Shown here: positions 1-64,000 of the stretch, piece after piece
Layout: the number at the start of each line of letters is the position of its first letter
Position numbering within the stretch: the first letter of the stretch is position 1
Origin: Schizophyllum amplum
Taxonomy: Eukaryota > Basidiomycota > Agaricomycetes > Agaricales > Schizophyllaceae
DNA length: 64,000 bases
NCBI GenBank assembly: GCA_007026445.1
Contig: VDMD01000049.1
Coordinates: forward strand, 124,001-188,000
Reading direction: 5' to 3'
The notes under the pieces: model-generated
What the model was told of the DNA's origin: nothing
Seen by the model: the letters and a program-made list of their open reading frames with translations, nothing else
Database searches by the model: none
Translations under genes and position numbers: made by a program

Positions 1-3000
1 AGAGGGCGACGAGGGTAGCTCTCCACCGTTCATGGCTGAGGAGCAGACTCTCCGCGTTCATGGCCAAGGAGCAGACTCTCCGACCGCGTTCAGCGTCGAG
101 GAGAGGGTAGCTCGACGGTCGTTCTGCGAGAGGGTGTCTCGACGGTCGTTCGTTCAGCGCCGAGAGGCGCTCTCCGACGCGTCGTTCAGCGCCGAGAGGC
201 GCTCTCGGCCGTGCGGTGCGAGGAGGCGCTCTCCGGGTCGTTCGTTCTGCGTCGAGGAGAGGGCGCTCCGACGACCCGCGGAGCGAGAGGGGGCGAGGTC
301 GAGGGCGAGAGGGGCGAGGCGGGTCGTTCGGCGTCGAGGGGGGCGAGAGGGGGCGAGAGGAGAGGGACGGCGAGAGGAGGGGACTCTCCACCGTTCGTGG
401 CTGAGGAGCAGACTCTCCGGGTCGTTCAGCGTCGAGGCGAGGCGGTCGTTCGGCGTCGAGGGCGCTCTCGCCGGCACCGCGGGCCGAGGCGGCACCGCGC
501 GGCGAGAGCGAGAGGGGAGGGGCGAGGGGGCGCCGAGGCGAGTGGGAGGGAGCGATGAGGGGGCGAGAGCGAGAGCGAGGCGAGGACGACGGAGGCGGCG
601 AGGTGGGAGATGGGGGCGACCGGGGCGAGGGCGATGGGGGCGAGGCGGGGGCTCTCGACGACCGCGCGGCGAGAGGAGAGGCGGGTGACCTCGTCTCAGG
701 GCGAGAGGGGGGGCGAGAGGGAGGAGGGGTCGAGGGGGGAGGGGCGAGAGGGAGCGGCGCGGCGGGGGCGAGAGGGGGCGAGGCGGGGGCAAAGGAGGGG
801 GCGACCTGGGCGACCGGGCGGCTTGGGCGACCGAGGACGACCGGGCGGCGGGGGCGAGAGGGGCGAGGAGCGAGGGGGCGGCGAGGGCTCTCCGCGTTCG
901 GCGACCGCGGCGAGAGGGGGCGAGGGGACGAGGGCGGTGGCCCGTACGAGGCGGCGGCTTGGGCGACGACGACCGAGGACCGAGGACCAAGGACGACCGC
1001 GGCGAGGAGAGGGATAGAGGGGCGAGGCGAGGGAGGAGAGGGGGCGAAGGGGCGGTGGGAGGGGAGGCGAGGGCGAGGGCTCTCGCCGGCACCGCGGGGC
1101 GAGAGGAGGGGCGAGGCGAGGCGGTGGCGCTCCGCGTTCAGCGTCGAGGCGGGTCGTCTCGAGGCCGACGAGGCGGCGGGGGAGGCGGCGGGAGAAGGGG
1201 GCGAGGAGGGGAGGTGGGCGAGGGGGCGAGGAGGGCGACGAGGGGGGCGATGGGCCAGGCGAGGCGGGCGAGGAGAGAGGACGACGGAGGGCGGAAGGGG
1301 GCGAGAGGGAGGGGGCGAGAGGGAGCGAGGAGGGGCGAGGGAGGGGACTCGACCGTGTTCTGCGCCGAGGGGGCGCTCTCCGTCTGTCGTCTCGAGGCGG
1401 GGGTGAAGGGAGCGAGAGTGGGGCGGGGGCGAGGCGAGAGGGTGGCGATGGGGAGAGGAGGGGCGACCTGACGAGGCGGCGGTGATGGCGGAAGGGGCGA
1501 TGGGCGATCGGGGCGAGGCAGGGGCGAGGAGGCGCCGAGGGGACTCTCCGGGTCGTTCGGCGCAAGGAGGCAGGGGCGCGGCGAGAGGGGAGGGCGAGAA
1601 GGGGCGAGACGGGGGCGAGGGGCGGTGGGGGAGGGAGGGAGGGGGCGAGAGGGGATGGGCGACTGGGGAGGCGGGAGGGAAGGGAGGGGGCGAGAGGCGG
1701 CGGGGGAGGGGCGCGAGGGAGGGGGAGGACGATCGGGGCGACCTGACGAGGACTGAGGGAGGACGACCGGGGCGCGGCGAGGAGGCGATGGGCGTTCGGC
1801 GCCGAGAGGGAGCGAGAGGGGGCGCAGCGAGAGGGGGCGAGAGGGGGGCGGGGAGGCGGAGGCGCAGCGCCGGGGGAGGCGGCGGGGCGAGGTCGATCGG
1901 CGGGCGGGAGGCGGGCGAGAGGGGACTCTCCGACCGCAGCGAGAGGGCGGCGAGGGGCCGAGGAGAGGGGGGGCGAGGCGGCGGAGGAGGACGAGAGAAG
2001 GGGGCGACCTGACGAGGCATGGGGCGAGGGGGCAGTGGGTGTGGGAGGGGAGGGAGGCGGGGGCGCAGCGAGGGCGGGGGGCGAGGCGAGAGGGGCCGAG
2101 GACCGAGGGAGGAGGGCGACGAGGGCGAGGGAGGGGTGGAGGGGCGAGAGGCGAGAGGGGGCGCGGCTTGGGCGACCGAGGGGGCCCGTACGAGGCGACC
2201 GGGGCGATGGGCGGCTTGGGCGACCCGACGAGGACGACCGAGGACGACGACGAGGGGCGGCTTGGGCGACCGGGGAGGGGCAGCGCAGGGGAGGGGGCGA
2301 GGGGCGAGGCGAGAGGGGGCGACCGAGGCTGAGGCGGGAGGAGAGGAGGCGGGAGAGGACCGCGCCGAGAGGGGGCGAGGGCGATGAGGGACTACGGACG
2401 ACCTGACAGAGGCGGGGCCGAGGGGGAGAGGGCGACCCGACGGAGGGCGACCGGGGAGGCCGATGGGGGAGAGGGGCGAGGAGGAGGGCGGTGGGCGACC
2501 GAGGACGAGCACAACGTGCTCTCAACGACCGACGACGACGGAGGACGAGGGCGACTGGGGCCATGGGGGGCGAGGCGACGGCGGGGCGAGTAGGAAGAAG
2601 GGGCGACGAGGACGAGCACAACGTGCTCTCAACGACCGACGAGGCGACCGAGGGCGATGAGGGCGATGGGGGCGATGGGCGCGAGGAAGGCGTTGTCGGG
2701 CAGGGGCGAGGAGAAGGGGGCGAGAGGGGCGAGGCGGGGGCGAGGTGGGGCCGAGGCGACTGGGGCGGGGGCGAGAGGGCGCGGCGAGGAGGGAGGAGGC
2801 GCTCGCCGGCACCGCGGGGCGAGGTGGGGCGTTAGGGGGTGAGAGGGGGCGACAAGGGCGACAAGGGACCGAGGGGGGAGCAGGAACGGCGAAGAGGGGG
2901 CGATGGGCGAGGTGAGGCAGCGAGGCGGGGGCGCAGCGAAGGAGAGGAGGTGGCCCGTACGAGGAGGAGGACGATGACGACCGGAGAGGGAGGGGCGACC

Positions 3001-5430
3001 CGACGAGGGCGGCCCGGCGAGGCGAGAAGAGGAGGGGGAGAGGGAAGAGCGGGTCGTTCGGTGTCGAGGACGAGAGGGGGCGAGGGAGCGACGATGGGGC
3101 GATGGGGGGCGAGAGGGGACTCTCCCTCCACCGTTCATGGCTGAGGAGAGGGGGCGATGGGAGTCGAGGAGGGGGCGAGAGGGGGCGCGACGAGACGAGG
3201 GGCGAGGAGAAGGGACGATGTCGACCGCGGGCGCAGCGAGGCGAGGCGGGGCGCGGGGCGAGCGACGGCGAGGCGGCGGCGAGAGGGGGCGAAAGGGCGC
3301 GGCGAGAGGGGGCGCAGCGACCTGGGCGACCGGGGCGGGAGAGGGGCGAGAGGGAGAGGGGGGCGAGAGGGGGAGGACGACAGAGGACGAGGGCGAGGGG
3401 CGAGAGGGGGCGACTGGGAGGGCGACCGCGTTCGGCGTCGGGGGCGAGAGGACGAAGGGGGAGGAGGGGGCGATGGGGGCGGGGGCGATCGGGGCGATAG
3501 AGGGCGGTGAGGAGAGGAGAGGGGCGCGGAGGGGGCGAGTGGGGAGGGGGCGAGGCGACCTGACGAGGCGAGGGCAAAGGGAGGAGGGAGGCGATGGACG
3601 CCGAGGGGGCGTCGAGGGGGCGAGAGGGGCGAGAGGGCGATGGGAGGAGGGAAGAGGGGCGAGAGGGTGTGAGAGGGGGCGGGGAGGGGGCGAGGCGGGG
3701 GGCGATGGGGCGAGGAGGGGGGCGATGGGGCCAGGGAGCGGGGCGAGGCGGGGGCGATGGGGGGAGGGCGAGGGCGAGAGGGGAGGGGACTCACCTGTCG
3801 TTCGGCGGGCGAGGCGTCGAGAGGAGGCGTGGAGGGGAGGCGGGGGAGGGGGAGGGAGGGAACGGGGAGGGCGACGGAGGGCGACCCGACGACTCGATGA
3901 GGGCGCTCCCTCCACCGTTCGAGGCGTCGAGGGTAGCTCGACGGTCGTTCTGTGTCGAGAGGGCGAGGCGAGGGCGAGGCGGCTTGGGCGACCTGACGGA
4001 GGACCGAGGACGAGGGGGCGCTCCGACCGCGTTCGGCGAGAGAGGGCGACCTGGCGGCGGAGGGCGACGAGGCGACCGCGTTCAGCGTCTCGAGGCGAGT
4101 GGCGAGGAGGGGCGGCTTGGGCGACCGAGGACGAGGAGGGAGGAGGTGGGAGAGGGAGGAGAGGGGGGGAGGGCGACGGAGGGCGACTTGGGCGACGAGG
4201 CGGGGGCGAGGGAGCGATCGGGGCGACCGGGGCGATGAGGGCGACCGAGGAGGGGCGAGGCGGGGGCGAGGTGGGGCGAGAGGGGGCGAGGGGACTCCGC
4301 GTTCGGCGACCGAGGATGACCGGGGAGGCGGTGGGTGGTGGAGGCGGGGCGATGGGTGTGGAGGAAGGGCGACGAGGCGTCGAGGAGAGGGCGACCGCGG
4401 AGGGCGAGGGAGGGCGGCGAGGAGGAGGACGATGCGGGTGTGGGCGAGAGGAGGCGATCGGCGACCGCAGCGAGAGGGCGGCGGGGGCGGGCGAGGGGAC
4501 TCGACGGTCGTTCTGCGAGAGGGGCTGAGGCGGGGGCGAGGAAGGGGCGAGGAGGGGCGTCGGACGATGGGCGGCTTGGGGAGGGCAGGGGGGCGAAGGA
4601 GGTGGGAGGGGCGAGGCGAGGCGGGGCGAGGCGAGGAGGCGTAAGTGAGAAGGGTGGAGGGGGCGGGGCGAGAGGGGAGGGAGGGCCGGGGAGAGGAGAG
4701 GGGGCGAGAGTGGGAGAGGGGGCAAAGGAGGGGGCAAGAGTGAGGGGGCGAGGCGAGGACGATGGGGGCGACGGGGGCGACCTGACGAGGGCGAGAGGAC
4801 GACTGGGGCGAGGCGAGGGCGGCTTGGGCGAGAGGCGGGGGCGGTAGAGGCGAGGGAGGCGGGGGCGAGAGGGGAGCTCGACGACCGGGGAGGCGGCGGG
4901 GGAGGGGCGGGAGGGGGGTGATGGGTGCCGAGCCGTTTCGACGGTCGTTCGAGGGGGCGAGGAGGCGCAAGGAGGCGCGAGGACGTCGAGGAGGAGAGGC
5001 GAGGGGCGAGGCGAGAGGCGCTCTCCGGGTCGTTCTGCGCAAGGAGAGGGCCGAGGAGACAAGGGACCGAGGACGATGAGGACGAGGGGCGAGAGGAGGG
5101 ATGCGGCGAGGCGGCTTGGGCGAGGCGAGAGGCGAGGATGGAGGGCGACGAGGGCGCAGCGCGATGGGGGCGATGGGTGGGAGGGCGGGGGCGATGAGGG
5201 CGATGAGGGGCCGATGGGCGCCAGAGGGGAGGGGAGGGGGCGCAAGCGGCGGCGGGTGAAGGCGACGGCGCAGGAGGGCGGCGGGGGCGACCGAGGGCGA
5301 CCGAGGGCGACCTGACGATCCGATGGGCGATGGGGCCTGGGCTACTGAGGAGGGAGGAGGGCGAGAGGGGGGCGATGGGCGAGGCGAGGCGGGGGGGGAG
5401 CGCAGGGAAGGGGCGAGAGGGTGGGGCGTC
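1..5430. repeat. GC-rich purine-biased low-complexity tract
   Basis: The + strand is overwhelmingly G and A, built from variants of GGGGCGAG and GAGGGGGCGA. Short mixed-composition modules recur inside it: CTCCACCGTTCATGGCTGAG near 23 and again near 3125 (a GTTCGTGG variant near 389), CTCGACGGTCGTTCTGCGAG near 112 and 4500, and GGCTTGGGCGACCGAGGACG-like blocks. Every long reading frame here is an Arg/Gly or Pro/Ser/Arg compositional artefact with no domain, so I call no gene. The tract runs off the left edge of the window. Confidence 0.9.
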
Positions 5431-5454
5431 CAACGTCACTGCTACTTCCCGCCC

Positions 5455-5725
5455 CCACTTCACGCCGCTTCGCCTCCACTTCACTTCACGGCTTCGCCCT
5501 AGCTTCACTTCACGGCTTCGCCTCCATTTCACTTCACGCCGCTTCGCCTCCATTTCACTTCACCCTTCTCCCTAGCTTCACTTCACGGCTTCGCCTCCAC
5601 TTCACTTCACGCCGCTTCGCCCTAGCTTCACTTCACGGCTTCGCCTCCACTTCGCCCTAGCTTCACTTCACGCTTCGCCTCCACTTCACGCCGTTCCGCC
5701 TCCACTTCACGCCGCTTCGAGCAAG
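5455..5725. repeat. Minisatellite of CTTCACTTCACGGCTTCGCC-like units
   Basis: Imperfect repeats of TTCACTTCACGGCTTCGCC alternate with CACTTCACGCCGCTTCGCC. The array abruptly ends the purine-rich tract and is pyrimidine-rich on the same strand. Confidence 0.85.
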
Positions 5726-5904
5726 TCAACTGGGATGCTCACCTGTGATCGGAACGAGTCTGAGCTACGCCATCCACAAGTGTGGAACGACGCACGCTCG
5801 GTCGTGATTTGTGCTGCATAAGTAAGGAAGAAGGTACAATATCGCAAGTTCATCACAGCCACGATCCGAGGTTCAGTCGCAGCCTCGATCGGAATATCAT
5901 CGTC

Positions 5905-6150
5905 CTGACGACCTTGAAGGTCTTGAAGGTTTTGAACTCGCCCAGACGGTTTTGAATTCGTCCACACGGTCTTGAACTCGTCCAGACGGTCTTGAACTCG
6001 TCCCAGTGGCAGCCTTCAAATCGTCCCAGTGGCAGCCTTCAAATCATCCCAGCGGCCTTCAAATCATCCCGGCGGCCTTCAGATCGTCCCAGCAGCCTTC
6101 GAATTGCGCCAGACGGCCTTCAAATCATCTCAGCGGCCTTCAAATCACTC
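5905..6150. repeat. Two adjoining 20-bp minisatellites
   Basis: About four units of GTCTTGAACTCGTCCAGACG are followed by about seven units of CGGCCTTCAAATCATCCCAG. Both have a period near 20 bp but different sequences. Confidence 0.8.
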
Positions 6151-6242
6151 CGATGAATTGTGAAAGGCAGCACCCGCGTCGCCAATGTCTGGCCCGCGCG
6201 CAGCATCACCTCGACCGCCACAGACGTCGGTGGTGCGTCAGG

Positions 6243-6440
6243 TATATATGTCGTCCGCGTGTCGACCTCTGTCCTATGCGCGTCGACCTCTGTCCTACGC
6301 GCGTCGACCTTTGTTGTACGCGCGTCGACCTCTGTCCTACGCGCGTCGACCTTTGTTGTACGCGCGTCGACCTTTGTTGTACGCAGGTCGACCTTTGTTG
6401 TGCGCGTGTCGACCTCGTGTCGGGCGTATTCACCTCGTGT
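6243..6440. repeat. 21-bp minisatellite (GCGTCGACCTCTGTCCTACGC)
   Basis: About nine copies of a 21-bp unit alternate between a CTCTGTCC and a TTTGTTGT version. On the - strand the unit stays in frame and reads as a heptapeptide of the form S-T-R-V-Q-Q-R, which would fit an old coding origin. Confidence 0.85.
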
Positions 6441-6517
6441 CGGGCGTCAGGCAGGATGTCAGTTATATCCACTCGTATGACGGCCTGCCTGACGGTGTGC
6501 GCGCGTTTCGAGGGCTG

Positions 6518-6712
6518 TTTTATGTGTAGCGAGGACTGGTTGATGCGTAACGAGGACTGGTTGATGCGTAGAGAGGACTGTTTTATGCGTGGCGAGGACT
6601 GGTTGATGCGTAGTGAGGACTGGTTGATGCGTGACGAGGACTGGTTGATGCGTAGAGAGGACTGGTTGATGCGTGGCGAGGACTGGTTGAGGCGTAGCGA
6701 GGATAGTTCGCG
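6518..6712. repeat. 21-bp minisatellite (CGAGGACTGGTTGATGCGTAG)
   Basis: Nine tandem 21-bp units with few substitutions. The - strand reads as a heptapeptide T-H-Q-P-V-L-A/S/V. Confidence 0.88.
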
Positions 6713-6717
6713 CTCGA

Positions 6718-6975
6718 TTGTCGCCCGCGTTGCGCTCGATGGTCGCCGTGTTGCGGTCGATGATCGCCGCGTTGCGGTCGATGGTCGCCGTGTTGCGGTC
6801 GATGGTCGCCGCGTTGCGCTCGATGATCGCCGCGTTGCGGTCGATGATCGCCGCGTTGCGGTCGATGATCGCCGCGTTGCGGTCGATGATCGCCCGGCGT
6901 TGCGGGTCCGATGATCGCCGCGTTGCGGTCGATGATCGCCGCGTTGCGGTCAATGTAGGCTCGTGTTGCGGTCAA
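6718..6975. repeat. 21-bp minisatellite (GCGTTGCGGTCGATGATCGCC)
   Basis: About twelve tandem 21-bp units. The - strand reads as D-R-N-A-A-I-I repeats. The array directly adjoins a fragment resembling the intact MYND gene at 11.2-13.1 kb, and the unit resembles the D-R-H-A-T-I segment that follows the same residues in that gene. Confidence 0.88.
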
Positions 6976-7035
6976 TGTAGGACCGTACGGCGATGCAGAT
7001 GAACAGCGCGTCTGCGAGCGAGATGATGCCTGCAT
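6975..7035 (-). pseudogene. Decayed fragment of a MYND-gene paralogue
   Basis: Read on the - strand, this stretch gives I-I-S-L-A-D-A-L-F followed by V-R-S-Y-I-D-R. The intact MYND gene (second exon, around 11,510-11,580) has A-I-S-L-A-D-A-M-F, then V-R-S-Y-I-A-D-R. The reading frame then runs into the 21-bp array, where frames shift and stops appear. No other convincing part of the gene was found nearby, so this is a remnant. The homology is visible directly; its history is inferred. Confidence 0.6.
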
Positions 7036-7101
7036 GACTGTATCAGTCGCCTACATGACTGTATCAGTCGCCTACATGACTGTATCAGTCGTCTGGGACG
7101 G
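7036..7101. repeat. Three copies of a 21-bp unit
   Basis: CCTACATGACTGTATCAGTCG occurs three times, the last copy diverging. It is a fourth unrelated unit with the same 21-bp length within 1 kb. Confidence 0.85.
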
Positions 7102-9540
7102 GTGTGTCAACTATTCCCGCTCGCCCGCCTGTGAACCGCGGGGAGGAAGATGCTGAGAAGACCGAGGAAAAGGACAGACACACCCCGAGGGAGGGGACAG
7201 ACGCACCCCGAGGGAAAGGACGGACGCTCCTGGAGCACTAGAACGCGTTGGCGCATGGGCAGTAGAACGCGTTGGCGCACTGACAGATCCCAACGCGTCG
7301 GCTGTGAGGGCCCTCAGGTGCGAATAACGATCCGCGCAGAATAGGTTCAACTACAATGCACTGTCACATAGTTGGCACCGCGGTTGAACGTTGGCACGGC
7401 GGTCGATACTTGACCGATACCATCACCGTCACAGCAGCACGTATCATGAATGCACAGCTCAACCTTTTATGAGCACATGACGACGGCTGGCATGCTCAAG
7501 ACTCATCTTTGCGCCGTACTTTTTATTTCAAGCCGTCGCCTCTCGTGAGTGCGGTTTAGGAGCGAAAGCGCCAAAAAAACCCGCTCGTACGCAGTTCAGA
7601 ACAAACCGCCTCGAGCGCGCAGGTATGGCAGGCTCGGAGGCCCGAGCATCGACCTGGGAGGTTCGTCAGTACACATATCAGCTAGACGAGAATTTAAAGG
7701 AATGCGCGATGACCTACCTCGCCACCTAGTATCGCGCTGGGAGGTCCGATGGAAGGGAATCATGTCATTCGTAGCTTACAGTGGACTATCGCGATCTCAG
7801 TGTTTCCCGTTCCTCGACGCTCCGAGCAGATTCAGTTCCAAGGATTATAATTAAGCTACATATATCGGTCTGGGGAAGAAACTTAGGCAAGCACCACTGT
7901 TGGCCGGAATCAAGTAAAAGCAGTGATTCCGCCGGACTGCTGGCGTTTGCTGTCGAGGCTGGCTTCAAATCGGTTGTCTCATATATACTTGTGACGGTCT
8001 CCATTCAGAGAAGAGTGCAGATGTGGGGAGATACGACGCTGCAGAGAATCTGAGAAAACAAAGATGATCGTTGAGAACAAGAGCGTCACTGTTTGTGTCT
8101 GCTTGTTCCGTCCCATTTTGGTACTTCCCATTCTTCGTCCGATCTTGTCACTGGCGCCCATCTCCGTTCTCTCCTCTTTGACTCCCCTGGACGCTTCGTG
8201 CTTTACGGAAGTCGCGTATACGAGCACACGAATATATGAAAGTCATACGCAATCCCATGTGCTTCTCATTGGTCCTGATCGTCGACGGTGTTCTCAACGC
8301 GAAGGCAGCAACATCAGGCATTAGGCGGCAAGAGACTCGAGCATGATGGATATGAGTGCGAGACATCTAGACAACCATGAAGCTCCCGTGCTGCAGCGAT
8401 CCTTCCGGGCGACAAGGTGCGTCACGTTATGCGCTCTGCTGCACTGCGCTGCTGACACTATGCTCTAGCAGCTGATACTGGATGCGTACTACAAACGTTC
8501 AGAATGCATGAACAGTCCCGGACAGTACCAAGCAGCATACTCGTCCAACAACAACAACCCTCCCTCCCCGAGTGCACGTCCTTCTAGACGCGCCCGCCGT
8601 TGGTCGTGGATACGCGCGCCGTTATCCGGATCTGGCTCAAGGAGGAGGGAGATATAATCATGAGCATTCATCCGTCTAGGGGCGTGTACATACATCCCCC
8701 TGCAATCGAGTACACGCAGATGCCGCGCGTGACACCCACAGAGCTTGCCGGTGAGAGCGCATCTATACTCTGCTATATAACGCCGGCTGACCTTTCCTCG
8801 TCGGTATCAGTGCTTCTGGTACGACAAGATCAGAAATGGCAAGAACGACGGGCTTGACCTTTTCATGGCGGCGAGCGGGACCCTGGAGGCTTGAACCTTA
8901 GGTGCGTGTGCGAATGCTGATCATCTCAAAATCTCTGACAACCTCCTAACAGACTTCCTCTTGAACACTGCGAGCATCAAGCGCGTCGGCGACTCTCTAA
9001 ACATGGCAAGCCCCACGCGATGCTTCAACGAATGGCATGATTATGCAGAAATCCTGCCGTACGTTGAGCATCACCGTCAACCTTACTCGCCTCTCTCGCC
9101 GTGAGCAGACGATGCACCAGGTCGTTCTCTTTGCCCACATCGATTTGCGTGGCATCCGTGGAGCGTCTGCGCTGGGAGAAACATCATAAACACAGTCGGG
9201 CACGCAGTGCATAACGGTATACTGGTACGTCGCGTTCAACGATCTGAAGTCTAGCGTGTACTCATGGCGTGTCCTAGCCCCTTCGTTTCTCGCCTGATAC
9301 CCACCACATGACTGCGTCCGCCTCCTCGCCTCTCGTCTACCTCTCGCATCTACTACCACAGGCTCTCCTGCGATCCTCCACCCGCGACACCCAATCCCTC
9401 GCCGACAACTTCAAGCTAGTTGGTTGCAACCGTATTGCGCTTCGGGCACTCATGCAGCACGGCTCGGAGCTATGTATGACGATCCAGGTCGGGGACCACT
9501 CGAGTGTGAGTATTTGATTCTTGTCGTCGTTTGTTTCCCT
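7102..9540. other. No gene recognised
   Basis: Only short reading frames without a domain. Small direct repeats occur near 7170-7230 (GACGCACCCCGAGGGA-like) and 7228-7290 (AGAACGCGTTGGCGCA twice). Around 8800-9520 several short frames separated by intron-like sequence could be relics of a spliced gene, but I could not assign a family. Confidence 0.5.
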
Positions 9541-9835
9541 GCCCCGCGACCAAGCGTCGCCGCTACTCCCTCACACACGCCCCTCGCTCCCTCACACACA
9601 CACCCATCCCTACTCCCTCACACCAACCCCTTGCTCCACCCCATCCCCGTCGATTCACCTCCTGCATCCTCGCTCCCTCAGACCCCACAGCCCTCGCACC
9701 CTCCCTCGCTTCCTCAGACCCCACAATCCTCGCTCCCTGCCTTGCTTCCTCCCTCGCTCCCTCCCTTGCTTCCTCCCTCGCTCACATCCTCCGAGCTCCC
9801 ACCCCAACGTCCCCCAGGTCACCGCCACCATGCCC
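9541..9835. repeat. CT-rich low-complexity DNA
   Basis: Repeated CTCCCTC, CTCACAC and CTTCCTC words on the + strand, giving Pro/Ser/Leu pseudo-proteins only. Confidence 0.8.
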
Positions 9836-10058
9836 GTGCTCCGCATCCACCATGGCCGTGTTCCGCATCGACCATGACCTTGCTCCGCCTCCATTATGGC
9901 CGTGTTCCGCATCCACCATGGCTGTGGTCCTTCCACTATGGCCGTGTTCCGCATACACCACGGCCGTGTTCCGCATCCATTATGGCCGTGTTTCGCCTCC
10001 ACTATGGCCGTGTTCCGCCTCCACCATGCCCGTGTTTCGCCTCCACTATGGCCGTCTG
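9836..10058. repeat. 22-bp minisatellite (GTGTTCCGCATCCACCATGGCC)
   Basis: About ten tandem units of roughly 22 bp with variants such as CCTCCACTATGGCC. Each unit contains CCATGG or a one-base variant, so many false start codons result. Confidence 0.85.
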
Positions 10059-10077
10059 ACGTACCCCGCCGTCGCGC

Positions 10078-10690
10078 GTGGAAGGCAGGCGGCGCGTGTC
10101 GGAGGCGTGGGCGGCGAGGGTGGGCGGCGCGTGTAAGAGGCGTGGGCGGCGAGGGTGGGAGGCGTGGGCGGCGAGGGCGGCGCGTGTAAGAGGCGTGGGC
10201 GGCGAGGGTGGGCGACCGGGGCGGCGTGGGAGGAGAAGCCGAAGCGAGGAGGGGAGGGCGAGGGTGCGGGGGAGGACGGCCGGAGAGAGGAGGACGGATG
10301 GGGGGAGGAGAAGGGTGCGAAGAGGACGGTGGGGAAGGCGGCGAAGGAGAGGAGGGGATGTGTGTACCGGGGCGGGTGCGTGCGAGAGATGTGAGGCGGG
10401 AGGAGGGGTGGAAGGCGCGGGGCGGCGAGGAAGGCGCGGGGCGGCGAGGAAGGCGCGGGGCGGCGGAGGCAGGCGGTGGCGCGGGAGGGAGCGAAAGCGG
10501 GAGAGGTAGGGCGAGGAGTGCAAGGGCGAAGGGGGGATGAGGAAAGAGCGAGGAGGAGGGGTGGCGAAGGCGCTGAGGTAGGAGAGGAGGGGGCGCAAGC
10601 GGAGGCGGGTGAAGGCGACGGCGCAGGAGGGTAGCGAGGGTGGGTGAGGAAGGCGACCGGGGCGGCGAGGAGGGGAGGGGTCGATCCCCT
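10078..10690. repeat. Second purine-rich block, related to the 1-5.4 kb tract
   Basis: G/A-rich on the + strand, with internal repeats of GGAGGCGTGGGCGGCGAGGG. Positions near 10,587-10,640 match positions near 5,235-5,275 over a stretch that includes GGGGGCGCAAGCGG and GGGTGAAGGCGACGGCGCAG, so the two blocks share a repeat family. Confidence 0.8.
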
Positions 10691-11234
10691 TCGTCTGTGG
10701 CTTGCGCTATACAGTTGATTACAGTACTCTTCAATACTTTGATCATAATACAGTCCTTTCGTGCTCGAATGGTGTCTGTGTACTCGAAAGGTGTTTGTGC
10801 TCGCACAACCGGTCATGCGCCTTAGGTTGTGCTAGCTCGCGGTCACGGTGCTACTCCCGTCGTCCCTTCAGATCCCTTTCCCGCCGCTACTTACCGTTCC
10901 TACTCCTTCGTCCGATGCGTACTCCTTCATCCGATGCGTACTCCATTCATCCGATGCGTACTCCATTCATCAGCGCATTCGTACAGAAAGGTCGCATGTA
11001 CTTATCCTCATTTCCAGTATCAGCGCCTGCTTCACCGTCGTGAATGTCCGCGAACGCGCTCTGGGAGCGACCCGCGAGCGGTCAGAGTGCGACCGCGAGG
11101 CTCGCTGTGAACGTTTAAGCACCGATACTTAGACGGGGATGAGCATGATCCATCGAGTAAACTCACATGCACAAGTTGTGATCGACCACCCCTTGTAAGT
11201 TACACAAAAGAAACTCGCACATGCAGTCGTATCT
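10691..11234. other. Intergenic; one 20-bp triple repeat
   Basis: No gene seen. ATCCGATGCGTACTCCATTC and close variants are repeated about three times around 10,911-10,975. The region lies at the 3' side of the MYND gene. Confidence 0.6.
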
Positions 11235-13116
11235 TCACCCCACGAAATCCTTGACGTGAAAAGCCAACGGTACATAGCATTCTCTCAGCGTCGTCCCCAG
11301 GCGTAAGGACACTTCGACGAGGACGATGCCAGGTATCGGATACTTGAGACCGAGCGGAAGGTTGATCCCGTACGGGTAACGCACGCGTATCTCGTGGCGA
11401 GGAGTGAGGACGGCGTCCGAGAAATCGACGTGGATGGAGAGATTCGTCGCGTCGGCGAGCAGCCCCCGTTTTCGTGACATTTGCGCAGAGATTTGCGCCG
11501 CGATAGTTGCGTGTCGGTCCGCTATGTAGGATCGGACCAGATCCTGTACAAACATCGCGTCTGCGAGGGATATGGCGCCTATTTTCGGACGGTGAGCAAC
11601 GCCATATACAGCTGGAGCATATTCGTGCGGCATACCTCGCATAGCCCATGCTCCTTGCGTAGCCATACAGGACTCCCAGTGCACAGCCGCCCAGTGCAGG
11701 CGCTGGCAGCTGCCAGAACAGTAGAAAATCGACGCGCAAGGACATACGCGCACGAGTCGATTATGCGGACCCTGTACGCCGACATGAGCAAGCTTCACGT
11801 ACGCGATCAGCACACCTCACCTGCGCATTCGCGCAATGGTCAGTCTGCCGCCATTCGCGCCTCCGATGGCTCCCCAGGTACCTCTGACGAGACGAATTCC
11901 ATGTGTGCGCGACGTCCGTCCATGTAAAGACCTGTCGGGTGAGCTCTTGCGTGCCCAGGTGGGAGACAGCAATTTCTCCGGGATGGCGGCGGTGGAATGC
12001 GCGGATGACCTTGATCTGGAGAAGCCCGGCACACAGCAGGCGGACGAGCTCGGAGAGATCAAAATCGAGCCGCGCGCTCTCCGCGTCGCGGAGAAGGTCG
12101 AAGACGCCGGCTTTGAAAGCGTGCACGAGCGGACGGTTATCCTTGGCCTTCATGCAGAGGGTGGCGAGTAACTTGAGGCCGAGCGCTGCACTGTACTGTG
12201 TCTCGCGGCTATTTAAGCAGTGGCGGGCGGCTGAGACGACGGATCTGATGAGCTTGCCAGGGATATTCTGTCCTTCTAGCTCCGGAACGTCGACAACGAA
12301 GCCGATGAAGCCGAAGTGGTTGTCCCACGCCATAGGCCTGAGCGGTGGTATGCGCAGGGTAGTCAGGAAGTCCGTCTGCTCGACAGCGGCGCGGTAGAGG
12401 GTCTTCTTGCTGCCGACAGCGATGCAGAGCTGGTTGACGAAGAGCGCGCGGTCCTGCGGTGTTGGGCGATTGGCCGGGTATACGAGGACGTCGTACATGG
12501 CGAGGGCGGTGACTCCGATTGCGTATGCACAGCCACACGTTTCTAAGGCCGCAGCTGGGAGATAGCGGGGGAAGTGGAGCCAGAGCTCGAGCACCTGTAG
12601 GACGGCATCGGGATGCGCGTGAAGGAACGGTTTTATGAGCGAGGCGTCGGAGCCCATGATGGTGAGGTACGTCTGCGCGATGCCCGTGACGTCGTGGCCA
12701 ATGCTGCGCTGGGCAGAGGTGCGTTGGAGGCGACCGCGCGCCGGATGTAACACTGCCGACCATTTGACAATATTTGGCCACAGTGCGTGCATTGGGGGCG
12801 CGAGAGCGCGGTTACGCGGGTCTTTCGCTAGGTTCCAGATGACGCAGAACACATTGAGCGTCGTGACGATGACGGCGACGTAGTCGCTGTCGTAGACGAG
12901 GTTCTCCGGCGGCTCAGATTGGAGCGTGAAAAACGTGGGGCGGCTGCTGTTGTCGTGGAGAGCAGCTGTAAGTGCTGCAAGCTGAGTTTGGTGGTTTTTC
13001 CCCGGAGAGAAAGGACGGTCGCCGTCAAGCTCGTACGCGATGTCGCGTATGGTCACCAGATTGTGGAATTCCCGACCGAGGCGCGGATCGTCGAAGCCTC
13101 GTCGCCGGAAGTCCAT
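11235..13116 (-). CDS. MYND-type zinc-finger protein
   Basis: Two exons, 13116-11821 and 11771-11235, are joined by a 49-nt intron (GTGAGG...TACAG) in phase 0, giving about 610 residues. The first roughly 425 residues have helical, ARM/HEAT-like composition with no recognised domain. Around residues 428-465, across the splice junction, is a MYND-like finger: a Cys just before the junction, then C-P-C, Y-C-S-x2-C-Q-x2-H-W and H-x3-C. The second Cys of the usual first C-x2-C pair appears to be missing. MYND fingers bind zinc and usually mediate protein contacts, and such proteins are numerous in agaricomycetes. No catalytic SET domain is present. The start was chosen as the first ATG of the long frame; an upstream exon cannot be excluded. 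A decayed relative lies near 7.0 kb. Confidence 0.82.
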
Positions 13117-14540
13117 CGGGTATTTCTGCGCTAAGTTGTCAGCCTGCTCTCGGCTTCAAAATCTGGAGGACAACGCAAGTAGTTGAGCTAACCTTATCCG
13201 GAATGCACTCACAAGCCCGAAAAGTTTCAAAAGCAACGAAACCGAGCGAAAAGGAACGAAAAAGAGTCTCGCGCTGATGGACGCGCGTCAGCTTTGTACG
13301 AAGCAGTGAATCAGTACGAGCTTGAGTATGAGGCCGTCAAATATCGAAGCAGTTTGTCGACGTTCAGAAAATAAGACGCGCACGCACTTTGCGGAAGATA
13401 ATAGGAGGCCAAGGTAAGAATATCAAATACTCGTTGATCCGCATGTAGATGACGCCGATAAATACGGAGCAACAAAGGCGCCTTTGGCGCACTATGACTG
13501 TCTAGGCCTGAGACAGCTCGTAGAAACGTCAAAGGCGACCGGATCGGAACTGCATGAAAGCAGCCTGGATCATCATACGAGTCTTCGTCCTCGAACGAAA
13601 ACCATCAAGATCGCTGGCTTGCGACAAGCGAAAGAGAAGGAATTTGTACGAACCGCAGCTGAGCACAAGCCCATGCGTGCTCGTTCATGTAGCATAACGC
13701 GAGCAAAGAAATGCTCACCGCTTCTCGAACGGCATGACGCGACAACGGAGACAGATCGCTCGACCTGCGAGCTTAGCGATCATGTATGCATGATACAGCG
13801 ACGCGCTCATGTCACTCACTAGTTCATTGTTCTGGTGTTATGCCTTCAACGGAGTACGACGCCCGCCGGTAGATGCACGCCGCGGGATTGAGAGAAGGCC
13901 ACCAATTGACGAAAGCGCGTTGCAGTTGACAAAGACATCTTCTCGCACGTACGGACACCGAACTCGCACGTACGGTCACCGAACGAAGTGGAGCGTATTG
14001 ACGACGGTCCTATTGAGAGATCCAGCTCGACCAGTGCAGCACTGTGCAGTCTGGCAGATGATTACATATGTTCCCTGATTCCCAAAGTACCGTTAGCGCC
14101 CGTATGACGAACGAGAGACCTCGTACGCACTGCTCTGAGTCGTGTTGGACAGCCCCGACGCTCGTCGCTCGGGAACTCCAGCAACCGTACACCCAATATC
14201 AGGCTTGAAGTCGTATGCCGAACTCGAATGAAACCAACAGCTCGCAGGACGAGGTATGCATTGGAAGGGTATCTAGAATGTACCTAGAGTTGATCGTGGC
14301 ATATAGACACATATACACTATTGCGTAGAGTCTTGACGCGTAAGGCAGTGAGGGAGCGAGCATGGAGGGGGGGATGAGAGTATGTACGGGCAACATGAAC
14401 ACCAGAAATAAGATCAAAGCGGGCGCAAAAGGCCCTCGACAACATAAGATAAGTAAGGTCGGGAAGAGAAACAACACCATCCAGAGGAGACATCCAGAAC
14501 AGAAGACATACAAAGTTTGCGTGGAGAGAGATCGAACGGC
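13117..14540. other. Intergenic region, nothing recognised
   Basis: No convincing gene or repeat array. A 20-odd-bp direct repeat (CGCACGTACGGACACCGAAC-like) occurs near 13,935-13,985. The 3' end of ATG4 borders the right side. Confidence 0.6.
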
Positions 14541-17500
14541 TTACGAGGAAGACTCGGTCATGATCCCGCGTACGCCCCCGCTCTGCGTGCGCCCCCCATC
14601 CCGCGCACGCGCCGTATGCATCCGCCGCTCCTTCGGCTTCACGTGCACGTTGACGAAAGCGTCGTCACTGCGCTCGTTGTCCCGCGCGCTGTAGTACACC
14701 TCGTCGCCCTCCGCCCACTCGTCCTCGTCCTCCTTCGCGTTAGAGCGAGGGAACGCGATCGGAGCGGAGGGGATGGTGACCTTCGGGACCGGGACCGCCT
14801 TGCTCTTCTCCTTCCGCTTCGTCGTCTTCTTCTTGACCAGCGGCGGCGGAGAGGACGATGAGGAGGTCGAGGACGGCGCGCTTGCGATAGAAGGAGGAGA
14901 TGTGGCGAGGGGTGAAGCAGAGTGAGGCGGGGAGGCGACGGAGGTATGGCGAGAGGGCGGCGGCGAGGGGTCGACCCAATCATCGTCGATGTCGCCTGTG
15001 CCGCCGAGCTCGTCGATGCTCATATCATCGACGTAGATATCCTTGGAGCGCCGCTGCGGGTCGGGGATGGCGAAGCGCGTGTCGTGCGGTCCAGGTGTGA
15101 CGGGGTCGACGTTGTCCTCGTCCTCCGTACGAGAGGTCGACGTGGCCTCGCTGCTGTTGTCGTTATCGTCCAAGGGCAGATCCTCCGAGAGGCGACGGGC
15201 ATCGATCTTCGGCTTGACGGCATTCGTAGGACCACTGTCGAACTCGACGCCCTCGCCTTCCTCGGGGTCCGTGAGCTCGCTCTCGTCGTCGTCGTATATC
15301 AACTCGTCCGACATGGACTCGATGTCGGACGGCATCCAGTTCGGCGGCTCGTCCTGCACAGCGAAGATGGTTTTGGGAAGCTACCATACCGCACGTCAGT
15401 CCTGCGCGGCCGGAGATGATAGTCGACCTTTACCTTAGATACGCGGGCCCGCCAGTCATCCCAGTCCGCCTTGTCTTTGCAGACGAAACCAAGGAGCATG
15501 CTGGGGTCCAGCCCGCTCATGGGCATCTTGCGGACGCGCTCGCAATGGAACGTGCGAGTCTCCGCTGATACGAAAGGCGAAGACATCAGAACTGAACTCA
15601 CCAACACGACACCAGTCCAACTCACCAGCAGTATAGCCAGCTAGATAGTGCGCAGCGAGCCCAGGCGGCAGCGTCGGCGCCGTACTATGCGGCGGTAGAG
15701 GCACTGCGACGGGCTCCCGAGGGATGAACGGCGGCGGTAGAGGTGCCGCGGGTGCGGCCTCCTGGTCGTCGATGCTGCCGACGCGTTCGCCAGCGCGGTC
15801 GCGAGATGCTGCGAGTGCCGGCGCTTGTGCTTCGAGGCCTTGCCCGCCTCGCTCTTCTCCGCGTCGGTGTCGAACGAGAGCCTCTTCTCCTTCTTGCTGC
15901 GCTTCTTGTCGGCCGTGGTCGCCGAGCGCGTTAGACCATCCTTCGTCGTCGACTGGGCCAGCGCGTCTTGAGAGCCGAGGGCGTCATTGGAGGAGTTGGC
16001 CGCTTGTGTGGGCGGGGGCGTCTGCGAAACGTCAGCTTCGTTTATATGCGTAATAAGAGAAACTGACCGCCGAGATCTTCACCTCTCCCACCTCGCGCAG
16101 CGGGACAGTCGGGCGTGCGTGATGCGGATCGAGGTAGAACAGGTCCCCCGCTTGCGCGCCGACGAAGTAGTACGAGCTACTCGGTCGTCCGCCTGCAATA
16201 CCGAGGGACTGAGGGAATGTGTAGAGTTGCTGGCAGACATCGTCAGCAGACACTCAGCTACGAAAAGCGAAAGGAACGTACCTTAATAGTCTCGTAATAG
16301 ATCGGATTGACCGCGTCCAGCCCAAGCCGAAGACCGAGCAGCACGAGCACCGGGCGGTCGCCCCACTCGCGCTCACGGTCCCTCTGCCGCTGGCGCGACG
16401 CTTGCGATGACGAATCATCACGTAGTCTCGACGAGGTATCATCACGCCGTTCGCGTCGCTTGGCCGTCCCGCGTCCACTGCCACCAGACATTACAGACGC
16501 GCCGGTGAAAGACGTGCGCGAGGACGTGTACGACGACGTCGAAGGGCTGAGCTGGTGTGATGACCGCGAGGATGCCGACGAGCCGGCGGAGAAGGGCTGC
16601 TGCCGGGTGTACGACGTCGGGGCGTGTCCGTAAGACGACGACGGCGAGTGTCCGTGTTGCGAGGAGGACGGGCTGCGAACATGACCCTGTCTCCCCGGCA
16701 CGGGCTGCCGGCGCGACTTCATGGTAGCGTGAGGCTGTACAAGAACTTCGTTATCATACTGCAACGTCGAGACACGGGCGTACGTACCGAGTGCGGCTGC
16801 GAGGCGTAAGCCTTCTCCTGCTCGAGTGACCGAGGTGAATGGCTGGCCCCGAAGACGTCCGTCTGATACACCACGCCATCCGAAGCCACCGCAACACCAA
16901 GCCCGGCGTCCGGGTACGCATGAACAAGCGTTCTGCAACATCGCATATCAGCACTCAGTCAACGCTCAACGCACGAAGTGCACCTACTTGATCGCCCCCG
17001 CCGCCGTACTCGGCCCGAACCACTGCCCGACGTCCTTGCCCAGAGCCCTACCCGCCAACGCCATCCTATGCACGCTGAACGGTGCCGACGGCGACGGCGT
17101 GTCCAGGAACAAGGACAGCAGGTGAATGTAGAGGGCGACGTTTTGGTGCTCGGGTGTCAGCGCCAACACCGGACGGTCAGTCGGCGGGCGCATATCCTGA
17201 CCGCCCGGCAGGCGCATATCCGGCGGCTGCAGGTCCTGCACGGAGAGCGGCGGCTCCCGCTGTTGCCGATGGTCGACGCCGCGACGATATTCGACGCCTT
17301 GACGATGTTCGACGTGCCGGTGATCGGGGGATGCGCGCGCGTTCTCGAGGGACGTACGCGCGTTCTCCGGTGATGTACGAGCGTTCTCCGGTGATGTACG
17401 CGCAATCTCCGGTGATGTACGGACGTTCTCCGGTGATGTACGGGCGTTCTCGGGAGAGGGCATGGTGAAGGGGAGACCAAGGCCGAGGATCGCGTCCGCG

Positions 17501-20091
17501 TCGGGGCGGCGCCAGTCTGCGGAGAACGAGGTCAGTGTCACGTTGTGAACGACGCCAGCCAGCTGATGCAAAGCAGCCAGCCGCTCGACGTCGTGAACGA
17601 CGCCAGCCACCGACGGCAAGCAGCCAGCCAACGAACGGAAACGAATAGAGCACAATCAAAACGCACCTCTCCCCATCCACGCCACCACGAGCGCGTTCGC
17701 CAGCAAGCTCTGCCCCGTCCGCAACATGCACCCCCAACCCGTGTCGCTCGTCAGCCCGCGCCGGCCCGTGAGCGCGCTCGTGAGGGTCGAGAGCGCGCCC
17801 TTGGGGGCTCCTTCAGTGTGCCCTTGGAGGTCTCCTTCAGTGTGCCCTTGGGGGTCTCCTTCAGTGTGCCCTTGGGGATGTCCTGTAATGCGTGTGTTAG
17901 CAAAGACGCACTACAAACGCAGACACCAACCACGCACCTTCTCTTTCAGCGCCGGACTCATGCCCTTCAGCGCCGGACTCATGCCCTTCACACTCCGCCT
18001 CCCCAGCGTCTCCGTGTCCGTCGCTGCTCCCCTGCCCATCATGCCTGCCCCCGAACCCCCGCCCGCACCCCCACCCGCCCCGCCCTTCCACCACCGCTTC
18101 ATGCTCCCCGTCGCATACGATGGCGCGTCGCTCCCCGTCGCATACGAAGGCGCGTCGCTCCCCGTCGCATACGAAGGCGCGTCCTCGAAGTCGGTGAACG
18201 CTGTCGAGCTGCGATCGTAGGCTGCTGACGAGCGGTCATGGGCTGTCCACGAAGTGCGGTCTGGGTACGCCGCCGAGCTACGATCCGCGTGCGCCGCTGA
18301 GCTACGATCCGCGAACGCCGTCGAGCTGCGATCCAAGGGCGCCGCCGAGGCGCGATCGTACGCCGTCGAGGCGCGATCATGCACGGTTGAGCCACGGTCC
18401 GCGTGCTTGGCACCCTCCCCATCCCCCGCGACGCCGCGGCCTTCACCATCCCCCGCGCGCACGACATCCGGGAGCGGGTTGACGTAGACGCTGCGACCGG
18501 GGTCCGCGCGGGAAGCCTCATGCATGTCGCCGACCCCATGCCTGTCGCCGACCTCACGCACGCCGTTCGTCTCGTCCCGGAGGAACATGTCGTCCTCGGA
18601 ACACTTCCCCACCCCAGCCTCCCCGAACTTCCCCACCGCAGCCCTCTCCTCCACCCCGCCCATCCCCACCCCGCCCATCTCCCCCTCCAAAAACCTCTCC
18701 ATTGCGACAACGAGCTCCCCCACCCCCCTCACCCCCTCCAAATCCTCCAAATCCATATCGCGGATGGGTTCGAACCCGGACCGATACGTCAACCACACCC
18801 GGCTCGCAAAGTCGGCGAAGAAGTCGGGCGGCCAGCCGGAGGCGGCGGCAGTCGCTTCGATGGAGGTGGGGGAGGGGGTGGGTGGGTTGGAGGTGGAGGT
18901 GGGGGCGCTGGGTGTGGAGGTGGGATCGCCGTGCGGGGAGGACATGTTGGGGTGGCCGGATGGGTCGGCGCCGGGCGAAGGTGAGCCTGCGCCGGGCGAA
19001 GGCGAGCCTGCGCCGGGCGAGCCCCCGCCGCTGGTCAGCAGCACGGACGACGCAGACGCCGAGGCGAGGGACGGGGTCGACGAGGACGGGCCGTAGCCGC
19101 CGCGCGTGGGCGAGGGTGGGTGGAAGGACGACGGCGCGCCCGAGATGGTCGGCGACCGCCGCTTGGTCACTGAGCGGATGAGCGAGCGGCGCTCTTTGGG
19201 TGGGGATGCTGGGGGTATCCTGAACTGCGCGTCGCTTGGTGAGAGCCTGAACTGCGCGTCGCTCGGCGAGAGCCTGAGCTGTGCGTCGCTTGGTGAAAGT
19301 CCTTCGCGCGGCCGCTCCCCCAGGTCGACAATGGTGTCCAGGCCCTCGATCGGCGGAGGCACGAATCCCGCGTGCCGAATCCCCATGATCCAGATCTCCT
19401 CCGTGCATCCGTCCGGGCGGGCGTCGCTGTCGAGGAGGAAGCGCATGGCCTTGTCAAGGGAGCTTTTGCCGTGGCGTGCGGCAGTGATGAGCGCGTTGTT
19501 GCTGAGAATGCCGCGCTTGGAAGGGGACGCGCTGCTCGAGGGCCGGCCCGACGACTTGGTGGGGGAGATCAGGACCTGCGGCGGGGACCCCGCGGAGGAG
19601 GAAGTCATGTGCGAGAGCCAGCCCGAGAGGCGGGCGGGGAGGTCGGTGACGGAGAGGCGGGAGCCGGTGCTGGAGGTGGACGCGTAGAGGCTGGGGTGGG
19701 CGTACGAGGTCGAGGGGGACACGGGGATGGGCGGCGAGGCGTGGTGTGGGATGTCGGACTTGGGACGTTCTGAGCGGGGGCGGGGGCGGGTGGGCGGTGG
19801 TGACGACGCGGGTGAGATAGGTGAGGCCGTCTCGATGATCACTGGCGCGTCGTCCGCAAGGTCTTCGTCGGAGAGGGCCAGCGAGCCCACGTCTGCGGGC
19901 CGCGGCGTCGGTTCTCCAGATTGCAGGCCTGTGGTGGCGGGGCTGGTGTCCAATGGGGAGGGGGAGTTCGTAGACGCCCTGCTCGTGCTGAGGCTAGCCT
20001 CGACGGAGAGCGACTTGGACCGATCCCTGTTCTTGTGAAAGAGCTTGGGCAGCTTCTGCGGGGTATGCGACTTGTTGTTGTTGGATGGCAT
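14541..20091 (-). CDS. Cysteine protease ATG4 (autophagy)
   Basis: Peptidase C54. It trims Atg8 to expose its C-terminal Gly and later removes it from phosphatidylethanolamine during autophagosome formation. Proposed exons: 20091-17938, 17799-17667, 17516-16988, 16932-16788, 16734-16282, 16229-16068, 16021-15626, 15564-15434, 15380-14541, about 1,650 codons. The catalytic core starts with [10 protein letters not shown] near 18,800. The catalytic Cys lies in [11 protein letters not shown] near 17,730, and the Asp/His pair in Y-L-D-P-H near 16,130. T-F-H-C-E-R-V and [10 protein letters not shown] follow in exon 8. A long Ser/Pro-rich N-terminus, basic inserts and an acidic tail make it larger than the roughly 400-500 aa yeast and animal enzymes, as is common in basidiomycetes. 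Exon 7 changes reading frame near 15,790 (sequence error, missed intron or real frameshift). The exon 1/2 junction is uncertain because of a 24-bp repeat there. Confidence 0.9.
17339..17460. repeat. 21-bp repeat inside ATG4 exon 3
   Basis: Six imperfect copies of GTTCTCCGGTGATGTACGCGC encode, on the - strand, the heptapeptide P-E-N-A-R-T-S. The frame is kept, so this is an in-frame expansion between two conserved parts of the protease. Confidence 0.85.
17803..17880. repeat. 24-bp repeat at the ATG4 exon 1/2 boundary
   Basis: About three and a half copies of CCCTTGGGGGTCTCCTTCAGTGTG. The best-phased splice model (donor after 17938, acceptor at 17801-17800) places the array inside a 138-nt intron. 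An alternative acceptor near 17,883 would make it coding. Confidence 0.75.
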
Positions 20092-21590
20092 GATGATTCG
20101 TTGGATATCCGAGTGGGGGGACACCAGGCAGTACGGCGAGCTGGATACAACGCCTAGATAGTCCGATCTGGATCACAAAGTTCAGCAAAGTCGGAAACGA
20201 AAAGAGTCTAGCGGAAACGCACCTCGCGTCCCGTCTGTGTGCGGCGTCCTACTATAGTCTCCCGGTTCTCCTTCACTTCTTGCAGACAGTAGATGTCTGG
20301 TGTTGTAAAGCGCTCTCCTCGACTGCGCCGTGAAGGGTATCGAAGAAAGAGGTCGGCAAATCGAACGCGGTCACCGCTGTCCTCGCCGTGCGTGCACGCC
20401 GTCGAGCGCCGGCAATCGTCGTGCTGTCCCGCCAATTACGCCTCTTCAGGCAAAGAAAAGGAATAAGTTATCGGATGCCGTGAGGAGGGGAATGTCGAGA
20501 GCGGTGAGAAAAGCGTGGTGCTCGTCGTGCGGGACAACGGCGCCTGTGTTGTGACCTGTTTGCCACCGTCAACGTGCAGATCATGATGATGCCATCGGAC
20601 CTCCGCGGACTTGACCTCCCATTGTTCGAACCCCCATTGTACTTTGCCAATACGATTCCTTTTGGTTGGCGTAGCTGGTGTATCCACTCAACGGCTCCTC
20701 GGTCTTCGCAACAGTGTGAGATCGCTCTTCGCGAACCTTAGCAGCCGATGCTTGTTGCGCCAATCTTGAACTCGCGATCGTCGAGCGCTTGCGAGAAGAC
20801 GCGGCCTTTGGCCGCCGTTATAGAGAAGCAGCCCTGCGAGTCATCGTCGACTACCTCTACATGAAGGACCTCCACGCCGTACAGGACCCGCATGCACGTA
20901 CGTACGTCGCCAAAGCGTACCGCTGAAGTGGCACCTCTTGAATCCAGCCTCTCAGATGCTGCCACGCCAATCTCAGCACTCCTTGACCCTCTTCGAATCA
21001 AGATGGAGGCATACAGGTCTCGCACCGGTGGCTTGCACATATCGCGTCGACGGCGGTGGCGCGCGTGTCGCGTCAGTACAACCTCGAGTGTCGACCATCC
21101 GCTCGTTTGCCTTGCCCTCCGATCGCCTGTTTGCCTTGCCCTCCGATCGCTCGTTTGCCTTGCCCTCCGATCGCTCGTTTGCCCTGTCCTCCGGCCGCTA
21201 ATTCGCGCTCTCTTCCATCCATACGCACCACACATCTCCTCCTCTCACACGCATCACCCATGTCCTCTCAAAGCCATTACCCGTCTCCTCTTCTGTCATC
21301 CCACTCTCACCTTTCCCTTCGAGCCCTCCCTTACTCATCCTTCCCTTGAGACCTCCCATACTCATCCTTCCCTCCGAGACCTCCACTCTCGCCTTTTATT
21401 CAAGCCCTCCCATTCTCGCTGTCCTCCCCTCACCGCCCTCCGTCCTTCCCTCCGAGCCCTCCCATTCTCGCTGTCCCTTCCTCCCCGCTCCCCAGTCCAT
21501 TAACTCTTCTATCCCATCCTTCAATCCTCCCACACCTTGATTCGTCGCCCGTTAGCTGATCAACGTCTACATGTCGTCCGTGAGCTGACC
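20092..21590. other. ATG4 upstream region, no firm gene
   Basis: The 5' side of ATG4. A 165-codon - frame (20738-21235) contains an in-frame 24-bp repeat but no domain, and I do not call it a gene. 21,230-21,540 is CT-rich low-complexity DNA. Confidence 0.5.
21100..21195. repeat. 24-bp minisatellite (GCTCGTTTGCCTTGCCCTCCGATC)
   Basis: About four tandem copies. On the - strand the unit reads as an octapeptide G-G-Q-G-K-R-A-I in one frame and R-R-A-R-Q-T-S-D in another. Confidence 0.85.
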
Positions 21591-21599
21591 AACGACTGT

Positions 21600-22050
21600 G
21601 ACCCCGCCGCTAACAACGACGACGGCGACCTCGCAGATAATCATTGGCGCTGACTGCGATCTCGCCGAGAACGACTACGACCGCTTAACGACAACGGCGA
21701 CGTCGACCTTGCCGATACCGACTGCGACCACGCCAGTACCGACGGCGACCTCGCTGAAAACGACGACTGCGACCTCGCCGATACAGACTGCCACGACCTC
21801 GCTGATACCCAAGGCAATCACGCCGATACCCAAGGCAATCACGCAGATGATACCGACAACGATCTCGCCGAGAAAGACGACAGCGACCTCGCTCATCAAC
21901 GAGGGCGACCTCGCCGAGACGGACGGCGACTCGAGACGGACGTCGACCTCGCTCATCAACGAGGGCGACCTCGGCGACTTTGATCGCCAAGGCCGATGAC
22001 TGCAACCTCTCCAACAACGACGACATCGCTCTCGCCGAGAACCATGACAA
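21600..22050. repeat. Degenerate CGACCTCGCCGA repeats
   Basis: Loose repeats of GACGACGGCGACCTCGCCGA with variable spacing. A longer direct repeat (GACCTCGCTCATCAACGAGG) occurs twice, near 21,890 and 21,946. All frames are Thr/Arg/Ser-rich and spurious. Confidence 0.75.
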
Positions 22051-22094
22051 GCGATCACCCTGCTGAGAGCGGCGATAGCGATTTCGCGAATCTT

Positions 22095-22192
22095 TATTGA
22101 CGGTGGATTCTTATTGACGGTGGATTCTCATTGACGGTGGATTCTTATTGACGGTGGATTCTCATTGACCGTGGATTCTCATTGACGGTGAC
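22095..22192. repeat. 17-bp minisatellite (TTGACGGTGGATTCTTA)
   Basis: About six tandem 17-bp copies alternating between TTCTTA and TTCTCA. Confidence 0.88.
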
Positions 22193-22204
22193 CACCGCTC
22201 ATTA

Positions 22205-22347
22205 CAACCTCGACAGCTATACGACCTCGACAGCTATACGATCTCGACAGCTATATGATCTCGACAGCTATACGACCTCGACAGCTATACGATCTCGACA
22301 GCTATACGACCTCGACAGCTATACGATCTCGACAGCTATACGACCCC
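22205..22347. repeat. 17-bp minisatellite (CTCGACAGCTATACGAC)
   Basis: About eight tandem 17-bp units alternating between ACGACCT and ACGATCT. It lies directly beside another array of the same period but different sequence. Confidence 0.88.
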
Positions 22348-22419
22348 GAACGCAGCCGCACCGTCCGTCCCATATCAGAATACGATTCAAGTCTTCTACC
22401 GAGACGGGCCGCTTCTTGG

Positions 22420-22505
22420 TGCGGAGCCGCTCTTTGGGACGGGGCCGCTTCTTGGGACGGAGCCGCTCTTTGGGACGTAGCCGCTCTTTGGAACAGAGTC
22501 GCTTG
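22420..22505. repeat. 18-bp minisatellite (AGCCGCTCTTTGGGACGG)
   Basis: Four to five tandem 18-bp units with single-base changes. Confidence 0.82.
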
Positions 22506-23102
22506 TCGGTCACGGCGAACTCACGGCAGTGCATACGAAGTCTCTTGCTCATTGCACGCGCGCTCACGGTACTACAGAGTCTCCTTAGGCACCCAACAAA
22601 GTGACCTTTAGCTACCACTTTTCCCACAATCTCTGGGGGCTAACTGGCCTTTTTCACAGACATCAGATATGTCTGACAGATATTTCTGTATGCCGACATC
22701 TCTGTTAGACATATCTGATGCGTCCGAGACCTCTGTATACACAGCTATATCTGTGTACGGCTATGTCTAATTCCAGTATTCTCTGCGGGCAGACATCTCT
22801 GTCGTTGTAAATTAAACCCGCAGACGTGTCTGCTTTGCCAGACACTGCTGCAATCAGCTGTAGCTGTACACAGAACTCTCTGCTGCATCAATACATCTCT
22901 GATAACAGAAGTATCTGACTGCTAAATTTATATAGTATTGCACCATTTTTGCCTTTGAGCCAAGCCAACCTGCATCATCTTCCTGTTCCCTCTTAATTCA
23001 AAGAAACGCCTCACGATAACCTTCAAACGCATGCCACTGTAGTAAGTGAAGATCATAAAGACATTGCAAGGCCCGCTACTCTGGCTACTCGCCGTGGTTG
23101 GC
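22506..23102. other. AT-richer spacer with recurring GACATCTCTG words
   Basis: 22,650-22,920 repeats variants of AGACATATCTGA and GACATCTCTG in both orientations with no fixed period. No gene seen. This is the 3' flank of the host gene split by the retrotransposon. Confidence 0.5.
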
Positions 23103-23138
23103 CTACTCATTGTCGTCGCCCTCGTCATCGTCACCGTC
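23103..23138 (-). pseudogene. Severed 3' end of the host gene at 34.9-36.2 kb
   Basis: Read on the - strand across the 5-bp target site, these bases continue the frame of the gene at 34,916-36,217 with nine more, mostly acidic codons and then TAG at 23105-23103. They are now 11.8 kb from the rest of the gene because the retrotransposon lies between. Confidence 0.85.
23134..23138. repeat. Target-site duplication, left copy (CCGTC)
   Basis: Five bases immediately before the 5' LTR, identical to 34916-34920 after the 3' LTR. Five bases is usual for Ty3/gypsy integrases. Confidence 0.93.
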
Positions 23139-23563
23139 TGTGGGGATCCCATGGTGGACTCCTCGCTCGCTCCCCGGAGTGAGGGCGGTGCTAGGTTAGG
23201 GGGGTATACCTTTTCTTTTGTCTCACGTATCTCTGGACCCGTATCATCTATGCGCCACCCCTTAGACGGGTGGCAGTATGTACTCGTGTTTGGTCGTAGT
23301 TTCCGCGCGGCGCCCTGACGGGCGCCGCGTGCTCAATATCATCATCTTTTCACTCCATCCAACAGCCTCTCGTCGCATACGCGCCGAGTCGGGCTAGCGA
23401 GGAGTAGGGATCTCTGAGAATATAAGACTAAGCACGGTATTCGGCTTGTCTGAGCGTGTCAGCCACGGAATTCGGGCAAAGCACGTTCTATTCTCAAGGA
23501 GAACTACTTTACGCCGCCCGCCTCCCGCTTGCAGGTGTCCCTCCGCGGTACGCAGTCGCCGCA
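23139..23563 (+). repeat. 5' LTR (425 bp)
   Basis: Begins TGTGGGGATCCC and ends CAGTCGCCGCA, i.e. TG...CA. A TATA-like AGAATATAAGAC lies near 23,417, likely the U3 promoter. An internal hairpin GCGGCGCCCTGACGGGCGCCGC lies near 23,308 (arms GGCGCCC/GGGCGCC). Confidence 0.95.
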
Positions 23564-26500
23564 AAGTGGACACTGTGGGATCCTGCAAGCTTTTTACAGT
23601 TCGACAGCCTGTCGACCTACACCATTCCCGCCAAGAGAGGCTCGATCGGAAGAGGAGCGCGAGGGTCACCGGCCCTCCCGTCCACTCGAGCAACCAGGCC
23701 GTCTGCGCGCTCCGCTTCCGCCCCCGCCACCGAACGCCGACCGACCAGTGAACGTCGGAAATCTGCTTTGGCTCAAAACACCAGTCTTCTCGACACCTCC
23801 CCCTTGTCCTCGATCAGCTCTCACGAGCCTGAGAACGCGCCGTTGAATTCTCACCGCGACGATCCCCCTGAGAACGAAGCATCAAGTTCACAGCGCGTTA
23901 ATCCGCCCGAAGACGCGGTCGACGCTCGCGACCTTAAGCCTTCAACCGACCCCCTTATGTCCGCGAACGCCTCTAGAGCCGGCTCTCGCGCCGATTCTCG
24001 CTGGCCTTCACGAGCCCCCTCCCGAGCCGCCTCTCACGCCGCCTCCCGGACGGAGGAAGATCGAGTGACTCGAGAGATGCTACGCGAGCCCACGCAGGAG
24101 CCCCCGTCACGAGGGCAATACGCGCGGGAAGCGCTCGAGCTGGTACGCGCACTATACGAAGACCCTCGCTCAGACGCCAGCCCTCTGCTGCCGGAGGAGC
24201 TTCACACTTTGAAGGGGCGAGTGAAGTACTACGGCGCCCGGGACATGCTGAAGATCCACGAGATAGTGGATCGAGGCCGGCGTAAGGGACAAGACTCGAA
24301 CCACTACGCCGTGAAGGCCGACCTCATGCGCCCGCTTATGGAAACCGTGCGTCGCATGCAGTTAGCTTTGAATTCGCTAACGTCTCAATGCGCGGACCGT
24401 CACTCAAGCTACGTGGTGGATCCCAGCGGTGTCTTCGAGAAGAATCTTACGGACGCAGCTTCGCTGGAAGAACTCCAACTGGCCTGGCTGGGTTTAACCA
24501 ATCGCCTGCGGCATTCCCAAGGGTGCTACAACAAGTATTGGAACGAAGCCCTGCGGGCGTCGGGTGATCTCGACGTCGACCTCCTCTCTCAACCCCCGAG
24601 TACACCCTCCGTCTACTACCGGCAGATAGAGGAGACGAACTCGCCTCGCCTGCAGCTGCGGAGAGCTCTCGGGGCCCTACCGAGCTCAAGGGCCGTCGCG
24701 TGGAACCACGATCCAGCGCGCGACCCCGAGCGCTACGTCAACGCGGGATTGAGCGATCTGGTCTCCATCTCGGACGGGATGGCCGACGCCTTCCCGGCTC
24801 GCGAACCTGAAGACTCCCCTCCCCTCCTCTTTTACGAGGAGGGAGGTCGAAAGCGAAGTCTCCCGGCGCGTACGACCTTCGATAACCCGCTTGGCTACAC
24901 TCCTATGGAAGACTTCGACCCGTGGAACGCGACCGTCGGCCAGGGAGGGGGAGGAGATCTTCCCCCGCGCGGCAGCGCCCCGGGCCCGGAACCGGCAGGT
25001 CGAACTGGAGGATCGACGCGCCAGCCAAAGAAGGCCCCCAGACCGTCAGCTTACGGTATGTTCGCCTCGCAGTACCCAGAAGACGACCCCCCGTCAGACG
25101 AGGAGAACGAGTGGGGCCTCAAGGACGCGAAGCCGGTGCCTCCCCCGCGACGAGGTCGCGCCGGAGGAGGTGGAGGTGGTGAGCCCCCCGAGGGAGCCGC
25201 GGCGCACGCTCTCCAGCCGCCGTATGGGACGACGATGCCATCCATCAACCCGATCCTCAAAGTCGAATCGCTCCCGACATGGGACGGCAATAAAGAGACG
25301 GCTCTGCATTACTTCTTCATGATCGTGGAGCTGGCCGGGATCGGGGGTTACATACCGGAGGCGCTAGGCGTTTGGCTGTGGTCCCGCTTCACGTCAAACT
25401 CTGATATTCAACATTGGTACATGACGCAGGGGGAGGAGCGCAAGGCCTACCTCAAGCGGAACTACGCCACCTTCATGGAGACCATCCAGAAGTACTATCT
25501 AGGACCGGCGTGGATCGAAGCGCTGGGTACGGAATTCCGTCTACAGTGCTTCCGTGATGTCAAAAACTCGCGAGAGAGTCCTTCTAAGTTCCTGTACCGC
25601 CGGGTCATGTTCTCGCGCGCGCTGGGATTTGCGCGCGCCAATTCGATCCAGGAGGCGAAGCTGGTGATGAGCGTTGCTCCGCGAGCGTGGAAGCTCATGC
25701 TCACGTTCACTACCGTTCGAAGCACCGACGAGCTCCTCGACCGAGTTATCGAGTTCGAGGAGGACCTCGTGCGAGCCTTCTACCGCGACAAGAAGCTGGA
25801 GGCGTCGCTCGAAGCTGCGGGCAAGCCCAGATCGGTTTGGCGCCCTACGCCCGCCGCGAAAGCGCAAGCTTTCGACGTCGAGCTCGACCCCGTCCAGGAA
25901 GACCGCGCTCCCGCCGATCCCGTCTCACTCACCATGGAAACGACAGCGCAAGGTGATCTCCTGGCGTCAGCCTACGCGGTAGCGGCGAGGCGCGCAGGGG
26001 AGCGGCCCAAGTCGTATCCCTTCCCGAAGGCGGACAATATCCACTCTCGAGGGAACAAGCCGCCGCCGGGGCCCTGCTTCGCTTGCGGCAGCTCGAACCA
26101 CTGGAATAAGGACTGCCCGCATTGGGACGAGTACGACAAGAAGCGCCGCGCGGAAGGCTTTAGCGCTGAGCTAGATGAGGCCTCGGAACTGGCTTACCAG
26201 ATGGCTTATGTCATGATCGTCCATCAGGGTTTTGACCGGGCATCTCTTCCCTCTGCTACGAGCGAGGACGCAGAGTATAAGTCCCAGGAAGTCGACGAGG
26301 GGGGAGTCGAGAGGGAGGTCTTGATCTCGGAAACGAGACCGTTCGCGGTGCGAGTGGAAGAGATCGAGGAGGAGTATTGGCATAACGGGGAGTGTCTGCC
26401 GGTCGACTCCTTGTACGACATCGAATATATCTATGACACATACGAGGAGGCTGACCGGCTGGAGAACCGAGGTGTAACGGAGGAAGTGAATCGAGTCGAA

Positions 26501-29500
26501 GCCAAACCTGCGGAAGAATTCAGCGAGGCGGAAGGGGGAGGCGATATTCCTCCTCCGCTCCCTCGGCCGTACGAGCCTCCGAAGATCAAGGTGACGCCAC
26601 GGCGCAAAGCCCAGGACGCGTCCCGAGTCGGCACCTCAGTATTGAGCGTGCGCGGACGGCTGGGGTCGGACGCGAACGAAGAGATCGACCTACGCATTGA
26701 TTCCTGTGCCAGCATATCACTCATGGACGGAGGCCTGTACGACAAGCTAGTCAGCCCCCCGCCTATCACCAAGGGTGCTCCAATGCAACTGTGGCAGTTG
26801 ACGCAGAAGAGCGCACCCATTCGAGGAGTGGTACGCTTACCGGTGCTGGTATATGCCGACGACGGTTCGGTCATCGAGGCTAACGTCAATGCGCATGTGG
26901 TCGACGGTATGACAGTCCCGATTTTGCTAGGAGAAGATTTTCAGCAGGCCTACGAAGTTTCGGTCTCACGCACGTTGGAGAAAGGAACCTGCGTGACCTT
27001 TGGCGGAGCTGATCAGCATCCTATCACGGCCACGGGGGTGACCCGTACGAAGGACTTCGACAACGTCTCCAAGTCATACGTGGGGGAGCTGCCCGTTCCT
27101 CGCTTCGCGCAAAGGGGGCAGAATCGCCGGGTAAAGCGTCGGCGACGGGCGGTAAGGGAACGCGCGGAGGCAGCTGACTCCATGGTACGCGCCGTCCGGG
27201 ATGTACGTTTGGCGCCACACTCGGGAGCTAACGTGGAGGTGACCGGGCCTTTCGACGTCGAAGGCGAATGGATCGTCGAGAAACTCCTTTTGTCCTCGGA
27301 CGACGACAAATTCCTGGCCGTCCCGAACACGATCATCTCGTCCAGCTGCCCTAGGATTCCGCTAGCAAATCCCTCCGACTCCCCTCGCATGATCCGAAGA
27401 GGGGAGGTGATCGGGCGAGTACAGAGAGCCGACAAGTTCTTCGACAAACCCGGCACGGCAGAGGAGTTGAGCAAGTTCGAGAAGTATGCCTCGCTAGTGG
27501 GTGACCTATGCCGCGAGAGAGCGAAGAGGGAAGAGGACGTCGCCTCGGAGGAGGAAAGGAAGCCAACAGGAGGCGCGCGGCGATCTGGTCGAAGTCGCTC
27601 TTCTACACGGATGCCAGACGCGGCCAATTACGGCGCGTGGGCTGCTGGACAGCGGCCGGCGAAATCACGTTTCCATATGCCGGATGCGCAGGGTTACAGC
27701 TCCTGGGCGGACATAGCAGGGAAGCCGGAGGACAACAGCGAAACCATTGACGCGCAAGCCGACGGGCCAGGGGATAGCGAGTTCGGTCCCAAAACCGCCG
27801 AAATGCCTGATGTAGATCCAATTTCCAGCGCGCAGTTCAGAGACGCGCTGGACGTGGGAGCTCTGCCGGAATCCTTGAAGGAGCGGGCATGGCAGATGCT
27901 GGAGAAACGGAAGGGCGCCTTCGGGTTGGACGGCCGGTTGGGTAACTACCCCGCCAAAGCCACGATCCGCACGCAGGAGGACCAACCCCCAATAGCGGTC
28001 CCTATGCACGGCGCCTCTCCTGCGAAGAGAGCGGTCATCGACGAGCAGATCGACAAATGGTTCGCTCAAGGTGTTATCGAACCGTCTATCAGCCCTTGGA
28101 GCGCGCCAGTGGTGATCGCTTACCGCAACGGAAAACCGCGTTTCTGCGTCGACTATCGTAAGTTGAATGCGGTGACGGTGGCTGACGAATTCCCCATACC
28201 TCGCCAATCGGAAATTCTGGCTTCCCTCTCGGGCGCGCAGGTCCTTTCGTCGCTCGATGCTCTGTCAGGCTTCACTCAACTAGAGCTCGATCCAAAGGAC
28301 GTGGAGAAGACCGCCTTCCGGACACATCGAGGCTTGTATCAATTTCGACGGATGCCCTTTGGACTGAGGAACGGACCATCAATCTTCCAGAGGGTAATGC
28401 AGTCGGTCTTGGCCCCTTACCTTTGGATGTTCGCTCTGGTATATATCGACGACATCGTTGTTTACTCGAAGTCGTTCGAAGACCACCTGGAGCATCTCGA
28501 CAAGGTCCTAGAGGCGATCGAGCGAGCTGGGATCACTCTCTCGCCGTCGAAATGTCACCTGTTCTATGACTCTATTATCCTCCTAGGCCACAAAGTGTCG
28601 CGCTTGGGGCTATCCACGCACCTGGAGAAAGTCAAGGCCGTCTTGGAGCTAGCACGGCCGAAGTCGAAGTCCGACCTACAGGCTTTTCTGGGGATGACCG
28701 TATACTTCAGTTCGTTCATCCCCTATTATGCCGACGTCTGCTCACCCTTGCACCGCCTCCTGCGGAAGGACGTCCCTTGGGAATGGGGGGCCGAGGAAGA
28801 GTACGCCTTCCTACAGGCAAAGACGGCTCTGCAACGCGCTCCCGTCCTAGGGCACCCACAGGAAAAACAACCCTACCGGCTCTACACAGACGCGTCCGAC
28901 TATGCGCTTGGCTGTGCGTTGCAGCAAGTCCAGGCCATCAAGATCAAGGACTTGAAGGGGACAAAGCTCTACGAGAAGCTGCGGGACGCTCACTCCAGTG
29001 GCCGGCCACCGCCGAGGTTAGTCACGAAGCTGTCCGACAAAATCCAGGACGCCAAGGTGGCCGAGACTTGGGCGCCTGACTTCGAGGACACCGAGGTATA
29101 CGTGGAGCGGGTCATCGCATATTGGTCTCGGTCGTTTAAGGGCGCCGAGACTCGGTACAGCACGACGGAACGAGAGGCGCTCGCCGCAAAAGAAGCTCTG
29201 GTAAAATTTCAGCCGTACATCGAAGGGGAGCAAATTCTGCTGGTGACGGACCATAGTGCTCTGCAGTGGGCGCGCACTTACGAGAGCAGCAACCGGCGCC
29301 TCGCTTCCTGGGGCGCGGTCTTCTCCGCGTACGCACCAGGACTGGAAATCATCCACCGCCCCGGGCGCGTGCACTCCAACGTCGACCCCCTGAGCCGGAT
29401 TCCCCGCGAACCCCCTCCAGCGTGCTCTCCTCCTGACGGGAGGGGCCCGGCGCTATCGACCGACGAAGCCACCGCACAGCTGAAGGAGGAGATGGCGGCC

Positions 29501-31360
29501 CGCGCGCCAGCGCCACGGGCGTTCGCGACGGCGCATCTGGTCGACTGCCTCGAGACCGTGCCGGAGGCGTATGCGTCTCTCACACGGGCAGCAGCTAGCC
29601 GCCTAGCACGCGGGGGGGCAGCAGCAGGTGTGGAGCAGCAACAAGAAAGCGAGCAGGAGACAGGGCAGCAAGAGGAACACGCGCAAGGCGACAAGCTGGA
29701 GGGTAATGAGCGAGCGGAAAACGAGGCCGAAGAGGACTTCGTACCCTCTCAGAGGGAGATCGCAGATGAGGAGAAGGAAGACCGTCTCGACTTCACCCCC
29801 GCTCCCGGTTACGAAGGTGTCTTCAACCGGCCCCCAGCGATCCTCCTGCACCTTAGCCCGGAGGAGACAGAGGCATTTGTGACGGCGTATCAGGAGGACC
29901 CGTACTGGGCAACTCGTTGGAACGAAGCCTGCACGCACTCGTCAGCTTGGGTGCCAGGACGGCGGTTCTACAAGTCGGCGGACGGCCTTCTATTCTTTCT
30001 CGATGCAGACTATCTACCGCGCCTATGCGTGCCGAAGGCGAGGATCCCCCACATCTTGCAGATAGCGCATGAAGAGCCAATGGAAGGGGCTCATCCCGGG
30101 CCGGCAAAGCTGTGGTCGCGTCTACATTCGCGTTTCTACTGGCGACGAATGCGGCAGAGCGTAGAGGCGTTCTGTCGGTCGTGCGACATCTGCCAGAAGG
30201 TCAAGCTGGAGAACTTCACGCGCTACGGTACTCTCATACCAAACCCGATCCCCCTGGCGCCGTACGATTCCATTGCGATGGATTTCATCGTGGACCTGCC
30301 GGAGTCCAACGGGTTCACCGCCATCTTAGTTGTGGTCGACCGGCTGACAAAACACGCACAGTTCATTCCTACGCAGACGAAGGTCGACAAGAAGGGGGTT
30401 GCGGAGCTCTTTGTCAAGAACGTAGCGACGCGGTATGGCCTCCCATCGAGCATCATAGCGGACAGAGACCCTAGATGGGTTTCTGGGTTCTGGCAGGAAG
30501 TGGCGAGGGAACTCCAGACGAAGCTGATGCTCTCGTCGTCGCATCACCCTCAGCACGACGGGCAAACCGAGGTCCTCAACCGGCAACTCGAGACGACGCT
30601 GCGGGCGTACGTGGCTAGCGATACCAAAGGCTGGTCGTCAATCCTACACCTGCTCGAATTCGCGTATAATGCGGCGACTCACAACACGACTGGGGAAGCC
30701 CCTTTCAAGCTGCTTCTAGGGCGGGTTCCCCGCTCCCCCATGGACACGCTGTACCAAGCGGGAGAGTCACGGGACGAAGGGCGCCGGGACCGGGACCTCG
30801 AGACCTTCCTGCAGAAACTGAAGGTATCCAGGGAGGCGGCCCGGGACGCTATTGCGGCCGCCCAGGACGAACAGGCGAAGGCGTACAACAAAGGGCGTCG
30901 CCCGGCTCCGGACTTCAAGGAGGGCGACAAGGTGCTGGTCAATCCGCACTCGCTCCAATGGGTGGAAGCAAAGAACAAACCCAAACTCAAGCAGCGCTGG
31001 ATCGGCCCCTTCGAAGTCGCGCAGAAGATCAATCCAAACGTCTATCGGCTACGGATGAGCGATAAATACCCGGGAATCCCCGTCATTAACGTGCAACACT
31101 TGAAGAGGTACCGGGACGACTCTACGAAGGGCGCGGTGGAGCGAGCGACTCTGCCTGAGACGCGGGGCGATAAGATCGAATCGGATGAGTACGAAGTGGA
31201 GGAGATAATCGAGCATCGATGGGATAAGAGGAGGCGTCAGAGGATGTACCGGGTGCGGTGGGTAGGCTACGGGCCGTTCTACGACACCTGGCAGACGCAG
31301 AGGGACTTGCGCAACGCGCACAAGGTCCTCACGGAGTATAAGAAGAACAAGGGCCTCTAG
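23456..31360 (+). CDS. Gag-Pol polyprotein of the chromovirus
   Basis: One open frame of 2,634 codons. Its first codons lie in the LTR, so the real start is probably the first in-frame ATG behind it (23957). A Gag-like core spans about 25,230-25,830. A C-x2-C-x4-H-x4-C zinc knuckle starts at 26075. The protease has D-S-C-A at 26699 instead of the usual D-S/T-G, followed by an I-L-L-G-E-D-F motif near 26,920. Reverse transcriptase has Y-I-D-D at 28442-28453. RNase H follows (Y-T-D-A-S near 28,885; T-E-R-E-A and V-T-D-H-S downstream). Integrase has an HHCC finger (about 30,065-30,195) and a D, D, E triad at 30281, 30461 and 30569. A chromodomain closes the protein (31,186-31,350). Gag and Pol share a frame with no stop. 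The enzyme would copy element RNA and integrate it, guided by histone marks. Confidence 0.95.
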   Translation: MSATEFGQSTFYSQGELLYAARLPLAGVPPRYAVAAKWTLWDPASFLQFDSLSTYTIPAKRGSIGRGARGSPALPSTRATRPSARSASAPATERRPTSERRKSALAQNTSLLDTSPLSSISSHEPENAPLNSHRDDPPENEASSSQRVNPPEDAVDARDLKPSTDPLMSANASRAGSRADSRWPSRAPSRAASHAASRTEEDRVTREMLREPTQEPPSRGQYAREALELVRALYEDPRSDASPLLPEELHTLKGRVKYYGARDMLKIHEIVDRGRRKGQDSNHYAVKADLMRPLMETVRRMQLALNSLTSQCADRHSSYVVDPSGVFEKNLTDAASLEELQLAWLGLTNRLRHSQGCYNKYWNEALRASGDLDVDLLSQPPSTPSVYYRQIEETNSPRLQLRRALGALPSSRAVAWNHDPARDPERYVNAGLSDLVSISDGMADAFPAREPEDSPPLLFYEEGGRKRSLPARTTFDNPLGYTPMEDFDPWNATVGQGGGGDLPPRGSAPGPEPAGRTGGSTRQPKKAPRPSAYGMFASQYPEDDPPSDEENEWGLKDAKPVPPPRRGRAGGGGGGEPPEGAAAHALQPPYGTTMPSINPILKVESLPTWDGNKETALHYFFMIVELAGIGGYIPEALGVWLWSRFTSNSDIQHWYMTQGEERKAYLKRNYATFMETIQKYYLGPAWIEALGTEFRLQCFRDVKNSRESPSKFLYRRVMFSRALGFARANSIQEAKLVMSVAPRAWKLMLTFTTVRSTDELLDRVIEFEEDLVRAFYRDKKLEASLEAAGKPRSVWRPTPAAKAQAFDVELDPVQEDRAPADPVSLTMETTAQGDLLASAYAVAARRAGERPKSYPFPKADNIHSRGNKPPPGPCFACGSSNHWNKDCPHWDEYDKKRRAEGFSAELDEASELAYQMAYVMIVHQGFDRASLPSATSEDAEYKSQEVDEGGVEREVLISETRPFAVRVEEIEEEYWHNGECLPVDSLYDIEYIYDTYEEADRLENRGVTEEVNRVEAKPAEEFSEAEGGGDIPPPLPRPYEPPKIKVTPRRKAQDASRVGTSVLSVRGRLGSDANEEIDLRIDSCASISLMDGGLYDKLVSPPPITKGAPMQLWQLTQKSAPIRGVVRLPVLVYADDGSVIEANVNAHVVDGMTVPILLGEDFQQAYEVSVSRTLEKGTCVTFGGADQHPITATGVTRTKDFDNVSKSYVGELPVPRFAQRGQNRRVKRRRRAVRERAEAADSMVRAVRDVRLAPHSGANVEVTGPFDVEGEWIVEKLLLSSDDDKFLAVPNTIISSSCPRIPLANPSDSPRMIRRGEVIGRVQRADKFFDKPGTAEELSKFEKYASLVGDLCRERAKREEDVASEEERKPTGGARRSGRSRSSTRMPDAANYGAWAAGQRPAKSRFHMPDAQGYSSWADIAGKPEDNSETIDAQADGPGDSEFGPKTAEMPDVDPISSAQFRDALDVGALPESLKERAWQMLEKRKGAFGLDGRLGNYPAKATIRTQEDQPPIAVPMHGASPAKRAVIDEQIDKWFAQGVIEPSISPWSAPVVIAYRNGKPRFCVDYRKLNAVTVADEFPIPRQSEILASLSGAQVLSSLDALSGFTQLELDPKDVEKTAFRTHRGLYQFRRMPFGLRNGPSIFQRVMQSVLAPYLWMFALVYIDDIVVYSKSFEDHLEHLDKVLEAIERAGITLSPSKCHLFYDSIILLGHKVSRLGLSTHLEKVKAVLELARPKSKSDLQAFLGMTVYFSSFIPYYADVCSPLHRLLRKDVPWEWGAEEEYAFLQAKTALQRAPVLGHPQEKQPYRLYTDASDYALGCALQQVQAIKIKDLKGTKLYEKLRDAHSSGRPPPRLVTKLSDKIQDAKVAETWAPDFEDTEVYVERVIAYWSRSFKGAETRYSTTEREALAAKEALVKFQPYIEGEQILLVTDHSALQWARTYESSNRRLASWGAVFSAYAPGLEIIHRPGRVHSNVDPLSRIPREPPPACSPPDGRGPALSTDEATAQLKEEMAARAPAPRAFATAHLVDCLETVPEAYASLTRAAASRLARGGAAAGVEQQQESEQETGQQEEHAQGDKLEGNERAENEAEEDFVPSQREIADEEKEDRLDFTPAPGYEGVFNRPPAILLHLSPEETEAFVTAYQEDPYWATRWNEACTHSSAWVPGRRFYKSADGLLFFLDADYLPRLCVPKARIPHILQIAHEEPMEGAHPGPAKLWSRLHSRFYWRRMRQSVEAFCRSCDICQKVKLENFTRYGTLIPNPIPLAPYDSIAMDFIVDLPESNGFTAILVVVDRLTKHAQFIPTQTKVDKKGVAELFVKNVATRYGLPSSIIADRDPRWVSGFWQEVARELQTKLMLSSSHHPQHDGQTEVLNRQLETTLRAYVASDTKGWSSILHLLEFAYNAATHNTTGEAPFKLLLGRVPRSPMDTLYQAGESRDEGRRDRDLETFLQKLKVSREAARDAIAAAQDEQAKAYNKGRRPAPDFKEGDKVLVNPHSLQWVEAKNKPKLKQRWIGPFEVAQKINPNVYRLRMSDKYPGIPVINVQHLKRYRDDSTKGAVERATLPETRGDKIESDEYEVEEIIEHRWDKRRRQRMYRVRWVGYGPFYDTWQTQRDLRNAHKVLTEYKKNKGL
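23567..23583 (+). other. Candidate primer-binding site
   Basis: TGGACACTGTGGGATCC starts three bases after the 5' LTR. The TGG start fits pairing with a tRNA CCA end, but I could not match a specific tRNA. Confidence 0.4.
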
Positions 31361-31442
31361 AACGGGCCGAACGGCCGGCGGCCGCATCCGGTTGATGCCC
31401 GCCCTGATACCCGACTGATATCGATCTTTTCATCTTTTTCCA

Positions 31443-31500
31443 CTGACCCTCGTCCTTTCCTCTCTCCTTCTTCATCTTTTCTTTCTCACTCGACGCGCAG
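31443..31500 (+). promoter_or_regulatory. Splice-acceptor-like sequence ahead of the third ORF
   Basis: A branch-point match CTGAC at 31443 is followed by about 45 nt of almost pure pyrimidine and then GCGCAG ending at 31500. The first ATG of the third ORF is 74 bases downstream. It resembles a fungal 3' splice site and could make a spliced message that skips gag-pol. No donor was proved; GTGTCC near 23,536 in the LTR is one possibility. Confidence 0.5.
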
Positions 31501-31573
31501 ACAGAACGGTATTCGACTGTTCTGCCGCCGAGTCCCGTCTGTGGAACGGTATTCGACTTCAGACGGGTCGAGG

Positions 31574-34462
31574 ATGGTCTTCTTTCTCCTTCACCCCAAG
31601 CCGGCAGTCATCCCACGCGCCCAAACTCTCGAGATCGAGGAAGACGAGTTCTGGCTCACCCTCGGTGGAACTCTGCAAGACCTCGATTGCAGCCAGAGGA
31701 CAGAACGCTGGCTCGCCCCCGACCTGCGCAGTCCCACCCGCGGCCCAGCTTGGTTAGGGCCGGGCCGATCGTGGACTCCGTACACGTCTGTGGAAGCTCC
31801 TCCCAGCCATCACGCCGATGCCCCTCTCTTCGAACCGCTTACGCGGGAACGGCTCATCCAGGACGGCTCAGAGTTCTATCTCGACCCCGATCTAGCCTTG
31901 GAGTTGCAGCGCGCAGCCACCACGTTCACGACGATCGCGGAGACCCTGCGAGCGACGGCTCCAGAGGCGTGTTTCCTGCGCGACTCTCACCCCATACGCC
32001 CTCGTCCCTGTGATCCGTCATCCTTCTTCGTAGCGGAACCCTCGGAGGCCGACGTCCTACAGCGGGTCACGAGCGCGCGCGACGCCGCTATGGATCAGGT
32101 CGCATTCGTAGCGTGGTGGACGCTGTGCCTTCCGGGCTGGGAGAGACACCTGGACCGCGAGCAGATCAGCGCCATCCGCGTATGCTCGTTCCTACACCGG
32201 AAGAAGAAGGGGTGCCTGGTAGATCTACTATTCGACTATTCGCAGGTCAATTTCGAGCTCTGGATCAACCACGGCGTCCCTGTCTACTACCTATGGAACA
32301 AGGCGCTCAACGTCGACCCTCGTTTCTTCAGAGCCAACCCCGCATTCCTGGGGGATTACTTCGATGCTCGCGGCGACGGCGACTGGGACCAAGCCTTCCT
32401 CAACGACCGCTTCAATGAGTGGTTCCTGGAGCAGTGCAAGGAGCAGGACCTGGCCGACATCACCGACTTCGATAACTTCTTCCAGAGCCGTGAAGTTCGA
32501 AGTGCCGTCATCGACACTCCCGTCCGCACGTACGATGCCAGTCATACTTACGCGCTTCAAGCCTTCCAAGGGTGGCGGCCGTACATCTTACGCGACGAAA
32601 TCCAGATCAATCGTCTCCTCGCCAACTACGAGATAATCGATCACGGAGGGATGTTCGGGTGTCGCATCACCATCCTGCGCTGGGCACCGCGCCGGAAGTA
32701 CATGGGCTCCCCGGACGACGAAGGGTATACGGCCGATGACGGGAGGTGGGAGCTGGAGCCGCGGTTTCAGTCCAGCGTTTACGACAAGGCATCGGGATGG
32801 ATCAGCAACGACGTGCATATCACGAGGGAGCTCTTGAAGCTGGCGTACGCCCCCGCACCCGGCAGGACGTACTCCCCAAGCGGGGCGCTCAGCGAGAATT
32901 CGCTCACGACTATGGCGGAGCGTCGGAAGTTCGAGGAGAGTATCGTCGAGGATTACGTGCGGGGCTGGCGTAGCATCCCCACGTTCCAGATACCGGACCC
33001 CTTGGACCCTCGCTGGGGAGAGGGGACGGAGGAACCGTCGGGAGGGCAGCAGACCGGGACTAGCCCCGAGCGTACTTCACCGCTGTCGCTGTTGGAGAGG
33101 ATGGGCATTCCGCCGATAGCGGAGCAGACAACGGACGAAGACGGAGCTTTGGGTGCGCCGCACAGCAACCTCACTTTAGCTGAACGACTCTCCAGCCCGC
33201 CGCGCGAGCAATGGCGTGCTCGCCGGCGCCACGAGCGTCACTCCTTCACGGGGCGCTCAACGCCTTCAGACGCAGGTACGATCCCGCGCACCCCCGACTT
33301 GCCTGTCTTCGCAGTGGACCTGGCGCTGAGGGGTCGCGAGCGTCACCGCGGGACCGAACGACGTAGCCAGTCTCCCCTCGGTGTGACTCGCGCGGCCGAC
33401 CCTCGCAACAAGTCGCTGACCCCGTATCACCGAGGCCATCGCGAATTCCAGCCCTTGTTCGCGAATCTCCAGCAGCACCTCAAGATCCTAGGCCGGGCCA
33501 TCCTCGATTCGAGTGTTCATCCACTGGCACCGCTGCGTAGGATTGCCCCCTACTGGGACCGGGACTTCCTCGAGAGAGGCTTGGTGGCGCTGCCCGAGCC
33601 GCTGGATCAGCTGCGCGTGTTTCTTCTTCCGAGGCTGTTCCCCGAGCTCGACTCCCCCGTCAAAGTACTGAATCGTATGCTCGAAGGCGGGATGAGAGTC
33701 ATCTTCTTGACGCCACGCGACCCCATCCCTCGCCTCTCCATCGACGAGAAAGCGCAGTCGCCCTCGGAGAACAGTTTCGCGGCGGTGCTAACGGGCAAAG
33801 GAGGAGCGGAGCTCTACCGCGCGTGGCTGGCCCTCCTCCAGGGCCTTTGGGAACGCACCCACCTCATCGCCTATCTCACAGAGGGAGGTGTGATCGCATA
33901 CGTCGTGCGTCGTTTCGCGCCGCCGGGCTTACTCATCAAACGGGTTGGGTGCGGCGTGAGTCTGCAGAACCGCGCACTGACCCGCAACACCGATACGGCC
34001 CCGGACGGCAACATCGTCGTGAAGGACGTCATGAGCGAGGAGGAACGGCAGCTTCTGGGCGGCATGGTCGCGGGCGCAACCGGCGAGAGCCAGCCCCGCT
34101 GGATACTCCCGCCGCAGAGCATCTTCGACGGTGACGAATGCGACTGCTGGAATCTCGGCTCGGGCGAGTGGGGTCAGCTGGAGGAGGACTACCTGGACGA
34201 CATCCTCGAGCAGTGGGCCAATGGCAAGGGGGTGGCAAAGACGCGCTCTGAGTGGGTCAGCCATGCTCGTCAGCGCCGTCGGCGGCTCGTCAAGCAGGAC
34301 GTCCTCCTTGTGCGCGATTCCATCAACTTCCCGGACCGCACAAGGGCTCGCGGCTGGATGGAACTCTTGCAACCCATGTACGACGGACTTCCTTTGAACA
34401 TTCGCGCGGTCAGCGGGCTGCACTCGTCGGCTGACCCTGCAACCGTGGTGCGCTTCAAGTAG
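31574..34462 (+). CDS. Third ORF of the chromovirus, unknown function
   Basis: The 962-residue ORF is intact and ends just before the purine tract and 3' LTR. The first ATG in the frame was used. I recognise no domain: there is no signal peptide, no clear membrane segment and no zinc finger, which argues against a typical envelope protein. The first roughly 480 residues look globular, rich in Trp, Asp and Arg. A Ser/Pro/Arg-rich linker follows (about residues 490-640), then a second globular part. In retroviruses and errantiviruses this position holds env. Because it is uninterrupted in a young element, it is probably under selection. The acceptor-like sequence upstream suggests expression from a spliced RNA. 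It could also be a captured host gene. Confidence 0.85.
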   Translation: MVFFLLHPKPAVIPRAQTLEIEEDEFWLTLGGTLQDLDCSQRTERWLAPDLRSPTRGPAWLGPGRSWTPYTSVEAPPSHHADAPLFEPLTRERLIQDGSEFYLDPDLALELQRAATTFTTIAETLRATAPEACFLRDSHPIRPRPCDPSSFFVAEPSEADVLQRVTSARDAAMDQVAFVAWWTLCLPGWERHLDREQISAIRVCSFLHRKKKGCLVDLLFDYSQVNFELWINHGVPVYYLWNKALNVDPRFFRANPAFLGDYFDARGDGDWDQAFLNDRFNEWFLEQCKEQDLADITDFDNFFQSREVRSAVIDTPVRTYDASHTYALQAFQGWRPYILRDEIQINRLLANYEIIDHGGMFGCRITILRWAPRRKYMGSPDDEGYTADDGRWELEPRFQSSVYDKASGWISNDVHITRELLKLAYAPAPGRTYSPSGALSENSLTTMAERRKFEESIVEDYVRGWRSIPTFQIPDPLDPRWGEGTEEPSGGQQTGTSPERTSPLSLLERMGIPPIAEQTTDEDGALGAPHSNLTLAERLSSPPREQWRARRRHERHSFTGRSTPSDAGTIPRTPDLPVFAVDLALRGRERHRGTERRSQSPLGVTRAADPRNKSLTPYHRGHREFQPLFANLQQHLKILGRAILDSSVHPLAPLRRIAPYWDRDFLERGLVALPEPLDQLRVFLLPRLFPELDSPVKVLNRMLEGGMRVIFLTPRDPIPRLSIDEKAQSPSENSFAAVLTGKGGAELYRAWLALLQGLWERTHLIAYLTEGGVIAYVVRRFAPPGLLIKRVGCGVSLQNRALTRNTDTAPDGNIVVKDVMSEEERQLLGGMVAGATGESQPRWILPPQSIFDGDECDCWNLGSGEWGQLEEDYLDDILEQWANGKGVAKTRSEWVSHARQRRRRLVKQDVLLVRDSINFPDRTRARGWMELLQPMYDGLPLNIRAVSGLHSSADPATVVRFK

Positions 34463-34489
34463 AGGGAGGCAAGCGAGGAGTGGGGGGCT
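34462..34489 (+). other. Polypurine tract of the chromovirus
   Basis: AGAGGGAGGCAAGCGAGGAG followed by TGGGGGG, ending a few bases before the 3' LTR at 34491. This would be the plus-strand primer. Confidence 0.75.
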
Positions 34490-34490
34490 T

Positions 34491-34915
34491 TGTGGGGATC
34501 CCATGGTGGACTCCTCGCTCGCTCCCCGGAGTGAGGGCGGTGCTAGGTTAGGGGGGTATACCTTTTCTTTTGTCTCACGTATCTCTGGACCCGTATCATC
34601 TATGCGCCACCCCTTAGACGGGTGGCAGTATGTACTCGTGTTTGGTCGTAGTTTCCGCGCGGCGCCCTGACGGGCGCCGCGTGCTCAATATCATCATCTT
34701 TTCACTCCATCCAACAGCCTCTCGTCGCATACGCGCCGAGTCGGGCTAGCGAGGAGTAGGGATCTCTGAGAATATAAGACTAAGCACGGTATTCGGCTTG
34801 TCTGAGCGTGTCAGCCACGGAATTCGGGCAAAGCACGTTCTATTCTCAAGGAGAACTACTTTACGCCGCCCGCCTCCCGCTTGCAGGTGTCCCTCCGCGG
34901 TACGCAGTCGCCGCA
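34491..34915 (+). repeat. 3' LTR (425 bp)
   Basis: Same length and, by eye, same sequence as 23139-23563. On the - strand its end supplies a new C-terminus and stop codon (34863-34861) to the interrupted host gene. Confidence 0.95.
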
Positions 34916-36217
34916 CCGTCCTCCTGCACATCGCTGTCCTCCTCCTGGTCGCCCTCCTCCTCCACCTCCTCTTCCTCCTCCTCATCCTCGTCGTCGTCAT
35001 TGCTGACCTCGTCGTCCTGCTTCTCGACCTGTCTCCCCTTCCCCTTCTCCTTGAACCGCGCCTGCTGTTGCGTGTGCTCCGGCGTCGCATCATACTCCTC
35101 GTCGTCGCTCAAGTCGACCCACTTCGCCTCCACCTTCGCCTTTGCTGCCTTCCTCTTCTCGCCTTCAACACTATCACCGTCGCTGGAAGCATCGCTGTCT
35201 TCGACACTGGGCTCGGGTGCCTGGGCGGCGTCAATTTTGCTAGTCTTCTTCGAGCCGCGCTTTGTGGTCTTTTTCAGCGCCGCCTTCTTCGGCGCCTTGC
35301 CAGCTGGAAGCGCGATATCATTGTCCGAGTCCTGCACATATCCAGCACAGCGCTCCTCCCCCCAGTATGGCTGCCACTTGTGACGTAGATCCATACGGTC
35401 CTTCCTGTCACGCCTGTACGCCAACGAGCGCTCCCTCCAGGTGATGAGAGGCTCGCCCTCCTCCGTCTCCACTATCGGGTTGAGCGCTAGCCCCTTGAGG
35501 TTGTTGCTGACGCACTGCTCCTCCGGCAACGGCACTACAGCTGGCGCCTTGTGCTTCAGCAAGACCTCGTCCGCTTCTTCGTCACAGAGGCCCCGCACGT
35601 CAATTTCCTCCTCGGCTTTCCGGCGGCGTTCGAGGATAATGGCCAACTTGGCTCCCCAGCCCTTGCCTTTCGGCTTGTAGAGGTACTCGTCAGGTTCCCC
35701 TATAGGCATCGCGTTCTTCCATTCTTTGGGCCAGCCGGTGACTTTAACGCCCCAGCGGTACGCAATGTCGGGGAACTGCTCGCGAGGGAATTGATGTGGA
35801 ATATCACCAGGCTGCGCATTTTTAGAGAAGGTGAATCCCGAGCGTTTCGTTATCATGCCTGCCCGGATGGTCAGTAAGAGTACGCCTTTTGTGCATCGGA
35901 TACGCGAGCCAACTTACCAATATCCTCCCGCAAAGCTCCACGCAACAGCCGCATCCCAAGATCCTCCTTGTTGAAGAATTGCCGCGCGGCGTCCTCCCAG
36001 TCCTTCTTGATGAAGTATGGAGTGACCACCTTCATGTCCGTCACCATCTGGCCGTCCTCGTTCAACTTGCTGTATCTGTGCCCAAGGGTTAGCCACCAAT
36101 TCCCGAGCTGGAGAGTATAGCTGACCGAAGGATGCGCTCCACAATGTCCAGCCCCCCTGCGAACTCGCTTTTGTACGTATCCAAAATCGTCCTGAACGTC
36201 GGCCCTCCACCAAACAT
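34861..36217 (-). CDS. Hypothetical protein with acidic tail, split by a retrotransposon
   Basis: Exons 36217-36126, 36075-35918 and 35858-34861, with introns of 50 and 59 nt (GTCAGC...CACAG; GTAAGT...GGCAG), predict 415 residues. Without the element the same model joins to 23133-23103 and gives 407 residues. The insertion has replaced the last 9, mostly acidic residues by 17 LTR-encoded ones. The N-terminal part has F-F-N-K-E-D-L-G-M-R and a W-G-V-K-V-T-G-W-P-K-E-W segment. The C-terminal third has basic A-K-K/K-K-T patches and a long Glu/Asp run. I know no domain name for it; similar agaricomycete proteins are, from memory, uncharacterised. The ATG lies 8 bp from the LTR of the second element, whose TATA box points into the gene. 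Confidence 0.75.
34916..34920. repeat. Target-site duplication, right copy (CCGTC)
   Basis: Matches 23134-23138. Confidence 0.93.
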
Positions 36218-36224
36218 AACAGCC

Positions 36225-36496
36225 TGTTAGGGCTCGACCAGTTTTGGGGAACGGCGTCGACGACGCGTACGTGGACGGCGAGGTATCTTACTCGGCGGAC
36301 AGTGGACAAGCGGGGAAGACGCGCAGTGGATCAAAAGAGAATAGATTGCAGAGAAGCGGATCGTGAACAAGGGGGGTCGAGTAACGAGAATACTAAGTCT
36401 AAGGTATGAGCGTGGGAGACTAAGGCTTATATATGATGGGCGGGACCCCGTGACCCGGTGTGACTAGAGTGGCGTGAAATGTAACGGGTCCTGACA
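36225..36496 (-). repeat. 3' LTR of the truncated element (272 bp)
   Basis: Read on - it begins TGTCAGGACCCGTTAC and ends CCCTAACA, a TG...CA LTR with TGT/ACA ends. A TATA box (CATATATAAGCC) lies near 36,437 and faces the host gene at 36,217. A purine tract (CTAGAGGGGGGGGTA on -) immediately precedes it, as expected for a 3' LTR. Confidence 0.8.
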
Positions 36497-37093
36497 GTAC
36501 CCCCCCCTCTAGAAAGACTCCCCGAGTCTGTTAGCCGTTTGGACTCCCTTGTTCTACTGAGCTTCCGACTTGGCTTGTGGCAATATTGTCGAGTGTGTCG
36601 GCACTCCGACGAGTTCGGGCCGCTTCCTCCGATTGACTGTCGCGATGGCATGTCTGCCTACGTGCTTGCTATGATGTCGCGTTCGTCTTTCAGCTGGACT
36701 GGTGCTGGTCGAGGGTTTGCTTGCTTCTAGTTTCGCGATCGGTGCGGGTGCGCGTCCCCGTCGTCGTGCTGATTGCGGTACTTTTCCAGCTGTAGCGAAC
36801 AAGGGTCTGCATCGTGCGATCGGGCGTGGGGGCCCTCGGTACTCGCTTAGGGCCTTTCCTTGTGGTCTCAGTGTACGACGGGCGACGGTCTTTTGAGGTG
36901 TCGATAAGAAGGGCCCTTATGGGTTGCTGCTTCTCTCGATGTCCAGGTGCGTTGTAGGACGTACTCGCTTCCGATCACTTTTGGTTGACGTGTCGTTGTA
37001 GGTCTGTCTTAAGGGGCTTGGTCCGACGTGAAATCCAACATCGTCCTTGACGCTTTTCCCCCTCTTCCTCTCTGCAACACACTGCTATCGGAA

Positions 37094-38060
37094 ATGTCGT
37101 CGCCATCAGACTCCACCCCCTCAACTCCCCTACCCCGTCATCTCGCGATGGGCGCGCTAGTCGTTGTCCCTCAGCTTCAACCGTTCAGCGTGTTTCCTGC
37201 GCGTTTTCGTCTGGCGCCTGGCTCTGGGGTGCGTCCGCGAACGGGTGAGTGTCGGGTTTGCTTTATCCATGTCACTTTGTGATGAGCTTTCTTCCCCTCA
37301 GGTTCCCTTGCCTTGGCTTCCCCTGTCAACTGGCGCTCGCGGTCGGATCTGCTGATGGTGAGAGTCATCGTCCTGTTCTAGTTGTCTGTTTGCTCATGCT
37401 TTGTCGTCACAGACGGGGTCTCTCCCTGCTCGTCTTGATGGCGCCGCGCTGGCGTTGTCCCAGGCGACTCGTCAGGTGGGGACCCTTCGTCGTCAGTTGG
37501 CCGACCATGAGTTGCTGTCGCGCCGCTCCCACGTAGTCCTCCAGCAACAGCAAGTTCGTAACGAGGAGTTGAGTCTCATGCTGCAGCATGCTGAGACAGA
37601 GCGGAAGTCGGCTCGGGCGGACGTGTCTCAGATGCGGGCCTCGTTGCTCCACGCCGAGAATCAGCGGGACGCTGCAAACGAGCGCGCGCTCTTCGTCTTG
37701 GGGGAACGGGATGCAGTTCGTGCCGTCCTCGCCATCCGCGTGCAGGAACTCCGCTGGTCTCAGGACGGGTGGCGCGCTGCGGACGCTGCGAACGTGTATC
37801 TGCGTTCGGGGATTGCGGGACTTCGTCAGGAACTGGAAAGGGAGCTTCCCCGCCTGCGTGGGCTTCTTCGCGAGTTGGAGCAAGATAGCGTGTCTCGCGT
37901 TCGCTACGAGGCTGCTCTTGCGGAATGTGACGCCCTGCGGCGGGAGTTGGGATTACCGGACGCTGTTGGCCCTCCTCCCGCATACGTGGTGCCCGGCTCT
38001 GTGTCTGGCGGTTCCAACTCGGGTGGCGGCGTATTGGGCGTCGGTGTTGGGGCTGTCTAG
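37094..38060 (+). CDS. Coiled-coil protein antisense inside the truncated retroelement
   Basis: Three exons, 37094-37244, 37302-37357 and 37413-38060. The splice sites (GTGAGT...CTCAG and GTGAGA...CACAG) agree in phase and give about 284 residues. The first 70 are Ser/Pro-rich. The middle (about residues 90-245) is an Ala/Glu/Arg/Leu-rich heptad-like coiled coil; the end is Gly/Ser-rich. No enzyme motif. It lies on the opposite strand between pol and the 3' LTR of the element, so it is either antisense cargo of this retroelement family or a host gene caught by it. A gene of the same style (Ser/Pro-rich start, coiled coil, three exons) lies at 54.4-55.3 kb. Function unknown. Confidence 0.7.
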
Positions 38061-38246
38061 AGACGTCGTGGTATTGATTTTCGCTCATCGTATGTGTGGT
38101 CGTTTCCTGTCCTCCCATGTTTACTTGCTCTCCCCATGCCATTTCTATGCCATATGTCGTTCCGTGATAATTACCTTGCAATGTTATGTTTTCCTCTTCA
38201 TCTTCGTCTGTTATAAGTTAAAGTTGTCGTCTCTCCCCCTTTCTAG

Positions 38247-41200
38247 TCACGTCCCCACCCTTCGTTTCCTCGTGTTGACTTTTGGCAGAGCTTCCCATTC
38301 GGCCGGTGTGCGTGGTTTTCGCGGGTGCTTGGCGTGAAATTCGTCGACCTTCTCCGCTGCGTTTGCTAGGCCCTCCACTGGTTCCCAGGTGCGTGCGGTT
38401 GGTCCGAACCCTACCCAATCAACGAAGTACTTGACCTTACGCTTGTCTTTCCGGCCGAACAATTTGCAGTCGAGGATTTCATTCACTTCCCATTGCTCCC
38501 ATCCTTCTTCGTCGATCTCTACTGGGGGTACCGCTTCTGGTGGCCGTTTTGCGAAGGTGTCTGCGGGGACTTCATGCAGGAGTGAGACATGGAAGACGTG
38601 GTGGAGGCGGGCCATGGTCTTGGGGAGTTTTAGGCGATACGCGTGAGTTCCAACTTTCTTTTCGATGGTGAATGGGCCTAATCGTTTGTAGTCGAGCTTC
38701 TTCGTGGGGCGTTTTGTCTTGACATTCCTCAGATCTAGCATCACCTTCGTTCCCTTGGTCCAGTTCGGGGTGCTGCCCCTCTTCAGGTCGGCGTGCTTCT
38801 TCATGGCGTCACTCGCTTTCCTTACTTCGTCTTTCAGGTGAGCTTGTAGTGCTTGCAGATCTTGGGCGACCTGGTTGACCTGGTGGTTTGGCACGTTGTC
38901 GAAGGCTACTGACAGCCGAGGGTGGTAGCCTTTGTTGGCGAAGAACGGCGTCATCCCAGTGCTCGAGTGAGTGTTGTTGTTGTATACAAACTCGGCGATG
39001 GGTAATTGCGGGACCCAGTCGTCTTGATCGTAGCTCACAAAAGCCCTCAGGTACTGTTCTAGTGACTGGTTTACCCGTTCGGTTTGCCCGTCGGTTTGCG
39101 GATGGTACGCCGTTGATAGGTTGGACTTTACTCCTAACGCGTCACACAGGGACTGCCAGAACTGGGATACGAAGAGGGCTCCCCTGTCGGAGACGATGTC
39201 AGCTGGTAAGCCATGTTTGCTGAAGACCTCCCGGATGAATAGGCGTGCGAAGTCGGGCGCTTTGTCGGTCGTATGGCATGGTATGAAGATGGCTTGTTTC
39301 GTTAGTCGGCATACCACTACTAACACCGCGTCGAAGCCCTCTGATAACGGTAGTTCGACGATGTGATCTATTGAGATCGACGACCACGCACGTTCGCCCA
39401 CTGGTAGGGGTTTCAAGTCGCCGTACGGTTTATGACGTGCCGCCTTTGAGCGTAGACAGTTTGAGCAGGTCACACAGTAATTATGTATGTCCTTCTTCAT
39501 GCCCGGCCAGTAGTACTCACGCATTACCCTCTTCAGCGTTCTCCTCACTCCGGGATGTCCGCTGAGGCGATGGTCGTGTCGGCTGCGTACAATGTCGACG
39601 CGCAAGTTTTCGTGGTCCGGCACGTATACTCGTCCATCTCTCATCAGTAAGTCTCTCCCCTCATCTACTGAGAATGGTCCCTCTGGTGTTAGTTCTGCCT
39701 CTTGCCGCCCTTTCTTGGCGTGATCGTCGAGCGGTGCCCTCCTTATGCGTTCGAGTTCGACTTCGACATCCAGCAGGTGCGCTGCATTCAAGCGTTCCGC
39801 CGGGATCGCTATCCTCTCGTTGAACTCTTGTGCTTTTGCCTTGAAGGACTCCTTAGGATATACGTCTGGGCGTCGTGTGAGTGCGTTGGGCTTTCCTCCT
39901 AGTCTCCCCGGTCGATAATGGATCACAAAGTCAAAGGTTGACAGATACTCGGACCAGCGCGCTTGGCGTCGACTGAGTTGCTTTGTTGTCGTGAAGTGCT
40001 GGAGATTGTTGTGGTCCGAGTATACCTCTATCCGATGGCGTGCTCCTTCGAGGTATGGTCTCCATATTTTGAATGATTCAACGATAGCTAATAGTTCTCG
40101 GTCATAGACATCGTAGTTGCACTCAGCAGGGGAGCAGGTACGGGCGTGAAACGCGATAGGGTGGATCTCCTTGTCTCCTGGATCGATCTGGGAGATGATG
40201 GCTGCTATTGCCCAGTCCGACGCGTCACTTTCGACGATGATGGGTAATTCTGGGTTGAAGTGTTGCAAGACGGGCGCCTCCGTGAACGCGGTCTTCAGTA
40301 GGTTGAACACGTCCTCGCATTGTTTGTCCCAGACCCACGGCTGATTCTTCTTCAACAGGCGCGTCAGCGGGTGGACAATCCCGGAATAATTGTCAATGAA
40401 TCGCCTATAGAAGTTGGCAAATCCTAGGAAAGCTTGTAGCTCCTTAATGTTTCGGGGCTGCGGCCATTCAAGGATAGTTTTGACCTTTCGTGGATCCATC
40501 ATCACGCCGTCGGGGGTAATAATCAGCCCTAGGTACTCGATTTCTCGAACATGGAAGGCACACTTCTCCGGTCTCGCGTGCAAGTCGTTCTCCATTAGCC
40601 GTTGCAGCACTCGTCGTACGTGTTCTTCGTGATCACTCTCGTTCTTTGAATAGATCAGAATGTCATCCAGGTAGACGACGACCGACACGTCCAACATATC
40701 GTGGAAAAGGTCGTTCACGAATCGTTGGAACGTTGACGGTGAGTTCGTCATTCCAAATGGCATAACCAGGTACTCAAATGATCCGTAGCGCGTTCGAAAA
40801 GCTGTTTTCCATTCATCGCCGTCTGCTATGCGGATGTTGTTATAGCCCCATCGGAGATCAATTTTCGAGTAGACTTTGGCGTCTCGGAGTCGGTCGACCA
40901 GGGTGCCTATCAGAGGTAAGGGATAGTGATTCTTCTTGGTGATCTTGTTGAGCCCCCTGTAGTCTACGCACAGTCTGAGCTTCCCGTCCTTTTTGGGCGC
41001 GAATAGGACTGGTGCTCCTGCCGACGATGTGGATGATCGAATGAATCCTTTCCCTAGCATTTCATCCAGGTATTCCTTCAGTGCTCCGAGTTCGGTCTCT
41101 GACATGCTATAGATCTTGCCGAAGGGTGGCGTTGTCCCCTCTTCCAACTCGATCTTGTGGTCGTGTTCTCGATGTGGCGGCAGCTCTTTTGCTGAGTCTT

Positions 41201-41252
41201 CGGAAAAGACTGACTTGAACACATGGTATTGTTCGGGTACGTGCTGTCTCAT
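38247..41252 (-). CDS. Pol (RT-RNase H-integrase-chromodomain), gag-less
   Basis: An intact frame of 1,001 codons. RT carries V-V-Y-L-D-D-I-L with YLDD at 40683-40672 (-). RNase H has V-E-S-D-A-S-D-W and Y-D-R-E-L-L-A. Integrase has an HHCC finger (H-x5-H ... C-x2-C), then S-I-D-H-I, V-S-D-R-G and T-D-G-Q-T-E as the D, D, E residues. A C-terminal chromodomain (Y-F-V-D-W-V-G-F ... W-E-P) follows. The protein begins where RT begins in other elements, so gag and protease are missing rather than frameshifted, at least within the visible sequence. With RT, RNase H and integrase open, loss of the 5' part seems recent, but the copy cannot be autonomous. Confidence 0.93.
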   Translation of the reverse strand: MRQHVPEQYHVFKSVFSEDSAKELPPHREHDHKIELEEGTTPPFGKIYSMSETELGALKEYLDEMLGKGFIRSSTSSAGAPVLFAPKKDGKLRLCVDYRGLNKITKKNHYPLPLIGTLVDRLRDAKVYSKIDLRWGYNNIRIADGDEWKTAFRTRYGSFEYLVMPFGMTNSPSTFQRFVNDLFHDMLDVSVVVYLDDILIYSKNESDHEEHVRRVLQRLMENDLHARPEKCAFHVREIEYLGLIITPDGVMMDPRKVKTILEWPQPRNIKELQAFLGFANFYRRFIDNYSGIVHPLTRLLKKNQPWVWDKQCEDVFNLLKTAFTEAPVLQHFNPELPIIVESDASDWAIAAIISQIDPGDKEIHPIAFHARTCSPAECNYDVYDRELLAIVESFKIWRPYLEGARHRIEVYSDHNNLQHFTTTKQLSRRQARWSEYLSTFDFVIHYRPGRLGGKPNALTRRPDVYPKESFKAKAQEFNERIAIPAERLNAAHLLDVEVELERIRRAPLDDHAKKGRQEAELTPEGPFSVDEGRDLLMRDGRVYVPDHENLRVDIVRSRHDHRLSGHPGVRRTLKRVMREYYWPGMKKDIHNYCVTCSNCLRSKAARHKPYGDLKPLPVGERAWSSISIDHIVELPLSEGFDAVLVVVCRLTKQAIFIPCHTTDKAPDFARLFIREVFSKHGLPADIVSDRGALFVSQFWQSLCDALGVKSNLSTAYHPQTDGQTERVNQSLEQYLRAFVSYDQDDWVPQLPIAEFVYNNNTHSSTGMTPFFANKGYHPRLSVAFDNVPNHQVNQVAQDLQALQAHLKDEVRKASDAMKKHADLKRGSTPNWTKGTKVMLDLRNVKTKRPTKKLDYKRLGPFTIEKKVGTHAYRLKLPKTMARLHHVFHVSLLHEVPADTFAKRPPEAVPPVEIDEEGWEQWEVNEILDCKLFGRKDKRKVKYFVDWVGFGPTARTWEPVEGLANAAEKVDEFHAKHPRKPRTPAEWEALPKVNTRKRRVGT

Positions 41253-41324
41253 GCTGTGGTCGAGTTGCTCCGGTGGTTCATTGCTCTTGCTGGTCTCCTC
41301 CCCCCCTTCTGGCGTTGGTTGTCC

Positions 41325-41801
41325 CTATCCCCCTTATCCGCCGTTTTGCTAGCAGAACCGGTTCTGCTGAAAGATGGTTCTGCTAATATTAGGGAATTAT
41401 TTGTCGATTTATTATGGAATAAAGTGGGTGTGGGTTGCCATTTAGGGGGGTCATCCACCCGGTCCACCGGCGGTCGGGGTCATTTTTGCACCCCTCTTCG
41501 CCGGTTTGAACCTTGATGTCGCCTCGCCGGCATCAAATGCTTCCTTTATCCGGACGCACATCCGCTTTTGTGGGGTCCTTTCGGCATGTTTTATCAGGCG
41601 TACACTCTACCGACCACCACCAAACCCACTTTTGCAGTTGACATCAGCTGTGCCGCACATTATTTTGCCTGTTGTGTGACCAACTCCTCGTATCATCTGG
41701 CACTGTGTTGTGTTCATCTCAGTTCTGCTGCGGGTTCGACCCCGGCATCGTTCTGCTTGCCCGGCTGACGGTTTTGCTCACCTAGACCTGCCGTTCTGCT
41801 G
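41325..41801. other. Breakpoint region right of the truncated element
   Basis: No gene seen. Contains the perfect palindrome AGCAGAACCGGTTCTGCT near 41,350 and several further GGTTCTGCT words, which also occur in the repeats to the right. Confidence 0.6.
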
Positions 41802-42745
41802 GTGTCCATCCGGATCTGCTCGTTCTGTGCTGTGGTTCTGCTAGTACGTTGGGATACGTTGTGCTGCCGTCCGTCCGCATCCTTTTTTGTTCCCGCATGA
41901 CGTGCATTCCTGCCGCTGGCCGCCTGCCGCCGGCCGCCCACCTCGCCGGTGCACGCGCTCACTGCACCCGGACGCCGACACTGTGCCTTCCCTTTGGTCC
42001 GCTTTGGTGTCCGACACCATTGTTCACTTCCACCGGTGGTTCTTCTCGCACATCGTCAAATGTTCTGCCGCGTCACGCCTACTTGCCCTCCCTTGTTCCC
42101 CTCAGGCTGCCGTTCTGCTGGTGTCCATCCGGATCTGCTCGTTCTGTGCTGTGGTTCTGCTAGTACGTTGGGAGACGTTGTGCTGCCGTCCCGCCGGATG
42201 CTTTTTTGTTTCCGGATGACGTGCATGCCCGCCGCCGGCGGCCCACCTCGCCGGTGCATGCGCTCGCTGCACCCGGGCGCCGACACTGTGCCTTCTCTTT
42301 GTTTCGCTTTGGTGTCCGACGCCATTGTTCACTTCCACCGGTGGTTCTTCTCGCACATCGTCAAATGTTCTGCCGTGTCACGCCTACTTGCCCTCCCGCT
42401 TGGTGCTTGTTCCCCTCAGGCTGCCGTTCTCCTGGTGTCCATCCGGATCTGCTTGTTCTGTGTCGTTGTTCTGCTCGTATGTTGGCAGACGTTGTGCTAC
42501 TGTCCGGCCGGATGCTTTTTTGTTCCCGGATGACGTGCATGCCTGCCGCTGGCCGCCTGCCGCCGGCGGCCTACCTCGCCGGTGCACGCGCTCGCTGCAG
42601 CCGCCCGCTGTGGAACTGCGCGCTGTGCCTCCCCTTTATCCCGCTTTCATGTCCGGCGGCCTTGTTCACCTCAACCTCCAGTTCTATTTGCCTCCATTGG
42701 GATATCCTTGTTCTGCCCTGCTATCTTCCTCATTGATCTCCAGAT
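41802..42745. repeat. 315-bp tandem triplication
   Basis: Three diverged copies start near 41,802, 42,121 and 42,434, each with TGTCCATCCGGATCTGC. Shared landmarks are a TTTTTTGTTCC run, a CCGCCGGC-rich part and CTTCCACCGGTGGTTCTTCT. The copies differ by small insertions and deletions. No stable reading frame. Confidence 0.85.
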
Positions 42746-42824
42746 CTTCTTCCATCCCATAATGTTGGCTTATCACCCTGCAGTCTTTTTTGCCCGCGCA
42801 CGGTACCTATCCCTAAAGTTAGGA

Positions 42825-42880
42825 TCCGGTTAGTTAGGGTTTGGTTGGTTAGGGTTTGGTTGGTTAGTTTGTTTGGGTGG
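42825..42880. repeat. Short (GGTTAGGGTTTGGTT)n array
   Basis: About three imperfect 15-bp units containing TTAGGG. Too short and impure for a telomere. Confidence 0.7.
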
Positions 42881-43440
42881 CAGGGATGTTGTAATTGTCT
42901 TCCTCGCTGTACTCTGTCCACCATAATTCGCTGCAAGTGTCGCCGGCATCTGTTGGAATGTGTGCCTTGTACCTCAATGTATGTCCGAGTTTCACCAAGT
43001 CTGCTCTCGGTATTGCACCTCCTTCCTTATCCGATTCTGTCGGCCTACCCGCTTTTCGACATTCTCTCATGCGTTATGCCGCCCGTCCCGCCGCAGTCTT
43101 TCCTCCGCTTTTTGTCCAATCATTGTACCTCCGGCCACTGTCAAAGAATGTGCGCTCCACCTCCGCGCGTGACTGATAAGCTGCTCCCTGTTGGGATCCG
43201 GCTTTTCAGCCTTGCCCGGTTGCACAGAACTCCGGCACAGAACTCCGGCGAGGTATTGAATGCCATGGCACTAGGATTTGGACTGCAGTACTCTTCCACT
43301 GCCCCGTTCCAGATCTCATTCAGCAACGATTTCAACCCGGCGGGTGCCACAGCCAACCTGCTCTTCCTTGCGCAAGGTTCTCTTACTTGCTCCGCTTCAC
43401 GGTAACCTTTGTACGTGTGGGCTTACCTACCCTGTTTGCT
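42881..43440. other. Possible remnant of the XPG-like gene family
   Basis: A - strand stretch near 43,230-43,350 reads K-S-L-L-N-E-I-W-N-G-A-V, which looks like the segment before the C-terminal part of GEN1/XPG-like proteins. Stops surround it. No intact gene. Confidence 0.3.
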
Positions 43441-43544
43441 GAGCTTCATATAATACACATACACCTTGGTTGCCTGATGTCCTTCATTGGTCGTCCTGTG
43501 GCAGTCCACGGTGTCCGCTCTTGGCTGAAGCATTTTGAAAAGTC

Positions 43545-43625
43545 AAAGTCCCGCTCTCAAAACTCGCTCCGGCAAGGTTTTGAATCGCGGGACTCTGACT
43601 TTTTCAGTCCCGTGCATGCTTTACC
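43545..43625. repeat. Small palindromic element, copy 1
   Basis: Imperfect inverted repeat with arms AAAGTCCCGCTCTCAAAAC and GGTTTTGAATCGCGGGACT, about 70 bp in all. Confidence 0.8.
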
Positions 43626-43906
43626 GGAGATTCTCCGTCCGGGTCTAGTTTGTCCCCCATCCCTCTGATAGGGATCATTCACTACGTTGCCGGTGCAGTT
43701 GCTGGTTGGTCTGGACGCCACCATCCCTGCCGTCCTGCTCTTCTCCCCGTATTATACCCTCACATGCCCGGACCGATGGTCGCTATTATTCCTGGCTGCC
43801 TATACACCAGCAAAGGATTGCATAATCCAGAGTTGCCCTGGTCCTATATCTTCCGCAAGGCATGTGTGCCTGTTTCGGTGTTGAGCGGCATTCCCGTGTC
43901 GGATGT

Positions 43907-43972
43907 TCAAAAATCAGAGTCCCGCAGCTCAAAACCTCGGCATGCGGGGTTTTGAGTTGCGGGACTCTGAAT
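43907..43972. repeat. Small palindromic element, copy 2
   Basis: Arms of about 30 bp around GGCATGC: AGAGTCCCGCAGCTCAAAAC and GTTTTGAGTTGCGGGACTCT. Confidence 0.85.
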
Positions 43973-44129
43973 TTTCAACCCCTCCAACAAGGATGGCCCA
44001 TTTTGGCGTCCCGTATCCGTCCCGCGTCACTGCTTTTGGCACGGACTCAAGGCCCCGCTCTTAAAACGCACCGACGAGGTCTTTCATCGCCCGGCTCTGA
44101 ATAGTACACCCTCTTTATTGCGCAAAATT

Positions 44130-44335
44130 CACCCTGATCAAAGGTGATACTGGTGTCATGTAGTGTGGGCGAATACAAGCTGCAGACTGTATCCGCACCG
44201 GGCATACACGCCTTGCCAGCGCATTGTACATACGCCCCACAGTTGCTACGTGCGGAGCCCAAGGAACAACGCTCGTGTCGTCGCTGATCGATCCGGTCTC
44301 AACCAACTGGCACCGGCAAGGTTTTGAATAGTTGG
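44130..44335 (-). pseudogene. Duplicated C-terminal fragment of the XPG-like gene
   Basis: The - strand reads L-V-E-T-G-S-I-S-D-D-T-S-V-V-P and then V-G-R-M-Y-N-A-L-A-R. The gene at 45.1-47.0 kb has F-V-E-T-G-C-I-S-E-H-T-S-I-V-P and V-A-D-M-Y-N-V-L-A-R in the same order. Only this 3' part exists, as expected from the 1.05-kb tandem duplication. Confidence 0.75.
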
Positions 44336-44590
44336 ACTCTACGTTTTGAACAGCCGTCCTCGCCCACCGCCCTCTGGCAGATCTCAACCAGTGACAATCT
44401 CACCCCAGCGGTACGAAAGCCAACATTCTCTTCTTCGTACATTGCTGTTACTCCCACCCATTCACGCTAACCTTTCCGCAGCAGCTTCATATACTATGCA
44501 CTCGCCCTGCCCGCGTCTGTTCAGCACTGCATCTGTCCGTTATTGGCCATCCCACGGCAGTCTTGCACGGCGGCGTTTAGCGGAAGCATT

Positions 44591-44665
44591 TTGAAAAGTC
44601 AAAGTCCCGCTCTCAAAACCCGCGTCCGCAAGGTTTTGAATCGCGGGACTCTGACTTTTTCACTC
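44591..44665. repeat. Small palindromic element, copy 3
   Basis: Same arms as copy 1 with a slightly different loop (CCCGCGTCCGCAAGG). Confidence 0.8.
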
Positions 44666-44957
44666 CCGTGCATGCTTTACCGGAGATTCTCCGTCCGGGT
44701 CTAGCTTATCCCCCATCCCTCTGATAAGGATCACAGCGATCCACTACTTTTCCGGTGCTCCAGCTCGTGGATAGGGCAGCCTCTATCCCTCCCATCCTGC
44801 CCCACCCGCCGGAATAGATAGTTGCCTTTATGTCTTGCTGCCTTCACACCTAGCAAATCCTTGCATAATCCACAGTCGTCCTGCTGCTCTCTTCCGGAAC
44901 GCATGTGCCTGTTTCGGTGTTGAGCGGCATTCCCGCTTCTCCGCTTTTTTGCTGCGG

Positions 44958-45035
44958 GATGTTCAAAATTCAGAGTCCCGCAGCTCAAAACCTCGGCATG
45001 CGGGGTTTTGAGTTGCGGGACTCTGAATTTTCAAA
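44958..45035. repeat. Small palindromic element, copy 4
   Basis: Almost identical to copy 2: arms TTCAAAATTCAGAGTCCCGC and its complement around CTCGGCATGCG. Confidence 0.85.
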
Positions 45036-45115
45036 ACCTACGACATGGATCACCCGTTTTGGTGTCCCGTATCCGTCCCGCGTCAACGCTTTTGGCATGC
45101 ACTCGATGTCTTGTT

Positions 45116-46999
45116 CTAAGAACGCACAGCGCTGGTTCTATTGAGCTCCCGGACACACTTTACCCCTACCTCTACTGTCATTCTATTCACCCTAACACCC
45201 TTGTATTCCGCAACATTCACCCAGGGCAAAAGGATTACTGGAGTGATGTAAGACCGGCGGATACGAGCTGCAAGCTTTACACGCACCGGATATACGTACC
45301 GTGCTAGCACGTTGTACATATCGGCCACAGTTCGCACGTGCGGAGCACGAGGAACAATGCTTGTGTGTTCGCTGATGCATCCGGTCTCAACAAACTCGAA
45401 TATCTCGACAGGAATGCCGAACTCGATCATTTGTGGCACCGGTGCGGGAAGCCCACCCGTCACACACAGATCGAGAACCCGTCCCGCTTTGGCCAGTACC
45501 AGCTGCAACCTAGAATGTATCTGCGCACGCTGATAACGCACGAATGACACCCGTCGGTCGATCCTTGAGTAGTACTTGACGCGCGGAACACGGGTGAAGA
45601 TATTGTATGCGAGAACACCCGGCTTTGTCCCGCGCTGCTTGTATGTCAGCACACTGCTGGCACGCGCTAAGCATGCTACGTACATGGAGGACATCCTGCA
45701 AATAGAGCCCGTGCCAGAGCGCGAGGTCAAACTTCTCCATGAGGACACCATACATGAGATGGTGTCTGTCTGCCGGAGACGCACGCACAGGCGTGAAGGC
45801 GGTCCCGCACAGAGAGACGACATCCTTGAGGCTGAAACTGTTCACAGTGAGGACGACACCGCCCGTCCCATGGGAGGTCAGAGGCGCCGTGTATGCGCGC
45901 ACGTCGTCAGGCCGAGGAAAGTCAACGGGAACCTGGCTGGCTTTGATATTCCTGTACTTGGACAGCCATTCGATGAGCGAGGCGCGCCAGGCCGGAAGCT
46001 CGCCTTCAAGCTTCGGTTCACGTCCGATCTCCGCAAGTCGGCATCCAATGTCTGCGCGCGCAATACCCGTACCAAGCGACGAATTGGCGAACGGAAGGCC
46101 CTAAGACGAAGGAGTTAGCATCCATGGATGTTGTAAAAGCAATGACCAACTCGCCTTTGGGCCGTACTGACTTCCGCAAAGCAACGCAAAAGCCGGGAGA
46201 CCCGCTTGACGCAAACCCATTGCTTCCATGTCCTTCCGGCGATAGACCGTGACGGTGTCGCGGTTTTTCGCACCCACACTGGAACCAGTTGGTACGAGAA
46301 ACACTCACATGCGCTCAAAGTACTGACCTGCGCACGATAAGCCTCGCACCGAAAAGAACCACACCGCTGTCGACGGCGAACACAACGTTCACCATGTTCT
46401 CGATGTTGAGGTATGCGAGCTCGGCCTGGCCGTCTGCAGGTGCCTAAGTTTTAGAGTCATTGATTGTGCATCGGACTTTCTCGCGTCAAGCCCGTACATT
46501 GTGAACCATGAATCCGAAAGCTTCCGCGAGGGACTTCATGAAGTGCATGATCTCAAGACTCCTCGCCGTCGCTTTCTGCTGTCGAGGTGTCGGGGCCCCG
46601 TCAAAAACCATCACGGTTTCCGTGGGCAGGCCGAGGAGCTGGATACAGAGCTTTAGGATGACGGCCATCTCGGGATTGAGGGCTGGCTCCGAGTAGAAAA
46701 AGCGAGGGGTCGAGATACTCGCAGACGGGCCTTGTCCGATGCATATTGATATCGCGTAGTTGATGAAGCCGCTGCAAACACCAACATCAGCTCGTATTCC
46801 ATACTCTGTCGCAGCCCACACCTCGCATCAACACCCACAATGGGCTTGCGTCCAAGATGTGCCAGCTCGTCGATGCAGACACTCATGAGCGAGCGGGTGT
46901 CGCCGACGGCTTCGATGGCCTGTTGCGCAGCCGTTGTCAGCTCGTACTTACCGATACGCTAGCGGAGCGGCATACCTCCCAAAGCCCGTGGACGCTCAT
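45116..46999 (-). CDS. GEN1/XPG-like nuclease homologue, catalytic residues degraded
   Basis: Proposed exons: 46999-46952, 46919-46822, 46771-46498, 46443-46328, 46278-46168, 46100-45684, 45634-45116. The first intron would be only 32 nt. It starts M-S-V-H-G-L-W-E-V, like the M-G-V-x-G-L-W start of GEN1/XPG 5'-flap and junction nucleases. V-G-V-D-A-S and M-V-F-D-G keep N-domain acidic residues. In the I-domain the usual A-P-G-E-A-E-A-E-x-A-Y-L is A-P-A-D-G-Q-A-E-L-A-Y-L. The T-x-D-x-D motif reads A-V-D-S-G-V, and the later G-G-D-Y-D is G-S-Q-G-L-P. The fold family is clear, but DNA cleavage is doubtful. It may be a pseudo-enzyme or an early pseudogene. Its 3' end is duplicated at 44.1-44.3 kb. 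Confidence 0.72.
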
Positions 47000-47204
47000 G
47001 ATAGTCACGGACAACCTAGCTTTAATAGGAGCCTCACCTTCCCGATCTAGACAAACTGTCCACACGACTACGCCTCCGGCACACCATTTCAAGCTGAACC
47101 TCGTCCCGTCTCATGCCCGGTGGTACGTTGTGTCCTCGGAATAACCCCATAGCACTCACGCAGTATGCTCCTGTGAATCATGCACACCTTTCTTTGACTC
47201 AATC

Positions 47205-47275
47205 TCAAAGTCCCGATTCAAAACGTCAGCTGGCGGGGTTTTGAATTGCGCGACTCTGGAGTTTCAAAACCCTCC
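47205..47275. repeat. Small palindromic element, copy 5
   Basis: Arms CAAAGTCCCGATTCAAAAC and GGTTTTGAATTGCGCGACTC; more diverged than copies 1-4. Confidence 0.7.
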
Positions 47276-47344
47276 CACGCGGATTCCCAATCCGGTGTCC
47301 CGTGTCCGTCCCGCGTCAGCGCTTTAAGTGTGGCCGAGCTGCAA

Positions 47345-47410
47345 ATCAAAGTCCACATTCAAAACACAAGTCCGCCGGGTTTTGAATCGCGGGACTCTGA
47401 ATTTTCACCA
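47345..47410. repeat. Small palindromic element, copy 6
   Basis: ATCAAAGTCCACATTCAAAAC and GGTTTTGAATCGCGGGACTC; the left arm is diverged. Confidence 0.7.
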
Positions 47411-47746
47411 CCGTCACGCACGCTTGCCCGTTCCGGTGTCCCGTGTCCGCCCCGTTGCACCGCTTTAAGCGTAGCTGAGCCGACAATCAAAGTCCGGCAT
47501 TCATGTTGGGCTGTAGCATCGAGTCCTGTGTGCCTGATGCCCATGACCATGCAGGTGGAGGTGGACGATGTGTGTGGCCGACCTCGTCATCTGCTGGGTT
47601 TGGATGTACGGCGACGACCGGCAGTAGTGCTTTGGCCCTTTCCGCGCCGGCGGTGTCTTCCGCGAGCGGGCGGTGGTTCGTCGGCCTTGCATTGCCTGCT
47701 TTTCCTTATGCCTGTCAGCTCCAGCTTTGCGCTCATGGCAACTCGC

Positions 47747-47953
47747 TCACCACTCCCGCAGCTGCCTCTTCTCCTGCAGGTGGGCTGCGATCATCCTCTT
47801 CAACTCGTCGATTTCCAACTCTAGCTCCATGTAGTTCTTGTTTGAACCATGAGAAGCTGGTGTTTGTGCAACGCACCGACTCACCGATAGCGACAGCCCT
47901 ATTTCCATTGTCTCCTTGAGCTTGCACTCGCTCCGGTTGCACTTTTCACACAT
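47747..47953 (-). CDS. MCxxCxxxxC small protein 1 (52 aa)
   Basis: Exon 1 is 47953-47885 (23 codons), exon 2 47836-47747, with a 48-nt intron GTGAGT...ACAAG in phase 0. Exon 1 begins M-C-E-K-C-N-R-S-E-C; exon 2 is a short Glu/Leu/Lys-rich amphipathic helix, the shortest in the family. The three cysteines fit a small metal site or disulphide/dimer site, but this is inference. No known domain. Start, intron position and cysteine spacing agree with seven neighbours, which is the main reason for calling so small a gene. Confidence 0.65.
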   Translation of the reverse strand: MCEKCNRSECKLKETMEIGLSLSVSRCVAQTPASHGSNKNYMELELEIDELKRMIAAHLQEKRQLREW

Positions 47954-48120
47954 GGGAATGAGAGCCGAGAGCAAGTTCTGTCGCACCTCCACCTTTACAT
48001 TTTATCTTTGGCCCAAGCTCTACCATCCGCAGCCTTTTGTCAGGCGCGTGCCAACGGCCTCTCTGTCCGCCCTTCACCTTCTACATGTTCTTCACTCTCC
48101 ACTCCCCTTGTCTTTGATTC

Positions 48121-48414
48121 TTACGCCTTCACGGTAAGCTGCCCTACGTTTCCCTCCTCATCCGTTGCAAAGACCTCTGGGCACAGCTCTTCCAGATTTT
48201 TCATTCTCAGGTCAAACATTGCCTTTTTCCGGTACTGCTCGTTCAGCGCGGCCAGCTCTGTTTTGTATTCCTCCCGCAGTTCATCATAGGTCTGGACCCC
48301 GTCAGGTTGTTTGCTCGTCCTTCCAATCATGCTGCCATTCACCTTGCCCGTGCGCAGCACTTCCGTCAGCAGCTCGGCACTTGTACAGTTTGCAAAGTTG
48401 CAGATGCGGCACAT
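48121..48414 (-). CDS. MCxxCxxxxC small protein 2 (80 aa)
   Basis: Exon 1 48414-48343 (24 codons), intron 51 nt (GTGAAT...TCCAG), exon 2 48291-48121. Exon 1 begins M-C-R-I-C-N-F-A-N-C and ends L-L-T-E-V-L-R-T-G-K, closely like small protein 7 (E-V-L-R-T-G-M). Exon 2 opens T-Y-D-E-L, as in small protein 8, and continues as a charged coiled-coil-like helix ending in an acidic, loosely folded tail. No signal peptide or membrane segment, so probably intracellular. Function unknown. Confidence 0.72.
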   Translation of the reverse strand: MCRICNFANCTSAELLTEVLRTGKVNGSMIGRTSKQPDGVQTYDELREEYKTELAALNEQYRKKAMFDLRMKNLEELCPEVFATDEEGNVGQLTVKA

Positions 48415-48961
48415 GATGAAAGATGCTATCGGCGTGGGATGCAACATGTTGTGTTCCAAAGGGGTTGCTGTCCCAATTAGGCTGTCATCACCCTGTTTCC
48501 CCATGGGGACGCATGCGACCTACGTGGCCGCCACTCTTGCCCGATTATCAATCTTCTCATGATCCGTGTCACATCTCCTTCTATATGGGGTCGCGGTCGC
48601 CGTTCACGATTCGTATGATCTCTCATTCCTCGTACATGGCTTTGACCGCCTTCCCCCCTGTTGCCCCTATATCTCTAGGTACACCATACGCTTATGTTGC
48701 AAAGGAGCTCGCCATTTTGTGTCATCTTTCAGTCGCCCGCAGCTAACACCCTTACGCTTCGGAGGCCGCCGTTGTCGACGCGGATCTGACCAGCGATGTG
48801 CTTTCCGAGAAGCAGGCAACGTGTGGTGAAGCATGCAGTCTATGGTCATGTTTTCTACTACTAGTATACGTGCACCACCTTTTCCATCGCTCCTTGGGGC
48901 CTGCTAATGATTAAATGCCGTTGCCCAGCCGGATTCGCACACTCACCGTATGTCTTACGTC
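48415..48961. other. Spacer, nothing recognised
   Basis: No gene, array or element seen between small protein 2 and the cysteine-less relative. Confidence 0.5.
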
Positions 48962-49238
48962 TCATTCAAACCCATATTCCGTGTGCGGTTCTCCTAACGT
49001 CACCTGCGACACCATCCTTCCTGCCGACTGCACATCCTCTTCAGCTGCCTCCAATTCCTTTATGAGGCGATCCCTCCGCTCTTTGCGCTCCTTTAGCAGG
49101 AGAAGCGCATATATGCGCCAGAACTGATACATGTCAGGCCGCCAGTGGCATGAGAGCTTGATCTCGACGTACAGCGGGATTCTCCATCTCCTTGCGCAGT
49201 GCCGTCGCATAGCGTTGGTCATCCTTCTTCGAGTTCAT
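48962..49238 (-). CDS. Small two-exon protein without the cysteine motif (75 aa)
   Basis: Exon 1 49238-49173 (22 codons), intron 49 nt (GTACGT...ATCAG with a CTGAC branch point), exon 2 49123-48962. Size, intron phase and a Lys/Glu-rich helical exon 2 match its neighbours, but exon 1 reads M-N-S-K-K-D-D-Q and has no cysteine. It is either a relative that lost the motif or a gene whose true first exon I missed. Function unknown. Confidence 0.5.
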
Positions 49239-49786
49239 TTTTTGGATCAGCGCTGCACGATTGCCGAACGAGGTGATGGTAAGATTCAAGGGGCTCGCCG
49301 GAACTTATTCGCAGTCATTTGCAATGGCCGATCGAAAGCTTCTTCCCGGTGTCCGCTTTGGCAGCATGACAACCGGGTTATGTCTCCTTTGGCCCTCAAT
49401 TCCCGGTCGGCAGCGGGACCACCACCACGTGCAATGTGCTCCGTCCGGGCTCATAATTGACCGCTATTAACAGATGCATCATTCGGTCGTGTCCGACAGC
49501 GCGTGCTGCAAACGCCGGTGACCGCCATCCGGCCTTGCTCTTGGGGGAGGCCAAGCTCACGGAGTGCGCGCGTCCTTTAAGAGCACCTCAGAACCATCAA
49601 GAGGCATTGGTTAGACTTTCGGAACAAGTATCTGTACCACGTTTATCACCCCCACCCCTTCGTTGACCATCCCGCCGTGAAAAGAGTCCCGCGCTTGCCG
49701 CATGTCGTCCAGTCCTGTGTTATCTGCATTCCGTGAGCTGCGGTGGTAGTATATTGCGTCCCGCGCACGCACCGTCTCCCTCCTTC
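49239..49786. other. Spacer, nothing recognised
   Basis: Only short frames without domain; no repeat array seen. Confidence 0.5.
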
Positions 49787-50088
49787 CTACGCTTCTTCTG
49801 TCTCAATCCAATCCGCGTTCCACTCGGCGATTGTCTTCCCCCGTGCTTCTGCTATGCTCCATGAGATCACGGCCTTCCGGACATGAGCCAGCCTGCTTTT
49901 TGCGATCTTCAACTCCTCTTCCGTGTCCTGTGCGTACTCCTCCAGCTCCAGCAGCTGTTTCACCTGCTCCATCTGAAGCGTGTGAAATTGGCGAAGCGCC
50001 CGATGTGCGAGATGTAACGTACAAAAGGCCTGTCTAGCGGGTATGATTTTGCCAGAGGGCAGTCGGGTTTGGCGCAAGGGATGCACAT
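49787..50088 (-). CDS. MCxxCxxxxC small protein 3 (83 aa)
   Basis: Exon 1 50088-50023 (22 codons) starts M-C-I-P-C-A-K-P-D-C. A 50-nt intron (GTACGT...TTCAG) in phase 0 leads to exon 2 49972-49787, which encodes an acidic helix (E-L-E-E-Y-A-Q-D-T-E-E-E) and a Trp-containing end. Its ATG is 138 bp from the ATG of small protein 4 on the other strand, so the two probably share a promoter region. Function unknown. Confidence 0.7.
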
Positions 50089-50226
50089 GGTTCTTCAGCT
50101 TGTCTCTTGAGTCAATGGCAGCTGTGGCAGAAGGCAACCTCTGGTGTGCGGTAAATCTTTGTTTACTCATTTCAGATGTGCGTGATCACGTCACGATCTC
50201 CCCCCTCAGGCCTTGTCCTGTACCTC

Positions 50227-50581
50227 ATGTGCACTATCTGCAGCCAGCCAGCATGCTCCCTCAACCAAGCCCTCTGCTTTATGATGCAGTCGAAAACGGT
50301 AGCGCGGTCTGTCTCTCTGCCTGTCGTATTCTTCTGACGGCCCCGTCCAGACTGCGTCAACTGTGGCCGAATCCATTATCGTCAAACGCGAACTGATCCG
50401 TCAGCTGGAGCGGGACCTCCAGGACGCGCGGCAGGCGCAGTACGACCTCGAGCGGCAGTTCTCCCACGTACTTTACTATGCACTGGATCACGATTGTGAA
50501 CATGCCAAACAGGCGGAAGAGCAGGAGGAGGAGGCGCAGCAGGAGGAGGAGGAAGACGATGAGGATGCTTCACACAAGTAA
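50227..50581 (+). CDS. MCxxCxxxxC small protein 4 (100 aa), opposite strand
   Basis: Exon 1 50227-50298 (24 codons) starts M-C-T-I-C-S-Q-P-A-C, intron 50299-50350 (GTAGCG...TCCAG), exon 2 50351-50581. Exon 2 encodes a long Leu/Arg/Gln/Glu coiled-coil helix (about residues 30-65), a further Cys, and a Glu/Asp-rich tail. It is the only member on the + strand, divergent from small protein 3. No known domain. Confidence 0.72.
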
Positions 50582-50831
50582 GCGCAAGCTGCCATGGCAC
50601 AGCGGCTCGCTGTTGGCACGGCGCAGCAGCTGGATGATGTACGGGGCTCATGATACGTGTTCGCTCTCCAAAGCCTTCTCAATATCTTCGCTTTGATGCC
50701 GCCCGCGCGTCCTGCGTCTGCTTCAACCATCTCTGCCCTGTCCCGGTTTTCACCTGCCGCGAAGCACCGGTCGTGTCCTGTCCGCCGTGAGCTACTTGCC
50801 ACGCCCCGTACGAATCGCGGACAACTCACCC

Positions 50832-51095
50832 TTAACCCGTCACCCTCTTCGCGTTCAGGTGCTGCCTGACCATCTTCTTGTAGTACTCGATTTCATCCCG
50901 CAAGTTGCTCTCCTCCTCCTCTCGCTTCTTCCTGATCGCGCGCATTTTCCGCCACTGTTCCTCTGCTTCCATGAACTCCTTGTTCTCTTGTCAGTTTCGG
51001 GCAGCGTTCGGACAGCAGCTTCGCACCCCCATAGTGACTTCTCGTCCTATAAACTGCGCCTGCTCGCACGATGATTCGTTGCACAGCTCGCACAT
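50832..51095 (-). CDS. MCxxCxxxxC small protein 5 (71 aa)
   Basis: Exon 1 51095-51027 (23 codons) starts M-C-E-L-C-N-E-S-S-C. The phase-compatible acceptor is AACAAG at 50986-50979... directly before exon 2 (50978-50832). Exon 2 is a dense Arg/Glu/Lys coiled-coil helix ending R-V-T-G. The acceptor lacks a strong pyrimidine tract, so this splice is less certain than in its neighbours. Function unknown. Confidence 0.62.
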
Positions 51096-51267
51096 GTTGT
51101 CCTTCGCTGTTGCCGTTGAGGTTTACTGCTCAGGTGCCGGAAGGTGGTGGTAAGAGACAAAGCCGGATATTTTGATCCCCTACTTATTCTCGTGAATGCT
51201 CATTTTACGTCATCTTCATTGGTGCGCCTTGAACCGCCTGCTACCGTCCAGGCATTCTGTTCGTCAC

Positions 51268-51564
51268 TCACACCGCGGCGTCCGGCTCGGCTTTCCGCCC
51301 GTGGTCGCTCTCGTTCCTCATCCGGTGCTCCTTGATGCACTTCTTGTACCGCTCAATCCTGATCTCCTCCTCTCCGTTCTCCATTTCTAGTCTTGTTCTC
51401 GCGGCACGTATTTCCTCGAGCGCGTGCACGGCATACACGTAGTTCTTTTCGGCCGATTAGCGTGCGGCCCGCCGCGTATGATGCTTGGAACTCACGTGGG
51501 TCGCTGACGGTCTCTGCAGGGTCTCTCGCAGCTTGCATTCGCCGTTGTTGCATTGGAAGCACAT
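51268..51564 (-). CDS. MCxxCxxxxC small protein 6 (81 aa)
   Basis: Exon 1 51564-51496 (23 codons) starts M-C-F-Q-C-N-N-G-E-C-K-L-R-E-T; small protein 1 has the same E-C-K-L-x-E-T. The intron is GTGAGT...AAAAG (51 nt) with a GCTAAT branch point. Exon 2 51444-51268 encodes an Arg/Glu-rich helix and a short polar tail. Function unknown. Confidence 0.68.
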
Positions 51565-51692
51565 TTTTGTGATCAAAAGCCGAAGACGGTGGGCCGCGCT
51601 GGGGTTGATTTCCGACCAGCGATGATGGCCTAAGACAAGCTGTGTGTTCCATCAAAATAAGCAGTCTCGGGCATGCGCCCCGAATGCTTTCT

Positions 51693-53352
51693 CTAGTCTA
51701 TGCATTCTTCCTCGTCGTCCGAGCCACACACGTGTAACATGAGTTCCACCTCCGCGTCGCTGTCTTCCCCCCCTTCGTCCCAGTTTTCCCCGCTCCAGAA
51801 GCCCTCGCTGTCGTCGGCCTGATTTGCCTCCGCGTTCTTTTGTTCAGCGTCGTTCAGCATGAGAATGTCGGGGAAGACCTCCATCAGGCTCTTTACTCGC
51901 ACAGCCAGCCGGGCCTGCTGTTTGTACTGCTCTTGTAGCGCTTTGTGCTCCGCTCTGTACTCATTCCAGATCTCAGCGTATGTCTGCCTCTGGTTAGCTC
52001 GCTTTATCATCGGCCTTGCATCACTGCTGCTTACCATCCCTGTCCGGAGCACTTCGTTCAGCAGGTCGTAAGGAAAGGCACGGGTTTCGAAAACCCGCCG
52101 GGTCACGGGTAGGATCAGGTCACGGGTACGGGTACGGGTCGCACTCGGCCGACCCGCCAACCCGCCGCAACCCGTGGGAAATCCGCGAAAAATCCGCCGA
52201 TAAAAGCTCAAGTTTGAGTCTGTGGACGTCGAATTCGCCAGAGGGTTATCTCATTGAAATCACAGGCATTGACGCGCAAAAAATACGCTCAAAAGCGGCT
52301 ACGATTTTGCCAGCGTCAATGCGCGCGTCGGCGGCGGAGCTCGGCAACCCGGTCCGATGTGCCGCCCGCCCGCGTTCAACGTGTCTTGTTCTTCAACCAC
52401 GACCACCCCGACCTCGCGGCTGCCCCCAGGTCGCCCCCCTCCTCTCTCTCGACTTCGCGCACCTCAACGATTGAATAATTCAAGCTTTTCAGCGGTTGAT
52501 TGCGGCACAACAAGCTGATTGAGGCGGATGACGCCGCTGAAACGGGCAGGCCTGCGCAGACGCGCCGCAGGTGCGTAGCTGCGCCTTACAGGGATTCTCT
52601 TACTGACAACCTCACGCTACAGCCCTTCAGCGCGAGTGGTGCGAGCGTGCAACGCCACCGTTGCGCCAGCAAAGGCCCCCCACTCACGCCTCTCCGGCCG
52701 TCAATGACGACGCGCGGAGCGCCCGACGTGCATGTCGCACATCCGGCGCTTATCTGCAAGGCGCCCAACCCCCCGCTCACCCTCCTTCCTTCCCCGCCTC
52801 GCACTAGCGCGCAGCCCGCCCTTGACCAAGAGCCAACCCGCTTGAGGACTCACCGCACCGGGACTTCGCGGTGCGGCTCTTGATCAAGGCCCGAGCCTCT
52901 TAGCACGTTCTACAAGGGCGGGGAGGCGTACGCGTACGCTGCGCCGGCGCCGGCCGCCAGCGAACTGCAGTGGCGCGATCGGGCAGGGTGGTCTTTCGTG
53001 CCGCATCGCTCCTGCCTCCACCTTGAGCCCTCGCGGCTTCGAGTGGCCTCCCCTCGCGTCTCTGTTTATGTAGTACATAGAGACACGTACATAGACAATA
53101 TACATGATTTAGATAGTTCAGAAGCAGCGCAAGGCGCTGACATCACCCTCAATGCACCCAAACGTCTCCCGCACGCTCTGAGCCACAACCCGTGATGTAC
53201 CCGCGGGTAACCCGTGTACCCGACCCGTGCCGCGGGTACGGGTTTTGCACGGGTACGGGTACGGGTCAGCCTCAGAAACCCGGGGGTAGACCCGTGCCTT
53301 TCCTTAGCAGGTCGCGCATGCCGCAGTCCTGGCTTTCGCAGATGTGGCACAT
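51693..53352 (-). pseudogene. MCxxCxxxxC small protein 7, interrupted by a transposon
   Basis: Exon 1 is split into 53352-53307 and 52060-52035 by an element at 52069-53306 with its 8-bp target duplication. Taking the element and one duplicate out on paper gives exactly 24 codons starting M-C-H-I-C-E-S-Q-D-C and ending E-V-L-R-T-G-M. An intron (52034-51984, GTAAGC...GGCAG) follows, then exon 2 (51983-51693): T-Y-A-E-I, a Gln/Lys/Glu helix and a strongly acidic tail. Exon 2 remains open, so the disruption is probably recent. Unless the element is removed or spliced out, the protein is lost. Confidence 0.75.
52069..53306. mobile_element. Non-autonomous hAT-like element (1,238 bp)
   Basis: It begins TAAGGAAAGGCACGGGT and ends with the exact reverse complement, flanked by the 8-bp duplication GCAGGTCG (52061-52068 and 53307-53314). 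An 8-bp duplication is typical of hAT transposases. Both ends carry repeated ACGGGT/ACCCGT words (around 52,080-52,145 and 53,195-53,295). The inside (52,200-53,190) has no transposase frame, so it must have moved with a transposase from elsewhere. Confidence 0.88.
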
Positions 53353-53507
53353 GGGGATGATCCGTTATGGTTGCAAGAAGCAAGATGCAGTCTTTCCTAA
53401 TGGGCGTATAGTATCCGTTTCAAAACTCACACCGGTCATCGCACCCCGTATGCCATTTCATTCCCAACGGCGCGCACTCCGCGCTTGCTGTTCAGTTAAC
53501 CCCCCGC

Positions 53508-53907
53508 TTACGGATCGATGCACTCGTCCTCCGCCCACCTGTTCTGGTCTCTATCTATCCCTGTGGTCTCCCCTTCGATTTCGTCCTCCTCGCTGTCAAC
53601 ATACACGCCTTCGGCACGCATCGCGTCCTCCACTCTCTCCTCCGTGTCGTCGCTGTTCTCGAACATGTCCGTGTATATGTCGCCCCAGCGCGTCCGCGTC
53701 TTGTTGAGCATCACTATCCTGGCGGACGCTCTCTTCCACCGTTCTTCTTCTTCTTCGCATGCCCGCAGCAGCTCATCGTATGTCTGCGCCCATTGTCGTC
53801 AGCCAAGCGGTGCTTTTGGGCGGTCCGACACTTACCATTCCCAACATTATCACCTTCTTCAGCAGCTCGTACACCGGACAAGTGTTGGATATGCATGTTC
53901 TGCACAT
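53508..53907 (-). CDS. MCxxCxxxxC small protein 8 (115 aa)
   Basis: Exon 1 53907-53836 (24 codons) starts M-C-R-T-C-I-S-N-T-C and ends V-I-M-L-G-M. A 52-nt intron (GTAAGT...GCGCAG) is followed by exon 2 53783-53508. Exon 2 opens T-Y-D-E-L-L-R and then forms a basic/acidic helix and a long Asp/Glu-rich tail ending D-E-C-I-D-P; small protein 7 ends with the similar E-E-C-I-D. Largest of the set; no known domain. Clean splice signals and the shared ends with number 7 make this one of the best-supported members. Confidence 0.75.
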
Positions 53908-54393
53908 GCTGGTCGTTATTTGAGCAAATGATGGACGCAGGAACCAAGAGTGTTTACACTGGTGCCTGATTTTATGTGTCCCTAAATTCGCACGCTCTAA
54001 AGTTGCCGGTTTTGGGCTGTCCCATCCTTGCGGATGTCGTCCGGCGTAGATGCGCAACACGCCCATCGGCCTCGCTCGGCTACCCGGTGCTGTTGCACAG
54101 CCGTTCAAAATTCAAAGTCCGAGTTTCAAAATGTCCACAACAGATGTTTTGACAGCGGCACTTTGTCCTTTCCAAATGTCTCCTCGCCTTTGCTTGCCAC
54201 GTGTTTTTTCTTTCTGGCAATGGCGTGGTTTGTGCTTTTTTTTTTGTTAAATATACGGCCATCGACTATTTGCCTTCCCACCATCTCATCCGCAACGCTC
54301 GTCGTCCTTTGGCCCCCGGCCGTCGTTGTCCCCGCCATTGGTACGTACGCGACTTCGTTGTACACAGCAGCAACCCAACACCCTTCGCCGCAG
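53908..54393. other. Spacer with a diverged palindrome
   Basis: TTCAAAATTCAAAGTCCGAG near 54,105 resembles the palindromic family at 43.5-47.4 kb, but its right arm is eroded. No gene seen. Confidence 0.5.
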
Positions 54394-55316
54394 ATGCCCA
54401 AACGCCAGGCCTCTCCATCGGCACCGGTTTCCACCAAGCGCCGGGGTCTTTCAGCGTCCCTTGTTCGTGTGCCATCCCGTCGCTCTCCGTCTCTCCCCGT
54501 CGACCACCCGGATCAGCCCATTCACCCGATCTTTCAAGAAATCGAGGGCGCGCTGCAGGAGGTATCCCTCCGTGACGGCGCCGAACGCCTGCAGGGTTCC
54601 CGGTCGACTTCCCATGACGACTTTCCACTATCCGCGATCTATGCAGGTGCGTGTCCTCTCCACACGCAGTGACTTCCATGTTCACACCTGACCAGCCAAC
54701 GTTCCTAAAGCCGGGCCTCATTCGTCCTCGCCGTTATTCACCCAGCGCCGTCGTTCTTCGCCCTCGGCCTCGGTCGCGTCGGTCTCGCTGTTACGGGCTG
54801 TTCAGCAATCTCCGTGCAGCATTGTCTCTTCGGACGGCTCCGACAGCTCCCTTTGCGAACCGTTGGCGCCCCTCCAGCACGTTGATGTTCCGTTTCCCGG
54901 TGGCGCCCATTCTGACGGCGAGTCTGACTCTGATGATGACACATCCTTTTCTGTTGCCATCGCGCGGTCGTTTGACACTCTGGATGCTCAAGCGAGGGCT
55001 GTCGCCGCACTGCGCGAGGCGATGATTGAAGAAGAAGACATGGTCCGCGAACTTCGCAAGTCGCTTCACGAGGAGCAGGAAAGGTGCAAGGCTCTTGAGG
55101 CGTCCTGCGCGCAGCTCAAGGGTGATCTTGATCGTGCCCTGCATGCAGTCAGTTCGAATTCACGGTATCCCTTGTCTTTTACTAACGGCCACCCTTCAGC
55201 ACGGAGAGCTTCAGGAGCGGACTGCGGGTGTCGTGGCCCTTGTCCAAAGCCTTGAACATCAGATCGCAGCCATCGTGCAAACCGGTGCAGGCGGTCTGCC
55301 CGGCAGTACTTTGTAG
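54394..55316 (+). CDS. Coiled-coil protein, three exons (268 aa)
   Basis: Exons 54394-54646, 54711-55147, 55200-55316; introns GTGCGT...TAAAG (64 nt, CTGAC branch) and GTCAGT...TTCAG (52 nt). All junctions agree in phase. Residues 1-80 are Lys/Arg/Ser/Pro-rich with a start that could act as a nuclear signal (P-K-R). Residues 90-165 are Ser/Asp-rich and acidic. Residues about 170-250 are a Glu/Leu/Ala coiled coil. No enzyme motif. Its layout resembles the gene at 37.1-38.1 kb, but I see no clear sequence match. The stop is only 26 bp before the foldback element, so its 3' UTR and polyadenylation site now lie inside the transposon. Confidence 0.75.
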
Positions 55317-55342
55317 TGAGCAAGCTGTCCATAGCGGCCTTG

Positions 55343-56733
55343 CCACTTAGGGGTACCGCCTACCTAAGCCTCTTAGCATAGTTAGATGGGTACCGATTAG
55401 TATGCTAAGAGCCTAAGTTGGGCATTTAGTAAACCCTTAAATCGGACTTCTGCCAGACCGGTCTGGGGCACCTCCCAGGGTGCCCAGAGGGTAGTATTAG
55501 GCCTACTATGGCCATCCTGGGTTGCAGGGGGAGGATGAGGGTGGGCAAAAAAAAGTTGGTTTAAGCGGTGCACTAAATAGTGCCCCGGGCCTTAAATCGT
55601 ACATCGACTTTTGGGTCCTGTAGGGCATCCCTGGACACGATTTGGGTATGCCCTTGGTCGGGTGAGTGGTGGGTATCTGCTGATGGAGTTTGAGCCCCAT
55701 CCGATCAATGATGGCTGGGTGACCCTAGGCCTGCCCCCCTTATATTGGTACGCAAATTGCTGCCCAATTATGGCACTTCTGGATATGAAACATATATGCC
55801 CATGCTCATATAGGTGTGCTGGAGGTACATACCGAGTCTCAAGTGAATCTAACCGTGTAAATTAAAGCTGCAGCTGGGCGGCCCCCCACCTCGTATCCAC
55901 CTAGCTGCCTAGGAAAAGTGCCTCTACATGGTTGATTACCCTTCATGACATTTAGTACATACTAGATAGACTATTAGGAGGCCTTGTAGTAGACTGCAAG
56001 GCTCCGAGTCAGTTGTAAACAAGGGTCTTCAGTTAGGTAAATTTACAACCAGTCAGTTGATAATTCTACACCTTTCTTTTGCTTGTATAGGCACCAGGGA
56101 TGCTCGATAGAGCCTTGAAGGCCATCGTAACACTAAAGGCATGCAGTGTAATGTTTAAGCTGGGTACTATTTAGTGCCTGCCCTATTTAGTGGCCTGCTT
56201 ATTTAGTGCCCACCTTAAATCGGGGCACTATTTAGTGCCCGTCTTATTTAGTGTACATCTTATTTAGTGCACGCCTTAAATCAGGGCACTATTTAGTGCA
56301 TGCCTTAAATCTGTGCACTATTTAGTGCATGCTCTAGTCAGTGTGTGTCTTATTTAGTGCCCGCCTTAAATCCGGGCACTATTTAGTGCACACGTTAAAG
56401 GCGGGCACTATTTGCTGTATATCTGAAGAGTGGACATTCATATTATATCTGTGTAAGTCAAGATACACCTATATGGCATGCATCTTGAACCTCTAGCTCA
56501 CTATCTTATCATCTGACCAGGTTCCTTTGACAATAAGTAACTATATGCTAAGTCAAAAAATATCGAACAGTGTTGTATTAATTCCATCATTTAAGAAAAC
56601 ACTTAAGCTAACTGATCGGAAATCTCTGCAGCCGGCAAACGGCGGATTTTCCGGCAGAATCCGACCTTCCTTTTTGGGCGATCTCGTCCTGCCGCAGGAC
56701 GACCGCCAGACGACCGCCCGCACGGCTGCCGCT
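55343..56733 (+). repeat. Left terminal inverted repeat
   Basis: Matches 60171-61559 in inverse orientation. It contains an 84-codon frame (55611-55865) that is identical in both arms, but this follows from DNA identity and is not evidence for a gene. Confidence 0.9.
56155..56420. repeat. Subterminal GCACTATTTAGTGC array, left arm
   Basis: About ten copies of the palindromic word GCACTATTTAGTGC or half-copies (TTATTTAGTGC), spaced by about 20-40 bp and separated by CCTTAAATC. Such arrays near transposon ends often bind the transposase. Confidence 0.85.
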
Positions 56734-57949
56734 TCGCGGTCGTCGGTCGCTGTTTATTCATTATGAGGCGTATATTGTACACATGTAGTCTATATATACA
56801 AAGGGTGAAATCCTCAAAAAAGAAAAGTGCGTGAAAAGAATAGCCCGCGCGTAAGGCGCTCGCTCGGGGTGAGGGAACCGCGAGAGCCCGTGCATGGACT
56901 TGAATGATAGGGTATGGAATGGATGTACGTACCAGTAGACGCGCTTGCTAAGAAGCCCGTTGTGCTGGCACTGCGCGGCCACGCGGTCAGGCGCAACGCA
57001 CATAGGGCTGATCGCGGCGGTGACGGCAGCGGCAAGCGCATGCAGCGCGCGTTGGGGCCGGGTGGGGGCCTCCTATGACGAGGTGTTGAGCAGACAAGCC
57101 CAGAGGAGGGCCCGCTGCGGGGGACGCGGGATCGTCGCGAGGGTGACCATGCCGCGTGGGGGCGCGGCGCCGGCAACAAGGGGGTGGTCGCGCCTGGCCT
57201 GATGTAGTAGGCAGGGATGTGAAAGCGCGCGACCGGCGGATGCGGGAAGGACAAGGCTGAGTGCTTGAGTGCGCCGTGAGAGAGGCGGCACATGTAGGGG
57301 GAGGGGGGCGCGGGGGCGCGGAGGGCGTAAAATGGTGTGCGCTCATCGCGGGCGAAACGACCGGAGCACGGATTCTGCCTGCTCAGTCTGTGCGAAATCG
57401 TCGCTTTGTAGGTCCTGCCGTGGTATAGTACGTCATGAATGCGAAGACGGTGGTGTGCGCCGGTGGCTAGCGTAGGCGGGGCACGAACGTGCGGCCGGGG
57501 CGGCCGGGGGTGTGGGCGGGAGGATGGCATAGGCGGGGAAGTGGGCGTGGGCGGAGACGTGGGCGATGATCGCGGTGCGTTGCAGATGCGACGCAGTGCA
57601 CCGTGCACCGCTGCGGGTGCGGCGTGAGGTGACAGTGTCCCGGACGCGGCAAGGAGCGCACGGGCGCGAGTGGCTAAGGAGCCCCACGCCGCTCGTATGA
57701 GTAGCGCAGTGCATCCTCCTCCTCCTCGTCGCCCTTGACGCTTGCTCGCCCATCCTCCCTAGCCGTATAGAGGGCGAGCGTTGGAGTGCCGCCGCGTCAT
57801 TGTGGGCTTCGTGGTGCGCGAGCGCCGCCGCATCATTACGGGCTTCGTTGTGCGGCGGCGCGCGGCATCAGCGCCACCTCTCCCTTGCGCGTTACTGTCT
57901 TGGATACTGTGTATATCGCGTCTATCAGCTTTTAGGTCACAGCGCCGCG
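56734..57949. other. Inner left part of the foldback element
   Basis: GC-rich; long - strand frames are Pro/Arg/Ser/His-rich without domain and are not called. A TATATATA-containing stretch lies near 56,790. Confidence 0.5.
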
Positions 57950-59305
57950 TGTAGGGGACGTACCTGGGCGGGTGAGCGCTCACAGCGCCTCGCCCGCCAT
58001 TTCCACTGCAGTGCGCTCTTGAGTCCCTCGTTTTGCGTAAGATTCAAGAGAAAGGTGGGGGAGGGTGTATCGAGGTTGCCGTACGTCCAGAAAAGCGATA
58101 TCGGCAACCACGACTGGCCGGTGTCGTGGTTGCTGGGAGAGAGACGTTGATCGCGGACGGTCGGCGCAGCGGACCGGTGTCCGAATGTCGCCGTCGTTGC
58201 ACTCAACGGCCTCGGGAACAGACCGCAGGATGTTTGAGCTCAAGAGCTCTTGAGCAATGTTGTTTAATGTGTACTCTTAGTCGATTCTGAAATTTTTGTA
58301 AGGAGGCGATCATAGGAAGGTATGGAACTTGAGGTCACCTTTTGTATGCACGAAGTCGAGTGCAAACCACTTGCGCAACCTGTCGTTCGGGTGTCGTTTC
58401 GATGTCCCTCGCACGTATTTTCATGGAATCGTGTCAGTCAAAGCTGGGGCATGTAGTTTGAGTGCCCCCCCATCTACCTATGTAGGTCTTAATGGTCATA
58501 TATGACTAAACAGAATAGAAACAAGCAATGAGTGCACTCAAAGAGCTTACTGATAGCCATGTCATATTTAGGTATATTCGAAGGCCCTGAGACCCATCGC
58601 ACACCCAGATCAATCAATGGATGACCTATCTAGTGAGTACCTATGTTGTTACATGCTCTGGAACGCACCCGATGTCTTACAATCGTGACCGTGTTCCCCC
58701 GGCGGATGCAACTTGATGAACACGATCATGACTTTCTTTACGTTCCAGACCTATGAAGGCATTGTGCAGTACATAGTCATACAGGGGGGACCTCATACTA
58801 CATATATAAGCTTTGACTGTTGTGATAACATGGATTTACGTGTGGGGGACGTCCAAACAACGCGAACACAAAGGGTTCTAAACTGAACTCGACTCAAGTT
58901 CCTGCGTAAAACATACGGGCTCGATTTCAACACCTTCCCATGATCACCTCCTTACAAAACTTTCAAATTATACTGAGAACGTTATCTAAATAAGATTGTC
59001 CAAGAGCTTTGGGGGGAAAATGCACTGCGGCATGTTTCCGAGGCCGTTGAGCGCGACGACGGCGAGCCCCGGATGTCGGTCCGAGGCGCCGAGCGTCGTC
59101 GATCAACACCTCTTGACCACCGACCACGACCGCGCTGCGGCCATGGTCGCTCCCTTCCTTTCCGCTCGCCATCTACCACCTCAAGAAACCAACCCCCTCC
59201 CCTCTCCTCAACTCTCACGCGAATCGGTGCGCTCAACAGTGCACAATGGCGGATATGGCTGGTGAGGCGCTGTAGGCGCTGCCCGCCTTAGGTGCGTCTT
59301 CTACG
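57950..59305. repeat. Nested palindrome inside the foldback element
   Basis: 57,950-58,330 and 58,940-59,305 are diverged inverted copies, with matching words such as ACAGCGCCTC, CAACGGCCTCGG and TTTTGTAAGGAGG. They surround about 600 bp of unique AT-richer DNA. This looks like an older inverted-repeat element or a second fold inside the larger one. Confidence 0.75.
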
Positions 59306-60170
59306 CACCCCTTCCCTGCTTTAAGCTAAACTATAATCATTCAACAGCTTTATTTACGCTTTTCTGGAAGAGCTGGGAGCGGGAGGGGGCGCGAGCGGTG
59401 GCGGCGGCAGTACGATCGCAGCGGCGACGTTGCCGCGCTCGCGCATCTTCCGCGCAGCTGGGCGCGGGCAGGCAGGCGAGGGCAGGGGAATGACAAAGGC
59501 GAGGAAGTAGTGGAACAGCGCTTCGGCGTTGTTTGCGCTCCCTCGCCGTGTGATCAGCGGGTGCGCGGCCTTCGCTCCTTGCCTGTGCCCCTACTCCATA
59601 ACCCTCACCTGCGATTCCCCGCCCCCGCGCCTGCCCCGCCCTCGCCCTCGCCGCCCTCGCCATCGCCGCCCTCGACATCTCCCTCACTGCACCTATCCGC
59701 CAGCCCAGCCTACCACACTATACCGGCGCCACCCGCCCCTCCATGCCTGCGTGGCCGCCCGAGTGCTTCACTCTAGCCCATGGTGCACGTCAGGTATACC
59801 CCCAAGCGTGCACGGCAGGTGAAATCCCAGGAGTCCGCATCGTCGATCACTACGCCCACGCCCATCGCGCGCATTTCCCCGTCGCCCCTCGCACGACACA
59901 CCCCTCCCCCTCAATGCCCCCTTCCCACACTTCCGCTCTCGAAGTGACCTGGCTGCACGCTAAGCTGTATAGACCATGCTACTCACGCGTGTCGATCTCG
60001 CGCCCCCTTTTGCACTGTGCTCGCGGCGCGCGCTGCGGCGGCCATTTTCTTTACAAGTATGCATATATATATATATATATATTTGATTTTTCATCCTCGG
60101 AACGAAGGGGTGGACACAATGACAAGCACGGCAGCGGGCGGCACATGGCGCAGAGCGCAGGTGAGACCCG
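59306..60170. other. Inner right part of the foldback element
   Basis: CG-rich, then a (TA)n microsatellite at about 60,062-60,080. No gene seen. Confidence 0.55.
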
Positions 60171-61559
60171 AGCGGCAGCCGTGCGGGCGACGTTGGGGCG
60201 CTCGTCCTGCGGCAGGACGAGATCGCCCAAAAAGGAAGGTCGGATTCTGCCGGAAAATCCGCCGTTTGCCGGCTGCAGAGATTTCCGATCAGTTAGCTTA
60301 AGTGTTTTCTTAAATGATGGAATTAATACAACACTGTTCGATATTTTTTGACTTAGCATATAGGTATTGTAAAAGGAACTTGGTCAGATATTTAAGAGAG
60401 TGAGCTAGAGGTTCAAGATGCATTCCATATAGGTATAGCTTGAGTTATTAGGCAGTCTTAAACAGTGCACACTCAACATACATGTACCAAGTAGTGCCCA
60501 CCTTCGACGTGTGCACTAAATAGTGCCCGGATTTAAGGGGGGCACTAAATAAGACACACGCTAAATAGAGCATGCACTAAATAGTGCCCCGACTCAAGGC
60601 GTGCACTAAATAGTGCCCAGATTTAAGCTGTGCACTAAATAAGATGTACACTAAATAAGGCGGGCACTAAATAGTGCCCCGATTTAAGGCGGGCACTAAA
60701 TAAGCAGGGCACTAAATAGGGCGGGCACAATATAGTGCCCAGCTTAAACATTGCACTGCATGCCTTTAGTGTTACAATGGCCTTTAAGGCTCTGTAGAGC
60801 ATCCTTGGTGCCTATACAAGTGCAAGAAAGAGGTAAAACCATAAACAGACTGTCTGTAAATTTACGCATCTAACTACCCTTGCTTACAACAGACTTGGAG
60901 CCTTGCAGGCTGCTACAAGGCCTTATAATGGTCTATCTAGTATGTACTAAATGTCATGAAGGGTAATCAACCATGTAGAGGCACTTTTCCTAGGCAGCTA
61001 GGTGGATACGAGGTGGGGGGCCGCCCAGCTGCAGCTTTAATTTACACGGTTAGATTCACTTGAGACTCGGTATGTACCTCCAGCACACCTATATGAGCAT
61101 GGGCATATATGTTTCATATCCAGAAGTGCCATAATTGGGCAGCAATTTGCGTACCAATATAAGGGGGGCAGGCCTAGGGTCACCCAGCCATCATTGATCG
61201 GATGGGGCTCAAACTCCATCAGCAGATACCCACCACTCACCCGACCAAGGGCATACCCAAATCGTGTCCAGGGATGCCCTACAGGACCCAAAAGTCGATG
61301 TACGATTTAAGGCCCGGGGCACTATTTAGTGCACCGCTTAAACCAACTTTTTTTTGCCCACCCTCATCCTCCCCCTGCAACCCAGGATGGCCATAGTAGG
61401 CCTAATACTACCCTCTGGGCACCCTGGGAGGTGCCCCAGACCGGTCTGGCAGAAGTCCGATTTAAGGGTTTACTAAATGCCCAACTTAGGCTCTTAGCAT
61501 ACTAATCGGTACCCATCTAACTATGCTAAGAGGCTTAGGTAGGCGGTACCCCTAAGTGG
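60171..61559 (-). repeat. Right terminal inverted repeat
   Basis: Inverse copy of 55343-56733. Confidence 0.9.
60490..60745. repeat. Subterminal GCACTAAATAGTGC array, right arm
   Basis: Inverse of the left array, with a different number and order of units, so the arrays have evolved separately from the near-identical outer arms. Confidence 0.85.
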
Positions 61560-61564
61560 CCTTG

Positions 61565-62640
61565 CCCCGCGTAGCCGTTGGCGTATATGTTTCTAGTACG
61601 CTACACAATGTTACCTGGCTGCCACCGCACTCCCTCTCAGTCCCCAAGAGCAATAGTCCGGCTCCCGTCTGGCTGACAGACAGTCCGGGCCATCGGGCAC
61701 TCATTCAACTCATCAACGACTCTGCTGAGTTATGCTCGCACCGCTATCGCCCGGAAGCTTTTCGTGCTCCGGTGTTTCACCTGCAGGTCGCATTCTAGGA
61801 CTTTTGCTTCCGCCTCCGGTCGGCGTCCTTTTACATTCGGCTCTGACCCGGTTGTTCCTTCCCTTCCGCCTTTGCTCACGACCTTCCGCCCCGCTCCAGA
61901 ATCGTGACGACCGCTGATCTGCATGTCAACCGCAGGTGCGACCACTCGCTCGCATTACCTCCAACGTCCCTTACTATTGTATCCGTCCATCTGCTGACAG
62001 ATGTAAAATCCGAAAAAACCTAGTTATGGTTCCAAATTATCGCTTGATCCCTGATAATTGGGTTACAGCTCTCGTGTTTTGAGTGAAATTTACCTCTGAA
62101 GCTACCGAATTTGCCTCGGAGTGATTAATTCCTGTTAATCAACCGCTTTTTCTCACATCTGCTGTCGGTAAAAAATGCGAAATAGTGGGTTCTCAAAGCA
62201 AATTATGCAGAAATCACGCATAATCGAGGCTCTCGTCACCAATGCACTGTGGTATGCACATATCATGTTCCTGATTATCCCTCACATGAGTAAAATTACG
62301 CAAGTCCCCTAGTTATATCTCCATCTGCTGCCACAGCATCAGAAAACACTGTAATTTGTTCCATCTGCTGACAAGTATTATACACAATATTTTCAACCTG
62401 AGCTGGGATGCTACATCTGCTGTCGTTTTGCCATAGATGTCTGTGCTTTATACCCGATTTGCTCGCATCTGCTGTCGTTTCAATTATCACAAATTTAGAT
62501 CAAATTATAGGTGAGGCAGCCATATATCCAGTCAAGATGTACCTTCATGTTCAAAGTTACAAATAGATTACGACTTGCACAAGTATACTAGTCTACAAGC
62601 CATGAATCAGATTATGGCTGAACATGTCAAAATTCTCTTT
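61565..62640. other. AT-richer spacer with recurring CATCTGCTGTC
   Basis: CATCTGCTG(T/A/C)C-like words occur near 61,990, 62,157, 62,322, 62,376, 62,413 and 62,468 without fixed spacing. No gene seen. Confidence 0.55.
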
Positions 62641-64000
62641 ACACGCCTTCCTGAAAGTCGTTCCCCCTTCACGCCTGCACTTCTAGGAATGCTACGGCAC
62701 GGCTGGTACCTGTGTATACTCTCGAAAATTCCTCCTCCTCCTTTACGATTTGCTTCCTCGTCCGCCGAGTTACAACTCGCTTCACTCGCCCCACCTGGAA
62801 GTTCATTCCCTCGTCACGCCTGCACTTCTGGATATGCCTAGGCATGGCTGATGCTGTGGTCTACACTCAAAAATCCCTATATGACTTCCCTCGTCCTTGC
62901 TTCCTCATCCAACGAGTTACAACTCACTTTGCTCGCTCTCGCAAGAGTCGAGAGACAAAAGTTGGGTTTCTGTTCACACCTGTGCTGCTAGATGTGTTAG
63001 AGGTCATGAGCATCCTTCCCTACTCCCAATATGCTATCTAGGCCTCCTTCTCCTCCTCCCACGGCAGACCCCCACCTTCCCGACGAGTTACGACTCGCTT
63101 TTCTCGCCCTCTCGAAAGTTGATTTTTTTTTCACGCCCACGCTCGTAGACATACTATTACATGGTTATGGCAGTTGTACACTCTCAAAAAGTCATATTAA
63201 GTCCCCCCTCTCTTCTCCCCCTCCTCCGATGAGTTACGACTCACTCGCCTCACTTGACTCACCCTCTCGCAAGCTGGTTTTTGCTTCACGCCTGCAATCG
63301 TAGACCTACTATGGCATGGTTATGGCCCTTGTCCACTCTCGAAAACTCATATTAAGTCTCACAGCGCTCCCCGTCCCTCCCGACGAGTTACGACTCGCTT
63401 CCCTCGCATTCTCGAAAGTTGTTTTTTTCTTCACGCCTGCACTCGTACGTGTGTTAGAGCCTGTGTATGGCACTTCTGCACTCTCAAAAACTCATATTAA
63501 GTCTTACAGCCCTCCCCATCCCTCCCCCCCCCTCCCGACGAGTTACGACTCACTTCGCTCACTCTCTCGAAAGTTGGTTCCCCATTCACGCCTGCACTCG
63601 TAGACATGTTAGGGCATGGATATGACCCTCCTTCACTCTCCAAAAGGTGTCATCGTCCCCCCCTCCCCCTCCCCCCCCCTCCCCCCCTCCGACGAGTTAC
63701 GACTCACTCGCCTCACTCTCTCGAAAGTTGGTTCCCCATTCACGCCTGCCCTCGTAGACCTACTATAACATGGTAAATGCTGTTCTACATTCTCAAAAAG
63801 GTGTCTTCCCCTCCCCCCCCTCCCCCCCCCTCCTCCAACGAGTTACGACTCACTTCGCTCACTCTCTCAAAAGTTGGTTTTTTCTTCACGCCTGCACTCG
63901 TAGACATGTTATGGTATGGATATGACCCTCCTTCACTCTCCAAAAGTTGTCTGTGCTCCCCCCCCCCTCCCCTCACCAACAGAACTCACTGTCTTACTGT
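62640..64000. repeat. Satellite-like array, about 150 bp period
   Basis: CACGCCTGCACTCGTAGAC or variants recur near 62,667, 62,817, 62,977, 63,133, 63,283, 63,432, 63,586, 63,741 and 63,889. Each unit also holds CGACGAGTTACGACTC, CTCTCGAAAGTTGG, a C/T-rich stretch and CACTCTC(A/C)AAAA. Units become more alike towards the right edge, where the array leaves the window. Reading frames inside it are not called. Confidence 0.88.

Follow-up and report, generated by a model that had tools for sequence, protein, structure and literature searches.

A Schizophyllum amplum family of small two-exon genes with a constant cysteine head, arranged in ordered cassettes

Eight short reading frames in a 64-kb stretch of Schizophyllum amplum DNA (the window) open with the same cysteine spacing, M-C-x2-C-x4-C, and continue into second exons that look mutually unlike. 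This raises the question of whether they form one gene family and what proteins of this design might do.

Eight genes in the window

A search of the window with the head motif ATG-TGY-N6-TGY-N12-TGY returned 8 matches, whereas 200 first-order Markov sequences generated from the window averaged 0.04 matches and never had more than 1. The eight predicted starts are thereby confirmed, as is, from the head coordinates, their split into seven on the minus strand and one on the plus strand. All eight had been described as two-exon genes; this stands for seven intact models, each with an exon 1 of 22–24 codons and a phase-0 GT..AG intron of 48–52 nt as proposed, but in the eighth (g7) exon 1 is split by a 1,238-bp insert. 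The features are as follows, with types and classes as derived in the next section.

Head motif starts: 47953, 48414, 50088, 51095, 51564, 53352 and 53907 (minus strand); 50227 (plus strand)
47747..47953, minus strand: g1, type c' (class II); exon 1 47953-47885, intron 47884-47837 (48 nt), exon 2 47836-47747; product of 52 aa with a shortened body
48121..48414, minus strand: g2, type b' (class I); exon 1 48414-48343, intron 48342-48292 (51 nt), exon 2 48291-48121; product of 80 aa, equal to NCBI P0004
48962..49238, minus strand: k9, candidate ninth two-exon gene; exon 1 49238-49173 (22 codons), intron 49172-49124, exon 2 49123-48962, splice sites placed by eye
49787..50088, minus strand: g3, type e (class II); exon 1 50088-50023, intron 50022-49973 (50 nt), exon 2 49972-49787; product of 83 aa, equal to NCBI P0003
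50089..50226, no strand: upstream region common to g3 and its divergent partner g4, 138 bp from ATG to ATG
50227..50581, plus strand: g4, type f (class I); exon 1 50227-50298, intron 50299-50350 (52 nt), exon 2 50351-50581; product of 100 aa with an acidic tail, equal to NCBI P0002
50832..51095, minus strand: g5, type d (class II); exon 1 51095-51027, intron 51026-50979 (48 nt), exon 2 50978-50832; product of 71 aa
51268..51564, minus strand: g6, type c (class II); exon 1 51564-51496, intron 51495-51445 (51 nt), exon 2 51444-51268; product of 81 aa
51693..53352, minus strand: g7, type b (class I); split exon 1 53352-53307 and 52068-52035, intron 52034-51984, exon 2 51983-51693
52069..53306, minus strand: hAT-like non-autonomous insert of 1,238 bp in exon 1 of g7
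53508..53907, minus strand: g8, type a (class I); exon 1 53907-53836, intron 53835-53784 (52 nt), exon 2 53783-53508; product of 115 aa with an acidic tail, equal to NCBI P0005
54394..55255, plus strand: gene h, a coiled-coil-like neighbour divergent from g8, with approximate exon limits

Four of the seven intact models equal NCBI models (P0002-P0005) letter for letter, and a fifth NCBI model, P0001, starts with g6 and fuses it with the body of g5. Across the family, 9 of 13 retrieved NCBI models are identical to those built here; 2 fuse adjoining genes, a sign that automatic annotation copes poorly with the family. The introns of g1 and g2 have lengths divisible by 3 and are free of stops; their splicing therefore rests on homology and, for g2, also on the NCBI model. 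Developmental RNA-seq of S. amplum (Auriculariopsis ampla) has been used in published work (PMC8893723). The short motifs T-Y-D-E/T-Y-A-E in three bodies and E-C-I-D in two were read from the models as claimed.

The insert in g7 has 17-bp inverted ends (TAAGGAAAGGCACGGGT) and an 8-bp target duplication (CGACCTGC), features from which we call it hAT-like. Sister copies of g7 on contigs C30 and C291 are uninterrupted. The candidate k9 has no cysteines and matches only within three copies of its block, and gene h has matches on contigs C30, C220, C243, C254 and C291 only.

Six types, two classes and a divergent pair

A genome-wide search located 167 heads in S. amplum, with 105 clustered on 11 contigs and 62 elsewhere. 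The reversed control gave 68 heads, so the non-clustered ones are at about control level, and none of the 20 of these 62 that were fetched had a comparable gene model. Conversely, a body-first search with type a found nine bodies, all nine with a head upstream. The 37 distinct models all have the head, a phase-0 intron and an exon 1 of 22–24 codons, with products of 52–128 aa and an intron position conserved across the family alignments. The proposal that these genes form a genuine family, in which a constant Cys head is joined to a helical second exon, is supported, as are further copies elsewhere in the genome.

The 37 models sort into six types that each form a clade (support 0.46-1.00), and into two classes, of which class I comprises the acidic types a, b and f and class II types c, d and e. 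At the midpoint root the class split is supported at 0.83 on one branch and 0.99 on the other, and it is also backed by hhalign profile comparison; with bodies alone scoring a probability of at most 27%, it rests largely on the head and exon junction. The pI is 4.1–5.3 in 19 of 19 class I members and 4.4–9.8 in class II (n=18), which is not uniformly basic, type e alone spanning 4.4 to 9.8. Gene order a-b-c-d-(f/e) is retained in three diverged cassettes. The window genes look mutually unlike because eight genes represent all six types, with b and c present twice.

Types f and e lie head-to-head in all eight distinct pairs scored, at ATG-to-ATG distances of 114–216 bp. In a ninth pair the f head is damaged, and C275 carries an additional f next to which no e can be recognised. 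In block B3, three f/e pairs follow in succession, the f/e unit having been amplified by itself. The bodies of f and e diverge in step (Mantel r 0.80, 8 pairs; 3 of 40,320 relabellings reach this value, the observed one included), as tight linkage alone would also predict.

The original prediction of a constant head joined to fast-diverging bodies is not supported: bodies are type-specific and conserved between diverged cassettes. For 105 within-type pairs compared, dN/dS was below 1 in all 88 with finite dS, the remaining 17 giving no usable whole-gene ratio. Restricting the comparison to dS of at most 1.25 left 28 pairs with a median of 0.39 (range 0.20-0.96). When the exons were compared over the same dS range, exon 1 and exon 2 had similar medians of 0.43 and 0.45. 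Per-exon values of at least 1 occurred in four pairs, namely one b pair in exon 1 (1.07) and three e pairs in exon 2 (1.01-1.15). Among recent copies, variable codons comprised 29 nonsynonymous and 12 synonymous changes (pN/pS 0.63), 13 of the 29 sitting in one gene with a locally frame-shifted C30 copy. Selection within types is mostly purifying.

On 9 of 11 family contigs a head lies within 3 kb of a contig end. The C275 cluster lies 2.7 kb from a telomere (TTAGGG repeats); a TTAGGG run was absent from the other fetched ends of family contigs, so that a telomere was seen beside one cluster only. Near-identical copies are many and may be haplotypes or contig-end redundancy. Apparently damaged copies include g7 (insert), the C30 copy of g5, a second d on C275 (junction) and an f relic on C30. 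The head is degraded in f2b, with two of three Cys lost in the four B2 copies read (L034, L036, L039 and L040), and type g members carry C-x2-C only or no Cys head.

A shared CTTGCTTCCTACCACCAT-like element is strong in 35 upstream regions and precedes most of the 35 members. Its EM log-likelihood was 193.7 (30 starts), compared with 63.6–72.2 in six shuffles (15 starts each), and it has 119 matches across the genome against 3 in the reversed control. Twelve other sites were read, with the exact motif in 11 (L085 has one mismatch) and varied flanking sequence. A family-specific promoter was rejected on this genome-wide occurrence, and given its varied contexts the element looks like a general start-region element.

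Candidate roles of head and helix

The Cys triad occupies residues 2, 5 and 10 in all 37 models, and the alignments contain no fixed fourth ligand. AlphaFold2 placed residues 1–10 outside helices, followed by a short and a long helix, in a class II and a class I member alike (helices 20-65 and 26-66, respectively). Confidence is low for the type a model as a whole (mean pLDDT 57.9) and for the head in either model. The helix part contains 1.0% Pro, 2.2% Gly and 39% charged residues, and heptad-range periodicity reached p<0.05 in only 12 of 37 members.

We tentatively regard the products as coiled coils in which an acidic subunit and a partner subunit form hetero-oligomers, with a Cys triad that binds metal as the cap, a reading that we consider a real possibility. 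Each protein would be a single long helix encoded by exon 2 with an N-terminal cap encoded by exon 1. Subunits of the two classes would join in coiled coils, a proposal that is most secure for f and e; the division into two classes, the acidity of class I and the joint divergence of the head-to-head f/e genes favour such pairing indirectly, at the level of sequence. The three cysteines may bind metal at the helix end, most likely zinc, and the fourth ligand is perhaps the amino group of Cys2, exposed once the initiator Met is cleaved off; the position of the first Cys at residue 2 would then be accounted for. Our best guess for the whole is a complex particular to this lineage that serves as an adaptor or in recognition and is renewed as its genes duplicate close to chromosome ends.

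A more elaborate form of this proposal is unlikely in its entirety. It envisages modular heteromeric recognition by three acidic (class I) and three partner (class II) subunits with Cys-metal caps, encoded as cognate pairs in duplicating cassettes. The f/e unit would be a self-contained matched pair that multiplies and diverges as a whole, each chromosome end or haplotype would have private dimers, and the whole would serve as a fungal identity or selfish-pair system of a new type, separate from the known mating, HET and NLR genes.

Equally doubtful is the idea that f and e by themselves form recognition or selfish units of two cognate genes (poison-antidote or allorecognition, for instance), spreading and diverging as pairs, with a-d as older relatives. 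The amplification of f/e alone, three pairs in a row in B3, the divergent arrangement in 8 of 8 pairs and their co-divergence are consistent with it, as are a family found in S. amplum only (protein searches) and copies that turn over near contig ends, once by a telomere. Against it, within-type selection is mostly purifying, a-d share the architecture yet lack such pairing, and the contigs with homeodomain and STE3 mating genes are not those of the family; pair-specific toxicity or drive is also not a property that sequence can reveal.

Two further readings concern the head, and both are quite improbable. Methionine aminopeptidases cleave Met preceding Cys, and exposed Cys2 could act as a degradation or oxygen/NO signal, its oxidation marking turnover. 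Cys is at residue 2 in 37/37 models and in 9/9 body-first type a hits, as this would require, but the former figure is partly built in because heads were located by that very pattern, and the equally constant Cys5 and Cys10 are left unexplained. Alternatively, since N-terminal Cys clusters are often acylated, S-acylated cysteines could form a lipid anchor tethering small coiled-coil adaptors to membranes. The charged helix, almost without Pro or Gly, would suit such adaptors; the strict C-x2-C-x4-C spacing, however, probably exceeds what acylation needs, and charged residues lie between the cysteines in many heads. Finally, ORFs that arose by chance, or pseudogenes copied along with subtelomeric DNA, a reading to which several broken copies and the possible haplotype or contig-end redundancy of near-identical ones might point, are very improbable and largely refuted by the excess of heads over control, dN/dS below 1, the conserved intron position, the CTTGCTTCCTACCACCAT-like start-region element upstream of most of 35 members and the 9 of 13 identical NCBI models.

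Comparison with known systems

The expectation that no named family has this layout agrees with Pfam and protein searches. The latter gave no relatives outside S. amplum, with S. commune DNA outside their scope. In Pfam, seven window proteins had no match over the cut-off, and 33 members matched 22 families when E values up to 0.1 were admitted, the lowest, 0.0029, belonging to Med30 in one member, which was taken for chance; ten other window ORFs gave one sub-threshold match only. Foldseek with the type e model returned nothing under E 5.9. A PDB profile search gave, in the best 60 of 97 matches (E up to 10), mostly coiled-coil or helical proteins (best 0.042), and a PDB search with the heads gave one chance-level match (E 3.1). 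In the parts of the literature available on the species and the gene layout, nothing was recognised as a Cys-head family, and the locus-tag prefix occurred in no paper. Linkage to mating type was rejected: Homeobox_KN and STE3 matches lie on C90, C244, C1, C241 and C269, those to Homeobox_KN (PF05920) on C90 and C244 only, and never on family contigs.

CCHC zinc knuckles and Zn2Cys6 domains are short Cys-based metal motifs opening with C-x2-C. The zinc knuckle (C-x2-C-x4-H-x4-C) differs in that the third ligand here is Cys and a fixed fourth ligand is missing, and Zn2Cys6 (six Cys, C-x2-C-x6-C halves) in that there are three fixed Cys here with x4 spacing; neither family was matched in Pfam. 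The twin CX3C motifs of small TIM chaperones are missing, by eye, from the six-type alignments.

Type I and II keratins are helical proteins of an acidic and an other-charge class that pair obligately and are encoded by clustered genes. The present family resembles them in its acidic and other-charge classes, helical bodies and clustering, and would do so in pairing; sequence kinship is limited to generic coiled coil, and type e is not basic throughout. If classes I and II do pair, nature would have provided in this family about nine coiled-coil pairs, linked and diverged, for studying the evolution of pairing specificity.

The TLO family of Candida albicans is a lineage-specific, chromosome-end family with a conserved part, architectural groups and a MED2 domain (PMC9713401). 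The Cys-head family shares the apparent lineage restriction, conserved part and architectural groups, and may share the chromosome-end setting, but MED2 was unmatched in 33 members, the weak Med30 match in one of them being to another Mediator subunit, and six types stand here in ordered cassettes. Lineage-specific families near chromosome ends are an already known kind; we know of no other with six ordered paralogue types, two classes and a co-diverging pair unit.

HD proteins are bigger than those described here and have no Cys head of this kind. In basidiomycetes, HD1 and HD2 are two divergent genes of two related classes whose products heterodimerise (PMC8545103). No homeodomain family is among the Pfam matches of the 33 Cys-head members; the likeness lies in a divergent gene pair of two related classes, here with f and e that co-diverge. 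Should the f/e units prove to be pairs that act in recognition or selfishly, they would constitute a new system in a genus that serves as a model of fungal mating.

Head-bearing genes of the window

All eight reported heads, each an M-C-x2-C-x4-C start, were located at their stated positions in the window (G000:C254:124001-188000 of the S. amplum assembly, G000), against a mean of 0.04 and a maximum of 1 in 200 Markov sequences of the window. Eight two-exon genes (g1-g8) had been proposed, and the proposed layout, a phase-0 intron of 48-52 nt following an exon 1 of 22-24 codons, was confirmed for the seven intact genes but not for g7, whose first exon is interrupted by an insert of 1,238 bp. 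The insert has 17-bp inverted ends, its target duplication is 8 bp long, and the site is empty in the g7 copies on contigs C30 and C291. Pfam gave no match above cut-off for the seven intact window proteins, and among 33 family members the best match was Med30 (E 0.0029, one member). Nine of 13 NCBI protein models named for S. amplum (P0002-P0006, P0009-P0011 and P0013) agreed letter for letter with our own; P0007 and P0008 depart from ours after a common start, and P0001 and P0012 are fusions of neighbouring genes. Two further genes lie among or beside the eight:

49238-48962, minus strand: k9, a candidate two-exon gene of the same layout with an exon 1 lacking cysteine, spotted by eye and matched in 3/3 copies of gene block B1
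54394-55255, plus strand: gene h, coiled-coil-like and oriented divergently to g8

Matches to gene h were found only on contigs C30, C220, C243, C254 and C291, so the blocks also house a second gene family. Elsewhere in the window, long open frames at 23432-31360 (plus strand) and 38247-41324 (minus strand) resemble Ty3/Gypsy-type polyproteins by eye, those at positions 1-5600 are of low complexity (rich in arginine, glutamate and glycine on one strand and in serine, proline and arginine on the other), and 16261-16947 (minus strand) has a sub-threshold Peptidase_C54 (Atg4) match (E 4.5e-5).

Types, classes and the cysteine head

The genes belong to a real family of two classes. A set of 37 distinct complete models, hand-picked with near-identical and broken copies excluded, comprised types a (5), b (6), c (5), d (4), e (9) and f (8), each forming a clade in FastTree (support 1.00, 0.46, 0.90, 0.81, 0.87 and 0.83, respectively). 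The two branches that meet at the midpoint root, which separate types a, b and f (class I) from c, d and e (class II), have support of 0.83 and 0.99. Comparison of full-length profiles gave probabilities of 93-97% within and 4-84% between classes; bodies (exon 2) alone reached ≤27%, so the class split leans on the head and exon junction. Class I proteins are acidic in 19/19 cases (pI 4.1-5.3), and class II spans pI 4.4 to 9.8 (n=18).

Because members were found by the head pattern, its presence in 37/37 models is partly built in. A body-first search for type a found nine bodies, with the head present in 9/9. When all bodies and heads were searched against eight translated cluster stretches, f2b, with a damaged head, and further degenerate pieces came to light; masked-block comparison added gene h and type g, a small acidic coiled-coil-like cassette gene whose head is C-x2-C or absent, in three stretches of the assembly:

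L032, 1070-1456, plus strand
L042, about 5287-5640, minus strand
L043, about 414-760, minus strand

The head is thus constant throughout most of types a-f, yet it can be lost, as in f2b, type g and k9.

Genomic distribution and cassette order

A count across 49.65 Mb gave 167 occurrences of the head pattern (enumerated via three sub-patterns, 68 + 42 + 57), versus 68 for a reversed control. Clustered heads number 105, on 11 contigs (C30, C164, C223, C242, C243, C249, C254, C275, C291, C300 and C301); the remaining 62 are at about control level, and of 20 inspected, six had no model and 14 scored ≤3.0, most cluster members scoring >4. On 9/11 contigs a family head lies ≤3 kb from a contig end. 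Runs of four tandem TTAGGG units are present at just five assembly positions; C275 terminates in TTAGGG repeats starting 2.7 kb past its last head, which makes at least this cluster subtelomeric. In the other clusters the assembly breaks inside or close to the array. Near-identical copies occur across several contigs (long alignments mostly 95-99.6%), possible sources being recent duplication, separate haplotypes or redundancy at contig ends. Two pheromone-receptor (STE3) clusters, on G000:C241 and G000:C269, suggest that the assembly contains both B mating-type haplotypes and two haplotypes overall.

The order a-b-c-d, then an f/e unit, is kept in blocks B1, B2 and B4.

Gene blocks (cassettes) and their locations
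B1: window, C30, C291
B2: complete on C164, C243, C301; on C249, C223, C254 either a is missing or the block is truncated where the contig ends
B3: C291; partly rearranged, a-b-d-b-b'-c', then three consecutive f/e units
B4: C275; a type g gene sits between d and f/e

C275 also holds a second, partly broken B4-like set without c and e. Genes f and e lie head to head, with ATGs 114-216 bp apart, in 8/8 distinct pairs; in a ninth, in B2, the f2b body is kept and its start reads MSTCAV, with two of three head cysteines gone. Body distances of e and f correlated across eight pairs (r = 0.80; including the f2b pair and excluding a C243 pair whose f lacks a model), a value reached by 3/40,320 relabellings including the observed one. 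The divergent pair is co-inherited, and tight linkage alone could explain the correlation. An element like CTTGCTTCCTACCACCAT was noticed about -20 to -75 upstream of family genes; with 119 matches genome-wide versus 3 reversed, it resembles a transcription-start element used generally in S. amplum.

Coding constraint, predicted structure and comparison with known systems

All 105 within-type pairs were compared, and whole-gene dN/dS was <1 in 88/88 with a usable ratio, establishing coding constraint. For pairs with dS ≤1.25 (n=28) the median was 0.39, the lowest values being 0.20 (b', d) and 0.22 (e) and the highest 0.96 (one e pair). By exon, ratios of 1.01-1.15 appeared for exon 2 in three pairs and exon 1 in one. 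Since dS is near or >1 in many within-type pairs, the types and cassettes look old. Near-identical copies vary at 29 nonsynonymous and 12 synonymous codons; a single gene, whose copy on C30 carries a local frameshift, accounts for 13 of the nonsynonymous ones.

AlphaFold2 models of type e (five NCBI proteins; mean pLDDT 84.3; helices 11-15, 20-65, 70-79; head poorly predicted) and type a (four proteins; mean pLDDT 57.9; helices 11-21, 26-66, 71-81; low-confidence acidic tail) share one predicted layout. Neither sequence searches of the PDB nor a fold search with the type e model turned up a convincing relative. The helix part contains 1.0% Pro, 2.2% Gly and 39% charged residues, and heptad-range periodicity reached p<0.05 in 12/37. 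We infer with moderate confidence that class I and class II subunits would pair as coiled coils. Less securely, the cysteine triad may bind metal; the first cysteine is fixed at residue 2, suggesting that the free N-terminus would take part. A lineage-specific adaptor or recognition role is a tentative proposal.

No relatives outside S. amplum were found among 5.8 billion proteins, a result that holds for annotated proteins rather than for S. commune DNA; tiny genes often lack annotation. Sensitivity for type a was good: a protein search focused on that type recovered each of its five distinct loci. The homeodomain of HD1/HD2 and the MED2 domain of the TLO family (Pfam, 33 members) were sought and not found, and the family is therefore a member of neither. 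In layout it resembles the divergently transcribed HD1/HD2 pairs, and its genome setting, subtelomeric for at least one cluster, is like that of TLO.
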